Part shown: piece after piece, positions 1 through 64,000 of the stretch | Layout of the letters: the number at the start of each line of letters is the position of its first letter | How positions within the stretch are numbered: position 1 is the stretch's first letter | From: Halothiobacillus sp. | GTDB lineage: Bacteria; Pseudomonadota; Gammaproteobacteria; Halothiobacillales; Halothiobacillaceae | NCBI GenBank assembly: GCA_020061705.1 | Contig: JAGUXT010000058.1 | Span: 1-64,000 of the forward strand | Length of the DNA stretch: 64,000 bases | Reading direction: 5' to 3' | Translations under genes and position numbers: made by a program | The notes under the pieces: generated by a model | The model's input: the letters and a program-made list of their open reading frames with translations, nothing else | What the model was told of the DNA's origin: nothing | Database searches by the model: none

Positions 1-690
1 AGCGCCGTCAAGGTCGTCGCCTGCGGTCAGGGTGCTGTTGGTGGCGTAGTAGGTGTCGTCATGGATGGTGCCAAGGTAGTCAGGCAGGCCATCCACGCCA
101 CTGGTGAGGTAGAAGGCTTCGCCGCCTGATGCTGTAGCATCAACAGCAATCATGGCTGCAGTGACGGTGGCCGGGTCTGCATTGACGGTGGCCATGATGG
201 CAGCCAGTTGTGCCGGGGAGATTTCGTTGCCGGCGGCAATCTGGGCGTCAATGGTGTAGCTGGCAACGGCCATGCGGTTCATGATGTAGTCGTGGCCGTC
301 GGCACCGACCGCGCCGATACCGGCGTTGATCATGTTGAGGGTCAGTTGCGCACGCGCGTCAAACAGTGGCTGGGCGGAGCCCTGGTTGGTGAACTGAGTA
401 ATCAGGGTGTTCAGTTCAGCTGTCCAGTACGCCGAGCCTGCTGGGTCGCTGGCACGGTCAAACACGTTTTGGTAAATCTGCTCTACAAACTGGGTGGAGG
501 TCAGAAAGACGGGGTAAAGGGTGGTGACGCTGGGAAGGCTAAAAATCACACCACCAACTTCCTGCAGGCTGTCGCCTTCTACCAGCACCTTGTTGCTCCA
601 GTAGTTAAGACCGCTCGTCTCAGGGGCGCGCAGGAACGCGGCCAAATAAAGTTTGGTGAAGTAATCACGTGTTTCAGTTGCAGTTGCCAT
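1..690 (-). CDS. DUF4214-domain surface protein, N-terminal part (runs off window)
   Basis: The ORF track misses this gene because it has no stop inside the window. Reading the minus strand from the ATG at 690 gives 230 open codons to the window edge. The first 60 residues (YFTKLYLAAFLRAPE, then GLNYW) match the starts of the two DUF4214 proteins at 10818 and 13828, so the three are paralogues. DUF4214 occurs in large bacterial surface and S-layer-like proteins exported by type I systems. A TGGAG ribosome site lies seven bases before the ATG. The C-terminus, where a type I signal would sit, is outside the window. It is divergent from the GT4/SapC/type I exporter genes next door, which fits a substrate gene beside its exporter. 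The homology is clear; the secretion route is inferred. Confidence 0.85.
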   Translation of the reverse strand, partial: MATATETRDYFTKLYLAAFLRAPETSGLNYWSNKVLVEGDSLQEVGGVIFSLPSVTTLYPVFLTSTQFVEQIYQNVFDRASDPAGSAYWTAELNTLITQFTNQGSAQPLFDARAQLTLNMINAGIGAVGADGHDYIMNRMAVASYTIDAQIAAGNEISPAQLAAIMATVNADPATVTAAMIAVDATASGGEAFYLTSGVDGLPDYLGTIHDDTYYATNSTLTAGDDLDGA

Positions 691-1050
691 GGGTCAAGCT
701 CCAGATAAGTTTGGTAGTGAGGCGATAGGGAAAAAACGCCCGTACATTGTCAGCTTAAGCCAATGCCTAGTCTTTTTGCAATGTCCAAAGCTTTTTTAGC
801 AGCGCAAACGTTGTACCAAGACAACAGGGCCGGCTTTCAATTGTTACTTGGCTGGTTTTCATCGATTCCGCATGGGCCAGGCATCTTACTTGAATTGCAC
901 CCGCCCGAATCTGCCCGTTGTCATGATCTTGCCGTACCGAGCCGTGCATCGCACTCCTAAAACATGGGATTGATGTTTCATTCGACTCCTGTGTGATTGC
1001 AGTGGGTGGCTGTGGCAAAATGCGATTCCTTATTTTTTGACCTTTGCACC
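691..1050. other. Divergent intergenic region
   Basis: About 360 bases separate the DUF4214 gene (minus) from the GT4 gene (plus). It should hold both promoters, but I see no convincing -35/-10 pair. The small ORFs listed here (763-960 plus, 767-1141 minus) overlap each other and lack recognisable protein features. Confidence 0.5.
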
Positions 1051-2316
1051 ATGCGCCATCTTTTTGTACACCAAAACTTCCCCGGTCAATATAAGAACCT
1101 TGCTCCGGCGCTGTCTGCTCGCGGTGATCAAGTGGTGGCACTGGGGATTACTCCACGCTCAAGCCTTCCAGGTGTGCAAACGCTGGCCTACAAGCTTGAG
1201 CGAGGCAACTCCAAGGATATTCACCCATGGGTCAGCGATGTTGAAACTAAGGTGATTCGTGGCGAGGCTTGTTTCAAGGCTGCCATGGCGCTAAAAGCGA
1301 AGGGCTTTGAGCCGGACATTATTCATGTTCACCCCGGCTGGGGGGAGGGACTATTCCTGCGCGAGGCTTTTCCGAAGGCCAAAATTCTGGCTTTTTTTGA
1401 ATACTACTATCACCCTGATGGTGCTGACGTGGGGTTTGATGCCGAGTTTCCGCGTGACAACCCCGCTGCAGGCGCTTGCAAGGTGGTCATGAAAAATGCT
1501 GCGCATATTTTGAGCCTCAATGCTGCGGATTGGGCTGTCTGTCCTACGCATTGGCAGGCTTCGAGCGCGCCTTCCTGGGTGCGCGATAAGATGAGTGTAA
1601 TCTTTGATGGCGTGGATACTGCGGATCTACGCCCAGACCCTAGTGCATGGCTGAAAATCAATGATTCGTTACGCCTGACCGCTGATGACGAGGTGCTCAC
1701 GTTTATTAACCGCAATTTAGAGCCCTATCGCGGATATCACGTTTTCATGCGCGCTTTGCCCGCCATTATGAAGGCACGGCCGAAAGCCCGGATTTTGATT
1801 GTGGGTGGCAATGAGGTGTCCTATGGTGCCGCACCCAAACAAGGCGGGAGCTGGAGACAGATTTTCCTCGACGAGGTCAAGGGCCAACTGGATTTGTCAC
1901 GGGTACATTTCACCGGGCGCGTTCCTTATAACGTGTTGAATCAAATCCTGCGCGTCTCGACAGCGCACGTTTATCTGACTTATCCCTTTGTGCTATCGTG
2001 GTCAATGATGGAGGCCATGAGCCTGGGTGCGCTGGTGATTGGCTCTGATACACAGCCGGTGCGCGAAGTGATTAAGGATGGAGTGAATGGATTACTGGTT
2101 GATTTTTTCTCGCCGCATGAACTTGCTGAAAAAGTTATTGAGGCACTTGCCAACCGGGCACATTTTGCTCCTCTGCGCAAGGCCGCACGTGACACGATTA
2201 TTCAACGCTACGACTTGAAATCAACGTGTTTGCCCGCACAAATCAGCTTGGTTGACGCATTAGCTTCGGGTGTCCTTGGCTCGCAGGGTCACCCCTCGTC
2301 ACCAAACCTTTATTAA
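1051..2316 (+). CDS. Glycosyltransferase family 4
   Basis: 421 residues. The ORF track begins at a TTG at 997, but the ATG at 1051 gives the usual family start, MRHLFVHQNFPGQY. The C-terminal half has the GT4/GT-B donor-site pattern: NRNLEPYRGYHVFMRALP near the middle, FTGRVPY, then a Glu-containing stretch SWSMMEAMSLGALVIGSDT and the closing NGLLVDFF. It probably transfers a nucleotide-activated sugar to a cytoplasmic or membrane-bound glycan acceptor; the substrate cannot be read from the sequence. The next gene (SapC) starts 22 bases after its stop or overlaps it if an earlier start is used. Its place beside SapC and a type I exporter suggests either glycan synthesis for surface-protein anchoring or protein glycosylation, which is inference. 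Confidence 0.85.
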   Translation: MRHLFVHQNFPGQYKNLAPALSARGDQVVALGITPRSSLPGVQTLAYKLERGNSKDIHPWVSDVETKVIRGEACFKAAMALKAKGFEPDIIHVHPGWGEGLFLREAFPKAKILAFFEYYYHPDGADVGFDAEFPRDNPAAGACKVVMKNAAHILSLNAADWAVCPTHWQASSAPSWVRDKMSVIFDGVDTADLRPDPSAWLKINDSLRLTADDEVLTFINRNLEPYRGYHVFMRALPAIMKARPKARILIVGGNEVSYGAAPKQGGSWRQIFLDEVKGQLDLSRVHFTGRVPYNVLNQILRVSTAHVYLTYPFVLSWSMMEAMSLGALVIGSDTQPVREVIKDGVNGLLVDFFSPHELAEKVIEALANRAHFAPLRKAARDTIIQRYDLKSTCLPAQISLVDALASGVLGSQGHPSSPNLY

Positions 2317-2338
2317 ATTAATCAATCTGGATGTTCCT

Positions 2339-3070
2339 GTGACTCAACAAGCTATTCCTTTGAGCAAGTCTGCTCATGCCGATTCCAAGCTGAAACCAAT
2401 GTCCAACTTCAGTCACCTCGTCGATCAGGCGCTGGTCAGGCTGATGCCTTCGGAATTGCCACGCGCCGCGCACGATTTCCCGATTGTGTTTATGCGTCAG
2501 GATGGTGGGCTTTTTCCTGCTGCGTTACTTGGCTTGAAGCCCGGGGTTAATCAGTTTGTAGATAAAAATGGTCGCTGGTTGGCCAGTTACATGCCTGCCT
2601 TGATGCAGTGCTATCCGTTTTCACTCGCTCACAAGGAGAAGGGGCGGTTTGTACCGATGATTGATGCAGCGGCATTAAGCAATACGGAAGGCAATGCGCT
2701 TTATACTGAGTCGGGGGAGCTCGCCGATGAGCCTCGGGTGAAAATTTCCACGGTTTTGCAGGCTGTCGGCCAACTTGGAAGTGCCGCGAAGGCGCTTGCC
2801 AGCCTTGAAGCCATGGATTTGATTATTCCCTGGGACATTTCACTGACCGTTAACTCTGAGCCCGTGACCTTGCGTGGCTTTTTCAGGGCGGATGAGCAGC
2901 GCATGAAGAGCCTATCCGATGCGCAGGTTTTGACGCTGTGGCACTCAGGTGCTTTGCCAATGCTTTATGCGCATTGGTTTTCTTTGAGCCGCTTCAGTCG
3001 TCTTGGAGCCGTGTTGAAGCTACCAGCATCCGATGCTTCAAAATTACAAGCCCCTGAAGCCGTGCAATAA
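2339..3070 (+). CDS. SapC-family protein
   Basis: 243 residues from the GTG at 2339. The family normally begins with a short basic stretch followed by a conserved FPRAA-like block; here VTQQAIPLSKSAHADSK leads into LPRAAHDFPIVFM, so the GTG fits better than the track start at 2270, which overlaps the upstream gene. Other family features are GLFPAALLGL, W-x-ASYMPALMQCYPF and a C-terminal LYAHWFSLSRFSRL. SapC is named from Campylobacter fetus, where sapCDEF is needed to export the S-layer protein; its biochemical role is unclear. It has no signal peptide and is followed directly by the two type I exporter genes. A hairpin with a T-run lies between it and the exporter. Confidence 0.8.
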   Translation: MTQQAIPLSKSAHADSKLKPMSNFSHLVDQALVRLMPSELPRAAHDFPIVFMRQDGGLFPAALLGLKPGVNQFVDKNGRWLASYMPALMQCYPFSLAHKEKGRFVPMIDAAALSNTEGNALYTESGELADEPRVKISTVLQAVGQLGSAAKALASLEAMDLIIPWDISLTVNSEPVTLRGFFRADEQRMKSLSDAQVLTLWHSGALPMLYAHWFSLSRFSRLGAVLKLPASDASKLQAPEAVQ

Positions 3071-3109
3071 GATTTTGTCATTCGGATCTTTCTACACACT
3101 GATATATAC

Positions 3110-3139
3110 GGACATCATTTATGATGTCCTATGTTTTTT
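3110..3139 (+). terminator. Probable rho-independent terminator or attenuator
   Basis: GGACATCAT and ATGATGTCC form a nine-base-pair stem with a two-base loop (3110-3129), followed by TATGTTTTTTG. It sits 40 bases after the SapC stop and 30 bases before the exporter ATPase start, so it may end the upstream transcript or limit readthrough into the exporter. Confidence 0.65.
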
Positions 3140-3168
3140 GATGCCCCCACAAGTTTGAGCTGGACTCC

Positions 3169-4887
3169 ATGACATCGCGCCCCCCCCCCACTGATCTTCA
3201 CCTTGCTCTTAAATCATGCCGATCCTCGTTTGTAGGCGCCGGGGTTTTTAGCTTTTTTATCAATATGCTGATGCTTGTCGGGCCGCTGTACATGCTCCAA
3301 GTGTATGACCGGGTGTTAATGAGTGGGAGCGTGCCTACATTATTGGCTCTTACCTGGCTGATCGTGGGTCTGATGGCCGTCATGGGGATATTGGAGTGGG
3401 TGCGCTCGATGGTGCTGATTCGCGTTGGGGCGCGCATGGATGGCTTGTTGAGCCTGCGTTTATTTAACGCAACGCTGGATTACGCTGCGACACGCCCCAA
3501 TGCGAATACGCAACCGATTCGCGATCTGGATGCCGTGCGCCAGTTCATGACGGGCAATGGTCTGTTTGTTTTTTTCGATGCACCCTGGATGCCGGTGTAT
3601 TTGCTGGTGCTGTATTTGTTTCATCCATTACTGGGATTGCTGGCCACAGTGGGTGGCTTGATTTTGATTGTGCTGGCGCTGGTCAACGAGCGTGCAACGA
3701 AAAAGCTGCTGACTGAAGCCAGTGCCGAGTCGATGAAGGAAAATCAATACATCGGTAGTAATTTACGCAACCTGGAGGTGATTGATGCCCTGGGTATGCG
3801 GGATCGCATTTTGCGGCGCTGGCTTGGCTTTCATGAGAAGGTGATGGGCTTGCAGGCTAAGGCAAGTGACCGGGCAGCCGCTGTCACGGCCACAAGCAAG
3901 ACATTTCGTTTGTTGTTGCAGTCGTTAATGCTGGGCTTGGGCGCATGGCTGGCCATTGATCAGATTATTACGCCTGGGGTGATGATTGCCGCGTCAATTT
4001 TAATGGGACGTGCTTTGGCGCCGGTCGATCAGATGATTGGGGTGTGGAAGCAATTTGTGGGGGCGCGCGGATCGTATGAGCGCTTAAATGATTTATTGAC
4101 CAAAATCCCGGCCAAGCCACGCACGATGACGCTCCCTGCGCCGAAGGGAACTTTGTCTGCAGAGGCTGCTGTCGTGGCACCGCCTGGGGCTAAATTGCCA
4201 TCTTTGCGCGGGGTAAGCTTTCATATTAGTGCGGGCGAGTGCATCGGGGTGATTGGGCCGAGCGCAGCCGGAAAGTCGTCGCTGGCACGTGCTCTGTTGG
4301 GCGTATGGCCTGCTGCTGCGGGTAAAATGCGCTTGGATGGTGCTGATATTACGCAGTGGAATCGTGACGAACTGGGGCCACATATTGGTTATCTGCCCCA
4401 GGATGTTGAGTTGTTTGAAGGCACTGTGGCAGAAAATATCGCGCGCTTTGGTGAGCTGGATGCAGCAAAAATCGTGGCTGCAGCGCAAATGGCCGGAGTG
4501 CATGAAATGATTTTGAAGCTGCCTCAAGGCTATGAAACTCCGCTCGGTGAGGGCGGTGCAAGCCTGTCCGGAGGACAGCGGCAGCGTGTGGGTCTGGCGC
4601 GCGCACTGTACGCAGAGCCTAAAGTAGTGGTTCTTGATGAGCCTAACTCAAACTTGGACGATGTCGGTGAAGCCGCATTGGCACAGGCGGTTGCGGCTAT
4701 GCGGGCAAAGGGTACGACACTGGTGTTGATTACGCATCGACCCAGCATTTTGGCGCAGGTGGATCGGATCATGGTATTGCGCGAGGGCTTGATTGATATG
4801 TTTGCCCCACGTGACGAAGTGCTGGCGAAGTTTGTACGTCCGGCGGCACCGACTCAGCCAGCTCTTGCAAAACCCACAGCATCATGA
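3169..4887 (+). CDS. Type I secretion ABC transporter ATPase/permease (PrtD/AprD type)
   Basis: 572 residues. The N-terminal half is a membrane domain: FVGAGVFSFFINMLMLVGPL, a second segment near TLLALTWLIVGLMAVMGIL, two more around residues 140-175 and another near 250. There is no C39 peptidase domain, which fits exporters of RTX-like proteins with uncleaved C-terminal signals. The ATPase domain has Walker A GPSAAGKSS, Q-loop LPQDVELF, signature LSGGQRQR, Walker B VVVLDEPNSNLD and switch THR. The inner-membrane ABC component would pair with the HlyD-type adaptor downstream; no TolC-like outer-membrane gene is in the window. Codons 4-7 lie in a run of ten C residues, a possible on/off switch. 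Candidate substrates are the DUF4214 proteins. Confidence 0.92.
   Translation: MTSRPPPTDLHLALKSCRSSFVGAGVFSFFINMLMLVGPLYMLQVYDRVLMSGSVPTLLALTWLIVGLMAVMGILEWVRSMVLIRVGARMDGLLSLRLFNATLDYAATRPNANTQPIRDLDAVRQFMTGNGLFVFFDAPWMPVYLLVLYLFHPLLGLLATVGGLILIVLALVNERATKKLLTEASAESMKENQYIGSNLRNLEVIDALGMRDRILRRWLGFHEKVMGLQAKASDRAAAVTATSKTFRLLLQSLMLGLGAWLAIDQIITPGVMIAASILMGRALAPVDQMIGVWKQFVGARGSYERLNDLLTKIPAKPRTMTLPAPKGTLSAEAAVVAPPGAKLPSLRGVSFHISAGECIGVIGPSAAGKSSLARALLGVWPAAAGKMRLDGADITQWNRDELGPHIGYLPQDVELFEGTVAENIARFGELDAAKIVAAAQMAGVHEMILKLPQGYETPLGEGGASLSGGQRQRVGLARALYAEPKVVVLDEPNSNLDDVGEAALAQAVAAMRAKGTTLVLITHRPSILAQVDRIMVLREGLIDMFAPRDEVLAKFVRPAAPTQPALAKPTAS
3180..3189 (+). repeat. C10 homopolymer at the start of the type I exporter gene
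   Basis: Ten consecutive C residues span the end of codon 4 and codons 5-7 of the ABC transporter. The present length leaves the gene in frame. Loss or gain of one base would frameshift it within the first eight codons. Confidence 0.95.
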
Positions 4888-5008
4888 TGACTCACTTGGG
4901 TTCAGTTCAATCTTCTGCTGCCTGCGTTTCGACTCACCGCTGCTGTTGGGGTTTGATTCGCTTCCTACGACCTACAGAACTCCTCAACCTGGCTTTTGGT
5001 AATTTTTG

Positions 5009-7379
<2,371 letters not shown>

Positions 7380-7380
<1 letters not shown>

Positions 7381-8297
7381 TGACTGCAAGCACCACGGGC
7401 AAAACCGCCTTGGTCACCGGCGCATCCGGCTTCACTGGGCGCTACATGGTCGATGCACTCAAGGCGCGGGGCTATCATGTGGCGGGGTTCGCTAGCGGCG
7501 ACTCGAACGCGGACTTAAACCTGGTCTGCGACCTGACCGATGCGGCGGCTGTATGCATTGCGGTGGCACAGGTCAAGCCGGACGTCGTCGTGCACCTCGC
7601 CGCCCTCGCCTTTGTCGGCCATGGCGACGCGGAAGGCTTCTATCGAGTCAATCTGTTTGGCACGCTTAACCTGCTTGAAGCACTGGCTGCGCTGGACAAA
7701 CCGCCTGGCAAGGTATTGCTTGCCAGCTCGGCGAATGTGTATGGCACACCTGATATCGAACTGATCGACGAATCGGTCTGCCCGGCGCCGGTCAACCATT
7801 ACGCATGCAGCAAGCTGGCCATGGAGCACATGGCGCGCACCTGGTTTACGCGCCTGCCAATCATCATCACCCGCCCGTTCAACTACACCGGACCGGGGCA
7901 GGACGAGCGTTTTCTGATTCCCAAGATCGTCGGCCATTTCGCACGTGGCGAGCGGGTTATCGAACTGGGAAATCTTGATGTAAGCCGCGATTTTTCCGAT
8001 GTCGCCGACATTGTCGATACCTATGCGGCATTGCTGGAGTCGGATGCGCAGGGTGTCACCCTGAATGTCTGCTCCGGCAATGCCACCTCGTTGCGCGAGA
8101 TTATCCGCATGATGAGCGAGCTTGCCGGTTACGCCATCGAGGTGCGTGTCAACCCCGCCTTTGTGCGCCAGAACGAAATTCCGCGCCTGCGCGGCGACAA
8201 CCGTGCACTACGCCTATGGATAGGTCAATCGACTGATCCAACTCCGCAAATATCGCTGGCACCCACCCTGCAACGCATGTTCAGTCACGCGCACTGA
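7380..8297 (+). CDS. rmd: GDP-4-dehydro-6-deoxy-D-mannose reductase (GDP-D-rhamnose forming)
   Basis: 305 residues, extended SDR fold. The nucleotide site is LVTGASGFTGRYMVDAL, where the FTGRYM variant is common in Rmd, and the catalytic pair is in HYACSKLAMEHMA (Tyr-x3-Lys). RPFNYTGPGQ and the C-terminal region match 4-keto-sugar reductases. It would reduce the Gmd product to GDP-D-rhamnose. GDP-L-fucose synthase is less likely because its epimerase signature is not seen, but a related deoxyhexose reductase cannot be excluded. The next gene starts nine bases after its stop. The four-gene run gmd-rmd-GT4-GT4 recalls part of the Pseudomonas aeruginosa A-band (common polysaccharide antigen) locus. 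Confidence 0.78.
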
Positions 8298-8305
8298 ATC
8301 TCCCC

Positions 8306-9487
8306 ATGCGTCTCATCCTTGGCCTTGATGCCCTGCGCCCACCCCTGACCGGCATCGGGCAGTACACGCGGCAACTGGCCTCGGCCTTGCTCGACTTGGG
8401 CGAGATCGAGCACATCGAGGGGCTGATGGGCGGACGGATCGTGACGCAGGCACAACTGAACGAGTTTCTGCGCACCCCTCTTTCGCCATACGGCACGAAA
8501 ACCAAGAACGTCTGGACATCGGTACTCGCCTCCCGACTCCGCGCTGTGCCGGGAGCCTACGGCCTGCGCCAGAGGCTGCGCCAATATCAAACCGGGCAGT
8601 CCCTGCGCGGCGTACATGGCGCCATCTATCACGAGCCCAACGCCATCGCGTGCACCACCGCCCTGCCCAGCATCATCACCCTGCATGACCTGTCGCACCT
8701 GCACTACCCGCAGCTGCACCCCAACGAGCGCGTGGCTTACCTTCGCCGCCAGCTTCCGCATTCATTGCTCAACGCAAGGCACATCATCGTCGATGCCCAG
8801 TCCACACGACAGGAGTTGATCGATATATTTGACCTGCCCGGGGAGCAAATCAGTGTCATCCCCCTCGGCGTTGACCCCAGCTTCCACACGGTCAACACAG
8901 GGCCGACATCAAGCACACTCGAACGCTTTGAGCTACGCCCAAAACACTATCTTCTCTCGGTCGGCACGCTCGAACCGCGCAAAAATATCGAGCGCACGCT
9001 GCAAGCCTATACCGCCCTGCCCGAATACCTGCGCAAGGACTTCCCGCTAGTGCTGAGCGGTGGCAAGGGCTGGAAGGATGCAGCGATACACGCTCGCCTG
9101 AAACAGATCAAACCGCCTGGGCGCGTCATCCTCACCGGCTATGTCGATCATCACGACCTATTGGCGCTGTACGCCGCCTGCACCGCGTTCGTCTACCCCT
9201 CCCTCTACGAAGGTTTCGGCCTGCCCATCCTTGAAGGCATGGCCGCCGGCGCGCCGGTCATTACCTCCAACGTCAGCGCCATGCCTGAAGTCGCAGGCGA
9301 CGCCGCGCTACTGATCGATCCTAACTCTGTGGACGAGCTCGCTGCGGCCATGCAGCACGTCCTAGAAGACCAGCACCTCGCCGCTGATCTGAGCAAACGC
9401 GGTCAGGCACGCGCCCGCGACTTCACCTGGGCGCGCACCGCCGCACAGACCCTGGACGTGTACCGCCGCGTCCTTGCTGAGTTCTGA
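8306..9487 (+). CDS. Glycosyltransferase family 4, WbpY-like (putative D-rhamnosyltransferase)
   Basis: 393 residues. The N-terminus MRLILGLDALRPPLTGIGQYTRQL is the GT4 acceptor-side loop and resembles WbpY of P. aeruginosa. The donor side shows SVGTLEPRKNIERTLQAY, VILTGYVDHHDLLALYAA and the E-x7-E region YPSLYEGFGLPILEGMAAGAPVI. With gmd and rmd upstream and a WbpZ-like enzyme downstream, a D-rhamnosyltransferase is the simplest reading. That specificity is inferred from gene context and general resemblance only. Genes are spaced 8 and 6 bases apart, so the four form one transcription unit. Confidence 0.82.
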   Translation: MRLILGLDALRPPLTGIGQYTRQLASALLDLGEIEHIEGLMGGRIVTQAQLNEFLRTPLSPYGTKTKNVWTSVLASRLRAVPGAYGLRQRLRQYQTGQSLRGVHGAIYHEPNAIACTTALPSIITLHDLSHLHYPQLHPNERVAYLRRQLPHSLLNARHIIVDAQSTRQELIDIFDLPGEQISVIPLGVDPSFHTVNTGPTSSTLERFELRPKHYLLSVGTLEPRKNIERTLQAYTALPEYLRKDFPLVLSGGKGWKDAAIHARLKQIKPPGRVILTGYVDHHDLLALYAACTAFVYPSLYEGFGLPILEGMAAGAPVITSNVSAMPEVAGDAALLIDPNSVDELAAAMQHVLEDQHLAADLSKRGQARARDFTWARTAAQTLDVYRRVLAEF

Positions 9488-9493
9488 ACCTTC

Positions 9494-10609
9494 ATGCGCG
9501 TCCTGCACATTTACAAAACCTACTACCCAGACACCTTCGGCGGCATTGAGCAAGTCATCTTTGAGCTCGCACGCGGCACGCGCGAGCAGGGCATCGACAG
9601 CACCATCCTGACCGTTTCACCCCGCACCCAGCCCGCCGAAATCCAGCGCGAAGAAGCCCTGGTCATTCGTGGCCAGTGCAGCTTTGAAATCGCCTCCACA
9701 CCGTTTTCACTCAACATGGCGCGGCAATTTGCACGACTGCATCGTAAGTATGACCTGCTGCATTACCACTTTCCCTGGCCATTCGCCGACCTGCTGCACC
9801 TGGGCTTGCGTAGCCCGACCCCCGCCATCGTCAGCTACCACTCCGACATCGTCGCCCAGCGCACACTCAACCGCCTCTACGCCCCTCTGCGTGAGCAGTT
9901 TCTGTGCAAAATGCGTCTGATCGTCGCCGCCTCGCCGCAATACGCCGCCAGCAGCCCTGTTCTGCGTAGGCATCAGGACAAGCTGCGCGTCATCCCCTAC
10001 GGCCTGAGCGACGATCATGCTGCCCCTGCCGATCCGGCGCGCATCCAGCATTGGCGCGAGCGGCTTGGCGAAGGTTTCATGCTGTTTATCGGCGTATTGC
10101 GTTACTACAAAGGACTACACACCCTGATCGAAGCGGCGCGGGGCGCCCCCTACCCCGTGGTGATCGCTGGCGACGGGCCGATGGCCGCCAGCCTGCGTGC
10201 CCAGGCCGCAAACTCAGGCTGCCGCAATGTGCATTTTCTAGGGCGCATCGACGATGCCGACAAGGTCGCGCTGCTGCACCTCTGCCACGCCTTCGTATTT
10301 CCTTCACACCTGCGCTCGGAAGCCTTCGGCATCAGCCTGCTCGAAGCCGCCCAGCAAGGCCGCCCGATGATCTCCTGCGAAATCGGCACCGGCACAACCT
10401 TTGTCAACCAGCACCACACCACCGGCATCGTCATCCCGCCTGAAACCCCCACCGCCCTGCGCGCCGCCATGGATCGCCTGCACCACGATCCCGCGCTCGC
10501 CGCGCGCCAGGGCGAGGCCGCAAGGCAGCACTTTGCGCAACACTTCACCACCCGGCGCATGAGCGAGGCCTATGCTGCGGCGTATCAGGAAGCTCTGGCA
10601 AAAAGGTAA
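9494..10609 (+). CDS. Glycosyltransferase family 4, WbpZ-like (putative D-rhamnosyltransferase)
   Basis: 371 residues. The start MRVLHIYKTYYPDTFGGIEQVI is strongly reminiscent of WbpZ of the P. aeruginosa A-band locus. Further GT4 features are LHYHFPWPFADL, SYHSDIVAQ, IGVLRYYKGLHTLIEAA, FLGRIDDADKVALLH and the donor-site stretch SEAFGISLLEAAQQGRPMI. In the A-band system this enzyme starts or extends the D-rhamnan chain on the lipid carrier. It is the last gene of the gmd group; a perfect 24-base inverted repeat follows within eight bases of its stop and may limit downstream transcription. Confidence 0.84.
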   Translation: MRVLHIYKTYYPDTFGGIEQVIFELARGTREQGIDSTILTVSPRTQPAEIQREEALVIRGQCSFEIASTPFSLNMARQFARLHRKYDLLHYHFPWPFADLLHLGLRSPTPAIVSYHSDIVAQRTLNRLYAPLREQFLCKMRLIVAASPQYAASSPVLRRHQDKLRVIPYGLSDDHAAPADPARIQHWRERLGEGFMLFIGVLRYYKGLHTLIEAARGAPYPVVIAGDGPMAASLRAQAANSGCRNVHFLGRIDDADKVALLHLCHAFVFPSHLRSEAFGISLLEAAQQGRPMISCEIGTGTTFVNQHHTTGIVIPPETPTALRAAMDRLHHDPALAARQGEAARQHFAQHFTTRRMSEAYAAAYQEALAKR

Positions 10610-10612
10610 CCC

Positions 10613-10686
10613 GTAGGCCGGATAAGCGCAGCGCATCCGGCTTGGGTACGGGGTGTTCCCGGATGCGCTGCGCTTATCCGGCCCAC
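10613..10686. repeat. Long palindromic element (GCCGGATAAGCGCAGCGC type)
   Basis: A perfect 24-base inverted repeat, GCCGGATAAGCGCAGCGCATCCGG at 10617-10640 and its complement at 10659-10682, flanked by GTAG/CCAC-like ends. Close relatives are at 39529-39596 and, shortened, at 24138-24170. This looks like a dispersed intergenic palindrome rather than a classical terminator; there is no T-run. Confidence 0.9.
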
Positions 10687-10817
10687 GATACTTTTTTGTA
10701 TTTAAGGCGGCTCTAATCTACAAAAAATACGCTAAAGTCAGCATGGCTTTTTGATCCCCCGATAAAAACGCTCGCCCTCGCCAAAACTCAGTCAGACCAT
10801 CAATCAGGAGCCTGCCC

Positions 10818-13604
10818 ATGTCCCTTAACACCACCCAACACTATTTCACCAAACTCTACCTTGCTGTCTTCCTGCGTGCGCCTGATCTGGGCGGCCTGAA
10901 TTACTGGACTGATGAGGTTTTGGTGCATGGCAAGTCCTTGCCGAGTATCGGCGGCATAATTTTTAGCCTACCCGTTGTCACCAATACTTACCCAGCAAGC
11001 CTGTCTGATCTGGATTTTGTCGAGGCGATTTATCACAACGTATTCGGGCGTGATAGTGATGCACAGGGTCTGGCATATTGGGCGAGTGAAATCGCTACCC
11101 TGCGCAGTACCTACACCGCACAAGGTTCGGCCAATGCCGACTTCGAGGCACGCGCCCAGTTGGTCATGAACATGATGAATGCCGGTTTGGGTACGCCGGA
11201 TGGTACGGATGGTAAGGCCTATATCGAGAACCGTCTCGCTGTGGCTGAGTATGTCGCTGAACAACAACTCGAACTGGGTCGGGATATCTCGGCGGCGTTT
11301 CTGCTGGAAACGTTAAGTCATGTGAATGCCGATGATGCAAGTGTCTCAACTGGCAAGAACGCCATTACTAACCTGCTTGCAGATGAAACGGCACCAAACC
11401 TGTTAACTCTGGGTCTCACAACCTCCGTCCAGACAAGCGGTGTGCTCGCTATCGACATCCCTGGACACAGTTCGTTCTACGGTCCTGTGATTCAGGATGC
11501 CGAAGGCCATTTGCTTGTGTTTGGAATTAATAGCGAAACGCTCACTCGCCTTAACGCGGACGCTACGCTGGATACGAGTTTTGGTGGCGGAGATGGCGTG
11601 GTGAATGGCTTTGGTAGCCTGTTTCTCTTGCAATCTGATAACAAGCTGGTAGGGCACGTTGTTGGTTCTGATCTCTCGCGACTCAATCCCGATGGTACGC
11701 TAGATAACAGTTTTGGCAACGCTGGCCATGTCACGACACATTTTCCCGGAGAACACGGTCACGGGGCTCATGACTTGATTCAGCAGCAGGACGGCAAGCT
11801 GGTGACGGCTGGGTACGAATACAGTACTAGACAAGGCCCCTGGATTGGTGACCTCGGCCCCCAGATTATTAGCACCTATTATGGCTTCAGCTTGGTGCGC
11901 TACAACATGGATGGCTCACTGGATACCAGTTTTGGCGGCAATGGCAGGATCACGACAGACTTTGTGACAGGCTATGACAGCAAAAACAACGAGACAATGG
12001 ACTTGATTCAACAGGCGGATGGCAAGCTGGTGGTGGCTGGAACAAGTAACAAAGGCTTTGAACTGGCGCGCTACAACCCTGATGGCTCGCTCGATAGCGG
12101 GTTTGGCAGCAATGGTTTGGTGACCACCGACTTTGCGCAAAGGGATGACGGAAGTGAAAGCCTGTTCCAACTGGATGATGGCAAGCTGATGCTGGTGGGG
12201 CGTACCAATAACACGTCAAACTTCGTCATCGCGCGCTACAACCCCGATGGTTCGCTGGATAGCAGTTTTGCTAACCATGGATTGCTGACCACCGATTTTG
12301 CGGGCGGCGGAGGCAAATTTTTCCAACTAGCCGATGGCAAACTGCTGTTCACGGGGATAACCAATGAGCATGGACAATACGAGGGTGCCATGGTGCGCCA
12401 TAACGCCGATGGCTCGCTGGATATCAGCTTTGGCAACGGCGGTCGTGTCGATACCGGCTCAGGTATTGTTGGCAACCTACTCTCGCAGCCTGATGGCAGT
12501 CTGCTCGTTTCGGGCTACGACGGTTCTGCACTCGCTCGTCTTAACCCTGACGGCAGCTTGGATACCCACTTTGGCGGCGGCGATGGTAAGGCCAGTAATG
12601 AAGTTGCGCACGAATTTTGGCAACTTATTCAACAAAACGATGGCCAGCTGTTGCTAACGAGCTGGGTAGTCGCACCTGATTTTTACACTAATAACTTATT
12701 ACTCGCACGCTACAACCCGGACGGCACACCAGACACAGGTTTTGGCAGCGATCAATTGCTTGCTGCCCTTAGCCTGAGCAGTGATGAAGACGCTACGGCA
12801 GGTTTGTACGATGGCAGCAATACCCTGATCGACGCGGCCTTGGTTCTAAGCGCCAATACGGCCGCCACGCTTGAAGTCAGCGCCCAGGCCAGTGTGACTC
12901 AAACCAGCCTGCGCCTGACAGATGACGCTGGCAATAGCAGCAGTGGCCCAGCGGTGATCCTGGGGACCACGGAGAACGATATTCTGAGTCTAAGCAGCGC
13001 GGGCTACCTGTTTGGCTTTGACGGCGGCGACGATCTGATCGGCAGCAGTGGAGCGGATGTATTTATTGGCGGCAAGGGGGAAGATCGACTTTGGCTGGGC
13101 AGCGACAGCGCCGTGGATCAAGTGTTCTTTGGTGTCGAAGGCTTGAACTACCACGATTACCCCATGGACTATGACGTGATTTATGACATGGCTCTTGGCT
13201 CAGGCGGGGATGTGCTTGATTTGTCTAGCCTGAACCTTGGCGCGATGAGTCTGAATGCTACTATTTTCAATACCAATCCCAGCGTCTCCACCAACATTAG
13301 CGGACAAGTCGTTCGCCTGCTTGATCAAACAAGCTACTATCCAGACGGTTTCCTCCCAAGACCTTCAGACACTGAGTTAATGCAAGCGTTGAACGACGGC
13401 AGGTATGCCAACCTGGACATGGACGCCAACAGCTCTGCTTTGATTCTTGTCAATTGGGTTATAGACCAGCACGCCTATAACAACACGACATTCCTGTCTC
13501 GCGTGGAATCGAACGACACCGGCGAAATCGACTCGGTGGAGCTGATCGGCGTGATTCGAAACGTGGATGTCAATCTCTGGACGGCTGACAACTTCACGTT
13601 CTGA
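10818..13604 (+). CDS. DUF4214 / delta-60 repeat surface protein, putative type I substrate
   Basis: 928 residues. Residues 1-150 are DUF4214 (YFTKLYLAVFLRAPDLGGLNYW, AIYHNVFGRDSDAQGLAYW). Residues about 210-650 hold some eight diverged delta-60 repeats of the form LARYNPDGSLDTSFG, a beta-propeller repeat. The C-terminal part has a weak RTX-like stretch (GFDGGDDLIGSSGADVFIGG) followed by a conserved tail ending WTADNFTF. There is no N-terminal signal peptide; an acidic RTX-like tail with hydrophobic final residues is what type I exporters recognise. AGGAG lies seven bases before ATG. The protein is expected outside the cell. It is a tandem paralogue of the next gene and shares its first domain with the gene at 1-690. 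Binding partner unknown. Confidence 0.85.
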   Translation: MSLNTTQHYFTKLYLAVFLRAPDLGGLNYWTDEVLVHGKSLPSIGGIIFSLPVVTNTYPASLSDLDFVEAIYHNVFGRDSDAQGLAYWASEIATLRSTYTAQGSANADFEARAQLVMNMMNAGLGTPDGTDGKAYIENRLAVAEYVAEQQLELGRDISAAFLLETLSHVNADDASVSTGKNAITNLLADETAPNLLTLGLTTSVQTSGVLAIDIPGHSSFYGPVIQDAEGHLLVFGINSETLTRLNADATLDTSFGGGDGVVNGFGSLFLLQSDNKLVGHVVGSDLSRLNPDGTLDNSFGNAGHVTTHFPGEHGHGAHDLIQQQDGKLVTAGYEYSTRQGPWIGDLGPQIISTYYGFSLVRYNMDGSLDTSFGGNGRITTDFVTGYDSKNNETMDLIQQADGKLVVAGTSNKGFELARYNPDGSLDSGFGSNGLVTTDFAQRDDGSESLFQLDDGKLMLVGRTNNTSNFVIARYNPDGSLDSSFANHGLLTTDFAGGGGKFFQLADGKLLFTGITNEHGQYEGAMVRHNADGSLDISFGNGGRVDTGSGIVGNLLSQPDGSLLVSGYDGSALARLNPDGSLDTHFGGGDGKASNEVAHEFWQLIQQNDGQLLLTSWVVAPDFYTNNLLLARYNPDGTPDTGFGSDQLLAALSLSSDEDATAGLYDGSNTLIDAALVLSANTAATLEVSAQASVTQTSLRLTDDAGNSSSGPAVILGTTENDILSLSSAGYLFGFDGGDDLIGSSGADVFIGGKGEDRLWLGSDSAVDQVFFGVEGLNYHDYPMDYDVIYDMALGSGGDVLDLSSLNLGAMSLNATIFNTNPSVSTNISGQVVRLLDQTSYYPDGFLPRPSDTELMQALNDGRYANLDMDANSSALILVNWVIDQHAYNNTTFLSRVESNDTGEIDSVELIGVIRNVDVNLWTADNFTF

Positions 13605-13618
13605 CGCTCCTCCCTCGC

Positions 13619-13685
13619 GTAGGAGCGGGCTTGCCCGCGAAAGCTTTCCACACGTTGAGCCATTCGCGGCCAAGGCAGCTCCTAC
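13619..13685. repeat. REP-like inverted repeat pair (GTAGGAGCGGGCTTGCCCGCGAA type)
   Basis: GTAGGAGCGGGCTTGCCCGCGAA on the left and TTCGCGGCCAAGGCAGCTCCTAC on the right, 21 bases apart, directly after the DUF4214 gene. The left arm resembles the REP sequence common in Pseudomonas genomes. Further copies lie at 16511, 36431 and 38559. Confidence 0.85.
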
Positions 13686-13827
13686 GATCAAAGACGATAG
13701 CATTCAACCCTTTCACGGTGCCGCTGTTTATTTGTAGCCCCCCGGAAACGGGTCAAATTGCGTAGTAAACCACACACTCCAAGCACACCTTGCGCCTGCC
13801 CATCACTCTCGCCAGAGGAATATCCCA

Positions 13828-16506
13828 ATGCCGCTTACCAGCACCCAACACTATTTCACCAAGTTTTACCTTGCCGCCTTCCTGCGCGCGCCCGAGCTGG
13901 GTGGGCTGAATTACTGGGTCAACGAAGCCCAGTCCGGCAAAAGCCTGCACGAAGTCGGCGGCATTATTTTCAGTCTGCCGAGTGTGACCGACATTTACCC
14001 TGCCAACCTTTCCGACACGGATTTTGTTGAAGCGATTTACCACAATGTCTTCGGTCGCAGCAGCGATGCGGAGGGTATGAGCTATTGGACAGACGAAATC
14101 GCCAGCCTGCGCTCGAATTTTGCCGCGCAAGGCTCGACCAATGCCGCCTATGAAGCACGCGGCAAACTGCTCATGAACATGGTCGATGCCGGTCTTGCGA
14201 CGGCGGAAGGTACCGATGGCAAAGCCTATATCGAGAATCGACTGGATGTAGCCGAGTACGCGATTGAGCAACAACTGGATCAGGGTCGGGAGATTGCGGT
14301 CACGTTTTTGCAAGACACGCTTAGCCAGGTCAATGCCAATGACACAAGCGTGACCGTAGCTCAGGATGCCATTGCGCACCTGCTCGAAGATAAAACCGCT
14401 CCAAGCCTGTTGACTCTGGAGGCCACAACCTCCGCACATAGCGGCAAGCTCACCACCGACTTTGCGGGATATAGTGACCTTGGCGCCAGCCTGATCCAGC
14501 AGGCGGATGGCAAGCTGCTGCTGGCGGGGATTGCCATTGAGGGCGGCTACGACAACTTCGCCCTGGCGCGCTATAACGCCGATGGCACGCTGGACACCAC
14601 GTTTGGCGGCGGCGATGGCAAACTCACCACCGACTTTGTAGGATATGGTGACTATGGCGCCAGCCTGATACAGCAGGCCGATGGCAAGCTTCTCCTTGCG
14701 GGGTCTGCCTCTGAAGGCTTCTACCACAACTTCGCCCTGGCGCGCTATAACGCCGATGGCACGCTGGACGCCAACTTTGGCGAGGGAGATGGCATAGTCA
14801 CCACCGACTTTGTGGAAGACAGTTACTATGGCAACAACTATGGCAACAGCAATGACTTTGGCAGCAGCCTGATCCAGCAGGCCGATGGCAAGCTGCTCCT
14901 TGCGGGATCTGCCCGTGAAGACAACAACAACGAATTCGCCCTGGCGCGCTACAACCTCGATGGCACGTTGGACACCACGTTTGGCAGCGGCGATGGCAAA
15001 GTCACCACCGACTTTGTGGGAAGTTTTGACTCTGGCAGCAGCCTGATCCAGCAGGCCGATGGCAAGCTGCTGCTGGCGGGGTATGTCCGTGAAGAAGGTG
15101 GCTATGACAACTTCGCCCTGGCGCGCTACAACCTCGATGGTACGTTGGATACAAGCTTTGGCGGCGGCGATGGCAAACTCACCACCGACTTTGCAGGAAG
15201 TGATGACTCTGGCCGCAGCCTGATCCAGCAAGCCGATGGCAAGCTGCTGCTAGCGGGGAAAGTCTATCAGGGCGGTTACTCAAACTTCGCCCTGGCGCGC
15301 TATAACCTTGACGGCACGCTGGACACCAGCTTTGGCGGCGGCGATGGCAAACTCACCACCGACTTTGCAGGAAGTTATGACTATGGCGAGAGCCTGATCC
15401 AGCAGGCCGATGGCAAGCTGCTGCTTGCGGGGTCTGCCCGTGAGGGCAGCAACGACAACGAAAACTTCGCCCTGGCGCGCTACAACCTCGATGGCACGTT
15501 GGACACCACGTTTGGCGGCGGCGATGGCAAAGTCACCACTGACTTCGCGGGAAGTGCTGACTATGGCTACAGCCTGATCCAGCAGGTCGATGGCAAGCTG
15601 CTGCTAGCGGGGCGAGCCTATGATGGCGGCAACTCAAACTTCGCCCTGGCTCGCTACAATCTTGATGGCACACTGGATACCAGCTTTGGTGCCGAACGCC
15701 TGAGTGCGCTGAGCCTGAGCACCAGTGAAAACGCTACGGCAGGTTTGTACGATAGCAGCAACGCCCTGATTGGTTCGAGCCTGAGCCTGAGCGCCAATGT
15801 CGCCGCCACGCTAGAAGTCAGCGCCCAGGCCAGCGTGACCCAAACCAGCCTGCGCCTGACCGATGCAGCGGGTAATAGCAGCACGGGTGCGGCAGTGGCG
15901 TTGGGGACAGAACGAGGGGATACCTTCAACCTTAGCAGTCCAGGCTATCTGTTTGGCTTTGATGGCGATGACGCCCTGACCGGCAGCAGCGGGGCTGATG
16001 TGTATATTGGCGGCAGCGGAACCGACGCGCTTGATCTTGGCAGCGACAGCGCAGTGGATCGGGTGTTGTTTGATGTGAATGGATTGGGCTTTGACATCAT
16101 CACTGGTCTGGTGCAAGGCGCGGGCGGCGATGTGCTGGATGTGGCCGCACTGAATCTGGGCGGCCTGGCGCTCAGCGAAGTGTTTGACACCAACCCCGGC
16201 GCGGCCACCGACATCAGCGGCCAAGTGGTGCGTTTGTTGGACATCAGCGGTGGTGAGTACATTATTGATATTCACTACTCGGCTATAGCAATCAAAACCG
16301 CGCTGACCATCGGCGAATACGCCAATCTGGACATGCTGGCCAATCGTTCGGCACTGGTACTGACCGCTGAAAATAGCAACCCGGGCACGAACTACCTGTT
16401 CCGCGTGGATTCGACCGATACGGGTGCCATCGGCACGGTGGAGCTGATCGGCGTGATCAACAACGCGGATATCGACCACTGGACGGCTGACAACTTCGCA
16501 TTCTGA
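13828..16506 (+). CDS. DUF4214 / seven-repeat beta-propeller surface protein, putative type I substrate
   Basis: 892 residues. DUF4214 fills residues 1-150 and is very close to the gene upstream. Residues about 219-620 contain seven highly similar delta-60 repeats, each with SLIQQADGKLLLAG, LARYN-DGTLDT-FG and GDGK-TTDF, which suggests a seven-bladed propeller. Then come AASVTQTSLRLTDAAG-like and degenerate RTX segments (GFDGDDALTGSSGADVYIGG) and a tail ending WTADNFAF, nearly identical to the paralogue. No signal peptide. AGAGGAA lies before the ATG. The pair probably arose by tandem duplication; the repeats in this copy are much more uniform than in its neighbour, as expected after recent internal expansion or gene conversion. 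Extracellular location is inferred. Confidence 0.87.
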   Translation: MPLTSTQHYFTKFYLAAFLRAPELGGLNYWVNEAQSGKSLHEVGGIIFSLPSVTDIYPANLSDTDFVEAIYHNVFGRSSDAEGMSYWTDEIASLRSNFAAQGSTNAAYEARGKLLMNMVDAGLATAEGTDGKAYIENRLDVAEYAIEQQLDQGREIAVTFLQDTLSQVNANDTSVTVAQDAIAHLLEDKTAPSLLTLEATTSAHSGKLTTDFAGYSDLGASLIQQADGKLLLAGIAIEGGYDNFALARYNADGTLDTTFGGGDGKLTTDFVGYGDYGASLIQQADGKLLLAGSASEGFYHNFALARYNADGTLDANFGEGDGIVTTDFVEDSYYGNNYGNSNDFGSSLIQQADGKLLLAGSAREDNNNEFALARYNLDGTLDTTFGSGDGKVTTDFVGSFDSGSSLIQQADGKLLLAGYVREEGGYDNFALARYNLDGTLDTSFGGGDGKLTTDFAGSDDSGRSLIQQADGKLLLAGKVYQGGYSNFALARYNLDGTLDTSFGGGDGKLTTDFAGSYDYGESLIQQADGKLLLAGSAREGSNDNENFALARYNLDGTLDTTFGGGDGKVTTDFAGSADYGYSLIQQVDGKLLLAGRAYDGGNSNFALARYNLDGTLDTSFGAERLSALSLSTSENATAGLYDSSNALIGSSLSLSANVAATLEVSAQASVTQTSLRLTDAAGNSSTGAAVALGTERGDTFNLSSPGYLFGFDGDDALTGSSGADVYIGGSGTDALDLGSDSAVDRVLFDVNGLGFDIITGLVQGAGGDVLDVAALNLGGLALSEVFDTNPGAATDISGQVVRLLDISGGEYIIDIHYSAIAIKTALTIGEYANLDMLANRSALVLTAENSNPGTNYLFRVDSTDTGAIGTVELIGVINNADIDHWTADNFAF
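14484..15690 (+). repeat. Seven intragenic repeats of about 170-200 bases
   Basis: The motif AGCCTGATCCAGCAGGCCGA followed by TGGCAAGCTGCTGCT recurs seven times with only few changes, each followed by the LARYN-encoding block. Near identity at DNA level means the region could gain or lose blades by recombination. Confidence 0.9.
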
Positions 16507-16510
16507 GAGG

Positions 16511-16567
16511 CTGCCCGCGAAGGTTTTCCGCTCGCGTTGAGCTATTCGCGGCCAGGGCTGCTCCTAC
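16511..16567. repeat. Decayed REP-like repeat
   Basis: CTGCCCGCGAAGG on the left and TATTCGCGGCCAGGGCTGCTCCTAC on the right. It occupies the same place after its DUF4214 gene as the element at 13619, so it may have been carried along in the tandem duplication. The left GTAGGAGC end is lost. Confidence 0.7.
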
Positions 16568-16663
16568 GGCGATCTGGGTTTACACGTTTCTAATACGCCC
16601 GTCCATGCCCCTCTGCTGTTAGACTTGCGCGCATTTCATCCAGCCTGGGTCGGGTCACGTTCT

Positions 16664-17761
16664 ATGCTTTGGGTTTTATTCACCGCCACACTGGTTTCGC
16701 TGGCCGTGGCCACGCTGATTATCCGTCAGTCCTTTGCGCAGGATGTGGTGCACAGCGGGCCGCAACAGGTGCACAGGCATCGTGTGTCGCGCGTGGGCGG
16801 CATTGCGCTGGTGACGGGCTGGGTGGTTGGGCTGGGCGTGGCCATTTTCAGTAACGACCAGCCCTGGTTGAACGTGCTGCTGTGGTGGCTGTGCGTGTTG
16901 CCGGTGTTCGCTGTGGGCTTGCTGGAGGATATGACACACAAGATCAGTCCGCCTTGGCGTCTGCTGGCTGCCGGGGTGTCCGCCATGCTGGCCACCTGGC
17001 TGCTTGGCGCCATCTTGCCGAGGCTCGATCTTCCTCTGATCGATACGGCGCTGGCGAGCTGGCCGCTTTTGGCCTTGGCGCTGACCTGGTTTGCCATGGC
17101 TGGGGTGAGCCATGCGTTCAATATTATTGATGGCTACAACGGGCTGTCTGGCATGGTGGCTTTGCTGGTGCTGGGCGCATTGGGCTATGTGGCTTTCAAG
17201 GTGCATGACATTGAGCTGATGCTGGTGTGTTTGGCCTCTATCGGTGCGGCTCTCGGCTTTTTGGCGTGGAATTATCCGCGCGGCCTCATTTTTGCGGGCG
17301 ATGGTGGGGCGTATTTTCTGGGCTTTATCGTTGCGCTGATCGCCGTGCTGCTAGTGCAGCGTCACGCGGAGGTTTCCGCATGGTTCCCCTTGCTGCTGGT
17401 GATTTACCCCGTGTGGGAGACGGTTTTTTCGATCTACCGCCGCCGCGCCAGCGGGCGCGCGGCGGTGATGCCGGATGCCTTGCACCTGCATCAGATGATC
17501 TACCGCCGCTTGGTGCTGTGGATGGTCGGCAGCCGGGAGGCGCGGCATTTGATCGAGCGCAATGCCATGACTTCGCCGTATTTGTGGGGTGTGGCGGCAT
17601 TGTCCATTGTGCCTGCAGTGTTTTTTTGGCAGTCCACGCCAATTCTCATCAGCTTTTGTCTGCTGTTCGTGATGTTCTATCTGTGGCTGTATCGCCGCTT
17701 GGTGCGTTTTCGTGCCCCCAAGTGGCTGATTACGCGCAGTGATTCAACGAACCGAAACTAG
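16664..17761 (+). CDS. Polyprenyl-phosphate sugar-1-phosphate transferase, WecA/MraY family
   Basis: 365 residues from ATG 16664; the track's TTG at 16625 would add a non-membrane extension without a clear ribosome site. About ten hydrophobic segments run through the protein. Family motifs are VSRVGGIALV near the start, EDMTHKISPPWRLLAA, FNIIDGYNGLSG, FAGDGGAYFLGF and the HLHQMIYRR motif typical of the WecA/WbcO/WbpL branch. Such enzymes move a HexNAc-1-phosphate (or a related sugar) from a UDP-sugar to undecaprenyl phosphate and so start O-antigen or similar chains. In P. aeruginosa WbpL does this for A-band polysaccharide, which would suit the D-rhamnose genes upstream. The sugar used cannot be determined here. 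Confidence 0.88.
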   Translation: MLWVLFTATLVSLAVATLIIRQSFAQDVVHSGPQQVHRHRVSRVGGIALVTGWVVGLGVAIFSNDQPWLNVLLWWLCVLPVFAVGLLEDMTHKISPPWRLLAAGVSAMLATWLLGAILPRLDLPLIDTALASWPLLALALTWFAMAGVSHAFNIIDGYNGLSGMVALLVLGALGYVAFKVHDIELMLVCLASIGAALGFLAWNYPRGLIFAGDGGAYFLGFIVALIAVLLVQRHAEVSAWFPLLLVIYPVWETVFSIYRRRASGRAAVMPDALHLHQMIYRRLVLWMVGSREARHLIERNAMTSPYLWGVAALSIVPAVFFWQSTPILISFCLLFVMFYLWLYRRLVRFRAPKWLITRSDSTNRN

Positions 17762-17770
17762 AGTTGCAAA

Positions 17771-19282
17771 ATGCCGCCAAAAATTCCGAGCATTAAGCAT
17801 TCAAGTCTCATCAACTTGCTTGGGGCGGTGATTCCCCTGCTGGTCACCTTGCTGACCTTGCCGTTTTTCCTGCCCTTGGTAGGTGAATTCCGCTATGGCG
17901 CGCTGATGTTGCTTTGGGCTGTGTTGGGCTACATGGGGGTACTGGATCTTGGGCTGGGGCGCGCGGTCAGTCAGCGCATTGCCTTGCTGGATGCCCAACA
18001 GCATCCCCGCAGCGAGCGTGACCATGCGACAGCAAATGTTCTTTGGGGTGGCATGGTCTTAAGTCTGTTGATGGGCTTGCTGGGTGGTGCAGCCTTGGCT
18101 TGGCTGGCGCCGTGGGTGAGCAGCACCGTTTTCAATGCGCCGCCTGAGCTACAACTGGAGTTGAAGGATGCCTTGGCATGGATGGTTTTGGCGCTACCGC
18201 TTGCCACGCTAAGCTCGGTACTAACCGGTGCCTTGCAAGGGCGGCACGCTTTTGTGGCGCTGAATATTTCACAAGTCGTCGGTAGCGTGCTGGCGCTGGT
18301 TTTTCCTTTGCTGCTGGCGCTGGGCGGTATGCTGAGCCTTAGCCTTTTGTTTGCCGCCATGATTGTGGCTCGCGGGGTGCAGTTACTGCTGCTGTATCGC
18401 GCCTGCCGACAGCTGGTGAGCGCTGCGCCGCCGCGTTTGGGGTTGGCGCAGATCCCTAGCCTGCTGCGTTTTGGTGGCTGGGTCTCGGTCAGCAGTGTGC
18501 TGAACCCTATTTTGGAGCTTACCGATCGTTTTGTGATTGGTCATCGACTCGATATGGCCGCAGTCACTGCGTACACCGTGCCGTATAGCTTGGCAACGCG
18601 CCTTTCGCTTGTCCCTGGGAGTCTTTCGAGCGTGCTTTTTCCACGCTTTTCCAGCGTGAGTGGCTTTGAGGCGCAAGTCTTGATGCTGCGCGCACGTCTA
18701 GTACTGACGGCCATCATGACTGCACTGATTGTGCCTGGAATTCTGTTGGTGCCCGCATTTTTATCCCTTTGGCTCGGCAGCGATTTGGGCGAGCGTATGG
18801 CTCCGGTCGCGGTGATTCTGCTGGTCGGCATTTGGATGAATGCACTCGCTTTCTTGCCCTACAGCTATTTGCAGGCTCAAGGCCGCCCCGATCTTCCGGC
18901 CAAGCTGCACCTGCTTGAAGTTCTGCCTTACCTGGCTTTCCTGTGGTGGGCGATTGGCGTGTGGGGCATTCAAGGTGCCGCCTTGGCATGGACGCTGCGC
19001 GTCTCGGTGGATAGCGTATTGTTGTTTAGCGTCGCCCACCGACATGGAACACCATCCACGCAGCTGTCCTGGCAGTCTGGATTGGGCTTGGCAGCGGCGG
19101 CGGCGCTAATAATTAGTGCCGCGTTGACCATGCTAATTTTCGCGCATGAGCCCAGCTTGGCGTATGGCCTAGGTTTATCCATTCTCGCCTTATTGGCACT
19201 TTGGTTATGGAAAAACACCCCCCACGAGTTGCAAGATTTTGCACGCCTTCTGCTACGCAAACTCCGAGTTAGCGCATCATGA
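17771..19282 (+). CDS. Wzx-type polysaccharide flippase (MOP/PST family)
   Basis: 503 residues, almost entirely hydrophobic, with about 12-14 membrane segments. The start (SLINLLGAVIPLLVTLLTLPFFLPLVG) and YGALMLLWAVLGYMGVLDLGLGRAVSQRIA are the usual N-terminal pattern of Wzx-like flippases, in which lipid-linked repeat units are turned from the cytoplasmic to the periplasmic face. It starts nine bases after the WecA-like gene and overlaps the WcaJ-like gene by four bases (ATGA). A matching Wzy polymerase or ligase was not found in the window, so it may act with genes elsewhere or flip a short glycan. Confidence 0.87.
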   Translation: MPPKIPSIKHSSLINLLGAVIPLLVTLLTLPFFLPLVGEFRYGALMLLWAVLGYMGVLDLGLGRAVSQRIALLDAQQHPRSERDHATANVLWGGMVLSLLMGLLGGAALAWLAPWVSSTVFNAPPELQLELKDALAWMVLALPLATLSSVLTGALQGRHAFVALNISQVVGSVLALVFPLLLALGGMLSLSLLFAAMIVARGVQLLLLYRACRQLVSAAPPRLGLAQIPSLLRFGGWVSVSSVLNPILELTDRFVIGHRLDMAAVTAYTVPYSLATRLSLVPGSLSSVLFPRFSSVSGFEAQVLMLRARLVLTAIMTALIVPGILLVPAFLSLWLGSDLGERMAPVAVILLVGIWMNALAFLPYSYLQAQGRPDLPAKLHLLEVLPYLAFLWWAIGVWGIQGAALAWTLRVSVDSVLLFSVAHRHGTPSTQLSWQSGLGLAAAAALIISAALTMLIFAHEPSLAYGLGLSILALLALWLWKNTPHELQDFARLLLRKLRVSAS

Positions 19283-20664
19283 ATACTCCCCCCGACACAT
19301 TAAGCCTAAGCGCCCGTTTGTTGGACGCCATTGTCATTGGTCTGTGCGGTTTTTCGGCTTATGCCTGGCGTTTCGACTTCACCCTCCCCAGTTCTGATTA
19401 CCTGGGCTTAATCGTCATTGGCGTATTACTTTCCATGCTGTTTTTTCCGCTGTTCGGCGTATACCGTTCGTGGCGTGGCGGATTGCTGATCGACCTTGCG
19501 GGGCGGGTCACACTAGCTTGGGGCATGGTGTTTCTCACCCTTGCGCTCATGCTGTTCGCTTTCCAGCTTGGCATGGGCTACTCACGTATTTGGGTATTTT
19601 TATGGGGCGGCATGAGTGCAGGCGGGTTGGTCTTGCTGCGTGTCGTCACCTATGGCGTATTGCACCAGATGCGTCGGCGCGGGCTCAATCAAAAGCGTAT
19701 CGCCCTGATCGGCCAAGGTGCGGCGGCGAATGATATTGTACGCCGCGCCGAGGAGGCGCACTGGGCAGGCTATCGCATTGAAGCGCATTTTTTGGTGGAC
19801 GAATCGGCCAACGAATCTGAATGCAGTGGGGCGTTGCAACCATTGAGCCAGCTTGTCACCACCCTGCACCAGCGCGCCATTGACGAGGTGTGGATTGCCC
19901 TGCCACTACGCGATGAAGCACGTATTCAGCACATTCTCATGCTGCTGCGCCACGAACCGATCAGCGTGCGCTATGCCCCGGATATTTCCTCACTGCGTCT
20001 GCTCAATCACGACATCAGCACCATTCTCGGCCTGCCGATGCTGGATTTGCGCGCCACGCCGATGCAGGGCATCAACCTCTGGCTCAAGGCAATTGAAGAC
20101 ACACTTCTCGCCAGCCTCATCCTGCTTTTGGTCAGCCCTCTCATGCTGCTGATCGCAATCGGCATCAAGCTGACCAGTCCCGGCCCCGTGCTGTTCAAGC
20201 AGCAACGCCACGGCTGGGGCGGGCGTGAAATTGAGGTCTACAAATTCCGCACTATGCACCAGAACGACGAAGCCCCCAATCAGGTGCAGCAAGCAACCCG
20301 CAGTGACACACGCATTACCCCCTTCGGCGCATTCCTGCGTCGCACCAGCCTTGACGAATTACCCCAATTCATCAACGTGTTACAAGGGCGCATGTCGATC
20401 GTCGGCCCGCGCCCGCACGCACTGGCGCACAACGAACATTACAAAGAATTGATCGACAGCTACATGTTGCGCCACAAGGTCAAACCCGGCATCACAGGCT
20501 GGGCGCAGGTCAACGGCTATCGCGGTGAAACCGACACACTCGACAAAATGCAGAAACGCATTGAATATGATCTTTATTACATTGAGCACTGGTCGCTCGG
20601 CCTTGATCTGAAAATCATCGCCCTCACCCTTTTCAAGGGTTTTAGCCACCCCAACGCTTATTAG
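19279..20664 (+). CDS. Undecaprenyl-phosphate sugar phosphotransferase (WcaJ-type)
   Basis: 461 residues. Four or five membrane segments fill the first 130 residues, followed by a CoA-binding-like Rossmann region (KRIALIGQGAAANDIVRRAEE), another membrane segment near 275, then the catalytic bacterial sugar transferase domain: GPVLFKQQRHGWGGREIEVYKFRTMH, RRTSLDELPQFINVLQGRMSIVGPRPH and VKPGITGWAQVNGYRGETDT. WcaJ relatives put glucose-1-phosphate, or sometimes galactose-1-phosphate, on undecaprenyl phosphate to start exopolysaccharide repeat units. Translationally coupled to the flippase (ATGA) and six bases before rfbA. It is the second chain-initiating enzyme in 4 kb, of a family unrelated to the WecA-like one. 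Confidence 0.9.
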   Translation: MNTPPDTLSLSARLLDAIVIGLCGFSAYAWRFDFTLPSSDYLGLIVIGVLLSMLFFPLFGVYRSWRGGLLIDLAGRVTLAWGMVFLTLALMLFAFQLGMGYSRIWVFLWGGMSAGGLVLLRVVTYGVLHQMRRRGLNQKRIALIGQGAAANDIVRRAEEAHWAGYRIEAHFLVDESANESECSGALQPLSQLVTTLHQRAIDEVWIALPLRDEARIQHILMLLRHEPISVRYAPDISSLRLLNHDISTILGLPMLDLRATPMQGINLWLKAIEDTLLASLILLLVSPLMLLIAIGIKLTSPGPVLFKQQRHGWGGREIEVYKFRTMHQNDEAPNQVQQATRSDTRITPFGAFLRRTSLDELPQFINVLQGRMSIVGPRPHALAHNEHYKELIDSYMLRHKVKPGITGWAQVNGYRGETDTLDKMQKRIEYDLYYIEHWSLGLDLKIIALTLFKGFSHPNAY

Positions 20665-20670
20665 ACTTTC

Positions 20671-21609
20671 ATGCCAACGACACCGCCGCCCATGACCACA
20701 AGCACACACAACGACTCAATAAAGAGCCAAAGAAAGGGCATTATCCTCGCTGGCGGCTCCGGCACCCGTCTACACCCCCTGACCCACTCGGTCAGCAAGC
20801 AGCTCATGCCGGTGTACGACAAGCCAATGATTTACTACCCGCTCAGCACGCTCATGCTGGCGGGCATTCGCGACATTCTCATCATTACCACCCCCCACGA
20901 CCAGGCGGCTTTCCAACACCTGCTCGGCGACGGCAGCAAATGGGGCATCAACCTCAGCTATGCCATCCAGCCCAGTCCGGATGGCCTTGCACAAGCATTT
21001 CTGATTGGCGAAGACCACATCGGCCACGCCCCGGCGGCATTGATCCTCGGCGACAATATTTTTTACGGCGACGGCATGGGGCGACAATTGCAACAGGCCA
21101 GCGAGCGCAGCAAGGGTGCTGACGTGTTCGGTTATTACGTCACTGACCCGGAGCGCTACGGCGTGGTGGAGTTCGATCAAGCAGGCCGCGCCCTGCACAT
21201 CGAGGAAAAGCCTGCCCAGCCGCGTTCCCACTACGCCGTAACCGGCCTGTATTTTTACGACAATGACGTGGTTGAACTGGCCAAAGCGGTCAAGCCTTCG
21301 CCTCGCGGCGAGCTGGAAATCACCGACCTCAACAACGCCTATCTCGCCCGTGGCGACCTGAATGTGCAAATCCTCGGCCGCGGCACCGCCTGGCTGGATA
21401 CCGGCACCCACAATTCGTTGCTGGATGCCGCCAACTTCATTCGCGTCGTTGAAGAGCGCCAGGGATTGAAAATCGCCTGCCCGGAGGAAATTGCCTGGCG
21501 ACAAGGCTTTATCAACAGCGAAGATCTCGCACGTCTTGCCGAACCCTTGCGCAAAAGCGGTTATGGCAGCTACCTTTTCAAAATTCTGAATGAGCGTGTT
21601 TTTGAATGA
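20671..21609 (+). CDS. rfbA: Glucose-1-phosphate thymidylyltransferase
   Basis: 312 residues. It makes dTDP-glucose from dTTP and glucose-1-phosphate, the first step to dTDP-L-rhamnose. Signature [16 protein letters not shown], then [32 protein letters not shown] and the C-terminal [39 protein letters not shown] are all classical RmlA. The first 22 residues ([20 protein letters not shown]) are extra relative to most family members; an internal ATG at 20692 is possible. The gene overlaps rfbC by four bases (ATGA). Feedback inhibition by dTDP-rhamnose is known for the family. Confidence 0.96.
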
Positions 21610-22154
21610 ACATCACACCCACCGCCCTTGCCGATGTCCTCATTATCGAACCCAAGGTATTCGGTGATGCTCGCGGTTTTTTCCTCGAAAGCTGGAATCA
21701 GGAAAAATTTGCCGCCGCAGGACTTGACCTGAACTTCGTGCAGGATAACCACAGCCGCTCCGCCCACGGCATTCTGCGCGGCCTGCACTACCAGATGGTG
21801 CGCCCGCAGGGCAAGCTTGTGCGCGTCACCCAGGGCGAAGTCTTTGATGTAGCAGTGGACATGCGCCAAAGCTCGCCACAATTCGGTCAATGGGTCGGCG
21901 TACACCTCTCCGCCGAAAACCACCGTATGCTCTGGGTACCCCCAGGCTTTGCCCACGGCTTTGTCGTGCTCTCGGAAAGCGCCGACTTTCTCTACAAATG
22001 CACAGACTTTTATTTTCCGGAGCACGAGCGCTGCATCCGCTGGGATGACCCCGACATTGGCATTACCTGGCCGCTTACCGTCGGACAAACACCCCTGCTT
22101 TCCGCCAAGGATGCCGCTGGCCTGGCCTTCAAGCTCGCCGAGGCCTATCCATGA
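21606..22154 (+). CDS. rfbC: dTDP-4-dehydrorhamnose 3,5-epimerase
   Basis: 182 residues, normal length for RmlC. The cupin fold is shown by [38 protein letters not shown] (catalytic His region), [20 protein letters not shown] and [15 protein letters not shown]. It epimerises dTDP-4-dehydro-6-deoxyglucose at C3 and C5. It overlaps both neighbours by four bases, so rfbA-C-D-B are translationally coupled. The gene order A-C-D-B differs from the enterobacterial B-D-A-C. Confidence 0.96.
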
Positions 22155-23041
22155 GCCAACCTCAAGCTTTGCGCGTCCTGCTCACTGGCGCCAACGGTCA
22201 ACTCGGCTGGGAACTGCAACGCAGTCGCGCCTCACACATCGAACTGCACGCCCATGATGCCGACACGCTCGACATTACCGATGCCCAAGCCGTGCTTGAC
22301 GCAGTGCAAGCCCTCAAGCCCGACTGGATTATCAACGCCGCTGCCTACACCGCCGTGGACAAGGCCGAAAGTGAAACCACCCTTGCCTATGCCGTCAACC
22401 GTGATGGCGCACGCCATTTGGCCGAAACCGCCCGCGTGGTCAATGCACGCATGGTGCAGGTTTCCACCGACTTCATCTTCGATGGCGAGCACGGCCACCC
22501 CTACCGCCCGGACGACACCCCTTCACCACTAAGCGTGTATGGCGCAAGCAAGCTCGCCGGAGAAATCACCGTACAGGAAACGCTGGGGGAGCGTGCGCTC
22601 ATCCTGCGCACGGCCTGGGTGTACTCTGCCCACGGCCACAACTTTGTCAAAACCATGCTGCGCCTGATGCGTGAACGCGAACAGCTTGGCATTGTCGCCG
22701 ATCAGATTGGCTCCCCCACCTGGGCAAGCTCTCTGGCGCAAGCCATTTGGCACGCCACCACCATCAACCTGCACGGCACGCACCACTGGACAGACGCCGG
22801 TGTGGCCAGTTGGTATGACTTTGCCCAGGCCATCCATGATGAAGCACGCAACCTTGGCATGTTGACACGCGACTGCACCCTGCGCCCGATTGCTACCACA
22901 GACTACCCCACCCCTGCCCGCCGTCCGGGCTTCAGCCTGCTCGACAAAACCAGCGCATGGCAGGCGCTCGGCACGACCAACCCTGTCCACTGGCGCGCGC
23001 AATTGCGCGCCATGCTCAACGAACTCAAGCAAACATCATGA
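22151..23041 (+). CDS. rfbD: dTDP-4-dehydrorhamnose reductase
   Basis: 296 residues. NADPH site LLTGANGQLGWELQR, then DWIINAAAYTAVDKAE, VSTDFIFDGEHG, and YGASKLAGE with the SDR Tyr-x3-Lys pair. The C-terminal HWTDAGVASWYDFAQAI and the RRPGFSLLDKT ending are typical of RmlD. It makes dTDP-L-rhamnose, the donor for L-rhamnosyltransferases such as the two GT2 genes at 55838 and 56773. It is coupled to rfbB by an ATGA overlap. Confidence 0.96.
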   Translation: MSQPQALRVLLTGANGQLGWELQRSRASHIELHAHDADTLDITDAQAVLDAVQALKPDWIINAAAYTAVDKAESETTLAYAVNRDGARHLAETARVVNARMVQVSTDFIFDGEHGHPYRPDDTPSPLSVYGASKLAGEITVQETLGERALILRTAWVYSAHGHNFVKTMLRLMREREQLGIVADQIGSPTWASSLAQAIWHATTINLHGTHHWTDAGVASWYDFAQAIHDEARNLGMLTRDCTLRPIATTDYPTPARRPGFSLLDKTSAWQALGTTNPVHWRAQLRAMLNELKQTS

Positions 23042-24114
23042 CTCGCAACCTCCTCATTACCGGTGCGGCCGGCTTTATCGGCAGCAATTTCGTTCACTAC
23101 TGGATGGACAAACATGCCGAAGACCGTGTCGTGGTGCTGGATGCGCTCACCTATGCCGGCAACCTCGCCAACCTCGACCCGGTCAAGGACAATCCGCGTT
23201 TTCGCTTTGTCCACGGCGACATCCGCGACCAGGCGCTTGTCGAAGAGCTGCTGCGCAGCGAGCACATCGACACCCTCGTGCACTTCGCCGCCGAAAGCCA
23301 TGTTGACCGCTCCATCAGCGGCCCGGATGCCTTTATCGAAACCAACATCCTCGGCACGCATAGCCTGCTGAAAGCCGCGCGCACTGTCTGGCTTGACGAC
23401 CCCGAAACACGCACGGACAACCACCGTTTCCACCACGTTAGTACCGACGAAGTCTACGGCTCGCTTGAAGCTAACGACCCCGCATTTACCGAGACCACGC
23501 CCTACGCCCCCAACTCGCCCTACTCGGCCAGCAAGGCGGCCTCCGACCACCTGGTGCGCGCCTATCACCACACCTACGGACTCAAGGTCACCACCAGCAA
23601 CTGCTCCAACAACTACGGCCCCTACCATTTCCCGGAAAAGCTCATTCCGTTGTGCATCACCAACATCCTGCACGGCCTGCCCCTGCCCATCTACGGCGAC
23701 GGCAAAAACATCCGCGACTGGCTATTCGTCGCTGATCATGCGCGTGGCATTGAACTGATCCTGGAAAAAGGCATCCTCGGTGAGGTCTACAACATTGGCG
23801 GCAACAATGAATGGACGAATATCGACATTATTCGTCTGATTTGCCAGTTGATGGACAGCGCTTTTGCCAGCGACCCCGAGCTTGCCGCACGCTACCCTGC
23901 CGCCCCCGCCGCGCAAGGCAAGGCCACTGAAAGCCTCATCACCTTCGTCAAAGACCGCGCCGGCCATGACCGCCGCTACGCCATTGATGCCCGCAAAGCG
24001 CAGCGCGAACTCGGTTATACTCCAGCCGAGAGCTTTGAGAGCGGCATTCGCCTCACTCTCGATTGGTTCCTGCACAACGAGGCGTGGTGGCAGCCGTTGC
24101 GTGCCAGAAGTTAA
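23038..24114 (+). CDS. rfbB: dTDP-glucose 4,6-dehydratase
   Basis: 358 residues from ATG 23038, which overlaps the rfbD stop and gives the normal RmlB start (NLLITGAAGFIGSNFV). The track start at 22957 lies inside rfbD and is not needed. Features: DALTYAGNLANL, HFAAESHVDRSI, the catalytic VSTDEVYG, YSASKAASDHLVRAYHHTYG (Tyr-x3-Lys), NCSNNYGPYHFPEKLIP and a C-terminal DRAGHDRRYAID. It converts dTDP-glucose to dTDP-4-dehydro-6-deoxyglucose with bound NAD. It is the last gene of the dTDP-rhamnose set; a composite repeat follows before gspE. Confidence 0.97.
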   Translation: MTRNLLITGAAGFIGSNFVHYWMDKHAEDRVVVLDALTYAGNLANLDPVKDNPRFRFVHGDIRDQALVEELLRSEHIDTLVHFAAESHVDRSISGPDAFIETNILGTHSLLKAARTVWLDDPETRTDNHRFHHVSTDEVYGSLEANDPAFTETTPYAPNSPYSASKAASDHLVRAYHHTYGLKVTTSNCSNNYGPYHFPEKLIPLCITNILHGLPLPIYGDGKNIRDWLFVADHARGIELILEKGILGEVYNIGGNNEWTNIDIIRLICQLMDSAFASDPELAARYPAAPAAQGKATESLITFVKDRAGHDRRYAIDARKAQRELGYTPAESFESGIRLTLDWFLHNEAWWQPLRARS

Positions 24115-24123
24115 ATCAACACA

Positions 24124-24198
24124 GCCACAGAGAGTATGTAGGCCGGATAGGCGCAGTGCATCCAGCCTACTTACAGCGGTCTACGCGTCCTCTGTGGC
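24124..24198. repeat. Nested repeat: short palindrome inside a CCACAGAG...CTCTGTGG element
   Basis: Outer arms GCCACAGAG (24124) and CTCTGTGGC (to 24198) resemble the arms at 27777-27852. Between them is a shortened copy of the other dispersed palindrome, GTAGGCCGGATAGGCGCAG then TGCATCCAGCCTAC (24138-24170). It sits between rfbB and gspE. Confidence 0.8.
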
Positions 24199-24229
24199 AA
24201 AAAACTCTTCCTACCATGCACAATACCCC

Positions 24230-25996
24230 ATGAACACCGCCTATACCCCCAATCTACGCCTCGGCGAACGCCTCGTTGCCGCCGGAAAACTCTCCGAACG
24301 CGACCTTGACCGCGCCCTGCAAGCTCAGGAAGAAATGGGCGACTTGCTCGGTCGGGTGCTGGTGCGCCTCGGGGTGGTTTCTGACCTCGACATTGCACAA
24401 CAACTCTCGCTGCAACTCGGCTTGCCGCTGATTGCCGCCAACGATTTTCCCAACGAAGCACTCGCCATCGAAGGCTTGGCCAACGAATTTCTATTGCACC
24501 ACCAAATCCTCCCGCTCAGCGATGCCGACGGTGTGTTGCGCGTTGCCATGACTCAGCCGCAGGATGCCTACACCCTTAAAGCTCTGCGCCTGGCCAGTGG
24601 GCGCACGATTGAACCCGCGCTCGCACTTGAATCCGAAGTCAGCGCCGCGCTCAGCAAACTCTACCTCAGCGCACAGGACAACGAAGAGGAAGCCCAACCC
24701 GATCGCTGGAATGACGATGAATTTGTCGAGCACCTCAAGGATTTGGCCAGCGAGGCCCCGGTCATCCGCCTGGTCAACCAGATCATCAGCGCCGCCATCG
24801 ACCGCCGCGCCTCCGACATTCACATCGAGCCCACCGAGGGCGGTCTCGCCATTCGCTACCGCGTTGACGGTGTGCTCGAAGACTCCACCCCGCCTGCCGC
24901 CTCGCTGACCGCCGCCATCACCTCTCGGGTCAAGCTTCTGGCCGGACTGAACATTGCCGAGCGCCGCCTGCCGCAGGACGGGCGCATCAAAACCCGCTTC
25001 AAAGGCCACGAACTTGACCTGCGCGTCTCCACCGTACCCACCGTGCATGGCGAAAGCGTGGTCATGCGTGTGCTCGACCGCGAAAGCGTGCAACTCAGTC
25101 TTGAAGACATGGGTTTCAGCCCGGACACGCTCGCACGCTTCAACCAGTTGCTCACCGCCCCGCACGGCATCATCCTCGTCACCGGCCCCACCGGCTCGGG
25201 CAAAACCACCACGCTTTACGCCGCGTTGGCGAAAATCGATGCCTCCACGCTGAAAATTATCACCGTCGAAGACCCGGTCGAATACCAGCTCGAAGGCATC
25301 AACCAGATTCAGGTTCACGCGCAGATCGGCCTGACTTTTGCACACGCCCTGCGTTCCATCCTGCGCCAAGACCCCGACATCATCATGATCGGTGAAATGC
25401 GCGACACCGAAACCGCACAAATCGCCGTACAATCGGCGCTGACGGGCCATCTTGTGCTCTCCACCCTGCACACCAACACCGCCGCAGGCGCGCTCACCCG
25501 TCTGGAAGACATGGGTATCCCGCGTTATCTTTTGACCTCGACCATCAACGGCGTGCTGGCGCAGCGCCTGGTGCGCCGCCTCTGTCCGCATTGCAAAACC
25601 GCAAGCGACATCGAACCTGCACTGCTGCTATCATCGGGTCTTGCCCGCTTTATGCCCGCCGGACAAACCAAAGTTTACAGCGCCGTGGGATGCCATCAGT
25701 GCTCGCACACCGGCTATCGCGGGCGTGTGGCGATTCACGAATTACTGGCGCTCGATGGCACCATACACAAGGCCATTCTCGAAGGCGCGGATGCCACCAT
25801 CCTGCACCAAACCGCCCGCCAACAGGGCATGTTGACTCTCTACGAAGACGGCCTGCGCAAGGTCGTCAGCGGCATCACTTCACTCGATGAAGTCCTGCGT
25901 GTCACCCAGGACAGTGCGTTGGAAAACGAAAGCACGGCTCAATCCGCATCCGCCAACTTGACGAGCCCCACCTTAACGAGCCCGGCACATGGCTAA
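24230..25996 (+). CDS. gspE: Type II secretion ATPase GspE
   Basis: 588 residues from ATG 24230, where homology begins (LRLGERLVAAGKLSERDLDRAL, the N1E domain); the upstream 122 codons of the track ORF run back into rfbB. The ATPase core has Walker A GPTGSGKTTT, the Asp box TVEDPVEYQLEGI, Walker B-like DPDIIMIGEMRD, the His box TGHLVLSTLHTN, and a four-Cys zinc motif CPHC...CHQC. It powers pseudopilus assembly at the inner membrane together with GspF and GspL. It overlaps gspF by eight bases and opens the E-F-G-H-I-J-K-L-M-N-D cluster, the order known for xps of Xanthomonas. Confidence 0.96.
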   Translation: MNTAYTPNLRLGERLVAAGKLSERDLDRALQAQEEMGDLLGRVLVRLGVVSDLDIAQQLSLQLGLPLIAANDFPNEALAIEGLANEFLLHHQILPLSDADGVLRVAMTQPQDAYTLKALRLASGRTIEPALALESEVSAALSKLYLSAQDNEEEAQPDRWNDDEFVEHLKDLASEAPVIRLVNQIISAAIDRRASDIHIEPTEGGLAIRYRVDGVLEDSTPPAASLTAAITSRVKLLAGLNIAERRLPQDGRIKTRFKGHELDLRVSTVPTVHGESVVMRVLDRESVQLSLEDMGFSPDTLARFNQLLTAPHGIILVTGPTGSGKTTTLYAALAKIDASTLKIITVEDPVEYQLEGINQIQVHAQIGLTFAHALRSILRQDPDIIMIGEMRDTETAQIAVQSALTGHLVLSTLHTNTAAGALTRLEDMGIPRYLLTSTINGVLAQRLVRRLCPHCKTASDIEPALLLSSGLARFMPAGQTKVYSAVGCHQCSHTGYRGRVAIHELLALDGTIHKAILEGADATILHQTARQQGMLTLYEDGLRKVVSGITSLDEVLRVTQDSALENESTAQSASANLTSPTLTSPAHG

Positions 25997-27227
25997 ATTT
26001 CGCTATCGCGCCGTCGATCGCGCGCGCCAAGTCAGCGAAGGCGTATTGGACGCGCCGACACAGGATGCCGCGCTCAAGCAACTGCAAGGCCAGGGCATGA
26101 CTCCGATCAGCCTGAGTGCCGACACGGCAAACGCTGCCCCCCTGTTGCAAGGTGGGGCATTAAACGCCCCCAATCGCGCACAAAAAGCCAAACCACCTGG
26201 CGCGGAAGACGTGCTGCGCTTTACCAAGGAGCTCGCCGTGCTGCTGCGCTCCGGCCTGCCGCTGGATCGCGCCATCAAAGTCATGGTCGGCATGAGCGCC
26301 AACCCCAGCCTTGCCGCCGTACTGCAGGACATCCTCGACAACGTCAAGGGCGGGCGCGGCCTCAGCGTGGCACTGCGCAACCACCAAGAGCTGTTCGGCA
26401 ATTTTTACATCAACATGATTCGCTCCGGCGAAGCCAGCGGCCAACTCAGCGATGTTTTAACACGCCTTGGCGACCATCTGGAGCGCGCCAAGAGCCTACG
26501 CCAGAGCGTCACCTCCGCGCTGATCTACCCCAGCATCCTGCTCATCGTCGCCGTACTTTCCATCGCTTTGATGCTCGGTTTCGTCGTCCCGCAATTCAAA
26601 AGCCTGTTTGCCGACATGGGTGACCGCCTGCCGCTGATGACTCAAATCGTGGTTGCTGCCGGGGATGGTATTGCCGCCAATGGCTGGATCATCATCCTCG
26701 TCGCCATCCCATTGTGGTTTCTATGGCAAAACTGGTCTAAAAGCCCACAAGGCCGCGCCACACTCGATCGCGCTATCTTGCGCGCGCCCCTGGTTGGCAC
26801 GGTCGCACTCAAATACAACACAGCCCTGTTCTCGCGCACCATGGGAACTTTGCTGCACAACGGCGTGTCTCTTCTTGAGTCGCTGGGCATTGCCTCCGAC
26901 ACGGTCGGCAACAGCGTATTACGCGAAGCTCTCGCCAGCCTGCCCCCAGCCATCAAACAAGGCGGACGGTTGGCGGCAGCACTCGACAAGACGGGAGTTT
27001 TCCCTGACTCTGCGATTCAAATGATCGCCATTGGTGAGGAAAGCGGACGGTTGGACACGATGTTGCTCGAACTCGCCAATGTCAACGACGATGAAGTGCA
27101 AGCTTCCATCAAACGTGCCCTGACCCTGATGGAACCCCTGCTCATACTCTCGCTTGGTGCCGTGATTGCCCTTATCATCATCTCCATTCTGATGGGCATT
27201 CTCTCGGTCAACGAACTGATTGCCTGA
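25989..27227 (+). CDS. gspF: Type II secretion inner-membrane protein GspF
   Basis: 412 residues, normal for GspF. The start MAKFRYRAVDRARQVSEG and DVLRFTKELAVLLRSGLPLDRAI match the family, and the two halves repeat the T2SSF domain (second copy from LVGTVALKYNTALFSRTMGTLL). Membrane segments are near ALIYPSILLIVAVLSIALMLGFVVP, GWIIILVAIPLWFLW and the C-terminal LLILSLGAVIALIIISILMGIL. It is the polytopic platform protein of the pseudopilus assembly machine. The last membrane segment is followed by the short family ending SVNELIA. Confidence 0.95.
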   Translation: MAKFRYRAVDRARQVSEGVLDAPTQDAALKQLQGQGMTPISLSADTANAAPLLQGGALNAPNRAQKAKPPGAEDVLRFTKELAVLLRSGLPLDRAIKVMVGMSANPSLAAVLQDILDNVKGGRGLSVALRNHQELFGNFYINMIRSGEASGQLSDVLTRLGDHLERAKSLRQSVTSALIYPSILLIVAVLSIALMLGFVVPQFKSLFADMGDRLPLMTQIVVAAGDGIAANGWIIILVAIPLWFLWQNWSKSPQGRATLDRAILRAPLVGTVALKYNTALFSRTMGTLLHNGVSLLESLGIASDTVGNSVLREALASLPPAIKQGGRLAAALDKTGVFPDSAIQMIAIGEESGRLDTMLLELANVNDDEVQASIKRALTLMEPLLILSLGAVIALIIISILMGILSVNELIA

Positions 27228-27259
27228 CACTTTAACCCTAGCCAAGAAAACTCAAAAAC

Positions 27260-27697
<438 letters not shown>

Positions 27698-27776
27698 TCC
27701 GGCGTACTTTTCTGTTTGCAGGCGTAGGATTGAAAAGCATAGCGCGCTCACCCTGCAAAACGTGGAAAACAAACCA

Positions 27777-27852
27777 GCCACAGAGAGCACAAAGTCACCG
27801 AGGGATGCATCAAACGATTAGCCCTGCTCTTAATCTCCGTGCCCTCCGTGGC
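27777..27852. repeat. CCACAGAG...CTCCGTGG inverted repeat
   Basis: GCCACAGAGAGCACAAAG on the left and CTCCGTGCCCTCCGTGGC on the right form long imperfect arms. This lies between gspG and gspH, and its outer arms match those of the composite element at 24124. Confidence 0.75.
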
Positions 27853-27882
27853 AAAAAGGATTTATTCGCCCACCCATACCCT

Positions 27883-28344
27883 ATGACCCAGACCCAGCGC
27901 GGATTCACCCTGATTGAGCTTATCGCCACCATCACCCTGATGGCCTTGGTGCTCACCACTGCGCCTGCTGCCTACGAAAAAATTCGCGACGCCATGAGTT
28001 TTCGAGCCGCCATTGCTGACACCACCAGCGCCCTCAAGCGCGCGCGCGTCGCCGCTGTACTGCAAGGACATCCGGTTGAACTGGCCGTGCACCTCGAACA
28101 GCACCAGCTGCACACCCCGGGCGAAAAAACCGTATCCATCGACTCACGCATTACCCTCGACATGCACGGTGTTATCAGCCTCAGCAACCCCGACTTGCCT
28201 GTATTTCGTTTTTATCCCGACGGCAGTGCCACTGGCGGTTCACTCACCCTCACTACACCCACGGGACGCGCCCAGCGCATCGAAATCGACTGGTTCACCG
28301 GCCAACTTCTGCTCAGTCACCCACCGACTGAAGCCGCATCATGA
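27883..28344 (+). CDS. gspH: Type II secretion minor pseudopilin GspH
   Basis: 153 residues from ATG 27883. The earlier part of the track ORF (27730 onward) is repeat-derived and lies before the prepilin motif. The leader is six residues and Gly7, then FTLIELIATITLMALVLTTAP with Glu at +5. The region after this, AAIADTTSALKRARVAAVLQGHPVEL, and FYPDGSATGGSLTLT are typical of GspH. It is a minor pseudopilin near the tip of the pseudopilus. It overlaps gspI by four bases (ATGA). Confidence 0.9.
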   Translation: MTQTQRGFTLIELIATITLMALVLTTAPAAYEKIRDAMSFRAAIADTTSALKRARVAAVLQGHPVELAVHLEQHQLHTPGEKTVSIDSRITLDMHGVISLSNPDLPVFRFYPDGSATGGSLTLTTPTGRAQRIEIDWFTGQLLLSHPPTEAAS

Positions 28345-28745
28345 CACGCAACTTCGCCAGTTCACACGGCTTCTCCCTACTCGAAGTCCTGGTAGCTCTC
28401 AGCATCATGGCCATCAGCCTCGGCGTACTCTACCAAACGCAAATCGGCGCCACGCGCAACCTGACCCAAAGCCTCGCGCTCGAGCGCGCCACCCTCTACG
28501 GCCAAAGCATTCTTGCCAATGCCACTGGCGTTGCGGCTGATCACGACATGCTTGAAGGCTCGTTTGAAGATGGTTACCGCTGGCAACTCAGCATCACCCC
28601 CATCGACATCCCGCCACCACCACCCGCCGAAAAACCCATTATTCCCATGCTGCAACTTGATCTCGACATCTTTTGGCTGGAGGGCAACAAAGAGCGACAA
28701 CTACACCTGCAAAGCCTGAGCCGCCCGGCAACGAGTCAACCATGA
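28341..28745 (+). CDS. gspI: Type II secretion minor pseudopilin GspI
   Basis: 134 residues. Leader of 10 residues ending in Gly, then FSLLEVLVALSIMAISLGVLYQ with Glu at +5. The arrangement of a short pilin-like protein with a core helix and ERATLYGQSILAN matches GspI, which together with GspJ and GspK forms the tip complex of the pseudopilus. It overlaps both gspH and gspJ by four bases. Confidence 0.9.
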   Translation: MTRNFASSHGFSLLEVLVALSIMAISLGVLYQTQIGATRNLTQSLALERATLYGQSILANATGVAADHDMLEGSFEDGYRWQLSITPIDIPPPPPAEKPIIPMLQLDLDIFWLEGNKERQLHLQSLSRPATSQP

Positions 28746-29410
28746 GCAAGACTCACGCTAACTTCACCGGATTTTCCACCTCCCCCACGAAAGAGGGGTA
28801 TTGGAGAGAACGAGAGCGTGCGCGCAGTAAAAATCAATCCGGCTTCACTCTCGTTGAAATCATCATCGCCCTAGCCCTCACCGCGCTGATTCTCGCCAGC
28901 CTGAGTGCCGCCCTCTATGGCCTCAGCCAAGGCTTTAGCCATGCCACCGAACGCAGCGCACGCGAAGACATCCTCAACCGCGTCAGTCTTGCCCTGCATC
29001 AAGCAATTGAACAGGCGCGGTACATTGAGCCACCCAACGGCGACCCATCCTTCCACAGCCTGCTCGGCACAGCCGAAAGCCTCGACTGGCTGGCCTATCT
29101 ACCTGAATCATCACCACAAGGCGGTCTGCACCACTGGCACCTCGAACCTCAGGATGGCGAGCTACTTCTTACGCTCACCCAATGGATAGAACCCAAAACC
29201 CAAGTCGAAAACCAGGAGCCCCCAGCTTCCCTGCCCCCCCATCAAGTGATCGGCGACCTCACCGCCTTCAAACTGAGCTACCAAAACGCCAAAACCGGCG
29301 AATGGGTAGACCAGTGGGACGGCCTGCTCCTGCCCGCCCGCATACGCATCGACATCGCCACTCAAGCCTCTGGCACATGGCCGCCCATCATCGTCCGGCT
29401 CGAACCATGA
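28742..29410 (+). CDS. gspJ: Type II secretion minor pseudopilin GspJ with unusually long leader
   Basis: 222 residues from ATG 28742, coupled to gspI. The prepilin site is SG followed by FTLVEIIIALALTALILASL, with Glu at +5, but the leader before it is 34 residues, far longer than the usual 6-15. The stretch STSPTKEGYWRERERARSK is strongly basic at its end and is encoded by a DNA stretch with short inverted blocks (CCTCCCCC / GAGGGG), which looks like an insertion. No other in-frame ATG lies between it and the prepilin site. The rest has the GspJ pattern (LNRVSLALHQAIEQARYIEP, LHHWHLEP). Whether the long leader is processed normally is unknown. Confidence 0.88.
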   Translation: MSKTHANFTGFSTSPTKEGYWRERERARSKNQSGFTLVEIIIALALTALILASLSAALYGLSQGFSHATERSAREDILNRVSLALHQAIEQARYIEPPNGDPSFHSLLGTAESLDWLAYLPESSPQGGLHHWHLEPQDGELLLTLTQWIEPKTQVENQEPPASLPPHQVIGDLTAFKLSYQNAKTGEWVDQWDGLLLPARIRIDIATQASGTWPPIIVRLEP

Positions 29411-30255
29411 CCCGTAGCACCTCACCATCGAAACAACACGGCCTCGCCATGATCGCCGTGCTGTGGATTCTGGTTGCTCTAATGCTCATGGTCAGCAGCT
29501 ACAGCCTGTTTTCCCGCGTTGAAACACGCATGGCCGGCGCGCAGGTTGACCAGGCCAAAGCCAATGCTCTCGCTCTTGGCGGACTCGAGTACATTCAGGC
29601 CTACCTCAAGCAACCCCCGCAAATCAGCAACAAACCACAGCAACAATTCCTGCAACTGCATTTGGGCGAGGGTCGTCTCGACATAACTCTAACCAGCGCT
29701 GCGGGCTTGATCGACCTAAACAAAGCACCCCCAACCTTACTCAAGGATCTGTTCCAAATCGCTGCCGGCATGGACGAGGACAGCAGTGCCATGCTCATTA
29801 ACACACTGCGCCCCGACCCGAGCCAAACCAATGGTGCCCCGCCCCCTGTACTTCGCGACACTCGTGATCTGCGCGGGATGCCAGGAATCACAGAATCCAT
29901 CTATAATGCCGTGCGAAATTTAATCACCGTCGATGCAGACAGCAGCACGGTCAATGCCCACCAAGCCCCGCTAGGTGTGCTTATCGTTCTCGCGCACGGC
30001 AATACCGAACTCGCACAGACCTTCGCCGAATCCCGCATCACCCAAGGCAGCCTCGCAGACACCTCCATGCTCCAAACCAGCTTTCACAGCGAAACCCAAG
30101 CCAACCGCTACCGCCTGGACGTTGACGTCACACTCAACAACGGCCAACGCTACATCCGCCGTTTCTGGCTTTCCTCGCATATTGATATGCGGCTTGGCTG
30201 GCGGGCGCACGCGTTTGAGGCACTGAGAGCGCTCTCAGGCGGAGCCACCCAATGA
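29407..30255 (+). CDS. gspK: Type II secretion minor pseudopilin GspK
   Basis: 282 residues from ATG 29407; the track start at 29182 lies inside gspJ. The 12-residue leader ends with Gly, then LAMIAVLWILVALMLMVSSY. The +5 position is Ala rather than Glu, as is normal for GspK, which caps the pseudopilus tip. The large globular domain contains AAGLIDLNKAPPTLLKDL and LRGMPGITESIYNAV, the helix-hairpin-type segments of this family. It is coupled to gspJ and gspL by ATGA overlaps. Confidence 0.93.
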   Translation: MTRSTSPSKQHGLAMIAVLWILVALMLMVSSYSLFSRVETRMAGAQVDQAKANALALGGLEYIQAYLKQPPQISNKPQQQFLQLHLGEGRLDITLTSAAGLIDLNKAPPTLLKDLFQIAAGMDEDSSAMLINTLRPDPSQTNGAPPPVLRDTRDLRGMPGITESIYNAVRNLITVDADSSTVNAHQAPLGVLIVLAHGNTELAQTFAESRITQGSLADTSMLQTSFHSETQANRYRLDVDVTLNNGQRYIRRFWLSSHIDMRLGWRAHAFEALRALSGGATQ

Positions 30256-31307
30256 ACTTAAGCATGAACGACGTACGTCTCCACCTGACAACCTGGTTCA
30301 ACTGGTGGCTCGGCGGCTGGCAGGATGCTTGGGCGATGCTCCCCAAGCCTGCGGCCCTGCAGACCCGTCCCGCCATATTTCAAACCACGGATGGTGCCCG
30401 CCTCAGCTTTTCTGCCACGGTTAATACTCCTGGAACCTGGTTAAGCATGCATCAGGCAAGCACATCTAACAGCGCACCCCAAGGCGTGTTACTTGCTGAC
30501 GATGATGTTCTGCTGCGCGAATTAAATCTCCCCCCACTCAGCGAGCGCGACATCGCTGCCGCTGTTGCCTTGGATGCACAAATCGCCAGCCCCTTTCCTG
30601 CGAGCGACACCCACTTCGGCTACAGCATCCGGCGTTTAACCAATGGCCAGCGCCAGATTGAAATTGCCCTCATCCGCAAAAGCAAGCTAGAGCAGCTTCA
30701 AATCCAGTACCCCCAGCACGCGCTTTTCGCCCGAGGTGAACGCGGAGCTATCCCTCTGCAAAATGACAACCACGACCGACAAACCGCATGGTATCTCTCA
30801 CCACTCACGCTAGGCCTCAGCATACTTCTCGGCCTTGTACTCATCGCATGGATCATCAGCCCGACGCTCCTGTTGCGCGCCGAGTCCATTGCGCACGAAG
30901 CAGCCTTTGCCAAGCTCAATCGTGCAGCCGCGCCATTGTTACAGAAACGTGAGGAGCTAAGCGCCTTGCAACAGCAGCTAGAAAGCGCCCGTGCCTTCGA
31001 CAATGAGCATCCTGCACCACAGCCCATTCTCGAACAGCTTTCCAGTCACATCCCTGACAGCACCTGGATCAGCCAACTCACTCTTCGCAAAGACCAACTC
31101 ACTCTTGAAGGCAGCTCGGACAACGCCATCGCCATCGTCAGCCTGCTGGAAAAAATTCCCGCATTAAAAGAAGTGCGTCTTGGTGCCAGCATTAACCGCG
31201 ACCCGCGCAATGGACGCGAAACCTTCCAGATTCTTGCGCGCATCCAGGCCAGCACCCCCAGCAGCACCCTAGCCAAAAGCACACAAGCTAATGGAGCCAA
31301 ACCATGA
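30252..31307 (+). CDS. gspL: Type II secretion protein GspL (PilM/PilN-like)
   Basis: 351 residues. The cytoplasmic N-terminal part (about 1-175) has a reduced PilM-like region, LLRELNLPPLSERDIAAAVALDAQIASPF. One membrane segment follows (LGLSILLGLVLIAWIISPTLLL), then a coiled coil (residues about 210-250) and a periplasmic PilN-like domain with STWISQLTLRKDQLTLEG. GspL links the ATPase GspE to the pseudopilins and to GspM. It is shorter than the enterobacterial proteins, as seen in the Xps type. Assignment rests on position, topology and weak sequence pattern. Confidence 0.78.
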   Translation: MNLSMNDVRLHLTTWFNWWLGGWQDAWAMLPKPAALQTRPAIFQTTDGARLSFSATVNTPGTWLSMHQASTSNSAPQGVLLADDDVLLRELNLPPLSERDIAAAVALDAQIASPFPASDTHFGYSIRRLTNGQRQIEIALIRKSKLEQLQIQYPQHALFARGERGAIPLQNDNHDRQTAWYLSPLTLGLSILLGLVLIAWIISPTLLLRAESIAHEAAFAKLNRAAAPLLQKREELSALQQQLESARAFDNEHPAPQPILEQLSSHIPDSTWISQLTLRKDQLTLEGSSDNAIAIVSLLEKIPALKEVRLGASINRDPRNGRETFQILARIQASTPSSTLAKSTQANGAKP

Positions 31308-31885
31308 TTCCTTTGCTGCACCAACACCGTGCTTGGCTCGCACCACTACTAACCCTAATCGTCACCCTGCTCTTGCTTGTCGCTATTTTCATTCCGCTCG
31401 CCGCTAAACAAAACCAGTACAACACCATCATCCAAAAAAGTCAGCCGCGTATTGAGCGGGTTCAGGGGCTGCTTGCCGCTGCACCACAACTCGAAAACCA
31501 ACTGAACGCTGCGCGCGTAACGGCACAAGCCCAGCTTTACCCAAACACCAGCGATGAAAACCGCCTCAATACCGAACTTCAAACCCGCCTACGCAACCTT
31601 GCGCAGCAAAGCGGCCTGACCGTCGGCAGCCTACGCGCACTCCCTTCGCGTAAAGAGCTCAACCTTGAGGTTCTCCTTTTAAACCTCAGCCTGCAAGGCG
31701 GCTTGACTGAGTTTCAAAAATTCATCGACGCCGTACAACACCCATCTGAGGCGGCTCCTGCCCTGCGCATTGACAACCTCATCTTGCGCCGCGCAAGTAT
31801 CGTACCCAACACGCCGCAGACCCTCGCCATTGACATCACGGTTGCTGCGCTACAGCCTGCCTCGAATCAAACGGCTACACCATGA
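31304..31885 (+). CDS. gspM: Type II secretion protein GspM
   Basis: 193 residues. One N-terminal membrane segment (LAPLLTLIVTLLLLVAIFIPL), a periplasmic coiled-coil stretch (IERVQGLLAAAPQLENQL), then a ferredoxin-like domain (LSLQGGLTEFQKFIDAVQ, ALRIDNLILRRASI). This is the GspM_b/PilO-like pattern. It would pair with GspL at the inner membrane. It is coupled to both neighbours by four-base overlaps. Confidence 0.78.
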   Translation: MIPLLHQHRAWLAPLLTLIVTLLLLVAIFIPLAAKQNQYNTIIQKSQPRIERVQGLLAAAPQLENQLNAARVTAQAQLYPNTSDENRLNTELQTRLRNLAQQSGLTVGSLRALPSRKELNLEVLLLNLSLQGGLTEFQKFIDAVQHPSEAAPALRIDNLILRRASIVPNTPQTLAIDITVAALQPASNQTATP

Positions 31886-32508
31886 AGCTTTACCACCACA
31901 ACCTCATCCTGCTGACCCTGTTACTTATTAGCAGTCTTGGCCTCGCCGCGTGGTGGAGTGCCCAACTGCGCCCCCTTAACAACTTAAGCTGGAAAGCGAT
32001 CCCTCCAGAAATACCTGCTTTACCAATTTTCGACACTGCCCCGATTGCCAGCAGCAATCAAAGCCTGGAGCGCCCCATTTTCTGGGAAAGTCGCCGCCCA
32101 CAGGCTCCTCAGAAAAATGTCATGCCCCCCATCGCAGCACCCGTGCCGATGGAGCTCCTGGGCATTGTTAGTGAAGGCAATCAGCGCGTCGCCCTTTTAC
32201 GTCCGCTCCAGGGTACGCCGCCCCTTCTCGTACGCCGCATGCACCAGGGCGAAAGCTATAACGGAATGACCATTCAACGCATTGACAACGATCGCGTCAC
32301 CCTTGATAGCGCCAATGGCCCGCAAATCATCCCCCTCAAGCGCGGCAGTCAAAACCCCAATGCCAACAAACCCGCCAAACTCAGTGCACCACAAACCATC
32401 GAAACGACGCGCAGCAAGCTCCCGGACGCACTGCAACAACGCATTGACGAACTCAAAAACAAAGCCGCGCAGCAAGCTCAACAACCTGTCGCCGCACCAC
32501 CTCCATAA
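31882..32508 (+). CDS. Type II secretion protein N/C (XpsN-like, GspC analogue)
   Basis: 208 residues. A single N-terminal membrane segment (LILLTLLLISSLGLAAWWSA), a Pro-rich linker, and a homology-region-like domain (MELLGIVSEGNQRVALLRPLQGTPPLLVRRMHQGES...IQRIDNDRVTLDSANGPQIIPL), which is the pattern of the GspC HR domain that contacts the secretin. A Gln/Ala/Pro-rich tail replaces a PDZ domain. In xps of Xanthomonas the gene at this position is xpsN, which does the job of GspC. It stands directly before gspD. Confidence 0.72.
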   Translation: MKLYHHNLILLTLLLISSLGLAAWWSAQLRPLNNLSWKAIPPEIPALPIFDTAPIASSNQSLERPIFWESRRPQAPQKNVMPPIAAPVPMELLGIVSEGNQRVALLRPLQGTPPLLVRRMHQGESYNGMTIQRIDNDRVTLDSANGPQIIPLKRGSQNPNANKPAKLSAPQTIETTRSKLPDALQQRIDELKNKAAQQAQQPVAAPPP

Positions 32509-32566
32509 GTTGGGGCTTGCCCCTTAAACCTGATACAACCATATTTTGCCAAGGACTTCACAACAC

Positions 32567-34804
32567 ATGACCACCCCGATCCCTTTCCGCCTCAGCCTCC
32601 TTACATTCGCCATATTTCTCGTTGGCTGCAGCACGACAGGTACCACGCCACCCAACACATTCAGTGAAATCACCGGCAACAACCCACCATCTGCTGTAAG
32701 CAAACCTGCACCCGAAAACAAAGACAGCACCAGCCCAACCAACACTGACAGCCGCACCCAAGACCGCCTCTACCCTGGCAATGACCGCGTGGTTGACCTG
32801 CCCAAAGCCCGCCTCAGCCCTACCGCACAGGGCGGTGAAGGGGTCATGCTGAATTTTGAACGTGCACCACTGGTCGATGTAATTCACACCATTCTCGGCG
32901 AAGTACTCAAGGTACCCTACAGCATTGACCCCAACGTCAAGGGCGAAGTTGTGCTGCATACCAGCCAGCCCACACCGCTAGCCGACCTGCCTAGCGTGCT
33001 TGATACTGTGCTTCTAGCCAACGGCGCGGTACTGCGTATCGACGATACCGGCTTCTATCGCGTCGGCCTCGCTGACACCATGAAAAACCTGCCCCCCAGC
33101 CTGCGCAGTGCCTCCAACAAAACCGGGCAAGCCATCACCATCATTCCCCTGCGCTACATTGGCGCGCAGGACATGGCTGACATTCTCAAACCCGTCGCAG
33201 CCCCCGAAGCCTTCATGCGCGTCGACACCACACGCAACCTGATTGTCATGATCGGTACACAGAACCAATCCCAAGCCTGGATGGAGCTGGTCAAAACGTT
33301 CGATGTCGACTTTATGCGCAGCATGTCCGTGGGTATCTTTCCGCTCGAATACTCCGACGTCAAGGAAACCGCCAAAGCGATCGAAATGCTCATCGGCAGT
33401 GACCCCAAAACCACCGGCGGTATCGTGCGCGTCATGCCGATTGAGCGCCTCAACAGCCTCTTCATTGTCACACCCCGCAAAAATTATCTCGACCAGATTC
33501 GCCAATGGGTTGCACGGCTAGACCAAGCCCCAGATAACGCCATCGAACCCAGCCTCTACGTCTATCCCGTTCAAAACGGCGATGCCACTCGCATGGCCAA
33601 AACCCTCGGCAATCTATTCGGCAGTGGCTCAAGCACAAGCACCGGCACACGCGGCACCACTGCACCAGGCCTGAGCGAAAGTGCCATCAGCGCTACATCG
33701 GGCAACACCAGCGGTACAGGCAGCAGCTCCTCCGACAGTAATTTGAGCACTCAAGGCAGCAGCAGTGGTGGAGCTGGGCTCGGAACAGGTATTGGCAGCA
33801 CAACAGGAAGTACCGGCAGCAGCACCCAAAACAACACTCCCACCGCCGTCAGCATTGGTAAAAACATCCGCGTTGTGGCTGATGAGGACAATAACGCCTT
33901 ACTCATCTACGCCCCACGCCGCGAATATCGCCGCATCGAAAGTGCCATTCGCCAACTGGATGTTGCACCCGTTCAAGTTCTCATCGAAGCCAGCATTGTC
34001 GAAGTAACGCTCAGCGACAAATTCCAGTTTGGCCTCCAGTGGTATTTCACCAACGGCTTTGGCGGTAGCCTAAGCAACTTCAGCGGTGCTGGCGGGTTTG
34101 TCAACGCCGCCAGTGGCGTGGAAGGTCTCCCCGTGCTTACCCCTGCTGCGCCGTTGGTACCCGGGCTCAACTACATCATCAGCAACGCCCAGGGCAACAT
34201 CCAAGCGGTACTCAACGCCCTATCATCAGAAACCAGTCTCAAAGTTGTCTCTAGCCCATCCATGCTGGTACTCGACAACCAAAAGGCCGAAATGCAGGTC
34301 GGCTCGCAGGTTCCCATCCAGACATCAACAACCTTCTCTCAACTTGGCCTGCCAACAACATCTTTTGAATACAAAGATACCGGTGTGCTACTCACCGTCG
34401 TACCACGCATTAATGCTGGCGACATGGTCACGCTTGATGTTCTTCAAAAAGTCACCGATATCGGACCCATCGACAGCGCTACAAAACAGCGCAGCTTCCT
34501 TCAACGCAGTATGAAAAGCCGTATTGCTGTACAAAGCGGTCAAACCGCTATCCTTGGAGGGTTGATCCGCGACGGCAAAGAAAATAGCCGCAACGGCATC
34601 CCTGGTCTCGTCGACATCCCCATGCTCGGCTATTTGTTTGGCACCACAGAAAAAAACAAAGACCGCACTGAGCTCATTGTCCTCCTCACCCCGCGCGTTA
34701 TGGAAAACATGACCCAAACGCAACAAATCACCGAAGAAATCCGCAGCAAACTATTCCAAACCAACAGCCTGCGCCAGCCCCTCTCCAGCCAATTCGCCCC
34801 CTAG
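32567..34804 (+). CDS. gspD: Type II secretion outer-membrane secretin GspD (lipoprotein)
   Basis: 745 residues from ATG 32567; AAGGA lies 12 bases upstream. The signal peptide ends in a lipobox LVGC (Cys21), so the protein should be lipid-anchored, as in XpsD. Domains: N0 (MLNFERAPLVDVIHTILGEVL), N1-N3 with repeats such as YIGAQDMADILKPVAAPE and PLEYSDVKETAKAIEMLIG, and the secretin channel (QVLIEASIVEVTLSDKFQFGLQW, VVSSPSMLVLDNQKAEMQVGSQVPIQ, YKDTGVLLTVVPRINAGDMVTLDVLQ, RTELIVLLTPRVM). A Ser/Gly/Thr-rich insert of about 75 residues (349-425) lies in the N3 region. It forms the outer-membrane pore for folded exoproteins. Last gene of the cluster. Confidence 0.96.
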   Translation: MTTPIPFRLSLLTFAIFLVGCSTTGTTPPNTFSEITGNNPPSAVSKPAPENKDSTSPTNTDSRTQDRLYPGNDRVVDLPKARLSPTAQGGEGVMLNFERAPLVDVIHTILGEVLKVPYSIDPNVKGEVVLHTSQPTPLADLPSVLDTVLLANGAVLRIDDTGFYRVGLADTMKNLPPSLRSASNKTGQAITIIPLRYIGAQDMADILKPVAAPEAFMRVDTTRNLIVMIGTQNQSQAWMELVKTFDVDFMRSMSVGIFPLEYSDVKETAKAIEMLIGSDPKTTGGIVRVMPIERLNSLFIVTPRKNYLDQIRQWVARLDQAPDNAIEPSLYVYPVQNGDATRMAKTLGNLFGSGSSTSTGTRGTTAPGLSESAISATSGNTSGTGSSSSDSNLSTQGSSSGGAGLGTGIGSTTGSTGSSTQNNTPTAVSIGKNIRVVADEDNNALLIYAPRREYRRIESAIRQLDVAPVQVLIEASIVEVTLSDKFQFGLQWYFTNGFGGSLSNFSGAGGFVNAASGVEGLPVLTPAAPLVPGLNYIISNAQGNIQAVLNALSSETSLKVVSSPSMLVLDNQKAEMQVGSQVPIQTSTTFSQLGLPTTSFEYKDTGVLLTVVPRINAGDMVTLDVLQKVTDIGPIDSATKQRSFLQRSMKSRIAVQSGQTAILGGLIRDGKENSRNGIPGLVDIPMLGYLFGTTEKNKDRTELIVLLTPRVMENMTQTQQITEEIRSKLFQTNSLRQPLSSQFAP

Positions 34805-34833
34805 CACCCAGGCCTGCCGCCTTAAAATGTCAG

Positions 34834-34844
34834 CCCCCCCCCCC
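34834..34844 (+). repeat. C11 homopolymer between gspD and the next gene
   Basis: Eleven consecutive C residues begin 30 bases after the gspD stop. Being intergenic, a change in length would not shift a reading frame. It is about 270 bases upstream of the candidate promoter of the next gene. Confidence 0.95.
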
Positions 34845-35111
34845 TTGAAAGGCGAGATTCAGGACAAGGCCTATCGTTAAGCCTGATGGGCATTTGGACC
34901 CAGGGGAGGTTTTAATGCGTCAGCGCATGGCATCACCGCTTATATTCGAACCAACCGCCGCAAGATTTATTTTGCGTTCGCCTCACCTTCATAACCTACA
35001 AAATCATGAAAGCCCCGCCTCAATCATAGAACCAAACCAATCTCTCATAACCAAAATCAATCACCAAAAACTTACCCCCACACCCCGCGTAGTAAACAAG
35101 CAACACCCTAG

Positions 35112-35140
35112 TTGACTAAACCCTGCTGAACCCCTTAAAT
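35112..35140 (+). promoter_or_regulatory. Candidate sigma-70 promoter
   Basis: TTGACT, 17 bases, TTAAAT. Spacing is ideal and the match is four or five of six in each box. It would give a leader of about 140 bases for the secreted-protein gene at 35285. Confidence 0.45.
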
Positions 35141-35213
35141 CACACCCAAGCCAAATCTGCGTCAGCAGCGAGGCCTGGCATGAAAAGCAACAATCCTGTT
35201 GTGAAGCATGACC

Positions 35214-35256
35214 AGATCGGTTAACTTAAAACCGATTTTCGTCACCCGAGCGAAAA
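35214..35256 (+). promoter_or_regulatory. Two hairpins in the 5' leader
   Basis: ATCGGTT/AACCGAT with a short loop, directly followed by ATTTTCG/CGAAAAT with loop TCACCCGAG. They end about 18 bases before GAGGAT, the ribosome site of the next gene. Such leaders can stabilise abundant mRNAs; a regulatory role is inference. Confidence 0.5.
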
Positions 35257-35284
35257 TTTAACTTTCCCCAACGAGGATTTGACC

Positions 35285-36292
35285 ATGAACTTGAAGATGA
35301 AAACTCTGGCAGCTGCCATGATCGCCGCTGGCACCCTGGGCACTGCCCAAGCCTCTTCCGTACTGTTCCCGTATGTTGTAAACGGTGGTTCAGTGACCAC
35401 TGTCGTTACTGTTGTCGATGTCAACTATGCTTATGCCACGGGCTACGCCAACCTGCTGCACTGGGCTCTGTGGTATAAGGATGGCGCCAATGCCGAGAAA
35501 AATGACGCAGCTTGCCAAGAAGTCAACCAGTGGTTGCCATCTTCCAGCAACGACGTTCAGACTGTTGACCTCGGCGGCAAGTTCGGCAGCACCACCAAAG
35601 GTGTTCTGTTCAACGACCCAAGCATCAACAACAACTGGAAAGCCAGCAACAAGCGTTTCGATATGGCCAACTTGGCATCAAAGCCTTTGCGTGGTTACCT
35701 GTTGGTTGACGATGAGTTCTATGTTGGAAGCATGGACACGCCACTCCTCGAAGGCGAAGCAATGGTATTTGAATTCGCCACTGGCGCATCTTGGGGCTAC
35801 ACCGCTGGACGTTCTGTTAACCAGAACTTCCTGAACGACAGCGACATTACCTTCACCAGCGGCCAGAACGTAAGCATCAAGCCTTGGGGTGAGACCACCA
35901 CCAAGTTCTTTGTTACTCCGATTGACGTCAATATGTTCAACGGCAACAACGCAGCTGACACCAAGAAGCTTGCTTCTATTCAACTGCAACGTGCTGGCGT
36001 AGTCATGTATGACCGCGATGAAAACCCAGTTTCAGGTAGCGTACCGCAAGGCGTGAACTGCGTTGGCTCAGTAGATGCAAAAACATTGGTTACATCTTCT
36101 GCACTGACCCTTCTTCCTGACGGCGGCTGGGGTCAGTTGAACTCCATCTTGGGTCAAGGTACCGTAGGTATCAACGGCGAGAAGGAAACCGTTTCAGCAG
36201 TTTCCGTGATCAAGCTGGACTACAACAGCGGCGCGAAATTCAACGGCGAAGCTGTAACTGGCACCTTCAACAACGCATTCCAACTGCGTTAA
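35285..36292 (+). CDS. Secreted protein of unknown function, probably abundant
   Basis: 335 residues from ATG 35285 (GAGGAT upstream; the track's 35279 is a TTG). A Sec signal peptide KMKTLAAAMIAAGTLGTAQA is followed by SSVLFPYVVNGGSVTTVVTVV. No membrane segment follows and the mature protein is rich in Asn, Gly, Thr, Val and aromatic residues, as in beta-rich exported proteins. I do not recognise the family. Two Cys are visible in the mature part (AACQEV and GVNCVG), which could pair in the periplasm. Codon choice favours codons typical of strongly expressed genes (AAC, AAG, GGT, GTT) more than neighbouring genes. It sits directly after the type II operon, and a strong terminator follows. 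It may be a type II substrate or an envelope protein. Confidence 0.85.
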   Translation: MNLKMKTLAAAMIAAGTLGTAQASSVLFPYVVNGGSVTTVVTVVDVNYAYATGYANLLHWALWYKDGANAEKNDAACQEVNQWLPSSSNDVQTVDLGGKFGSTTKGVLFNDPSINNNWKASNKRFDMANLASKPLRGYLLVDDEFYVGSMDTPLLEGEAMVFEFATGASWGYTAGRSVNQNFLNDSDITFTSGQNVSIKPWGETTTKFFVTPIDVNMFNGNNAADTKKLASIQLQRAGVVMYDRDENPVSGSVPQGVNCVGSVDAKTLVTSSALTLLPDGGWGQLNSILGQGTVGINGEKETVSAVSVIKLDYNSGAKFNGEAVTGTFNNAFQLR

Positions 36293-36318
36293 TTGCTGAT
36301 TTAGGTTAGGATATTGAC

Positions 36319-36346
36319 AAACCGCCCTTCGGGGCGGTTTTTTTTT
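36319..36346 (+). terminator. Rho-independent terminator
   Basis: AACCGCCC TTC GGGGCGGTT followed by eight or more T. It lies 27 bases after the secreted-protein stop; a classic strong terminator. Confidence 0.95.
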
Positions 36347-36430
36347 GATGAAATTTGCCCCCATTGCTAGAGGATGTCGTCATGACATTGGGCGCAAACT
36401 CCTTCACGGATCAACCAGCGTGCGTATCCC

Positions 36431-36500
36431 GTAGGAGCGACCATGGCCGCGAACAGCAAGGTGCGTAATTCGCCCCATTCGCGGACAAGCCCGCTCCTAC
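36431..36500. repeat. REP-like inverted repeat pair
   Basis: GTAGGAGCGACCATGGCCGCGAA on the left and TTCGCGGACAAGCCCGCTCCTAC on the right, 24 bases apart. It lies in the 356-base gap between the terminator and the lipoprotein gene. Apart from this element I see nothing supported in that gap. Confidence 0.85.
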
Positions 36501-36702
36501 CGATCGTTTTTAAATACAAGGAATTAAGTGCTTTTGGGCGGGAATCAGAAGACCGCCAGGAACAAGCTTTGGGCAACAAAACTTCTCTTAAAAAGTGAAA
36601 TTCATTCACACAGCGCTCATGCGCCAGCGGATAAACTCTTCCATCGATTAGCACTTAGTATAGAATCCGTAACCTTTCGTAATTCTCACGAGCTCGTCTT
36701 CC

Positions 36703-38487
36703 ATGCGTATCCGCCTTGTCATAGCCAGCCTTGTTATTGCTTCGTCACTCACGCTCATTGCCTGCTCGCAGGATAACGCCCCCAAAACCCAGACCACATG
36801 GTTAACTCCAACACCTATCGGTCTGCGCGATGATTGGAAAATTGCTAACAACACGAAAGAAAATGGAGCATGGGTTGCTTACTATCAAGGCAAGAGCAGC
36901 TTATTTTTAAAGTCACCGCAAGGGCAGCCGCAAATGCTGGTGGATGGTGCAAGCGGTGCTGCGCCATCAGGGCTGGCTTTAGCACTAAACCAAGCCAATA
37001 CCCCTGCAACAATGTGGCGCGACAAAGTTCCAAGCAAAGGACTATATCTAAAACAAGGCGAGAGCGCGCCACTCGAAATCGGCGTTGAAGGCTTCGATAC
37101 TGAACCCTTAGCGCGGTTTGACCTCAAAGCAGACCTTGCGGGTAGCACTCCGCAAGGCTGGCATGTACTTTGGTACGGGGAACGCTTCGTCCCTGAGTCC
37201 AATAGTAAATACAACCTCTATTATCGACATATCGATGCCCAAGGCACACCGGGAACTACACAGCGGTTAATGCCTGGGTTTTACCCACAATGGATTGTGG
37301 GCGCAAATAACGAAGTTGCCGTCTTCAGCTGGGACAACACACAAAAACCACCACAAGTGTTGATGCGCCTGCGTGACGCGAAAGATGGGCAATTCACAGC
37401 AAGCAAAGTAATCGCCACCACTACGCCAGACATTCCTCCGCTGTTCCGCGCCTTCCGCTTGGCTGATCGCTGGTTTGTCACCTGGATTGACCAGCAGGGT
37501 GAAAGTAGCACAGATTTTCTGCTGCGCGGGATGTGGTCGGACGACCATGGGGCAAACTGGAAGGGCTTCGACTTCCCAACGATCAGAGGTTTCGACATCG
37601 CAGATGTCCGTATTGCGCATGATGCTGGCAGCAAGCACGCCATCATGAGCATTTCAGGCACTTGGCGCATTAAGGATCCCAGCGCATCCAACGCGTTCTA
37701 CATCGCTCATAGTGCGGACAACGGAGCGACTTGGAGCGAACCGAAAATCATCCGTGATGCCCAGGCGGCCAGGACCAGCCGTGCTGAGGCTGCTCAGGTT
37801 TTCTTTGGTGACGAGCCGGGGAGCACATGGGTGGTTTGGGAGGATTGGCGTGATGTGCGTGGCCGCCTGTATTTTTCTTATAGCGAGAACTATGGAGAGA
37901 GCTGGCTTCACAGCAATCTACCCCTCGCAGGACAACCTGATGGCAATAACCTGATTGCATTCAACAGAGAAGTCAGTTACCGCGACTCCAAGGGATTGCA
38001 TCTTGTCGCGGAAAATGTAACTAGCGATGCAGGGCAGGAAAAGCGCGTATTCTCTCTGCCGCTCGATACCCACGTTATTGATGCTTCAGCTAAGGCGAAA
38101 CCCGTTTCCCAATTGAGTGAGAGCTCACTGAGGTCACGCATCGAGACCTACTGGAAATTCATGTCGGAAGGCAATTTTGACGCAAGTTATGCCTTGTTTG
38201 ACCCCTTCATGCGCGCCGCTTGGCCTGCCGTTCTTTATAAGCAACGGCTTGGGATCATCAAATACAAGCCTGAGATCATCATCGACCGCGTGGATATCAA
38301 TGGTAATTTTGCCGACATTGACCTTCGCGTGCGTGCGTTCGTGCCCGAATTTGAAATGGCTGGAAAAAAGCAGGGAGCCCCCGAACGTGAGGTTGAGATT
38401 CGCGAGCGCTGGGTGTTTATCGATGGCAACTGGTTCCGTGAGTACTTCGAGGAAGGCTCCAATCTGCGCTTTACCCGCTATCGCTAG
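36703..38487 (+). CDS. Asp-box (BNR-like) lipoprotein, sialidase-fold candidate
   Basis: 594 residues. The signal peptide ends in lipobox LIAC (Cys21), so it should be a lipoprotein; Ser at +2 favours the outer membrane. Three Asp-box motifs (S-x-D-x-G-x-x-W) are visible: SDDHGANWKG, SADNGATWSEP and SENYGESWLHS, as in six-bladed propellers of sialidases and related proteins. The catalytic Arg triad of sialidases could not be confirmed. A C-terminal domain of about 130 residues (LRSRIETYWKFMSEGNFDASYALFDPF) resembles NTF2-like folds. It may bind or act on surface glycans. No ribosome site is obvious. It precedes the Wzm/Wzt exporter genes. Confidence 0.85.
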   Translation: MRIRLVIASLVIASSLTLIACSQDNAPKTQTTWLTPTPIGLRDDWKIANNTKENGAWVAYYQGKSSLFLKSPQGQPQMLVDGASGAAPSGLALALNQANTPATMWRDKVPSKGLYLKQGESAPLEIGVEGFDTEPLARFDLKADLAGSTPQGWHVLWYGERFVPESNSKYNLYYRHIDAQGTPGTTQRLMPGFYPQWIVGANNEVAVFSWDNTQKPPQVLMRLRDAKDGQFTASKVIATTTPDIPPLFRAFRLADRWFVTWIDQQGESSTDFLLRGMWSDDHGANWKGFDFPTIRGFDIADVRIAHDAGSKHAIMSISGTWRIKDPSASNAFYIAHSADNGATWSEPKIIRDAQAARTSRAEAAQVFFGDEPGSTWVVWEDWRDVRGRLYFSYSENYGESWLHSNLPLAGQPDGNNLIAFNREVSYRDSKGLHLVAENVTSDAGQEKRVFSLPLDTHVIDASAKAKPVSQLSESSLRSRIETYWKFMSEGNFDASYALFDPFMRAAWPAVLYKQRLGIIKYKPEIIIDRVDINGNFADIDLRVRAFVPEFEMAGKKQGAPEREVEIRERWVFIDGNWFREYFEEGSNLRFTRYR

Positions 38488-38558
38488 TGACATCCACTCA
38501 GAATGTCGTTACGAGACACTTGTTGATCCGTAGCGAATACATCTCGAAACGTGTGAGT

Positions 38559-38614
38559 GGGTATGCCCGCAAAATACCGCACGCTGAAGGCTTCGTAGGC
38601 AAGCCCGCTCCTAC
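38559..38614. repeat. Decayed REP-like repeat
   Basis: The right arm TTCGTAGGCAAGCCCGCTCCTAC is well conserved while the left keeps only GGTATGCCCGCAA. It lies between the lipoprotein gene and wzm. Confidence 0.7.
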
Positions 38615-38726
38615 CGTCAATTCACGGAGTGTCAGACCGGGTCAATGATTTAGCGTATGACACAGCGCCCTTAGGTGCTGTTTTTTGTTTTCCTTTCCCG
38701 AATACTTCATCTTTCCTCATCAACCT

Positions 38727-39515
38727 ATGCACAAACTTTTTCCCTTGCTTCGCCCTCTCCTACTGCGGGAATGGCGTGAAACCTACGCAGGCTCGCTGCT
38801 CGGTGGCGCATGGAATCTTGTCCAACCACTCTTGTTCGTATTGCTGTATTGGTGGGTGTTTAGCGCGGTGTGGAAAATGCGCCTGCCTGCATCAAGCGCC
38901 GATGGCAGCGAGTTGCCGTATATCGTGTTTTTGCTTAGCGCCATGCTGCCGTGGATGGCATTCCAGGAGAGCCTAGTGCGCGGAGTGTCGTCTGTAGTCT
39001 CAAAAGCCGATGTACTGCGCCATAGCCCTTTCCCCGCCACGCTCTATCCACTGTCGCGCGTACTGGCAGCGCATGGCACCTTTGTACTGGTGATGCTGGT
39101 CGCGTGGGCAGCGCTGTGGGCGGCGGGAATGATGCCAACTAGCCCATGGATGCTGCTGGTCGCGCTGCTATGGCTGGGTTTGCAGGCCTTGTTTGCGCTC
39201 GGCCTAGCTTGGCTTTTGGCGGCATTGGCGGTGTATTTGCGCGATTTAATCCATGCGGTCGCCATGGTGATGACTTTTTTATTGTTTACCGCGCCCATTC
39301 TTTACCCGCTTAGCCAAGTACCCGCAGATTGGCGGGCTGTGGTGTGGATGAACCCTTTTACGCCATTTGCAGAAGGTTTTCATGCGATTTTGTTGCACGG
39401 AACCATGCCTTCGATATTGAGTCTGGGCTTGGGTTTCGCTTACACCGCTTTGGCGCTTTTGCTGGGCTACAGCCTGTTTCGCAAGCTGCAAGCGGGGTTT
39501 GTGGATGTTTTGTGA
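38727..39515 (+). CDS. wzm: O-polysaccharide ABC exporter permease Wzm
   Basis: 262 residues from ATG 38727; the track start at 38685 is a TTG. It has six hydrophobic segments and the ABC-2 permease pattern LLLREWRETYAGSLLGGAWNLVQPLLFVLLYWWVF, LPYIVFLLSAMLPWMAFQESLVRG, then VLRHSPFPATLYPLSRVLAAH and FTPFAEGFHAILLHG. With Wzt it moves an undecaprenyl-linked polysaccharide across the inner membrane. In P. aeruginosa, wzm and wzt export the D-rhamnan A-band; the gmd-rmd-GT genes here are 28 kb away. A palindrome of 68 bases separates it from wzt. Confidence 0.9.
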   Translation: MHKLFPLLRPLLLREWRETYAGSLLGGAWNLVQPLLFVLLYWWVFSAVWKMRLPASSADGSELPYIVFLLSAMLPWMAFQESLVRGVSSVVSKADVLRHSPFPATLYPLSRVLAAHGTFVLVMLVAWAALWAAGMMPTSPWMLLVALLWLGLQALFALGLAWLLAALAVYLRDLIHAVAMVMTFLLFTAPILYPLSQVPADWRAVVWMNPFTPFAEGFHAILLHGTMPSILSLGLGFAYTALALLLGYSLFRKLQAGFVDVL

Positions 39516-39528
39516 GTCTGCACATCTC

Positions 39529-39596
39529 GTAGGGTGGATAAGCGCAGCGCATCCACCAAGGGCGCTCGGTGGATGCGCTGCGCTTATCCGCCCTAC
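39529..39596. repeat. Long palindromic element between wzm and wzt
   Basis: GTAGGGTGGATAAGCGCAGCGCATCCACC at 39529 and GGTGGATGCGCTGCGCTTATCCGCCCTAC to 39596, nearly perfect arms of 29 bases. It is related to the element at 10613. Its presence inside a two-gene operon could lower wzt expression or stabilise wzm mRNA. Confidence 0.9.
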
Positions 39597-39608
39597 AATA
39601 TCTAAGTC

Positions 39609-40775
39609 ATGACAAATATTCCCGCTTTTCGCTTAACCGAGACCAGCAAATCCTATGCGGTGTACGCGCATCCGCTTGACCGTCTTAAGGAGTTGTTTTC
39701 CACCCGCCCACGCCATCGTTTGTTTACCGCATTGCACCCCTTGTCGCTAGATATCCCGCAAGGGAGTTCGTTGGGGATTGTTGGCGATAACGGCGCAGGC
39801 AAGAGTACGCTGATGCACTTGCTGGCGGGCACACACACGCCCACCAGCGGCACAATCGAACGCAACGGGCGCATCCTTGGCTTGCTTGAACTGGGCGTAG
39901 GCTTTCACCCAGAGTTCAGCGGGCGCGATAACCTGCTATTTCAGGGCGATATTTTGGGCATTGATCGCGGCTTTATCCAAGAGAGGATGCAGGACATTCT
40001 TGATTTTGCAGAGATTGGTGAGTTCATAGACCAGCCATTACGCACCTACTCAACTGGCATGAAAGTCAGACTTGCCTTTGCTTTGATTGCTTCACTCGAC
40101 CCGGACACGCTAATTGTGGATGAGGCACTGGCGGTCGGGGATATGCACTTTCAAAAAAAATGTATCGATCGAATGACCTCCTTCCGCGAAGCTGGAAAGA
40201 CCATCATTTTGTGTTCGCATAGTCTTTATCAAATTGAATCCTTCTGCGACGAGGTTATTTGGCTAAGGAATGGGCACCTAGAAATGTCTGGCTCGGCGAG
40301 TGTGGTTTTACCAGCTTACGAACGCTATCAACTGACCAAGACGTTACCCGCCGTTGAGCATGCAGCGGTACCCTCAGGCCAGCCCTTCATTCGGCGATTT
40401 GAATTACTATCCCCCCGGCCTTTGTCCATGGGGCAACATATGCTCATGGAGTGGGAAATTGAAGCGCCAATCGACACCCCCCACCACTACACACTTTCAT
40501 TAAAAATGGAGAACGGGCGCGGAGTGCATGTAACCGGCTCCCGCCTGCGCGAGGAGGCTCCACGCAAGGGTTCCGGGGTAGAACGCGCTCAGTTCGAAAA
40601 CATCCCTCTGGCTTCAGGATTTTTCATGCTGCATTTGCGATTGTGGGATGAAACTGGCCTCGTGCTGATGCACGAGCGCGTGCTGGAAAACATTGAAGTT
40701 CGCAAAAACGACCGTGAGCTTGGCTTTATGCGTATTCCTTTTGCCAGCCAATGGGTGCCTGATGCAAAAAGCTAA
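39609..40775 (+). CDS. wzt: O-polysaccharide ABC exporter ATPase Wzt with C-terminal glycan-binding domain
   Basis: 388 residues. ATPase domain 1-240: Walker A GDNGAGKST, signature YSTGMKVRLAFA, Walker B DTLIVDEALAVGD and switch His in CSHSLYQIE. Residues about 250-388 form a beta-rich extension (FELLSPRPLSMGQHMLMEWEIEAP, SGFFMLHLRLWDETG) like the Wzt carbohydrate-binding domain, which in known systems recognises the modified end of the finished chain. This suggests an O-antigen whose length is set by a terminal modification. The GT4 gene downstream overlaps it by 14 bases. Confidence 0.92.
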   Translation: MTNIPAFRLTETSKSYAVYAHPLDRLKELFSTRPRHRLFTALHPLSLDIPQGSSLGIVGDNGAGKSTLMHLLAGTHTPTSGTIERNGRILGLLELGVGFHPEFSGRDNLLFQGDILGIDRGFIQERMQDILDFAEIGEFIDQPLRTYSTGMKVRLAFALIASLDPDTLIVDEALAVGDMHFQKKCIDRMTSFREAGKTIILCSHSLYQIESFCDEVIWLRNGHLEMSGSASVVLPAYERYQLTKTLPAVEHAAVPSGQPFIRRFELLSPRPLSMGQHMLMEWEIEAPIDTPHHYTLSLKMENGRGVHVTGSRLREEAPRKGSGVERAQFENIPLASGFFMLHLRLWDETGLVLMHERVLENIEVRKNDRELGFMRIPFASQWVPDAKS

Positions 40776-41925
40776 AGCCGACTCGAAACCAGTCTTGCTC
40801 TGGGTGCTTGCTTCCGATGCTTTCGGAGGCGCCGAGGCTCTTTCGCATGGCTGTCTTCGGGAGTTGATGCCACATTTTGAGATAGTTTTGCTGACCCAAG
40901 AGGCCTTAGTAACTCACTTCAGCTTACTTGACTTGCGCATACACACATTCGAGCACGAAGGACTGAATACGCCGCACGCCTACAATGCGCGGAACATGTG
41001 GCGCTATGCGCGCACCATTGCCTTTGTCGCAAGACAAAAGAAAGCCGATGTTATCCATGCCGTCATGCACAATGCCTCGTTGTTTTTGGCTCTGGCTCGC
41101 TGGCTGGCTCCCCTATCCATGCGCGGCAGGCGAAGTGTGGGCAGCCTGCACGGGTCATTACAAGGTTTTTACCAAAGCATCGGTCGTGCTCCGTCTTCGC
41201 TCGAACGCTTTGCAATATCCTTTACCGCCTTTACGCTAGATAAGGTCATTACCCCCTCCAAAGGGATAGCTCATGAACTTCATTCAATCTTCAGAGTGCC
41301 AAAAAGCAGATTGATGCCTATTTACAACGGGATTGATCTTCAGGATGTACAAAGGCGATCTTGCGAATTTCGCGTGGAAAAAAAACGCGAGCACTGGATT
41401 GTAGGGTGTGGTCGTCTCGAAGCTCAGAAAGATTTTGATGTTTTGATCCATGCTTTTCGGGCATTCCGGCTCCAGCACAAAAACCTTCCTGCACGACTTG
41501 TTTTAATTGGTGATGGCTCGGAAAAAATACGACTGCAACAACTTTGCGTTGAGCTTGAAATTCAAGGTGCAGTTCAGTTTGCTGGGTTTCAATCCAACCC
41601 TTACCCATTGATTGCTGCTGCCGATGTTTTGGTTCTACCGTCACGCTACGAAGGCTTCGGCCTAGTTTTGGTCGAGGCCATGGTGCTTGCTGTCCCGGTG
41701 ATAGCCAGCGACTGCCCCTGGGGTCCAGGTGAGATTATTGAAAACGGAGAAAGCGGCCTACTCTTTCAAGTTGGACACGCCGAGCAACTGGCATCCAGGC
41801 TTGAACAAGTTTTACTCAATACTGAGCTTGCAGCACGCCTTAGCAAGGCCGGTCAAGCGCGCGCAGAGTTCTTCCAGATCGCTCGCATGGCTGAAGAATA
41901 TGCAAAAGCCTTTCTCCAGAATTAG
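40762..41925 (+). CDS. Glycosyltransferase family 4
   Basis: 387 residues from ATG 40762, which overlaps wzt; the track start at 40693 lies well inside wzt and adds no homology. Features are WVLASDAFGGAEALSHGCL at the acceptor side, IYNGIDLQD, VGCGRLEAQKDFDVLIHAFRAF, VLIGDGSEKIRLQQLC, VQFAGFQSNPYPLIAAADVLVLPSRYEGFGLVLVEAM. The last is the GT4 donor motif with two Glu. It probably adds a sugar to the polysaccharide exported by Wzm/Wzt. Donor and linkage are unknown. Confidence 0.87.
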   Translation: MQKAKADSKPVLLWVLASDAFGGAEALSHGCLRELMPHFEIVLLTQEALVTHFSLLDLRIHTFEHEGLNTPHAYNARNMWRYARTIAFVARQKKADVIHAVMHNASLFLALARWLAPLSMRGRRSVGSLHGSLQGFYQSIGRAPSSLERFAISFTAFTLDKVITPSKGIAHELHSIFRVPKSRLMPIYNGIDLQDVQRRSCEFRVEKKREHWIVGCGRLEAQKDFDVLIHAFRAFRLQHKNLPARLVLIGDGSEKIRLQQLCVELEIQGAVQFAGFQSNPYPLIAAADVLVLPSRYEGFGLVLVEAMVLAVPVIASDCPWGPGEIIENGESGLLFQVGHAEQLASRLEQVLLNTELAARLSKAGQARAEFFQIARMAEEYAKAFLQN

Positions 41926-41939
41926 CGAGAGCCTAAACA

Positions 41940-43073
41940 ATGCCCGGCATACCTGTCCGCGTCTTGATTTTTCTGCCCACTACAGGTTTTGGCGGTGCCG
42001 AGCGCACCATACTAAACCTTATTACACACACTGACTCTTCTCAGGTCGAGATCGTACTTGTCACGCATGCTGTTGTTTATTCAGGGGTATCGGTGCCGGT
42101 TTTAGACCTTTCGGACTACGGTCTAGCCAGCGGCTATGCAGGAATTCGTCGAACTTGGCGAGATGCTTTCCGCCTAGTCCAGCTAGCACGAGAACACAAA
42201 TGCCAAGTGATTCTTGGCTTTTTGCATTACGGTGCCATTGCCGCAAGCTGGGCTCGCCTCCTGTCAGGCAACCAGATCAAGGTCATCGCCAGTCCTCGAA
42301 CCCCATCCCGTGCTGGCATAGCATTCCATGTTCCCACCCAAAGAGCCCGCCTGGAGTGGCATGCACAGGTGAATGTACTCGCTCGCCTTGCGCATCGGGT
42401 AATCGTGGCGACTGAAGGCCTGAAAACGGAGCTTGTAGAGCACTACGGCGCGCGCAAAGAACATATTCATGTCATTGCCAACGCCATGGATAAGGAACGG
42501 ATCGCATCCATTGCGGCCACCAAGATTGAAAAGGATATCCCTTTGATCGTGACCTCCGGGCGTCTTGCTCCTGAGAAAGACATAGGCACCCTATTGCACG
42601 CTTTTGCCCTGGTTCGCGCCCAAATGCCTTGCCGCTTGACTCTGCTCGGCGAAGGCCCTGAACGCAGCGCCCTGGAAGCTACAGCACGTGAGCTAGGGGT
42701 GGATCAAGACGTGGTTTTCCACGGCTTTCATGCGGAGCCCTTCGCCATTATCAAGTCCGCTGATGTCTTTGTGCATACATCTCGATTCGAAGGGTTTGGC
42801 AACGTGCTGATCGAGGCCATGGCATGCAGCGTGCCCATCGTAGCCACCGACTGCGACTTTGGCCCTAGGGAAATCATCCAGCATGGCGAAAATGGCCTGC
42901 TCGTCCCACCAAACGATCCCGATGCGCTTGCACTGGCCATCCTGACGGTACTCAACGACCACGCGCTCGCCGCACGCATGGTCGAGTCAGCCAATACCGG
43001 GCTGGGGCGCTATGCGCCAAACGTAATGACCCGAGACTATGAGAGAGCCATCATTGATCTGGCTCAGGGTTAA
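41940..43073 (+). CDS. Glycosyltransferase family 4
   Basis: 377 residues. The N-terminal VLIFLPTTGFGGAERTILNLI is the GT4 acceptor loop. The donor side shows TSGRLAPEKDIGTLLHAFALV, LTLLGEGPERSALEATAREL, VVFHGFHAEPFAIIKSADVFVHTSRFEGFGNVLIEAM and CDFGPREIIQHGENGLLV. It resembles N-acetylgalactosaminyl- or glucosyl-transferases in general form, but no specificity can be assigned. It is similar enough to the gene just upstream to suggest an old duplication. It ends within the first copy of a 12-base tandem repeat. Confidence 0.87.
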   Translation: MPGIPVRVLIFLPTTGFGGAERTILNLITHTDSSQVEIVLVTHAVVYSGVSVPVLDLSDYGLASGYAGIRRTWRDAFRLVQLAREHKCQVILGFLHYGAIAASWARLLSGNQIKVIASPRTPSRAGIAFHVPTQRARLEWHAQVNVLARLAHRVIVATEGLKTELVEHYGARKEHIHVIANAMDKERIASIAATKIEKDIPLIVTSGRLAPEKDIGTLLHAFALVRAQMPCRLTLLGEGPERSALEATARELGVDQDVVFHGFHAEPFAIIKSADVFVHTSRFEGFGNVLIEAMACSVPIVATDCDFGPREIIQHGENGLLVPPNDPDALALAILTVLNDHALAARMVESANTGLGRYAPNVMTRDYERAIIDLAQG

Positions 43074-43104
43074 CCCCTGAGTTAACCCCTGAGTTAACCC
43101 CTGA
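43069..43104. repeat. Three tandem copies of GTTAACCCCTGA
   Basis: Exact 12-base units at 43069, 43081 and 43093, starting inside the last codon of the GT4 gene. CTCAGGGTTAACCCCTGAG is nearly self-complementary, so the site between two converging genes could form a bidirectional hairpin. Confidence 0.9.
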
Positions 43105-43120
43105 GCGCTCAACCACTATA

Positions 43121-44035
43121 TTAGAAAATGTCTATATCGCCAGGCTGAAAGTGGGGTCGGAAGCGCCCCAATGGAGGAAACACCGCGAATTCGGTAGCTA
43201 CGATGCCGGTATCTGCGCCCTGTATCCCAGGGGTTTCCAACCAAGTCACGACCTCGCGAAATCCTTGGCTCGCAGCCCACTCCAATATCGCTTTTACTAA
43301 AGCCGAGGGAGGCCTTCCTGGCAGACATGCATCCACTATCCGAAGCGCGTCCCCCTCTCTCGCTACAACAGCCCAGCCGACAGTGCGAAATGCCCGATGT
43401 ACGCCCAGCAGAACGTACGCTCTGTGAGGGCAGTCGCGGTAGCGCCACTCCAAATAGGCGCTATTACGTAGAGCCGCTGGCGCACTCCGCAAGGTCACAC
43501 TCAAACTCTCTAACCGATTGATATGCGGACTATTCCAATTCATCGACTTAACCGACCACAAAGAAAAATGATCACGCAGCGCCGCCTGTAAACGGTACTC
43601 CTTGATATCTCGGATTCGCCAGTAAAACCCGAGACGCTCTCCCAGCCTGAAGGGACGCTCACCAGGGAACCCATAGGCATAGATGCCAGGAAATTTATCT
43701 GCCAAAGCGGACTGCAAAGTTCTGATCAATATTGGGTAGATGCCGTCACGCCCCAACCCGCCGCGCACTGCCTGGGCCACCATAATGTCGCACACTTGAG
43801 CCACCGGACAGGACTGTCCATCCTTAGCGCTTCCAGGTAACACCATAGCACCTGCGTGCCCAATCAAATTGCCTTCTGTGTCCTTGGCAATCACATTGAC
43901 GCACCCTAAAAGATGAGATCCATGGTATTTCCAGCGCCAATAGTCCGGTGAGACATGATGACCAAAGACATGCTCGAACAATCCACAGGCGTGGGGCACA
44001 TCTTCTTCTCGCAATAGCTCAATCTGCATACGCAT
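43121..44035 (-). CDS. GNAT-like acetyltransferase of unknown substrate
   Basis: 304 residues from the ATG at 44035; ATGs at 44029 and 44062 are also possible, while the long N-terminal part of the track ORF looks non-coding. MQIELLREEDVPHACGLFEHVFGH is a typical GNAT first strand and helix, followed by YWRWKYHG, NLIGHAGAMVLPG and a putative acetyl-CoA loop region QAVRGGLGRDGIYPILIRTL, in which Gly residues are placed as in the Q/R-x-x-G-x-G/A loop. The last third contains LEWRYRDCPHRAYVLLG, found in polysaccharide-locus GNAT proteins. It may acetylate a sugar or nucleotide-sugar. It is the first minus-strand gene after 42 kb of plus-strand genes. Confidence 0.75.
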   Translation of the reverse strand: MRMQIELLREEDVPHACGLFEHVFGHHVSPDYWRWKYHGSHLLGCVNVIAKDTEGNLIGHAGAMVLPGSAKDGQSCPVAQVCDIMVAQAVRGGLGRDGIYPILIRTLQSALADKFPGIYAYGFPGERPFRLGERLGFYWRIRDIKEYRLQAALRDHFSLWSVKSMNWNSPHINRLESLSVTLRSAPAALRNSAYLEWRYRDCPHRAYVLLGVHRAFRTVGWAVVAREGDALRIVDACLPGRPPSALVKAILEWAASQGFREVVTWLETPGIQGADTGIVATEFAVFPPLGRFRPHFQPGDIDIF

Positions 44036-44273
44036 CCCAAGGAGGCAATGAAAACGTTCCATTTTAACCTGCCAGACCAAAGAATAGTTTAGATTTAGCT
44101 GTGTCGGCATCTTGGTGGTCGATAGATCCATCAGCATGGTACGCTTGCAGACTTGCAAGCCCTTTCCGCCTGCGGGGCATCGCTCTGATAAAATTCCGAG
44201 GTTTGGGGCTTCATCATGCAGCCTTGATGACAAACATGGCTTTTTCAACGAGTTAGCCCTGACAAGACAGACC

Positions 44274-47200
44274 ATGAATTCAATTTTTGCCGAAAATATC
44301 TACCTTCCCTTCAAGTCCTGCACCCTTCCAAAGGGTCACTGGCTGATTCTCGCGCCGCACGCCGACGACGAAACGTTTGGCATGGGGGGTGCGATCGCCC
44401 TCGCAGTGCAGGCAGGCTCGCAAGTGGATGTTCTTATCATGACGGATGGCGCTCAGGGCGGTGACGCGCCCGATCTCGTCGCCACGCGAGAAGATGAGGC
44501 TCGACGTGCCGTCCAAGCCCTCGGCTGCTGCCGCGTCGATTTTCTTCGTCAGCCGGATCGCGGGCTGAATGTGAGCGCAGCACTTATCGAACGAGTCGCC
44601 GATCATGTCCGTGCCGCGGGGTACACGGCTGTGTTCTTCCCCTCCCCCGTCGAACCGCACCCCGATCATCGTGCCACTGCGCAAATTGGCTGGGAAGCAC
44701 TGCGCAAAGCCGAATTCAGCGCTGCGCCAATAAGCTATGAGATCAGCACACAAGGCCCGTGCAATGCGCTGGTGGATATTTCATCTGCTGTGGAAAAAAA
44801 AGCCGAAGTGATGCGGCTATATGCCTCGCAGCTCACCCAGAATGCCTATGTCGAGCGCATCCTTGGATTGAATGCCGCCCGCGCATGGTCGTTGCCGCTG
44901 GATGTGACGCACGCGGAAGCTTTTTACCTGTGGACACCCGCCGACCAACCGCTTTCCGCCCAGCTCTGGGGCATTCAGTATGTGCAGCAGTCCGGATACG
45001 CGCTGCCAGCGATCGAAACCCTGGTTAGCATTATCGTGCGCACCATGAATCGCCCTGAGATGTTGCGCGAGGCTATTCGCTCCGTGGCTCATCAGACACA
45101 CACCTCCATTGAGCTTGTGGTGGTCAACGATGGTCGCGATGACTTTGCAGCGCTGATTGAGGAAGAAGCGACAGGATCAATACAAAGCGTGCACTACATC
45201 ACGAACGATGGCACGCATGGGCGCGCCCAGAGTGCCAATCTGGGCTTGCGACACGCCAGCGGGGATGTCATTGGCTTTCTTGATGACGACGACTGGTTGC
45301 TGCCCAACCATTGTGCTTTGTTGCTTAGCCAGCTCCAGGAACACCCAGCGGCCATGGCATGCTACGGCGGCGTGGACTCAGTGCGCTTTGAGGAAGGACG
45401 TGAAGTTTTCCTGCATCGTTTCAACGATCCGTTTGACCCTCTGCGGTTGGCTTACAACAACTTCATGCCAATTCACTCGGTGCTTTTCAGGAAGGCGGCC
45501 ATTCAGCGTGGATGCGCGTTTGATGAAAATCTCGATCTGTACGAAGACTGGCATTTCTGGTTGCAACTGGCGCAGCTCGGCACATTTGTTCATGTGAATG
45601 AAGTTACAGCGAAATATCGCATTAGCACTGAAAGCGGAGTCGGCTTGCCTAACAGCCAGCGCGATTTCACGCGCGACATGAACCTTTTTGTTGAAGCAAG
45701 CCGTGGAGTTTGGAGCACCGAACAACTGCGATACATGTGCATGTCCACGCTTCAAGTCAAAAACTTGAGCGACGAAGTGGCAAGGCTGCACAGCGTCACA
45801 ACAACCTTGCAAGAGAGTGCTGTTGTACTTAATCAGTCGATCAATGATCTTGAACAACAACTAAGCGAAAAATCCGCGCGCATCCACACGCTTGAGGCCG
45901 AGCGTGTACAGCAACAGCGCGAACACATCGCACGCATCAGTGACATTAAAGCTGAATACGAACAGCACTTCGCCGAACATAGCGCGCATATTCACGCACT
46001 AACTGCCGAATTGCACACTCACGAACGCCAACGTGCTCTATGGCAAGCGCGTTTCGAGGAAGTCACAGGGAGTCGCTCCTGGAAACTGACAACCCCTTTA
46101 CGCTTTTTGGGGCGCAAAGCGCGCGTTGCACGTCATCTGGCTCGGCAAGCCATCGAGCGTGTGCACAACGAATCATGGCGCACGCTGCTGCATAAAACTC
46201 GCGAGGTTTGGCATGAAGAAGGCCTGCGCGGGGTCTGGGCGCGCATCCTGGGGCAGCAGAAAGTTACCGACGCTCCGGTAGGCATCCCACAAAGCGCCAT
46301 CCCCACACCCCAGACCAGCCTTGTGCGCCAAGCGGACGGATACTACACCTTGCACGCGGGCACATCAGGCTACCAGTACATTCCGCCCGCACCACCGCTG
46401 GATTTGCAGGCATGGCTGGATGCACTCGCTACGCCGCCTTTCTTTTCAATCGTGGTTCCGGTCTACAACACGCCGCAAGGGCTCCTTACCGAGCTTATCG
46501 ACTCGGTGCAGGCACAGTGGTATCCGCACTGGGAGCTGGTACTGGCAGATGACGCAAGCTCTAGCGAGTCTTTGCAGCATGAGCTCGCTGCCTTGAATGA
46601 CCCGCGTATCTGCATCGTTCGTCTGGACGGCAACCTAGGGATTTCCGGCGCAACCAATGCTGGCGTTGCCGCAGCAAAATATGAGCGGATTATCTTTGCC
46701 GATCACGATGACCTTCTAACCGTCAACTGCCTGTATGAGCTGGCGCGCTGCATTGAGCGTGAGGCTCCTGATTTTATCTACAGCGACGAGGACAAGCTGG
46801 ACGAACAAGGCTACTTTGTTCAGCCGCACTTCAAGCCCGACTGGTCGCCGGACACCATGATGAGCACCATGTTCACCGGACATATCTCCTGCGTGCGCAA
46901 AGCCTTGTTTGAAGAGCTTGGCGGCCTGCGTACCGAGGTCAACGGCTGCCAGGACTGGGATTTTGTACTGCGCGTAGCGGAGTACACCCAGCATTTCTGC
47001 CATATTCCCAAAGTGCTGTACCACTGGCGGATTATTCCGGCCTCGGTGGCGGCTGATATCGCCGCCAAGCCGTATGTGCTTGCTGCCTCAAAAAAAGTGC
47101 GTGAAGACGCTCTGCTGCGGCGCGGTTTATCGGGGCTGGTGGAAGCCGTAGAGCAGGTTCCAGGCTATTTCCGCGTGAATTATTTACCACAAAACAACCC

Positions 47201-48020
47201 TCTGATTTCCATCGTTATTCCAACACGCGACCATGCCCAGGTTTTACAGCGCTGCATCGAGTCCATCGAACGCAAAAGCAGTTACCACCATTTTGAAATC
47301 ATCGTGTTGGATAACGGGTCCAAGGACAGCGCCACGCTGGCATTCCTTACCACATTGGAAAAAGAAAACCGCGCCCGCGTCATTCGCCATGATCAGCCTT
47401 TCAATTTTTCCGAACTCAATAATATCGGCGCTGGGGCTGCACACGGTGAGTTACTGCTATTCCTCAACGACGACACCGAAGTACTGACCCCCGATTGGCT
47501 GGAGCGCATGGCTGGTTACGCTCAGCTGCCGCATGTCGGCGCCGTGGGTGCCAAACTGCTGTATCCCAGCGGTGAAACCCAACATGCGGGTGTACTCAAC
47601 TTGAGCGAAGGGCCGATCCACGCCTTCCTGAATACCTCAGCCGACAGCCCCGGCTATTTCATGCGCAACCTGCTGGAGTACGACTGGTTGGCCGTGACCG
47701 GCGCGTGCCTGATGCTTGAGGCCAAGAAATTCCACACGGTGGGCGGCTTCGATGAAAGCTTCCCGGTAGCCTATAACGATGTAGAGCTGTGCTTCCGCCT
47801 GGCTGATGCCGGGTTGTACAACGTGGTTTGCCAAGCCGTTCGTGTACGGCACTATGAGTCGCAAACTCGCGGCCTCGACCATCTTGATGCTGCCAAACGC
47901 CAGCGCCTCAAAGACGATATGCGGCGTCTGTACGCCGTGCATCCGCGCTATTTCCAGTACGATCCTTTCCACAACCCCAATCTTCATCCCAACGGGATTC
48001 ATTTTGAGTTGCTTGCCTGA
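44274..48020 (+). CDS. PIG-L deacetylase fused to three GT2 glycosyltransferase domains
   Basis: 1,248 residues from ATG 44274; the 54 codons upstream in the track have no homology. Residues 1-235 are a PIG-L/LmbE deacetylase: PHADDETFG (28-36) and EPHPDH (127-132) supply the zinc ligands and catalytic Asp. A first GT2 domain begins near 247 (LVSIIVRTMNRPEMLREAI, DDDDW near 335). A coiled coil covers about 500-600 and ends with SRSWKLTTPLRFLGRKAR, common in rhamnan-type GT2 proteins. A second GT2 starts near 722 (FSIVVPVYNTPQGLL, ADHDD) and a third near 975 (LISIVIPTRDHAQVLQRCIESI, NDDTEV). The protein has no membrane segment and should work in the cytoplasm. Its stop overlaps the next ATG. 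It would build and possibly N-deacetylate a glycan; substrates are unknown. Confidence 0.9.
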   Translation: MNSIFAENIYLPFKSCTLPKGHWLILAPHADDETFGMGGAIALAVQAGSQVDVLIMTDGAQGGDAPDLVATREDEARRAVQALGCCRVDFLRQPDRGLNVSAALIERVADHVRAAGYTAVFFPSPVEPHPDHRATAQIGWEALRKAEFSAAPISYEISTQGPCNALVDISSAVEKKAEVMRLYASQLTQNAYVERILGLNAARAWSLPLDVTHAEAFYLWTPADQPLSAQLWGIQYVQQSGYALPAIETLVSIIVRTMNRPEMLREAIRSVAHQTHTSIELVVVNDGRDDFAALIEEEATGSIQSVHYITNDGTHGRAQSANLGLRHASGDVIGFLDDDDWLLPNHCALLLSQLQEHPAAMACYGGVDSVRFEEGREVFLHRFNDPFDPLRLAYNNFMPIHSVLFRKAAIQRGCAFDENLDLYEDWHFWLQLAQLGTFVHVNEVTAKYRISTESGVGLPNSQRDFTRDMNLFVEASRGVWSTEQLRYMCMSTLQVKNLSDEVARLHSVTTTLQESAVVLNQSINDLEQQLSEKSARIHTLEAERVQQQREHIARISDIKAEYEQHFAEHSAHIHALTAELHTHERQRALWQARFEEVTGSRSWKLTTPLRFLGRKARVARHLARQAIERVHNESWRTLLHKTREVWHEEGLRGVWARILGQQKVTDAPVGIPQSAIPTPQTSLVRQADGYYTLHAGTSGYQYIPPAPPLDLQAWLDALATPPFFSIVVPVYNTPQGLLTELIDSVQAQWYPHWELVLADDASSSESLQHELAALNDPRICIVRLDGNLGISGATNAGVAAAKYERIIFADHDDLLTVNCLYELARCIEREAPDFIYSDEDKLDEQGYFVQPHFKPDWSPDTMMSTMFTGHISCVRKALFEELGGLRTEVNGCQDWDFVLRVAEYTQHFCHIPKVLYHWRIIPASVAADIAAKPYVLAASKKVREDALLRRGLSGLVEAVEQVPGYFRVNYLPQNNPLISIVIPTRDHAQVLQRCIESIERKSSYHHFEIIVLDNGSKDSATLAFLTTLEKENRARVIRHDQPFNFSELNNIGAGAAHGELLLFLNDDTEVLTPDWLERMAGYAQLPHVGAVGAKLLYPSGETQHAGVLNLSEGPIHAFLNTSADSPGYFMRNLLEYDWLAVTGACLMLEAKKFHTVGGFDESFPVAYNDVELCFRLADAGLYNVVCQAVRVRHYESQTRGLDHLDAAKRQRLKDDMRRLYAVHPRYFQYDPFHNPNLHPNGIHFELLA

Positions 48021-49858
48021 TGGATACCTCGTCAATGCCCAAGTTATCCTCGCACCATGCCGTTGCAGCGGCACTGCGTGATGTCCCCAACGCAGAAATG
48101 CTTGCATCGCTGCTCGACCAGGCTCGCTGTGTATCCTTCGACTTCTTCGACACCTTGTTTGCGCGCCCTTTTGCCGAACCTGAGTTTGCCTTTGAATTGC
48201 TCGGCAGACGCTTGGGTGTGGGCGACTTCCGCCAAAAGCGTATCGCGGCACAAACAGAAGCCTTTCGCCGCATGGCCGCAGAGGGGCGCAAGGAAATCCG
48301 CCTGAGCGACATTTACGCCTGCTTTGATGTGGATGCAGACACCCAAGCCCGGTGGCTTAGCGCCGAAGTCGAACTGGAACTGGCCCTCCTCGCGCCCAAG
48401 CCCGCCGTTCTGGCGCTCTTTCAAGCCTTGCGCACAGCGGGTATGAAACTCGCCATCAGTTCCGACATGTACTTTCCACAGACGTTTTTTGAGGATGCCT
48501 TACGCCAGCACGGCATAGAAAGTGTAGAAATGCTGCTGGTCTCCGCCGAGATTGACGCGACCAAACGCGATGCCGGTGAATTGTTTGATGTTCTTGTCCG
48601 CATGAGCGGCATAGCGGCACCAAACGTACTGCACATTGGCGACCATGCCGTCGCGGATGTAAAACGTGCTCAGGAACGGGGGCTCATGGCCTTTCATTAC
48701 GATGCCAGCCCAAGTGCAAGCCGTGAAACTGCCGAGCGCGCCTACACCCTGCATGGCTTGTGGGAGCGCTGCAAAAAACCATCGAACGATGAGCTTTTTC
48801 AGCGCCTAGGTTTCCTCTATGGCGGCCCGGCCAATTTGGGCTATCTGCACTGGCTGGCCGAACAGGCCAAAAACGACGGCATTGAACACCTGCTTTTCCT
48901 CTCGCGAGATGGCTTTCTGCTCGAACGTCTTGCCTCGAAAAACGTGGTTACAGGCCTGCCCACCCATCGTTACTTTCTTGGCTCGCGCGTGTCCTATTAT
49001 CTGGCCGCCATCACCGAAAAGAATTTTTCCGCCTACATTCCCTTTCTCTTGTCAGGAAGCCACGGGTTGATGCCGCGCGAGCTGCTCGAACGCATTGGCG
49101 TCACACCGCCGGATGAGGCTGTCATGCGTGATATTGGCCTGGGCTCCGATGTCGTCATTACGCATGACATGGAAGAGAAGCTTGCCCGCTTTCTGTACGC
49201 ATGGCGCGGCGAAATCCTGAAGGTCTGTGCGCGCAATCGACGCGCCTTGCACCTTTACCTGGTTTCGCTGGGCATCCATACGGGCGCACAACTTGGGCTG
49301 GTCGATGTCGGCTGGAGCGGCTCGACGCAAGAAGCGTTTGAAGCCGCCGTGCGCCCGTGGTTGGGTGTGCAGGTGACGGGCTATTACTTCTGCCTCGCCG
49401 ACACACCTGAACGTCAGGCGCGCGACAAGCAACAACACATGCGCGCCATGTTTTCCTCCGCCACCCACGATGTAGCGTTCATCGGACAAATTTATGCCAA
49501 TCGCTCCATCGTCGAACTGTTTTTTTCCGCGCCACACCACACCGTGATTGGTTGGCTGGCCGATCAAAAAACAGGACAAACCGAACCTGTGCTGGACGCA
49601 GGTCGCGGCGGCTCGCCGGCCGGTCTGGCACAGATCACCCACGAGATCAGCACAGCGGCAGAGGACTTTGTGGCCTGTTATCAAGCCATGACCACGCAAT
49701 TAGGCGCAGGATTATCCCCAAGCGAACTGGCGCAAGCCCTGCTACATCTCACCGTGCACGAAGACGTACAATGCCGTGCTTTCTCTTCGCGCATCATCAA
49801 CTTTGATACGTGGTCGAGCTCGCTCAATCACAGCATGGATCTCATAACCTACGCATGA
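48020..49858 (+). CDS. HAD-superfamily protein with C-terminal RDG/GWSG module (COG5610-like)
   Basis: 612 residues. A HAD domain (37-235) has motif I SFDFFDTLFAR (Asp41, Asp44), motif II AISSDMYF (Ser148), a Lys near 182 and motif IV HIGDHAVADVKRA (Asp208). The C-terminal 350 residues have no family I can name; conserved-looking points are LFLSRDGFLLERL (293-305), VSYYLAA, LVDVGWSGSTQEAF (427-440) and VTGYYFCLA. The same module ends the next protein. HAD motif I DxxD fits a phosphatase or phosphotransferase acting on sugar phosphates or lipid-linked phosphates, but that is inference. It overlaps the genes on both sides, so all three are made together. Confidence 0.82.
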   Translation: MDTSSMPKLSSHHAVAAALRDVPNAEMLASLLDQARCVSFDFFDTLFARPFAEPEFAFELLGRRLGVGDFRQKRIAAQTEAFRRMAAEGRKEIRLSDIYACFDVDADTQARWLSAEVELELALLAPKPAVLALFQALRTAGMKLAISSDMYFPQTFFEDALRQHGIESVEMLLVSAEIDATKRDAGELFDVLVRMSGIAAPNVLHIGDHAVADVKRAQERGLMAFHYDASPSASRETAERAYTLHGLWERCKKPSNDELFQRLGFLYGGPANLGYLHWLAEQAKNDGIEHLLFLSRDGFLLERLASKNVVTGLPTHRYFLGSRVSYYLAAITEKNFSAYIPFLLSGSHGLMPRELLERIGVTPPDEAVMRDIGLGSDVVITHDMEEKLARFLYAWRGEILKVCARNRRALHLYLVSLGIHTGAQLGLVDVGWSGSTQEAFEAAVRPWLGVQVTGYYFCLADTPERQARDKQQHMRAMFSSATHDVAFIGQIYANRSIVELFFSAPHHTVIGWLADQKTGQTEPVLDAGRGGSPAGLAQITHEISTAAEDFVACYQAMTTQLGAGLSPSELAQALLHLTVHEDVQCRAFSSRIINFDTWSSSLNHSMDLITYA

Positions 49859-52800
49859 GTGCCTTAGCCAAGCCCTTTGTCAGCGTGATTATGCCACTGT
49901 ACAACCACGCAGCCTTTGTTGTGGATGCAGTGCAGAGCGTATTAAGCCAAGAAGGTGTTGAGATCGAATTGATCGTGATCGACGATGCCTCTAGCGACAC
50001 GAGCTGGGAGCTCGTCAACACAATTCACGATGAGCGCGTGCGCTGCTTTCGGCATGAAAAGAACCTTGGCGCGCACACCAGTCTTAACGAAGGTCTAGCC
50101 ATAGCTCGCGGCGAATGGCTGGCAATCATCAACTCAGACGATTTGTTTGCGTCTGGGCGCCTGTTGCGTTGCGTCGCACACATGCAAACGCAAGGCCTGG
50201 ATCTTGTCGGCTCAGACATTTGCCTGATGGATGGCTCGGGTCACCTCATTACCGAACACTGGTGGGTTTCTGCATTTAACGACCTTAAACAGTGCTGGCA
50301 CACGTCCCACGACTGGGCAAGTACTCTGCTTTTTGGCAATGTTTTCATGACCACGTCGAATTTCGTCATGCGTCGCCAAGTCTTTGAACGGCTGGGTGAT
50401 TTTTCAGCCGATCGTTACGTGCATGATTACGACTACCTGCTCCGGGCACTCGCCTTAGGCGTGCGTATGGGCTGGATAGACGAACCTCTATTGCGCTACC
50501 GCCTGCATGAAAACAATACTATTAGTGCAAGCCCCTTAGCCGCCAATCGAGAATGTGCCGCGCTATTGCGCCGCATATTGCCCCGTATGCAAAAGTTGTT
50601 CGCCTCACCCCAGCACGGCTTACAGCGCATTGAGGCTCTAAGTGCTCAATGGGCACGCATGGATCGTTATGTCGATGAAATCTGGGCTGCCTTGCAACAT
50701 CAAGCATTGGTCAATAAAGAGAACGAACTCATCCCATTGATCCACGACCGTGATAGTTGGATTCAGGAGCGTGATCGACGGATTACAGATCTCAATCAGT
50801 GGATCAAAGAGCGGGACCAGTGGATTGCTGAACGAGACCAGTGGATTGCTGAGCGGGATCAGTTGATTGCTGAGCGGGATCAGTTGATTGCTGCGCGGGA
50901 TCAGCTGATTGCTGCGCGCGACCAGGAGATTGCTGAGAGGGAACAGAGGATAGCAGCAAGGGACCAAGTGATCCTCACTATGCAAAACCAGCAAGCTGAA
51001 CAAGAACAAAGAAACCAGCGACTGCTTCAGGCATTGACGCAAGCCCAAAGTCATATCCAAAAAATCGAGTACAGTAAAAGCTATCGCCTCGCCCGCCTTC
51101 TTGGTTGGCCAGTACGCAACTTGCGCACACTCTGGAAGAAAATGCTGGCATTTAACTACCGACAACGCTGGTTAACTCTTTTTAGTGCTCCCCCATTGCC
51201 CCAACACGCCATACTCATAAGGGCTGTAAGCCTTGACGAAATACAAAATCACCTGCAAAACCTCCCCGCCAACGTAAGGTGCATCTCATTTGATGTCTTC
51301 GACACCCTGCTCGCCCGGTGCATCGAACCACCCGACAGTCTGCAACGCCGAGTGTGCGCCGAAATTGCGGATAAACTTGGCCTGCCTCACACCCCGGAAA
51401 GTGTTTGGCAAGCTCGCCAATTCACCGAAAACGAACTACGCCAAGCCTGCCTAAATCAAGGTGGCGATTACGAATGCCACTTCGAACCACTTGTTGAAAT
51501 CTGGGTCGAGCGGCTTTTGGGTCAAGCGAATCCTGTATTGGTCGAATGGATACACCGATGCGAACGCCGTATTGAAAGCCTCGCACTGAGCGCCAAACCC
51601 GGCATCCACTCGCTACTGCAAAAGCTTCACGCACGAGGCCTGCGGGTCATCGCCGTCTCGGACATGTATCTTGGTGAAGAGCATGTGCGCGCCTTGTTGC
51701 ATGACTGCGGCCTCGGTGCGCTGATTGACCAACTCTATGTGTCCGCCGACTATGGCGTTGGCAAATACTCTGGACGCCTGCATCAGCACGTTTTAGATGC
51801 AGAGGGCCTACAGCCAGACCAAGTCATCCACATCGGAGATAACCTCGCGTCAGACATGCTGGCTCCGTTGCGCCTTGGAATTCAGGGCATATTCCTTGAT
51901 GAGCGTGAAGAACGTCTGCGCCGGCGCCATCAAAGTCTCTCCGCCGAAATGGCGCAACAATGCGACTCACAGCCCAGCGTTTGGCAGGGACGACATTTTT
52001 TTGAAATCGTCGCGCAGCATCAACGCTTAAATCTTGCGCCCCCCAGTGAAAACCTGGAGTTTTTTGAACATTACGGACGCGATATTCTTGGATCACTATT
52101 TTCGGGTTTTACACTCGGTCTCGTTGAGCACCTACGCACTTTCAAACCCGACAAAGTATTTTTCCTCGCCCGCGATGGCTACCTGTTTCAGCAGCTTTAC
52201 ACCCGCTGGGGCGAACTTATGGATGCCGATGAAGCTCCGCTGCCCAAAGCCTGCTACGCCTATGTATCTCGCCGCGTTGTCGCCAGCGCAGCGATTGCAC
52301 ACGGCATGACCCACGCACAAGCACTCGTAGGCCTGTACAACCCCAAACAACACGGCTTACTTTCCGTTCTCAAAACCTATGGATTACCGATTGAGGATTT
52401 CCGAGCACATGCGCAACGCCACGGCTTCCTTGAACTCGATACCCCGCTCCATGATTGGCATGACCCTCGCCTTTTTAACTTCCTTGCCGATGAACAAGTA
52501 CAAAGCCAAATCAAATCATTCGGCCACAAGGCACGCGCTGACCTTGAGACTTACCTGAGCCAACTTGGGTTTTTTGACTGCCAACGAGTGGCTCTGGTCG
52601 ATATTGGCTGGAGCGGTACGATCCAAAAATTTCTCAATGAGGCCTTTGCCCATCGTGACGACTTTCCCGAAGTGCGCGGATACTACTTTGCATTCGTCGG
52701 ACAGATGCACAGTGAATTTGCGCAAGGTGACAAGATCGAAGGGTTACTCTGTGATGTGCGCCACCAAAACGCCTGTGAGCTCACCCCCGGGGAGTTTGAG

Positions 52801-53307
52801 GAGCTGTTTGAGCAAGGCGCAAGAGCGCTTGAAGCCACAACCCTCGGCTACAGCCGTCGGGAAGATGGCTCTGTGGTTCCGATACTCAAAGCCGACGACG
52901 CGCCAGACCGCCAAGGTGAAATTGCCTGCAACCCGTATATCACCGCCATGCACAAGGGTGTCATCAACCATCTGGAGCACTTCTTCGCCGCACAGCAACT
53001 CACCGGGTACAGCTTCAGCCAGCTAAAGCCCTACCTGCAGGCAGTCCTTGAACGCGCCGTGGTTTACCCCACCCAAGAAGAAATGGCGCACATTAGTCAA
53101 TTGGTACATACCGAAGACTTTGGTCATGACCACACACTTGAAATTGGTAGCGACACGCTACGTTGGCAACACATTTTGCGACCACGGCAATTCCTGCACC
53201 AACTCCGTATTGCGCCTTGGCGCTATGTCATATTCGCCCGTTTGGGCACACGTATTCCTATTCATACGTGGCTCTATCGCGTCTTTTGGTTGAGAAAGAA
53301 AAAATGA
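49855..53307 (+). CDS. GT2 / coiled-coil / HAD / RDG-GWSG multidomain protein
   Basis: 1,150 residues from ATG 49855, overlapping the previous stop (ATGA); the track GTG at 49810 is inside that gene. Domains: GT2 glycosyltransferase 8-230 (VSVIMPLYNHAAFVVDAV, NSDD at 93-96), a coiled coil about 285-385 containing eight seven-residue repeats of the type WIAERDQ, then SRSYRLARLLGWP-like linker (KSYRLARLLGWPVRNL), a HAD domain 475-685 (SFDVFDTLLAR, AVSDMYLGEEH, HIGDNLASDM) and the C-terminal module (FFLARDGYLFQQLY near 768, LVDIGWSGTIQKFLNEAF near 915, VRGYYFAFVG). The last two parts repeat the architecture of the upstream protein. It has no membrane segment. A glycosyltransferase joined to a phosphatase-like unit suggests chain building coupled to a phosphate step, which is inference. 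Confidence 0.85.
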   Translation: MSALAKPFVSVIMPLYNHAAFVVDAVQSVLSQEGVEIELIVIDDASSDTSWELVNTIHDERVRCFRHEKNLGAHTSLNEGLAIARGEWLAIINSDDLFASGRLLRCVAHMQTQGLDLVGSDICLMDGSGHLITEHWWVSAFNDLKQCWHTSHDWASTLLFGNVFMTTSNFVMRRQVFERLGDFSADRYVHDYDYLLRALALGVRMGWIDEPLLRYRLHENNTISASPLAANRECAALLRRILPRMQKLFASPQHGLQRIEALSAQWARMDRYVDEIWAALQHQALVNKENELIPLIHDRDSWIQERDRRITDLNQWIKERDQWIAERDQWIAERDQLIAERDQLIAARDQLIAARDQEIAEREQRIAARDQVILTMQNQQAEQEQRNQRLLQALTQAQSHIQKIEYSKSYRLARLLGWPVRNLRTLWKKMLAFNYRQRWLTLFSAPPLPQHAILIRAVSLDEIQNHLQNLPANVRCISFDVFDTLLARCIEPPDSLQRRVCAEIADKLGLPHTPESVWQARQFTENELRQACLNQGGDYECHFEPLVEIWVERLLGQANPVLVEWIHRCERRIESLALSAKPGIHSLLQKLHARGLRVIAVSDMYLGEEHVRALLHDCGLGALIDQLYVSADYGVGKYSGRLHQHVLDAEGLQPDQVIHIGDNLASDMLAPLRLGIQGIFLDEREERLRRRHQSLSAEMAQQCDSQPSVWQGRHFFEIVAQHQRLNLAPPSENLEFFEHYGRDILGSLFSGFTLGLVEHLRTFKPDKVFFLARDGYLFQQLYTRWGELMDADEAPLPKACYAYVSRRVVASAAIAHGMTHAQALVGLYNPKQHGLLSVLKTYGLPIEDFRAHAQRHGFLELDTPLHDWHDPRLFNFLADEQVQSQIKSFGHKARADLETYLSQLGFFDCQRVALVDIGWSGTIQKFLNEAFAHRDDFPEVRGYYFAFVGQMHSEFAQGDKIEGLLCDVRHQNACELTPGEFEELFEQGARALEATTLGYSRREDGSVVPILKADDAPDRQGEIACNPYITAMHKGVINHLEHFFAAQQLTGYSFSQLKPYLQAVLERAVVYPTQEEMAHISQLVHTEDFGHDHTLEIGSDTLRWQHILRPRQFLHQLRIAPWRYVIFARLGTRIPIHTWLYRVFWLRKKK
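50800..50967 (+). repeat. Eight 21-base tandem repeats encoding seven-residue coiled-coil units
   Basis: Units such as TGGATTGCTGAGCGGGATCAG follow one another without gaps; the central ones differ by one or two bases. Each unit encodes one heptad (WIAERDQ, LIAERDQ, LIAARDQ). Unit number can change without shifting the frame. Confidence 0.92.
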
Positions 53308-53543
53308 AACGCAGCCGCCTGATCATGAGCGTTGGAAGCCTGTGGTGGATGGCACAAGCCTTCCGCTTTGCTCCGCGCAGAGGAGAGTGTTTCGGCCCTG
53401 GCCTAGGGCGATTATTGCGCTACGAACGCTTGCGCGCTTGGCACGCAATGTTTGATAGCGACCGCTGGCAATTGTGGAAACTGCGTTTACGGACAATGTT
53501 TGCCCGCCGCCGCAACTCTGTGAAGCCTAACAGGGCGATTTAA
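53304..53543 (+). CDS. Small basic hypothetical protein
   Basis: 79 residues from ATG 53304, overlapping the preceding stop by four bases (ATGA), which is the reason to accept it; the longer track start at 53163 lies inside the upstream gene. It is rich in Arg, Trp and Leu (SLWWMAQAFRFAPRRGECFGPG, RRNSVKPNRAI) with no signal peptide or clear membrane helix. I do not recognise it. Coupling with the multidomain glycan gene suggests a partner or a truncated remnant of a longer protein. Its stop overlaps the stop of the minus-strand GT41 gene. Confidence 0.55.
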   Translation: MKRSRLIMSVGSLWWMAQAFRFAPRRGECFGPGLGRLLRYERLRAWHAMFDSDRWQLWKLRLRTMFARRRNSVKPNRAI

Positions 53544-55765
53544 AGCAGACCCAACCAGCGTCGATACCAAGGACGCAGCCGAGTAGAAGGCATAGTTTCG
53601 GTCACATCAGGCACTGGCGTCGTCGAACGCGACACGCGCAACACCTCCGGTGCTAAACCCGCCTGATAGCGTGACCACATCTGCTGATACGCGTCTTCCA
53701 AATCGTGCGTGAAGCTCTCGCTTTCAAACAGGGGGCAGCGCAACCGTTCACGCAGCAAATGCTCGCGCAAACGCGCCAATTCCTGCGGATCACCCGCCAG
53801 ACGCACTAGCTGTGCCTGGTACGTGGCAGGTGTGTCGGCGACCAACTCGCCCAACCCCACCGCACGCAACAGACTTGCCGCAACGCGCCCGGCAAAGGTA
53901 TCGCCCAGACACGTCACCACAGGCACCCCCACCCACAGGGCATCACTCGCTGTGGTGTGGGCGTTGTAGGGCAGGGTATCGAGAAAAAGATCGGCCAAAC
54001 TCAGGCGCGCCAAATGTTGCGCATGGGGCAGTTTTGGCGCGAAAACCAGACGCTTCGCATCCACACCCTGATCTTGCGCAAACTGCGTCAGGTTTTCGCG
54101 CACCGCATCACCCCCATCCAAAACCCACAACACGCTGCCCGGCACCTCGCGCAACACCTCACACCACAATGCAAAAAACGCCGGGGTCAACTTGTAACTG
54201 GTATTGAAGCAGCACAACACCACGCCCTGCTCCGGCAACCCCGCCATCGTGCGCGTCGGCACTTCAGCCACGGCACGCTGCCGATCATTGCACTGGTAGC
54301 TCCAGGGCATGTAAACCGGCTTCTCGCTATAGTCCGCCTGATGCGCTTCGGGTAAAACGACATCGTCGGCAATGATGTAATCCCAGTAGTCCCCGCCCAA
54401 CGTGCCCGGGTAGCCCAAATAATTCACCTGAATTGGCGCGGGGCGCAGCGCAATGATTTCGGGGCGTGCATGTTCGGTGTAGCCCTTCAGATCAACCAGA
54501 ATGTCGATGCCATCTGCGCGAATCTGGGTGTTGATCTGCGCAAGACTCTTGCCGCGCAAATTGTGAAATACATCAAACGCCTGCACCAAACGCTGACGCA
54601 TCGGCGAACCATCATCCTTGCCCAGTGAATAGGCAAAAATCTCGAAGCGACTGCGCTCATGCAGCTCAAAAACCTCGGCCATTAGCCACGCTGTAGGGTG
54701 GGCGTGAAAATCGGCGGAAAGGTAGCCGATACGCAGGCGCTCGCCTTGTGTCGGCTTAACGTGTTCGAGCGGGGAGGCGCTGGTTCCTGACTCGTACTTA
54801 AGCTGCGCCGCCCAGCGGTCTGCGCGCTGGCGTTGCAAGGCGCGATCAAAGCCCGGAACTGACAGGGTGATAAACAAATCGCCCAGCTCCTCCTCAACTT
54901 CATGCGCGGCTTGAATGGTTGTAGAAACTGACGCATCGAATGCCGTCCACTCACAAAGCTGGCGCTCCAGACGATGCACGCGCCGGGCAAAACGCAGGCG
55001 GTAGGACGGCTCAAGCTCAACGGCTCGGTGCAGAGCGCGCAAGGCTGCGGATGCATCCTGTTCAACCACCACTTCCGACAATGCCAGGTACACATCCGCA
55101 ACCTGCGGATGACTTTGGAGGCAATGCTGGATTTCCGCCTCAGCGCGCTCGGATTGTCCCAGTAAGCGGTAACTTTCCGCCAGATTCAAGCGTGCATCCA
55201 GCAAATCAGGCGCAAGCTCAAGCGCCCGCTGAAACTGCACCAGCGACGCTGGCAATTGATCGAGATGGCGCATGGCCATGCCTAACGTGGTGCGCGCTTG
55301 CGCCTCGATCGGCGGGTTTACACTCGGCAATGCAAGCAAATGCTCACAAGCCTGATAAGCCAGCGGCCAATCGTGTTGCGCCTGCGCTGCCTGCACCAAA
55401 CGAAACCATGCCTCTTCCAACTTTGGATTTAGCTCGGTAGCACGACGAAAAGAATCGAGGGCAGAAACAAGTTCGCCCATGCGCTGCTCGATCTGGCCGA
55501 TATGCAGCCACAGCATCGCGTTACCTGCGTCCAACTCCGCCGCGTAACGCATATCCTCCAGCGCCTCGGAAAAGCGCCCCAACTCACGCCGCGCCATGCC
55601 GCGCAGGTGATAGGCATCCGCCACATCATGCGCTGGCGCACCCGTGGTCGCCAAACGCACAATCAAGGCATCACTCAATGCAGCGGCATGCTGCATGTTA
55701 CCCGCCTGCAAAACAGCCATAACGTCAGCGATCGCCACAGCAGCGCTCCCCTGTTGCTCCATCAT
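53540..55765 (-). CDS. TPR-containing SPINDLY/OGT-type glycosyltransferase (GT41)
   Basis: 741 residues from ATG 55765, with AAGGTGA just upstream; the track start is a TTG seven codons earlier. About residues 1-290 hold TPR units (GMARRELGRFSEALEDMRYAAELDAGNAMLW, LDSFRRATELNPKLEEAWFRL, FQRALELAPDLLDARLNLAESYRLLG). Residues about 320-720 are GT41: RIGYLSADFHAHPTAWLMAEVFE, NYLGYPGTLGGDYWDYIIADDVVLPE, CCFNTSYKLTPAFFALWCEVLREVPGSVLWVLDGG and GVPVVTCLGDTFAGRVAASLLRAVGL. Relatives glycosylate proteins on Ser/Thr using UDP-GlcNAc (OGT) or, for SPINDLY, GDP-fucose. Bacterial substrates are mostly unknown; adhesins or secreted proteins from this region are candidates. It is tail-to-tail with the small ORF and divergent from a rhamnosyltransferase gene. 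Confidence 0.9.
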   Translation of the reverse strand: MMEQQGSAAVAIADVMAVLQAGNMQHAAALSDALIVRLATTGAPAHDVADAYHLRGMARRELGRFSEALEDMRYAAELDAGNAMLWLHIGQIEQRMGELVSALDSFRRATELNPKLEEAWFRLVQAAQAQHDWPLAYQACEHLLALPSVNPPIEAQARTTLGMAMRHLDQLPASLVQFQRALELAPDLLDARLNLAESYRLLGQSERAEAEIQHCLQSHPQVADVYLALSEVVVEQDASAALRALHRAVELEPSYRLRFARRVHRLERQLCEWTAFDASVSTTIQAAHEVEEELGDLFITLSVPGFDRALQRQRADRWAAQLKYESGTSASPLEHVKPTQGERLRIGYLSADFHAHPTAWLMAEVFELHERSRFEIFAYSLGKDDGSPMRQRLVQAFDVFHNLRGKSLAQINTQIRADGIDILVDLKGYTEHARPEIIALRPAPIQVNYLGYPGTLGGDYWDYIIADDVVLPEAHQADYSEKPVYMPWSYQCNDRQRAVAEVPTRTMAGLPEQGVVLCCFNTSYKLTPAFFALWCEVLREVPGSVLWVLDGGDAVRENLTQFAQDQGVDAKRLVFAPKLPHAQHLARLSLADLFLDTLPYNAHTTASDALWVGVPVVTCLGDTFAGRVAASLLRAVGLGELVADTPATYQAQLVRLAGDPQELARLREHLLRERLRCPLFESESFTHDLEDAYQQMWSRYQAGLAPEVLRVSRSTTPVPDVTETMPSTRLRPWYRRWLGLL

Positions 55766-55837
55766 GTTTTCACCTTTATCAATCAAGCCAGCAGGGTAAA
55801 CTACCCAACCCGCCGCTTCGTGTAAAATCGTGCACCT

Positions 55838-56776
55838 ATGTCACCTCACTCAATGCAAGCGCCCCAATCAGCCCACAGCATCGCCGCCGTGATTGTGGCG
55901 TATCGACCCGAGCTTGCCCTCTTGCGCCAGTTGATTACCGCTGTTCGCCCCCAGGTTGAGGCCTTGTGGCTCGTCAATAATGGCAACGTCAGTGACCTCG
56001 CTGAGCTTGATGCCGATGCACTCGGCGTGAACATCGTGCAATTTGAGGACAATCTCGGCATTGGCGCGGCCATTGCCTATGCCACGCAACGCGCCCAAAA
56101 CGAAGGCTACGACTTTCTTTTGACCCTTGATCAGGACAGTATCCCAGCCCCTGATATGGTGCAGCAATTACTCAGTGCCTACGAAGAATTAAATGTACAA
56201 GGCGCAAAGGTTGCGGGGGTTGGCCCCGAACAGATTGATCGCCGCTCCGGGCACTATGCCCCGTTTATGCAGCCCATTAGCGCATGGCCTCTGCCACGGC
56301 ATTCCATCTACCCCCCCGCCCATGGCGTTATCGAGGTCGATCATCTGATTACCTCGGGTCTGCTCGCACCCTTATCAAGCTACCAGGCTGTCGGCGCGCC
56401 ACGCGCCGACCTGTTCATTGATTATGTGGACATTGAGTGGTCTTTGCGTGCCCGCCGTTTGGGTTACAAGTTGTTTGCCGTGGGCGGCGCGCAGATGCAA
56501 CACTCGATTGGCGATAACTACCGGCAATTTATGGGCAAACAGGTACCCATTCACAGCCCCTTGCGGCATTACTATTTGATGCGCAATGGCATCTTCCTGC
56601 AAAAGCTGCCCACCATTTCCCTGGGGTGGAAAATGTCGGATGCCTTGCAACTGGTCAAAAAATTCATCTTTTTCGGTTTCTTCCTTCCCCAACATGCTAC
56701 GCGCTGGCGCATGATGCTACGCGGCATCCATGATGGACTGCGCGGCAAACTGGGCATCTATCAGGAGCGCCCGTGA
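55838..56776 (+). CDS. GT2 glycosyltransferase, rhamnosyltransferase-like
   Basis: 312 residues. GT2 features: IAAVIVAYRPELALLRQLI, WLVNNGNVSDL, DNLGIGAAIAYATQ, LLTLDQDSIPAPDMV (DxD-type), SGLLAPLSSYQAVGAPRADLFIDYVDIEWSLRARRLGYKLF. This pattern is typical of the RfbF/RhlC-like rhamnosyltransferase group, which uses dTDP-L-rhamnose; the donor genes rfbA-B-C-D are in this window. It has no membrane segment except a hydrophobic C-terminal patch (FIFFGFFLPQ) that may bind the membrane. It overlaps the next gene by four bases. Confidence 0.85.
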   Translation: MSPHSMQAPQSAHSIAAVIVAYRPELALLRQLITAVRPQVEALWLVNNGNVSDLAELDADALGVNIVQFEDNLGIGAAIAYATQRAQNEGYDFLLTLDQDSIPAPDMVQQLLSAYEELNVQGAKVAGVGPEQIDRRSGHYAPFMQPISAWPLPRHSIYPPAHGVIEVDHLITSGLLAPLSSYQAVGAPRADLFIDYVDIEWSLRARRLGYKLFAVGGAQMQHSIGDNYRQFMGKQVPIHSPLRHYYLMRNGIFLQKLPTISLGWKMSDALQLVKKFIFFGFFLPQHATRWRMMLRGIHDGLRGKLGIYQERP

Positions 56777-57714
56777 GTCGCCCTGTCTTCGCGCTCTGCG
56801 TGCCCACGCTTAACGCCGGCACAGGTTGGAATGAGTGGCTGGCGGCCCTAAAAAGCCAAACACTGCAACCTGACTACACCTTGGTGATCGACTCATCGTC
56901 CACTGACGACACCCCCGCCCTTGCCCGCGCCGCCGGGTTGTCGGTCACAACTATCGCCCGCAGTGATTTTAATCACGGTGGCACGCGTCAATGGGCTGTT
57001 GAGCATCTTGGCGAATTTGAAACGATCGTCTTCCTCACCCAGGATGCCCTGCTCGCTCATCCACACGCCCTCAGCACATTGCTGGACGCGCTGCACCAAA
57101 GCCCGGACATCGGCGCAGTGTATGGCCGCCAACTACCGCACCACGGCGCAACCCCCATCGAAGCCCACGCCCGACTATTCAACTACCCCGCCCACAGCGC
57201 GCTGCGCAGCCTTTGTGACCGCGCTCAATTCGGCATTAAAACTGCCTTTTTCTCCAACAGCTTTGCTGCCTACCGCCGCGAGGCACTGAACGCCATAGGT
57301 GGCTTCCGGCGCAATCTGATCCTCGGCGAAGACACCGTGGCCGCAGGGCAAATGCTGCTTGCCGACTGGCGTATCGGCTATTGCGCCGAAGCGCAGGTGC
57401 GCCACTCACACCACTACAGCCTGCGCGCCGAAATGGCACGCTACTTCGACATCGGCGTGTTACACAGCCGCGAGGCATGGATGCTGGAACAGTTTGGTCA
57501 TGCCGAAGGTGAAGGTTTGCGCTTTATCCGCTCCGAAGTCGCCTATCTCGCGCGCCATGCGCCGTGGCTCATTCCCGAAGCCGGCCTGCGCACCTTACTT
57601 AAATACACCGGCTATCGTCTTGGCCGCAGCGAACAGCGACTTTCATTGGCATGGAAGCGTCGCCTAAGTATGCAGCCGGGCTATTGGCGCGACGATATGA
57701 CTCGTTCGGCTTAG
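56773..57714 (+). CDS. GT2 glycosyltransferase, rhamnosyltransferase-like
   Basis: 313 residues from GTG 56773, which overlaps the previous stop and has AGGAG seven bases upstream. FALCVPTLNAGTGWNEWLAAL, VIDSSSTDDTPALARAAG, FNHGGTRQWAVEHL and FLTQDALLAHPHAL (Asp in place of a full DxD) are GT2 traits of the RfbN-like rhamnosyltransferase group, as is FSNSFAAYRREALNAIGGFRRNLILGEDT. It probably extends an L-rhamnose-containing chain together with the gene just upstream. glmS starts 39 bases after its stop. Confidence 0.83.
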   Translation: MSRPVFALCVPTLNAGTGWNEWLAALKSQTLQPDYTLVIDSSSTDDTPALARAAGLSVTTIARSDFNHGGTRQWAVEHLGEFETIVFLTQDALLAHPHALSTLLDALHQSPDIGAVYGRQLPHHGATPIEAHARLFNYPAHSALRSLCDRAQFGIKTAFFSNSFAAYRREALNAIGGFRRNLILGEDTVAAGQMLLADWRIGYCAEAQVRHSHHYSLRAEMARYFDIGVLHSREAWMLEQFGHAEGEGLRFIRSEVAYLARHAPWLIPEAGLRTLLKYTGYRLGRSEQRLSLAWKRRLSMQPGYWRDDMTRSA

Positions 57715-57753
57715 AATGCCCCCTTTCCATACAGCAACCACGGAACTCAACTT

Positions 57754-59601
<1,848 letters not shown>

Positions 59602-59694
59602 CCCCCAACCTCAGTCTCTCTCCTTGTTCTGGCTTAAATGAGTTCGCAACGTTTAATTCGCATTCATGGCAACCAAGGCATTTATATAATGCCG

Positions 59695-60579
59695 CTAACG
59701 CCCTCGCGTCGGCAAAAGCACCAACACCAAAGCCAGCAGAATAAATACAATCCCAATCAATTCAAGCTGCCCGGGCCGCTCACCTAACTGAAGCCACGCG
59801 CTCAACACACCGACGGTAGGGATCATCAAGGAACCAAAACCGGCCGTTCTGGTGGGTAAATTGTGCAGGGCATAAATCCAAAGCAACCAGCCCAAGGCAC
59901 CCGCAGGCACAATGTTATAGAACAATACCCACCATAAATGTGGAGTGGCGTTCATGTGCCAAGGCTCAAACATTGCGGCAAATGACATGATGATCAGGCC
60001 GCCAAACAGCATTTGCCAGGCCGTGACATTGAGCAAATCCAGCCGATAGCGTTGTCCGAAGCGTTTCTGCCAAATTGATCCACCGGCCCAGGTGATGCCG
60101 GAAAGCAAGGCAAATAACGCTGAAGCCATCGCCAAATGCTCTCGCCACGGCGCGATCATCAAGAAAAGCCCCAGGCCAGCAACACCCAAAGCAACCCATT
60201 GCAACCGCGACAGCCGTTCATGCAGCACCACATGCGCCATCAAGGTGAGCCATAACGGCATGGTAAAAACAATGACGGCGGTTTCACCCGCAGCGCCGGT
60301 GCTGAGTGCCCACATCATAAAGCCGACAAACCCTGCCGTTTGCAGCAAACCTAACGGGATGACGTAGCTCAATGGAGGTGGCTTGATCGGACGACCAAGC
60401 ATTGGCAGCAGCAAAAGCAACAACAAGGCCGGAACGACGGTACGAATGGCGCCGAACCAAAGCGCGGTAATGTCGCCAAGTCCTCCTTTCATGACCACCC
60501 AGTTGTAGCCCCATAGCAGCGCCAGCAGCACCAACGCGGCAAAAGGCTTAACAAGTGTAGTTTCGGAGTTTGTCGGCAT
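59695..60579 (-). CDS. EamA-family (DMT) membrane transporter
   Basis: 294 residues from the ATG at 60579, where the homology begins (LVKPFAALVLLALLWGYNWVVMKGGL); the first 51 residues of the track ORF are unrelated. Ten hydrophobic segments in two EamA repeats are visible; the second repeat starts near ALFALLSGITWAGGSIWQK. The family exports amino acids, metabolites or drugs, and the substrate cannot be told from the sequence. It is convergent with glmS and divergent from miaB, and looks unrelated to the glycan genes. Confidence 0.9.
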   Translation of the reverse strand: MPTNSETTLVKPFAALVLLALLWGYNWVVMKGGLGDITALWFGAIRTVVPALLLLLLLPMLGRPIKPPPLSYVIPLGLLQTAGFVGFMMWALSTGAAGETAVIVFTMPLWLTLMAHVVLHERLSRLQWVALGVAGLGLFLMIAPWREHLAMASALFALLSGITWAGGSIWQKRFGQRYRLDLLNVTAWQMLFGGLIIMSFAAMFEPWHMNATPHLWWVLFYNIVPAGALGWLLWIYALHNLPTRTAGFGSLMIPTVGVLSAWLQLGERPGQLELIGIVFILLALVLVLLPTRGR

Positions 60580-60901
60580 TTTTTTGGCTGAGCAATGTGG
60601 ATGATTCAACACGGCATACGCATAACTATACGAGCACATGGTGAGATACGACGGGTGCGCGCTGTGCCTGCGCTTATCCACAGCGAATGAACCGGAGCAT
60701 ACCACCCACGCGGGCTTTGCGCCTGCAATCACAAACCACCAAATTGGACTTGGCTTGCGACGTCGCCAGCCTGACAGGATGCTGAAAAGCGTCTTCGGTG
60801 CAGTTTTACAGCTCGCCTGATTGACCTGATTGCCATAGCCTTTGCCACATCAAACACTTAGAATGCGCGTCCTCTAATTTCACAGCGACTGGTTAACCTC
60901 C
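60580..60901. other. Divergent intergenic region
   Basis: About 320 bases between the transporter (minus) and miaB (plus). CCTGCGCTTATCCAC at 60667-60681 may be a remnant of the palindrome family seen at 10613. No promoter could be placed with confidence. Confidence 0.45.
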
Positions 60902-62272
60902 ATGAACCGCACGATGCACGACGCAAACACCGCCACCACTGACACTCCCACCCCCAAAAAGCTCTACATCAAGACTTGGGGTTGCCAGATGAATGAATAC
61001 GACAGCCAGAAAATGGGTGACGTGCTTGATGCGGCGAATGGCATGACCCTTACCGACAACGCCGAAGAGGCCGATGTCATCCTGCTCAACACCTGCTCCA
61101 TCCGCGAAAAGGCGCAGGAAAAAGTCTTCTCGCAACTGGGGCAGTGGAAAGAGCTCAAGCGCCACAAACCCGAGCTGGTCATCGGTGTAGGCGGCTGCGT
61201 TGCCAGCCAGGAAGGCGCCGCCATCCGCGAACGCGCGCCCTATGTCGATCTGGTCTTCGGCCCGCAAACCCTGCACCGCCTGCCGGAAATGCTGAGCGAG
61301 GTGCGCAGCAGCGGCCAATCGGTGGTCGATATTTCCTTCCCCGAAATCGAAAAATTCGACAACCTGCCCGAACCGCGTGCCGATGGCGTGACAGCTTTTG
61401 TGTCCATCATGGAAGGCTGCTCCAAGTACTGCACCTTCTGCGTCGTGCCCTACACCCGTGGTGAAGAAGTTTCACGCCCGTTCGACGACGTTCTGGCCGA
61501 AATCGCCCAACTTGCCGCCCAAGGCGTGCGCGAAGTGAACCTGCTCGGCCAAAACGTCAATTCCTATCGCGGCGCAATGCACGACGGCGGTCTGGCGGAT
61601 CTCGCGCTACTGATCGAATTCGTCGCCGCCATTGAAGGCATCGAACGCATCCGCTTCACCACCTCGCACCCGGTCGAGTTCACCGACCGCCTGATCGAGG
61701 CCTACCGCAACGTGCCCAAGCTGGCCAGCTTCCTGCACCTGCCGGTGCAATCCGGCTCCGACCGAATTTTGGCAGCCATGAAACGCGGCCACACCGCGCT
61801 CGAATACAAGTCCAAAATCCGCAAACTGCGCGAAGCACGCCCGGACATTTGCTTGTCTTCCGACTTCATCATCGGCTTTCCCGGCGAAACCGAGACCGAC
61901 TTTGAAGCCACCATGAAACTGATTCGTGACATCGGCTTTGACCAATCCTACAGCTTCGTTTTCAGCGCCCGCCCCGGCACGCCCGCTGCCAGCATGGAAG
62001 ACGACACGCCGCTGGATGTCAAAAAAGAACGCCTGCAACGCCTGCAAGAACTCATCAACACCCAGGCACGCGCCATTTCAGAGGCCATGCTCGGCGGCGT
62101 GCAACGCATTCTGGTCGAAGGCGCATCCACCAAAGATGCCAGCGAACTCAAAGGCCGCACCGAAAACAACCGCGTGGTGAATTTCAAGGGTGATGCCGCC
62201 CTGACCGGCCAGTTTGTCGATGTACGCATCACCGAAGTTCGCCCCAACTCGCTGCGCGGCGAACTGGTTTAA
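60902..62272 (+). CDS. miaB: tRNA-2-methylthio-N6-isopentenyladenosine37 methylthiotransferase
   Basis: 456 residues. N-terminal UPF0004 domain ([46 protein letters not shown]) supplies three Cys for one iron-sulphur cluster; the radical SAM motif [15 protein letters not shown] supplies the second. [20 protein letters not shown] and [13 protein letters not shown] are typical of MiaB, and a TRAM domain closes the protein. It adds a methylthio group to i6A37 of tRNAs reading UNN codons. The first 18 residues are a short non-conserved extension. The J-domain gene follows after 18 bases. Confidence 0.97.
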
Positions 62273-62290
62273 GCCGCCAGATCACACCTC

Positions 62291-63436
62291 ATGAGCCAAC
62301 ACGCGCCTAAGGCGCCGCCCGACACCTACGCCCTCAGTCTCGCACTTGAACAAGGACACGCCGACCCGAGCCCTGCTCAGGTCGCATTTACCAAACTCAT
62401 CCAACAGATTGAGAACAAACGTGCTCAACTGACTGAATGGCAGAGCACCATCAGCAACTTTCAGCAAAAATACACCCTCGACCTGCTGCCGATTTTGCAA
62501 GCCAAAAACAAACTCAAAGCCGCCTTCGTGCTGCGTCTCGACGAACTCTACGATGCCAAGGGCCTGAGCAAGCGCGAACGCGAGCGCCTCGGCGACATGA
62601 TTCTTGAGCTCGCAAGCGGCCTGCTCGCGCAAGAAAGCAACCCGCAACTGGACGCGATTTGCGACAAATACCGTCCGCACGACACTCACCCTAGGCTCAA
62701 CGAACGCCAAGCCGAAATTCTCGCCGCCATGAAAGCCGAATTTGTTGAAATGACCGGCGTGGATCTGGGTGACGATGCCGACGAACTGAGCTACGACGAA
62801 TTTATACAGCGGGCACAGGCGCACCTTGACGAGCAACACGCCGCCGAAGAGCGCGCACGCCAACAACGCAACGAGCAACGCCAGACCAAGCGCAAAAAAA
62901 GCGCCAAACAGCTCGCCAAGGAGCAAAAAGACGCCGAAGATGCGCAGGACATCAAACTCTCCGTGCGCGAGATTTACCGCAAACTGGTCAGCAACCTGCA
63001 CCCCGACCGCGAAAGCGACCCGCAGCAACGCGCACGCAAAACCGAACTCATGCAGCGCGTCAACCAGGCCTACGAAAAAAACAACCTGCTGCAACTACTT
63101 GAATTACAGATCGAACTCGAACACATCGACCCTGCAAGCCTGCGCAACCTGAGCGAAGAACGCCTGCAGCGCTACACCAAAACCCTCAAGCAGCACCTCA
63201 GCCAACTCAACACCGAAAAGAACCAGCTCGAAATGGAATTCCGCGAGCGCTTTTCCATCAGCTTCGACCACCTCGGCTACAACCCCAACCCCGCCAACAT
63301 CATGCGCCTGCTCGCACAAGACATCGCCGCCCACCAAAACGACCTGCATCGCATGAAATACGAGCTTGATGAAATTCAGGACGTGCAAAGCGTGAAAATC
63401 TGGCTAAAAGCCATGCGCTACCGCGACGGGTATTAA
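62291..63436 (+). CDS. J-domain-containing protein
   Basis: 381 residues, very rich in Lys, Glu, Gln and Ala. The J-domain-like core is in the middle (about 220-265): IKLSVREIYRKLVSNLHPDRESDPQQRARKTELMQRVNQAYEKN, with the HPD motif near 236. Coiled-coil stretches lie before (RARQQRNEQRQTKRKKSAKQLAKEQKD) and after it. It should be a DnaK co-chaperone; no Gly/Phe or zinc domain is present. It probably forms a transcription unit with miaB. Confidence 0.82.
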   Translation: MSQHAPKAPPDTYALSLALEQGHADPSPAQVAFTKLIQQIENKRAQLTEWQSTISNFQQKYTLDLLPILQAKNKLKAAFVLRLDELYDAKGLSKRERERLGDMILELASGLLAQESNPQLDAICDKYRPHDTHPRLNERQAEILAAMKAEFVEMTGVDLGDDADELSYDEFIQRAQAHLDEQHAAEERARQQRNEQRQTKRKKSAKQLAKEQKDAEDAQDIKLSVREIYRKLVSNLHPDRESDPQQRARKTELMQRVNQAYEKNNLLQLLELQIELEHIDPASLRNLSEERLQRYTKTLKQHLSQLNTEKNQLEMEFRERFSISFDHLGYNPNPANIMRLLAQDIAAHQNDLHRMKYELDEIQDVQSVKIWLKAMRYRDGY

Positions 63437-63475
63437 ACCGTAGGTTAGCGGGACATTACAACCAAACGATTCAGC

Positions 63476-64000
63476 ATGCTCAAATCACTATCACGCCATT
63501 GGGACACAATCTTTCCAGGCACCCAGCCAATAGGCTACCTATTTCGTGAGCTCTATCCAGAGCGTTGGGTTCGCTTTCACAGCCTTCCTGAATCCAAGCG
63601 ATATGCTGAAAACCGTGCGGAATACACCGAGATATTTAGTCGACAAAACCAGATCCTCCCAGAACTTATCAAAAGCCAAGAAATTATCCTTTTAACAACA
63701 ACGTCCAGCATTTCAGCGTCACCGCACCGCATCAAAAGGGAGGGCAGGGGCTATCTCTCCAAGAGAGCCAAAAAACTGGCCAGACTTGATCCTCATGCCA
63801 AGTTTTGGCGTACCGTTGCGATGCGTGCACATGAAGATATAGATGAGCCGTGGACCTATTACTGGCACATTTTTGCAAGCCAGCGCACATTCACGGAGGG
63901 TTGCATTGATCCAATTCTGGCTCTCGCTGCCGACTTCGTCGAAGAGAATGTTTTCATTTTGAGCCCCAATGACTCGTGGTTATTCCTTCCATACGACGGC
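63476..64000 (+). CDS. Hypothetical protein, truncated by window end
   Basis: 175 codons are open from ATG 63476 to the window edge; the ORF track omits it for lack of a stop. The stretch SWLFLPYDG at the end and IGYLFRELYPERWVRFHSLPESKRY near the start weakly recall DUF3885-type proteins, but I do not claim membership. There is no signal peptide. Codon use is AT-richer than in the two genes upstream, so it may be an addition to this end of the region. Confidence 0.55.
   Translation, partial: MLKSLSRHWDTIFPGTQPIGYLFRELYPERWVRFHSLPESKRYAENRAEYTEIFSRQNQILPELIKSQEIILLTTTSSISASPHRIKREGRGYLSKRAKKLARLDPHAKFWRTVAMRAHEDIDEPWTYYWHIFASQRTFTEGCIDPILALAADFVEENVFILSPNDSWLFLPYDG

Follow-up and report, generated by a model that had tools for sequence, protein, structure and literature searches.

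A rare exported protein next to an accessory type II secretion system in Halothiobacillus, a candidate for a new surface-coat family

Background

S-layers exported by a dedicated type II secretion system (T2SS) are already known, and we will start with the three loci which are closest to the one described here. In Aeromonas an O-antigen cluster which also has rml genes contains vapA and its dedicated T2SS, placed between wzm and wzt (PMC4483657). The gene npdA adjoins one of two gsp clusters, and its deletion mutant loses the S-layer as seen by cryo-EM (PMC10765051); this nanopod family is present in Delftia, Acidovorax, Paracidovorax and various Beta- and Gammaproteobacteria, and in Delftia the assembly of NpdA depends on LPS (PMC10765051, PMC3110197). 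In Pseudoalteromonas slr4 lies immediately 3' of a T2S operon (PMC7821379).

We have studied a window of 64,000 nt of Halothiobacillus sp. (GenBank assembly GCA_020061705.1, contig JAGUXT010000058.1, positions 1 to 64,000), where this locus anatomy is repeated around a gene which we call X. As in the VapA A-layer (Sps T2SS), the secretion system and the candidate coat gene form one block amid Wzm, Wzt and rml O-antigen genes. Unlike here, the T2SS and vapA are inserted between wzm and wzt, and no BNR/NTF2 partner has been described; VapA has about 49 kDa and mature X 33.4 kDa, and the likeness of the two is one of locus. NpdA shares with X a signal peptide, the absence of conserved domains, a gene linked to one gsp cluster out of two, and a spread over environmental Proteobacteria, sulphur oxidisers included. 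It is larger, 52–61 kDa, its likeness is again one of locus and description, and its published ortholog lists contain neither Lamprobacter nor Competibacteraceae nor a BNR/NTF2 partner; we do not claim X as a member of that family. Slr4 is also a hypothetical beta-rich protein without domains, encoded directly after the T2S operon; it differs by its predicted beta-helical fold (X looks like a beta-sandwich), its 57 kDa and its marine host, and it is likened to X by locus.

Gene X and its product

35285..36292, + strand: gene X, exported all-beta protein of 335 aa, candidate S-layer or surface-coat subunit
36319..36348, + strand: intrinsic terminator of X, from its hairpin and fold shuffles

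The start of X is the ATG at 35285, where the N termini of the homologs align; they do not support an in-frame TTG two codons 5' of it. A Shine-Dalgarno-like GAGGA precedes the ATG. Codons 1–23 read as a typical Sec signal peptide, MNLKMKTLAAAMIAAGTLGTAQA/SS, which the alignment shows to be kept across homologs. The mature protein has a pI of 4.66 and two conserved Cys. The whole family has a pI of 4.0–4.7, two Cys, low Lys and 26–35% of Ser, Thr, Asn and Gly: it is acidic, poor in Cys and Lys and, according to low-confidence models, rich in beta structure, which is an S-layer type of composition. Forty columns of the family alignment are invariant, including the two Cys and a motif DRDExPxSG.

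No match was found for X in Pfam and NCBIfam, either as a single sequence or as a profile, and sequence and profile searches of PDB chains gave none at E<=1. Two AlphaFold models obtained from different queries (pLDDT 47) are all-beta, with N and C halves which look like beta-sandwiches; by eye the two halves look alike. Foldseek gave no match at E<=0.001 with either model (best E 0.057 and 0.026), and the top matches, beta-sandwiches of a fimbrial lectin and of viral capsids, were taken as noise and discarded as a structural assignment.

Codon use is strongly adapted. We have taken atpA and atpD as reference, since ribosomal protein L2, which was sought for this purpose, was not found in the assembly. 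Among 330 ORFs in about 450 kb of the same genome X ranks ninth, with a CAI of 0.709 (mean 0.589, sd 0.057), alongside enolase, atpA, atpD and petABC-like (bc1-complex-like) genes. From this adaptation X is apparently a very abundant protein. The fifth rank among the 330 belongs to a DUF4214-type ORF cut by the edge of the window (1–690, - strand; MATATETRDYFTKLYLAAFLRAP...), which is another possible very abundant protein. Two large adjacent proteins at 10818–16506 also have DUF4214, together with DUF5122 beta-propeller arrays; one of them has an RTX-like calcium repeat.

X is an isolated monocistronic unit with a strong intrinsic terminator. At 36319–36340 it has a 9-bp stem, in which 6 pairs are GC, a TTCG loop and 8 T; its fold z-score is -3.6, and no equally stable fold occurred in 200 shuffles. 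Just past it, at 36433–36500, there is a REP-like inverted repeat, GTAGGAGCG...CGCTCCTAC.

An initial annotation of this region had proposed a possibly very abundant exported protein of unfamiliar family, tied to the T2SS, with a good ribosome site, biased codons and a perfect terminator. These features are supported: abundance, as far as it can be inferred, by codon use; the unfamiliar family by the searches, where the clear match to a common periplasmic family named as a possible refutation was not found in Pfam or NCBIfam; and the tie to the T2SS by a linkage in 11 of 11 genomes, described below.

The region upstream of X

35112..35140, + strand: weak promoter-like boxes, TTGACT (35112), 17-base spacing, TTAAAT (35135), 9/12 consensus matches
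35150-35174, 35175-35215 and 35216-35236, + strand: structured 5' region of X with three hairpins, from folding
35187..35203, no strand: palindrome GCAACA-ATCC-TGTTGTG, probable operator, with a promoter-spacer counterpart in ten Competibacteraceae homologs

The promoter-like boxes and the two leader hairpins of the initial annotation stand only in part. The boxes exist with their 17-base spacing, but they make a poor promoter: with 9 of 12 consensus positions they miss the key A at -11, and a promoter scanner found none in this region, while shuffles of the region give 0.5–2.2. The leader is indeed structured, as 35150–35240 folds at -33.5 kcal/mol (z -4.9, no equally stable fold in 200 shuffles), but it has three hairpins, and the core of the main one is the palindrome at 35187–35203, better read as operator-like.

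This reading comes from the homologs. Ten of them in Competibacteraceae share the upstream element TTGACA-[G/A]CAACA-NNN-TGTTGTG-TA[G/A]AATCCACA. This is a promoter close to consensus, 104–160 bases ahead of the start, and its spacer of 16 bp forms a palindrome. There the palindrome would stay untranscribed, and we therefore take it, and probably its counterpart in the window, as the site of a regulator and not as an RNA hairpin. In the register of the Competibacteraceae promoter the window palindrome has a poor -35 and a poor -10. Upstream of its own X, Lamprobacter has TTGACAACAACA-N10-TATTGT.

The window gave no Rfam match, and the leader of X is unique in the genome; a known RNA element and a repeated one were thus both rejected for the leader. 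Other genomic CAACA-N4-TGTTG sites do not define a regulon of X: they belong to a repeated element with the palindrome CGACGCAACATNNATGTTGCGTCG (L025 12395, L029 8287, L034 341 and L038 41). One copy adjoins a transposase gene, and the element looks like a mobile or miniature one.

The accessory secretion system

23864..27227, + strand: accessory GspE and GspF; the true start of GspE is downstream
27260..29410, + strand: accessory pseudopilins GspG, H, I and J, from family matches
29182..30255, + strand: accessory GspK, divergent, start uncertain
30252..31307, + strand: accessory GspL, PilN-like
31304..31885, + strand: accessory GspM, Xps subtype b
31882..32508, + strand: accessory GspC/N-like protein, weak GspC match (25 bits)
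32546..34804, + strand: accessory T2SS secretin GspD

The type II operon that had been noticed next to X is complete (E, F, G, H, I, J, K, L, M, C/N-like and D) and adjoins X at its 5' side. It is the second T2SS of the genome, distinct from the general one on another contig (C4), which matches the T2SS of the same genus; X is thus downstream of a gsp cluster which is one of two. We checked 11 X-positive genomes, and each of them has the accessory GspD, usually a few kilobases 5' of X on the same contig; together with the conserved signal peptide this linkage would fit export by the neighbouring system. X does not mark every accessory T2SS, as the accessory GspD is also found in many X-negative genomes. 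In one genome of the same genus (L104, G002 C30) the accessory gspD stops at a contig end. The accessory GspK is so divergent that PF03934 could not serve to mark this system.

The accessory system is of the Xps type (subtype b): its GspM is XpsM/T2SSM_b, its minor pseudopilins are nearest to XpsH and XpsI and its GspL is PilN-like. The classical Xps exports many hydrolases; here, by contrast, a second system is confined to a single slot for a secreted protein. Its GspE (23864–25996) has an MshE-type c-di-GMP-binding domain above cut-off, and export of the coat may accordingly be under c-di-GMP control.

The downstream partner and the polysaccharide genes

36703..38487, + strand: BNR/beta-propeller-like exported lipoprotein with a C-terminal NTF2-like domain, obligate neighbour of X
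38685..40775, + strand: ABC-2 polysaccharide exporter, Wzm/Wzt-like pair
40693..43073, + strand: two glycosyltransferases, group 1/GT4-like, the first by family match, the second by reading and by homologs in L001–L003
53540..55786, - strand: TPR and GT41 O-GlcNAc-transferase-like protein, with a homolog beside X in relatives
20671..24114, + strand: rmlACDB-type dTDP-sugar genes, upstream of the accessory T2SS

The BNR matches of the lipoprotein fall below curated cut-offs. In 39 Competibacteraceae it is found in 9 genomes and X in 10, the missing case being a contig end; one further genome (G406) has a weak partial BNR match only. Among 57 relatives it is present, like X, only in the genome of the window. 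Wzm/Wzt exporters are linked to X wherever the flank is covered, and in relatives the GT41-like gene sits between gspD and X. At 48020–53307 the polysaccharide region of the window also codes for two large proteins which have HAD-like hydrolase domains; in one of them these are fused to a glycosyltransferase.

Distribution of the family

X is rare. Its closest homolog, with 46%, is found in Lamprobacter modestohalophilus; those of Competibacteraceae and Contendobacter have 32–36%, and about a quarter of the Competibacteraceae carry it (10/39). None was found in 56 relatives of the window's genome. Two of 369 genomes searched in the class have X, the window's genome being one of them, and it is the only one among 399 genomes searched in the phylum. 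No relatives were found in viruses, plasmids or phages, which had been considered as an origin. In one Competibacteraceae genome (G425; L012 1381–4185, - strand) a giant repeat-containing protein of adhesin or surface type, with an open frame of 2635 aa, has an X-like domain at its C-terminal end; the domain is therefore not exclusively an S-layer unit.

The slot after gspD

The presence of the accessory GspD in X-negative genomes led us to search the slot that X occupies. In X-negative Competibacteraceae with the accessory T2SS the gene after gspD codes for another exported protein, X2, of 344–430 aa, which like X is an isolated unit with its own terminator. Behind X2 come an FG-GAP propeller, a PpiC-type isomerase and a small NTF2-like protein, and then GT41, Wzm and Wzt. 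In G005, which belongs to the window's own family, the accessory gspD precedes an X2-type protein and an NTF2-like lipoprotein, with other genes between.

X2 appears to be a remote homolog of X. The profiles of the mature proteins match colinearly from the N-terminus with a score of 43, while 60 column shuffles reach at most 23.3 and the reversed profile 20.1. With signal peptides included the match is inflated to 94.7%; when they are removed it is 47–64%, which still greatly exceeds the shuffles. The NTF2-like domains of the two loci match at 97.8% (E 1.3e-12; shuffles <=2.3%). Given X2 in the same slot and the matching NTF2 domains, we consider the T2SS to be tied to the slot, that is to one secreted protein with propeller and NTF2-like helpers.

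A more general reading is tentative: the accessory T2SS locus could be an S-layer cassette that keeps its secretion system, GT41 and the polysaccharide exporter, while the coat protein is replaced jointly with the propeller partner that matches it: X goes with BNR-NTF2, and X2 with FG-GAP, PpiC and NTF2-like proteins. If true, such a system for swapping coats would have propeller/NTF2 proteins as dedicated assembly factors, which are not described for any S-layer.

Discussion

Beyond the initial annotation, we have found that the neighbouring T2SS is a second copy, that X has an obligate BNR/NTF2-like partner, that its slot is shared with X2 and that the arrangement is that of S-layer loci. 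A dedicated T2SS, an apparently abundant, acidic, beta-rich protein, Wzm/Wzt and rml genes match the anatomy of the VapA, NpdA and Slr4 loci, and since this anatomy is repeated in the window we propose a surface coat which is exported through a T2SS of its own. The place of X in the genome, its composition and its signature of expression support the idea that it works like an S-layer protein; that it represents a new family of S-layer or surface-coat proteins exported in this way we hold with moderate confidence. Three points stand against an S-layer: X is small for such a protein (33 kDa when mature), its models, at pLDDT 47, find no fold match by Foldseek, and an X-like domain also ends the giant protein of adhesin type.

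According to this proposal, X would fold in the periplasm after Sec export into two beta-sandwich domains with one disulphide. Judging by the linkage, it would then leave through the accessory T2SS and not through the general one, and its copies would assemble over the outer face of the cell into a dense coat. The coat may be anchored to, or nucleated on, the polysaccharide made and exported by the rml, glycosyltransferase and Wzm/Wzt neighbours; the BNR propeller/NTF2 protein might help in export, assembly or anchoring, and a regulator which binds the palindrome probably controls the promoter.

The same locus evidence, with polysaccharide genes all around, also fits an abundant extracellular-matrix or polysaccharide-binding protein which uses the accessory T2SS and is shed or matrix-bound, with no lattice. 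Many carriers of X are Competibacteraceae, which are granule formers, and the giant surface protein ending in an X-like domain is in agreement with such a role. We find it the less probable explanation: such highly adapted codons and a dedicated T2SS are more in keeping with a bulk coat, and vapA, npdA and slr4, the three genes best studied in a slot of this kind, are all S-layer genes.

X might also stay in the cell, in the periplasm or associated with the outer membrane, its T2SS neighbourhood being just a shared polysaccharide island. A signal peptide alone does not prove that the outer membrane is crossed, and some accessory T2SS loci lack X; however, it is the remote homolog X2 that fills the slot where X is missing; what goes with the T2SS is thus the slot as such, and we consider this location unlikely. 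That X is a receptor, a carrier or an enzyme which the T2SS secretes and which acts with the BNR protein on an external substrate is the least likely of all: BNR proteins do include sialidases and other glycosidases, and the two genes are obligate neighbours, but X has no enzyme family match and an all-beta composition rich in Gly, Ser, Thr and Asn, the BNR matches are below curated cut-offs, and the propeller of the X2 locus is of a different type, FG-GAP, which points to assembly and not to catalysis.

In the literature searched, we found neither the family of X nor its propeller/NTF2 partner nor a slot with such exchange. Homology is a poor guide to S-layer proteins; here it is the logic of the locus which leads to a candidate coat-protein family not described before, to a remote sister family and to helper proteins that are conserved. 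The carriers of X are environmental bacteria, among them a cultured photosynthetic sulphur bacterium and granule-forming bacteria from wastewater. Two questions become open to test: by what means an S-layer subunit is recognised by a T2SS, and whether propeller and NTF2-like proteins act as S-layer assembly factors.

Follow-up and report, generated by a model that had tools for sequence, protein, structure and literature searches.

Two adjacent genes in a Halothiobacillus glycan locus probably encode two-step PRPP-dependent ribofuranosyltransferases

Judged from sequence and predicted fold, two adjacent genes, ORF1 and ORF2, are members of the known PRP-gPRT (CrpP-CriT) family of PRPP-dependent ribofuranosyltransferases, and it is very likely that both proteins act in the cytoplasm as two-step PRPP-dependent β-D-ribofuranosyltransferases, the product probably being exported as a surface glycan by a Wzm/Wzt-like transporter. 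They lie in a stretch of 64,000 nucleotides from Halothiobacillus sp. (contig JAGUXT010000058.1), which we refer to as the window. In characterised systems the gPRT moves β-Ribf-5-P from PRPP onto a glycan acceptor and the PRP strips the 5-phosphate, after which the chain is extendable (PMC10299916, PMC11127046, PMC12096443, PMC11231755). We infer the reaction of ORF1 and ORF2 from these characterised homologues, and the family, fold and conserved residues are assigned by comparison. The initial annotation had described the C-terminal module of the two proteins as unassigned and the system as undescribed. The module looked unassigned because the Pfam, NCBIfam and PHROGs models skip it, and the description has to be given up, as the module matches the characterised gPRT/CriT family together with its PRP/CrpP partner (PMC10299916, PMC11127046).

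ORF1 (48020–49858; window coordinates are on the plus strand unless stated otherwise) encodes 612 aa, with a HAD domain followed by the gPRT module (48785–49858, aa 256–612), which on its own matches Bcs3 and 7SHG in the PDB. ORF2 (49855–53307) encodes 1150 aa when started at ATG 49855, which we prefer to GTG 49810, and places a GT2 domain (49882–50394; PF00535 E = 1.4e-28, residues 25–195 of the GTG-started frame) and a repetitive coiled coil ahead of its HAD domain and module. The PRP and gPRT part of ORF2 (51217–53307) is defined by a phmmer match to 7SHG (E = 5.5e-17), by the family profile and by Foldseek, again with 7SHG. Immediately upstream is a gene for a protein with a PIG-L de-N-acetylase domain, a GT2 domain, a coiled coil and two further GT2 domains (44274–48020, best start about 44274; PF02585 E = 3.6e-25, three PF00535 stretches). 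Its stop and the ORF1 start share 1 nt (TGATG, 48018–48022), and the ORF1 stop and the ORF2 start share 4 nt (ATGA, 49855–49858). The architecture as first described, that is two adjacent ORFs each with a HAD phosphatase before a homologous module, a GT2 and coiled coil heading ORF2, and coupling to the deacetylase/GT2 fusion by overlapping stops and starts, is thus borne out, and all six of the motifs quoted for the two proteins were located.

Database searches with the two proteins converge on the same two structures, the Thermobacillus composti polysaccharide ribofuranosyltransferase (PDB 7SHG), reportedly the subject of Kelly et al. 2022 (Nat Chem Biol 18:530), and Bcs3, the capsule polymerase of H. 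influenzae type b (CroT-CrpP-CriT, 8A0C/8A0M). Against PDB sequences, phmmer with whole ORF1 matched 7SHG (E = 5.7e-21) and Bcs3 (8.7e-11), and the 7SHG match of ORF2 had its best stretch over the HAD part. When the ORF1 module was searched without its HAD domain, only Bcs3 and 7SHG were found (E = 5.7e-5 and 3.6e-4 respectively), with nothing else at E ≤ 10. The profile search with the isolated module, which the initial annotation had proposed as a check, used 10 sequences, none of them from the PDB, and returned 7SHG (E = 1.1e-55) and Bcs3 (1.4e-16) with nothing else at E ≤ 1; a full profile matched 7SHG over nearly its whole length (E = 1.2e-109). Searches of Pfam, NCBIfam and PHROGs gave HAD and GT2 only, with no model covering the module.

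The other proposed check, structure prediction followed by fold comparison, gave the same outcome. ORF1 and the HAD-module portion of ORF2 were modelled with AlphaFold (mean pLDDT 77 and 73), and in Foldseek searches with these models 7SHG and 8A0M/8A0C came first for both proteins, with 7SHG at 2.9e-22 for ORF1 and 1.4e-25 for ORF2. The next matches, at about 1e-6 and 1e-9 respectively, are HAD-containing proteins and are about ten orders of magnitude weaker. The global TM-scores are moderate (0.37–0.57, normalised by query) with large rmsd, which may reflect domain-orientation error across a low-confidence linker (ORF1 residues 230–256). Pairwise identity is low, at about 24–29% in aligned stretches and 16–19% to the PDB chains in Foldseek. 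As to nomenclature, a literature search for COG5610 gave nothing, and the CAZy name GT139 found no support in the literature search and is not used here.

The resemblance between the modules of ORF1 and ORF2 is beyond chance: BLASTP with the modules only gives E = 2.9e-9, and the Smith-Waterman score is 108 compared with 36 ± 5 (maximum 56) for 300 shuffles. The motifs of the module can be read against the PRPP pocket reported for Bcs3 CriT, which consists of S678/R679/D680, S707/R708, R712, E818, a loop at 821–825 with T825, and S884, and in which Ala at D680 and E818 lowers activity (PMC10299916). In the phmmer alignment ORF1 S295-R296-D297 fall on Bcs3 678–680, S322-R323 on 707–708 and D429 on E818, and the ORF1 WSGST falls on the 5-phosphate loop. 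The ORF1 SRDGF motif (48902–48916, aa 295) would therefore supply the predicted contacts to the PRPP β-phosphate (S, R) and ribose (D), GSRVS (48980–48994) is the predicted counterpart of S707/R708, and LVDVGWSGSTQ (49298–49330, aa 427) contains D429 and the predicted 5-phosphate loop. In ORF2, ARDGY (52168–52182, aa 772) holds the R and D of the predicted pocket with Ala in place of Ser at the S678 position, and LVDIGWSGTIQ (52594–52626, aa 914) holds the ribose Asp and the predicted 5-phosphate loop. The columns of Bcs3 R679, D680, S707, R708 and E818 are kept in ORF1 (R296, D297, S322, R323, D429) and in ORF2; the R712 position is Y in ORF1 and in T. composti and A in ORF2. A counterpart of Bcs3 E874, the proposed general base, could not be placed in ORF1 or ORF2. 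The remaining motif is TGYYF at aa 453 in ORF1 and RGYYF at aa 941 in ORF2.

Across 11 homologues, from which a match in one genome (G011, L005) was left out as a plain HAD protein, R296, G298, S322, R323, D429, G431 and Q437 (ORF1 numbering) are invariant. The earlier suggestion of constant and probably catalytic Asp, Arg, Trp and Ser residues is therefore only partly upheld: no substitution occurs at the RDG Arg and Gly, the VD Asp or the GW Gly, but the RDG Asp (D297) is D in seven and E in four homologues, the GWSG Trp (W432) is replaced by Y in two, and the GWSG Ser (S433) varies freely (S, N, M, K, G or A). We reject a catalytic Ser in GWSG on account of this variation; in Bcs3 the loop holds the 5-phosphate mostly through the main chain (PMC10299916).

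The HAD domain matches PF00702 in ORF2 (E = 4.3e-12) and, just below the cut-off of 26.4 bits, in ORF1 (E = 2.8e-5, 25.0 bits). In ORF1 we locate motif I in FDFFDTL (48137–48157, nucleophile D41), motif II in SDMY (48461–48472, S148/D149), motif III at K182 and motif IV, GD(H/N)xxxD, at 48638–48658 (G207, D208, D213). D41, D44, S148, D149, K182, G207, D208 and D213 are invariant across the 11 homologues. Motif I has only the first Asp of DxD (D-F-F or D-V-F), as is likewise reported for CrpP.

From the presence of tandem PRP-gPRT genes, the sequence suggests two β-Ribf additions per repeat. An alternative is that a single member of the pair has ribofuranosyltransferase activity, its partner being a scaffold or a copy in decay. 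This would fit a sister MAG (L007, Halothiobacillus neapolitanus), which has an ORF1 orthologue, 87% identical, and immediately after it one GT2 gene and then a GlmS-like gene (3665–5422), but no ORF2, so that ORF2 is dispensable there. However, both reading frames are open and the invariant residues of the HAD domain and the gPRT module are retained in each; identity where BLASTP aligns the two is only about 24%, so that a recent duplication of ORF1 is not the origin of ORF2. We regard a single active member as unlikely. It is quite unlikely, in our estimate, that the two enzymes use different acceptors to give two β-Ribf per repeat, one of them possibly acting on, or adjacent to, a sugar de-N-acetylated by the coupled PIG-L domain; if true, this would mean a new type of acceptor (glucosamine) or even N-linked ribosyl transfer. 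The strong divergence of the tandem pair makes it well suited to testing what determines gPRT acceptor specificity, and while the module itself is already known, the adjacency of two such enzymes gives a useful hint of which sugar is produced.

A second alternative keeps closer to the initial annotation, in that the pair would represent a new type of enzyme for assembling or editing glycan phosphates, one whose module transfers some phosphorylated group other than Rib-5-P or hydrolyses such phosphates, with phosphate staying in the glycan. The module has no Pfam or NCBIfam model and would be left blank by annotation pipelines, which leaves room for such a proposal, but it specifically matches PRPP-dependent ribofuranosyltransferases in sequence and fold with the PRPP-pocket residues kept. 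In addition, HAD motifs I–IV are intact in both proteins and the 5-phosphate should therefore be removed, and we consider this alternative very improbable. What stands of the earlier proposal is a catalytic module, glycan assembly and the addition and handling of phosphate; on our analysis phosphate need not remain in the mature glycan, the HAD domain probably removing a transient ribose 5-phosphate.

We propose that the gPRT module binds PRPP/Mg2+ and would move β-ribofuranose-5-phosphate to the non-reducing end of the growing glycan, and that removal of the 5-phosphate by the preceding HAD (PRP) domain would allow the next glycosyltransferase to extend the chain. ORF2, with its own GT2 across a coiled coil, would probably carry out one Ribf and one Leloir-type addition in the manner of a bipartite polymerase, and ORF1, acting with the PIG-L/GT2 protein to which it is translationally coupled, would add Ribf. 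The adjoining Wzm/Wzt-like ABC transporter would probably export the chain as O-polysaccharide or another surface glycan. That the pair instead phosphoribosylates polyprenyl phosphate from PRPP, giving undP-Ribf for periplasmic α-pentofuranose addition, is extremely improbable, for although ORF15-type polyprenyl phosphoribose synthases also carry PRP domains, the second half of those enzymes is a membrane prenyltransferase of the UbiA family without gPRT similarity (PMC11127046), whereas here the match is to the soluble gPRT, a Wzm/Wzt pathway is present and no UbiA-like membrane prenyltransferase domain was found by Pfam in ORF1 or ORF2.

The closest described systems resemble the pair in different respects. 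With 7SHG the two proteins share the PRP(HAD)-gPRT order, a profile match of nearly full length and the SR(E/D)G, SR and VDVGW(K/S)G motifs, although identity in the fold alignment is about 18%, 7SHG is a single enzyme rather than one of a tandem pair, and ORF2 adds a GT2 and a coiled coil. Bcs3 likewise has a phosphatase and ribofuranosyltransferase behind another transferase, with the PRPP-pocket residues conserved, but at its N-terminus it has a GT-B ribitol-phosphate transferase rather than a GT2, and its polymer is ribosyl-ribitol phosphate; it is also reported with a C-terminal SH3b domain. By its described layout Cj1432, the Campylobacter jejuni HS:2 capsule polymerase, is like ORF2 in having an N-terminal glycosyltransferase, a middle HAD phosphatase and a C-terminal PRPP-dependent ribosyltransferase, although the available part of that description mentions no coiled coil, which ORF2 has (PMC12096443). 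ORF1 is more like Klebsiella pneumoniae O4 ORF5 and O7 ORF7, stand-alone PRP-gPRT proteins with separate glycosyltransferases in ABC-transporter-dependent O-antigen loci; these loci are described with one Ribf transferase each, whereas here there are two and a coupled gene with a PIG-L deacetylase (PMC11231755). In E. coli K16, with a Ribf-Ribf-Kdo repeat, the cluster lacks a second Ribf transferase (PMC13171606).

The Halothiobacillus glycan locus that contains ORF1 and ORF2 is of the ABC-transporter (Wzm/Wzt-like) type and includes, upstream of the pair, a Wzm-like ABC-2 membrane subunit (38685–39515; PF01061 E = 9.2e-18), a Wzt-like ATPase (39609–40775; PF00005 E = 8.7e-21) and two GT4 glycosyltransferases (40693–43073; PF00534). 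Downstream of ORF2 are a TPR protein with a GT41 (OGT-like) domain on the minus strand (53543–55786; PF13844 E = 1.9e-95), two GT2 genes and, still inside the locus, a gene for a GlmS-like protein with a GATase and two SIS stretches (57754–59601), which could supply glucosamine for the glycan. The difference between L007 and the window is consistent with a variable surface-glycan locus. Halothiobacillus is a sulfur-oxidising genus, and the prediction that follows from this analysis is ribofuranose in the surface glycan of one of its members.

A scan of genome contigs with ORF1 found the sister MAG only, and a scan of viral contigs with ORF2 gave no match, so the homologues were taken from a genome search instead. 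With the full profile at 1e-20, matches occur in 28 of 399 sampled genomes of the phylum, some of them to the HAD part only. Within this sample an adjacent complete PRP-gPRT pair is seen only here, a weak statement as at most two candidates were scored per genome; in one genome (G667) two matches are separated by 14 kb. In two others (G307:C4 and G629:C22) the HAD match and the module match fall in different open frames with about 2 kb between them, which suggests split PRP and gPRT genes. A homologous locus of the order Wzm/Wzt, GT2, HAD-gPRT is present in G098 (L023), and a GT2 gene directly precedes HAD-gPRT there and in G147 (L024) and G039 (L025). In G160 (L026:8444–13540, minus strand) PIG-L, GT2, coiled coil, RgpF, HAD and gPRT are all encoded by one ORF, at most about 1,700 codons long, a fusion that ties the PIG-L/GT2 protein to ribosyl transfer. 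For want of a Pfam or NCBIfam model, members of the family carry annotations such as hypothetical protein or HAD hydrolase.

Two further features of the window lie ahead of the glycan locus. Just before it is a type IV pilus/MSHA-like cluster (23864–34804; T2SSE, T2SSF, PilN, N_methyl and secretin), and at 10818–16506 there are two adjacent large proteins with DUF5122 β-propeller repeats and DUF4214, the first of which also matches an RTX repeat.
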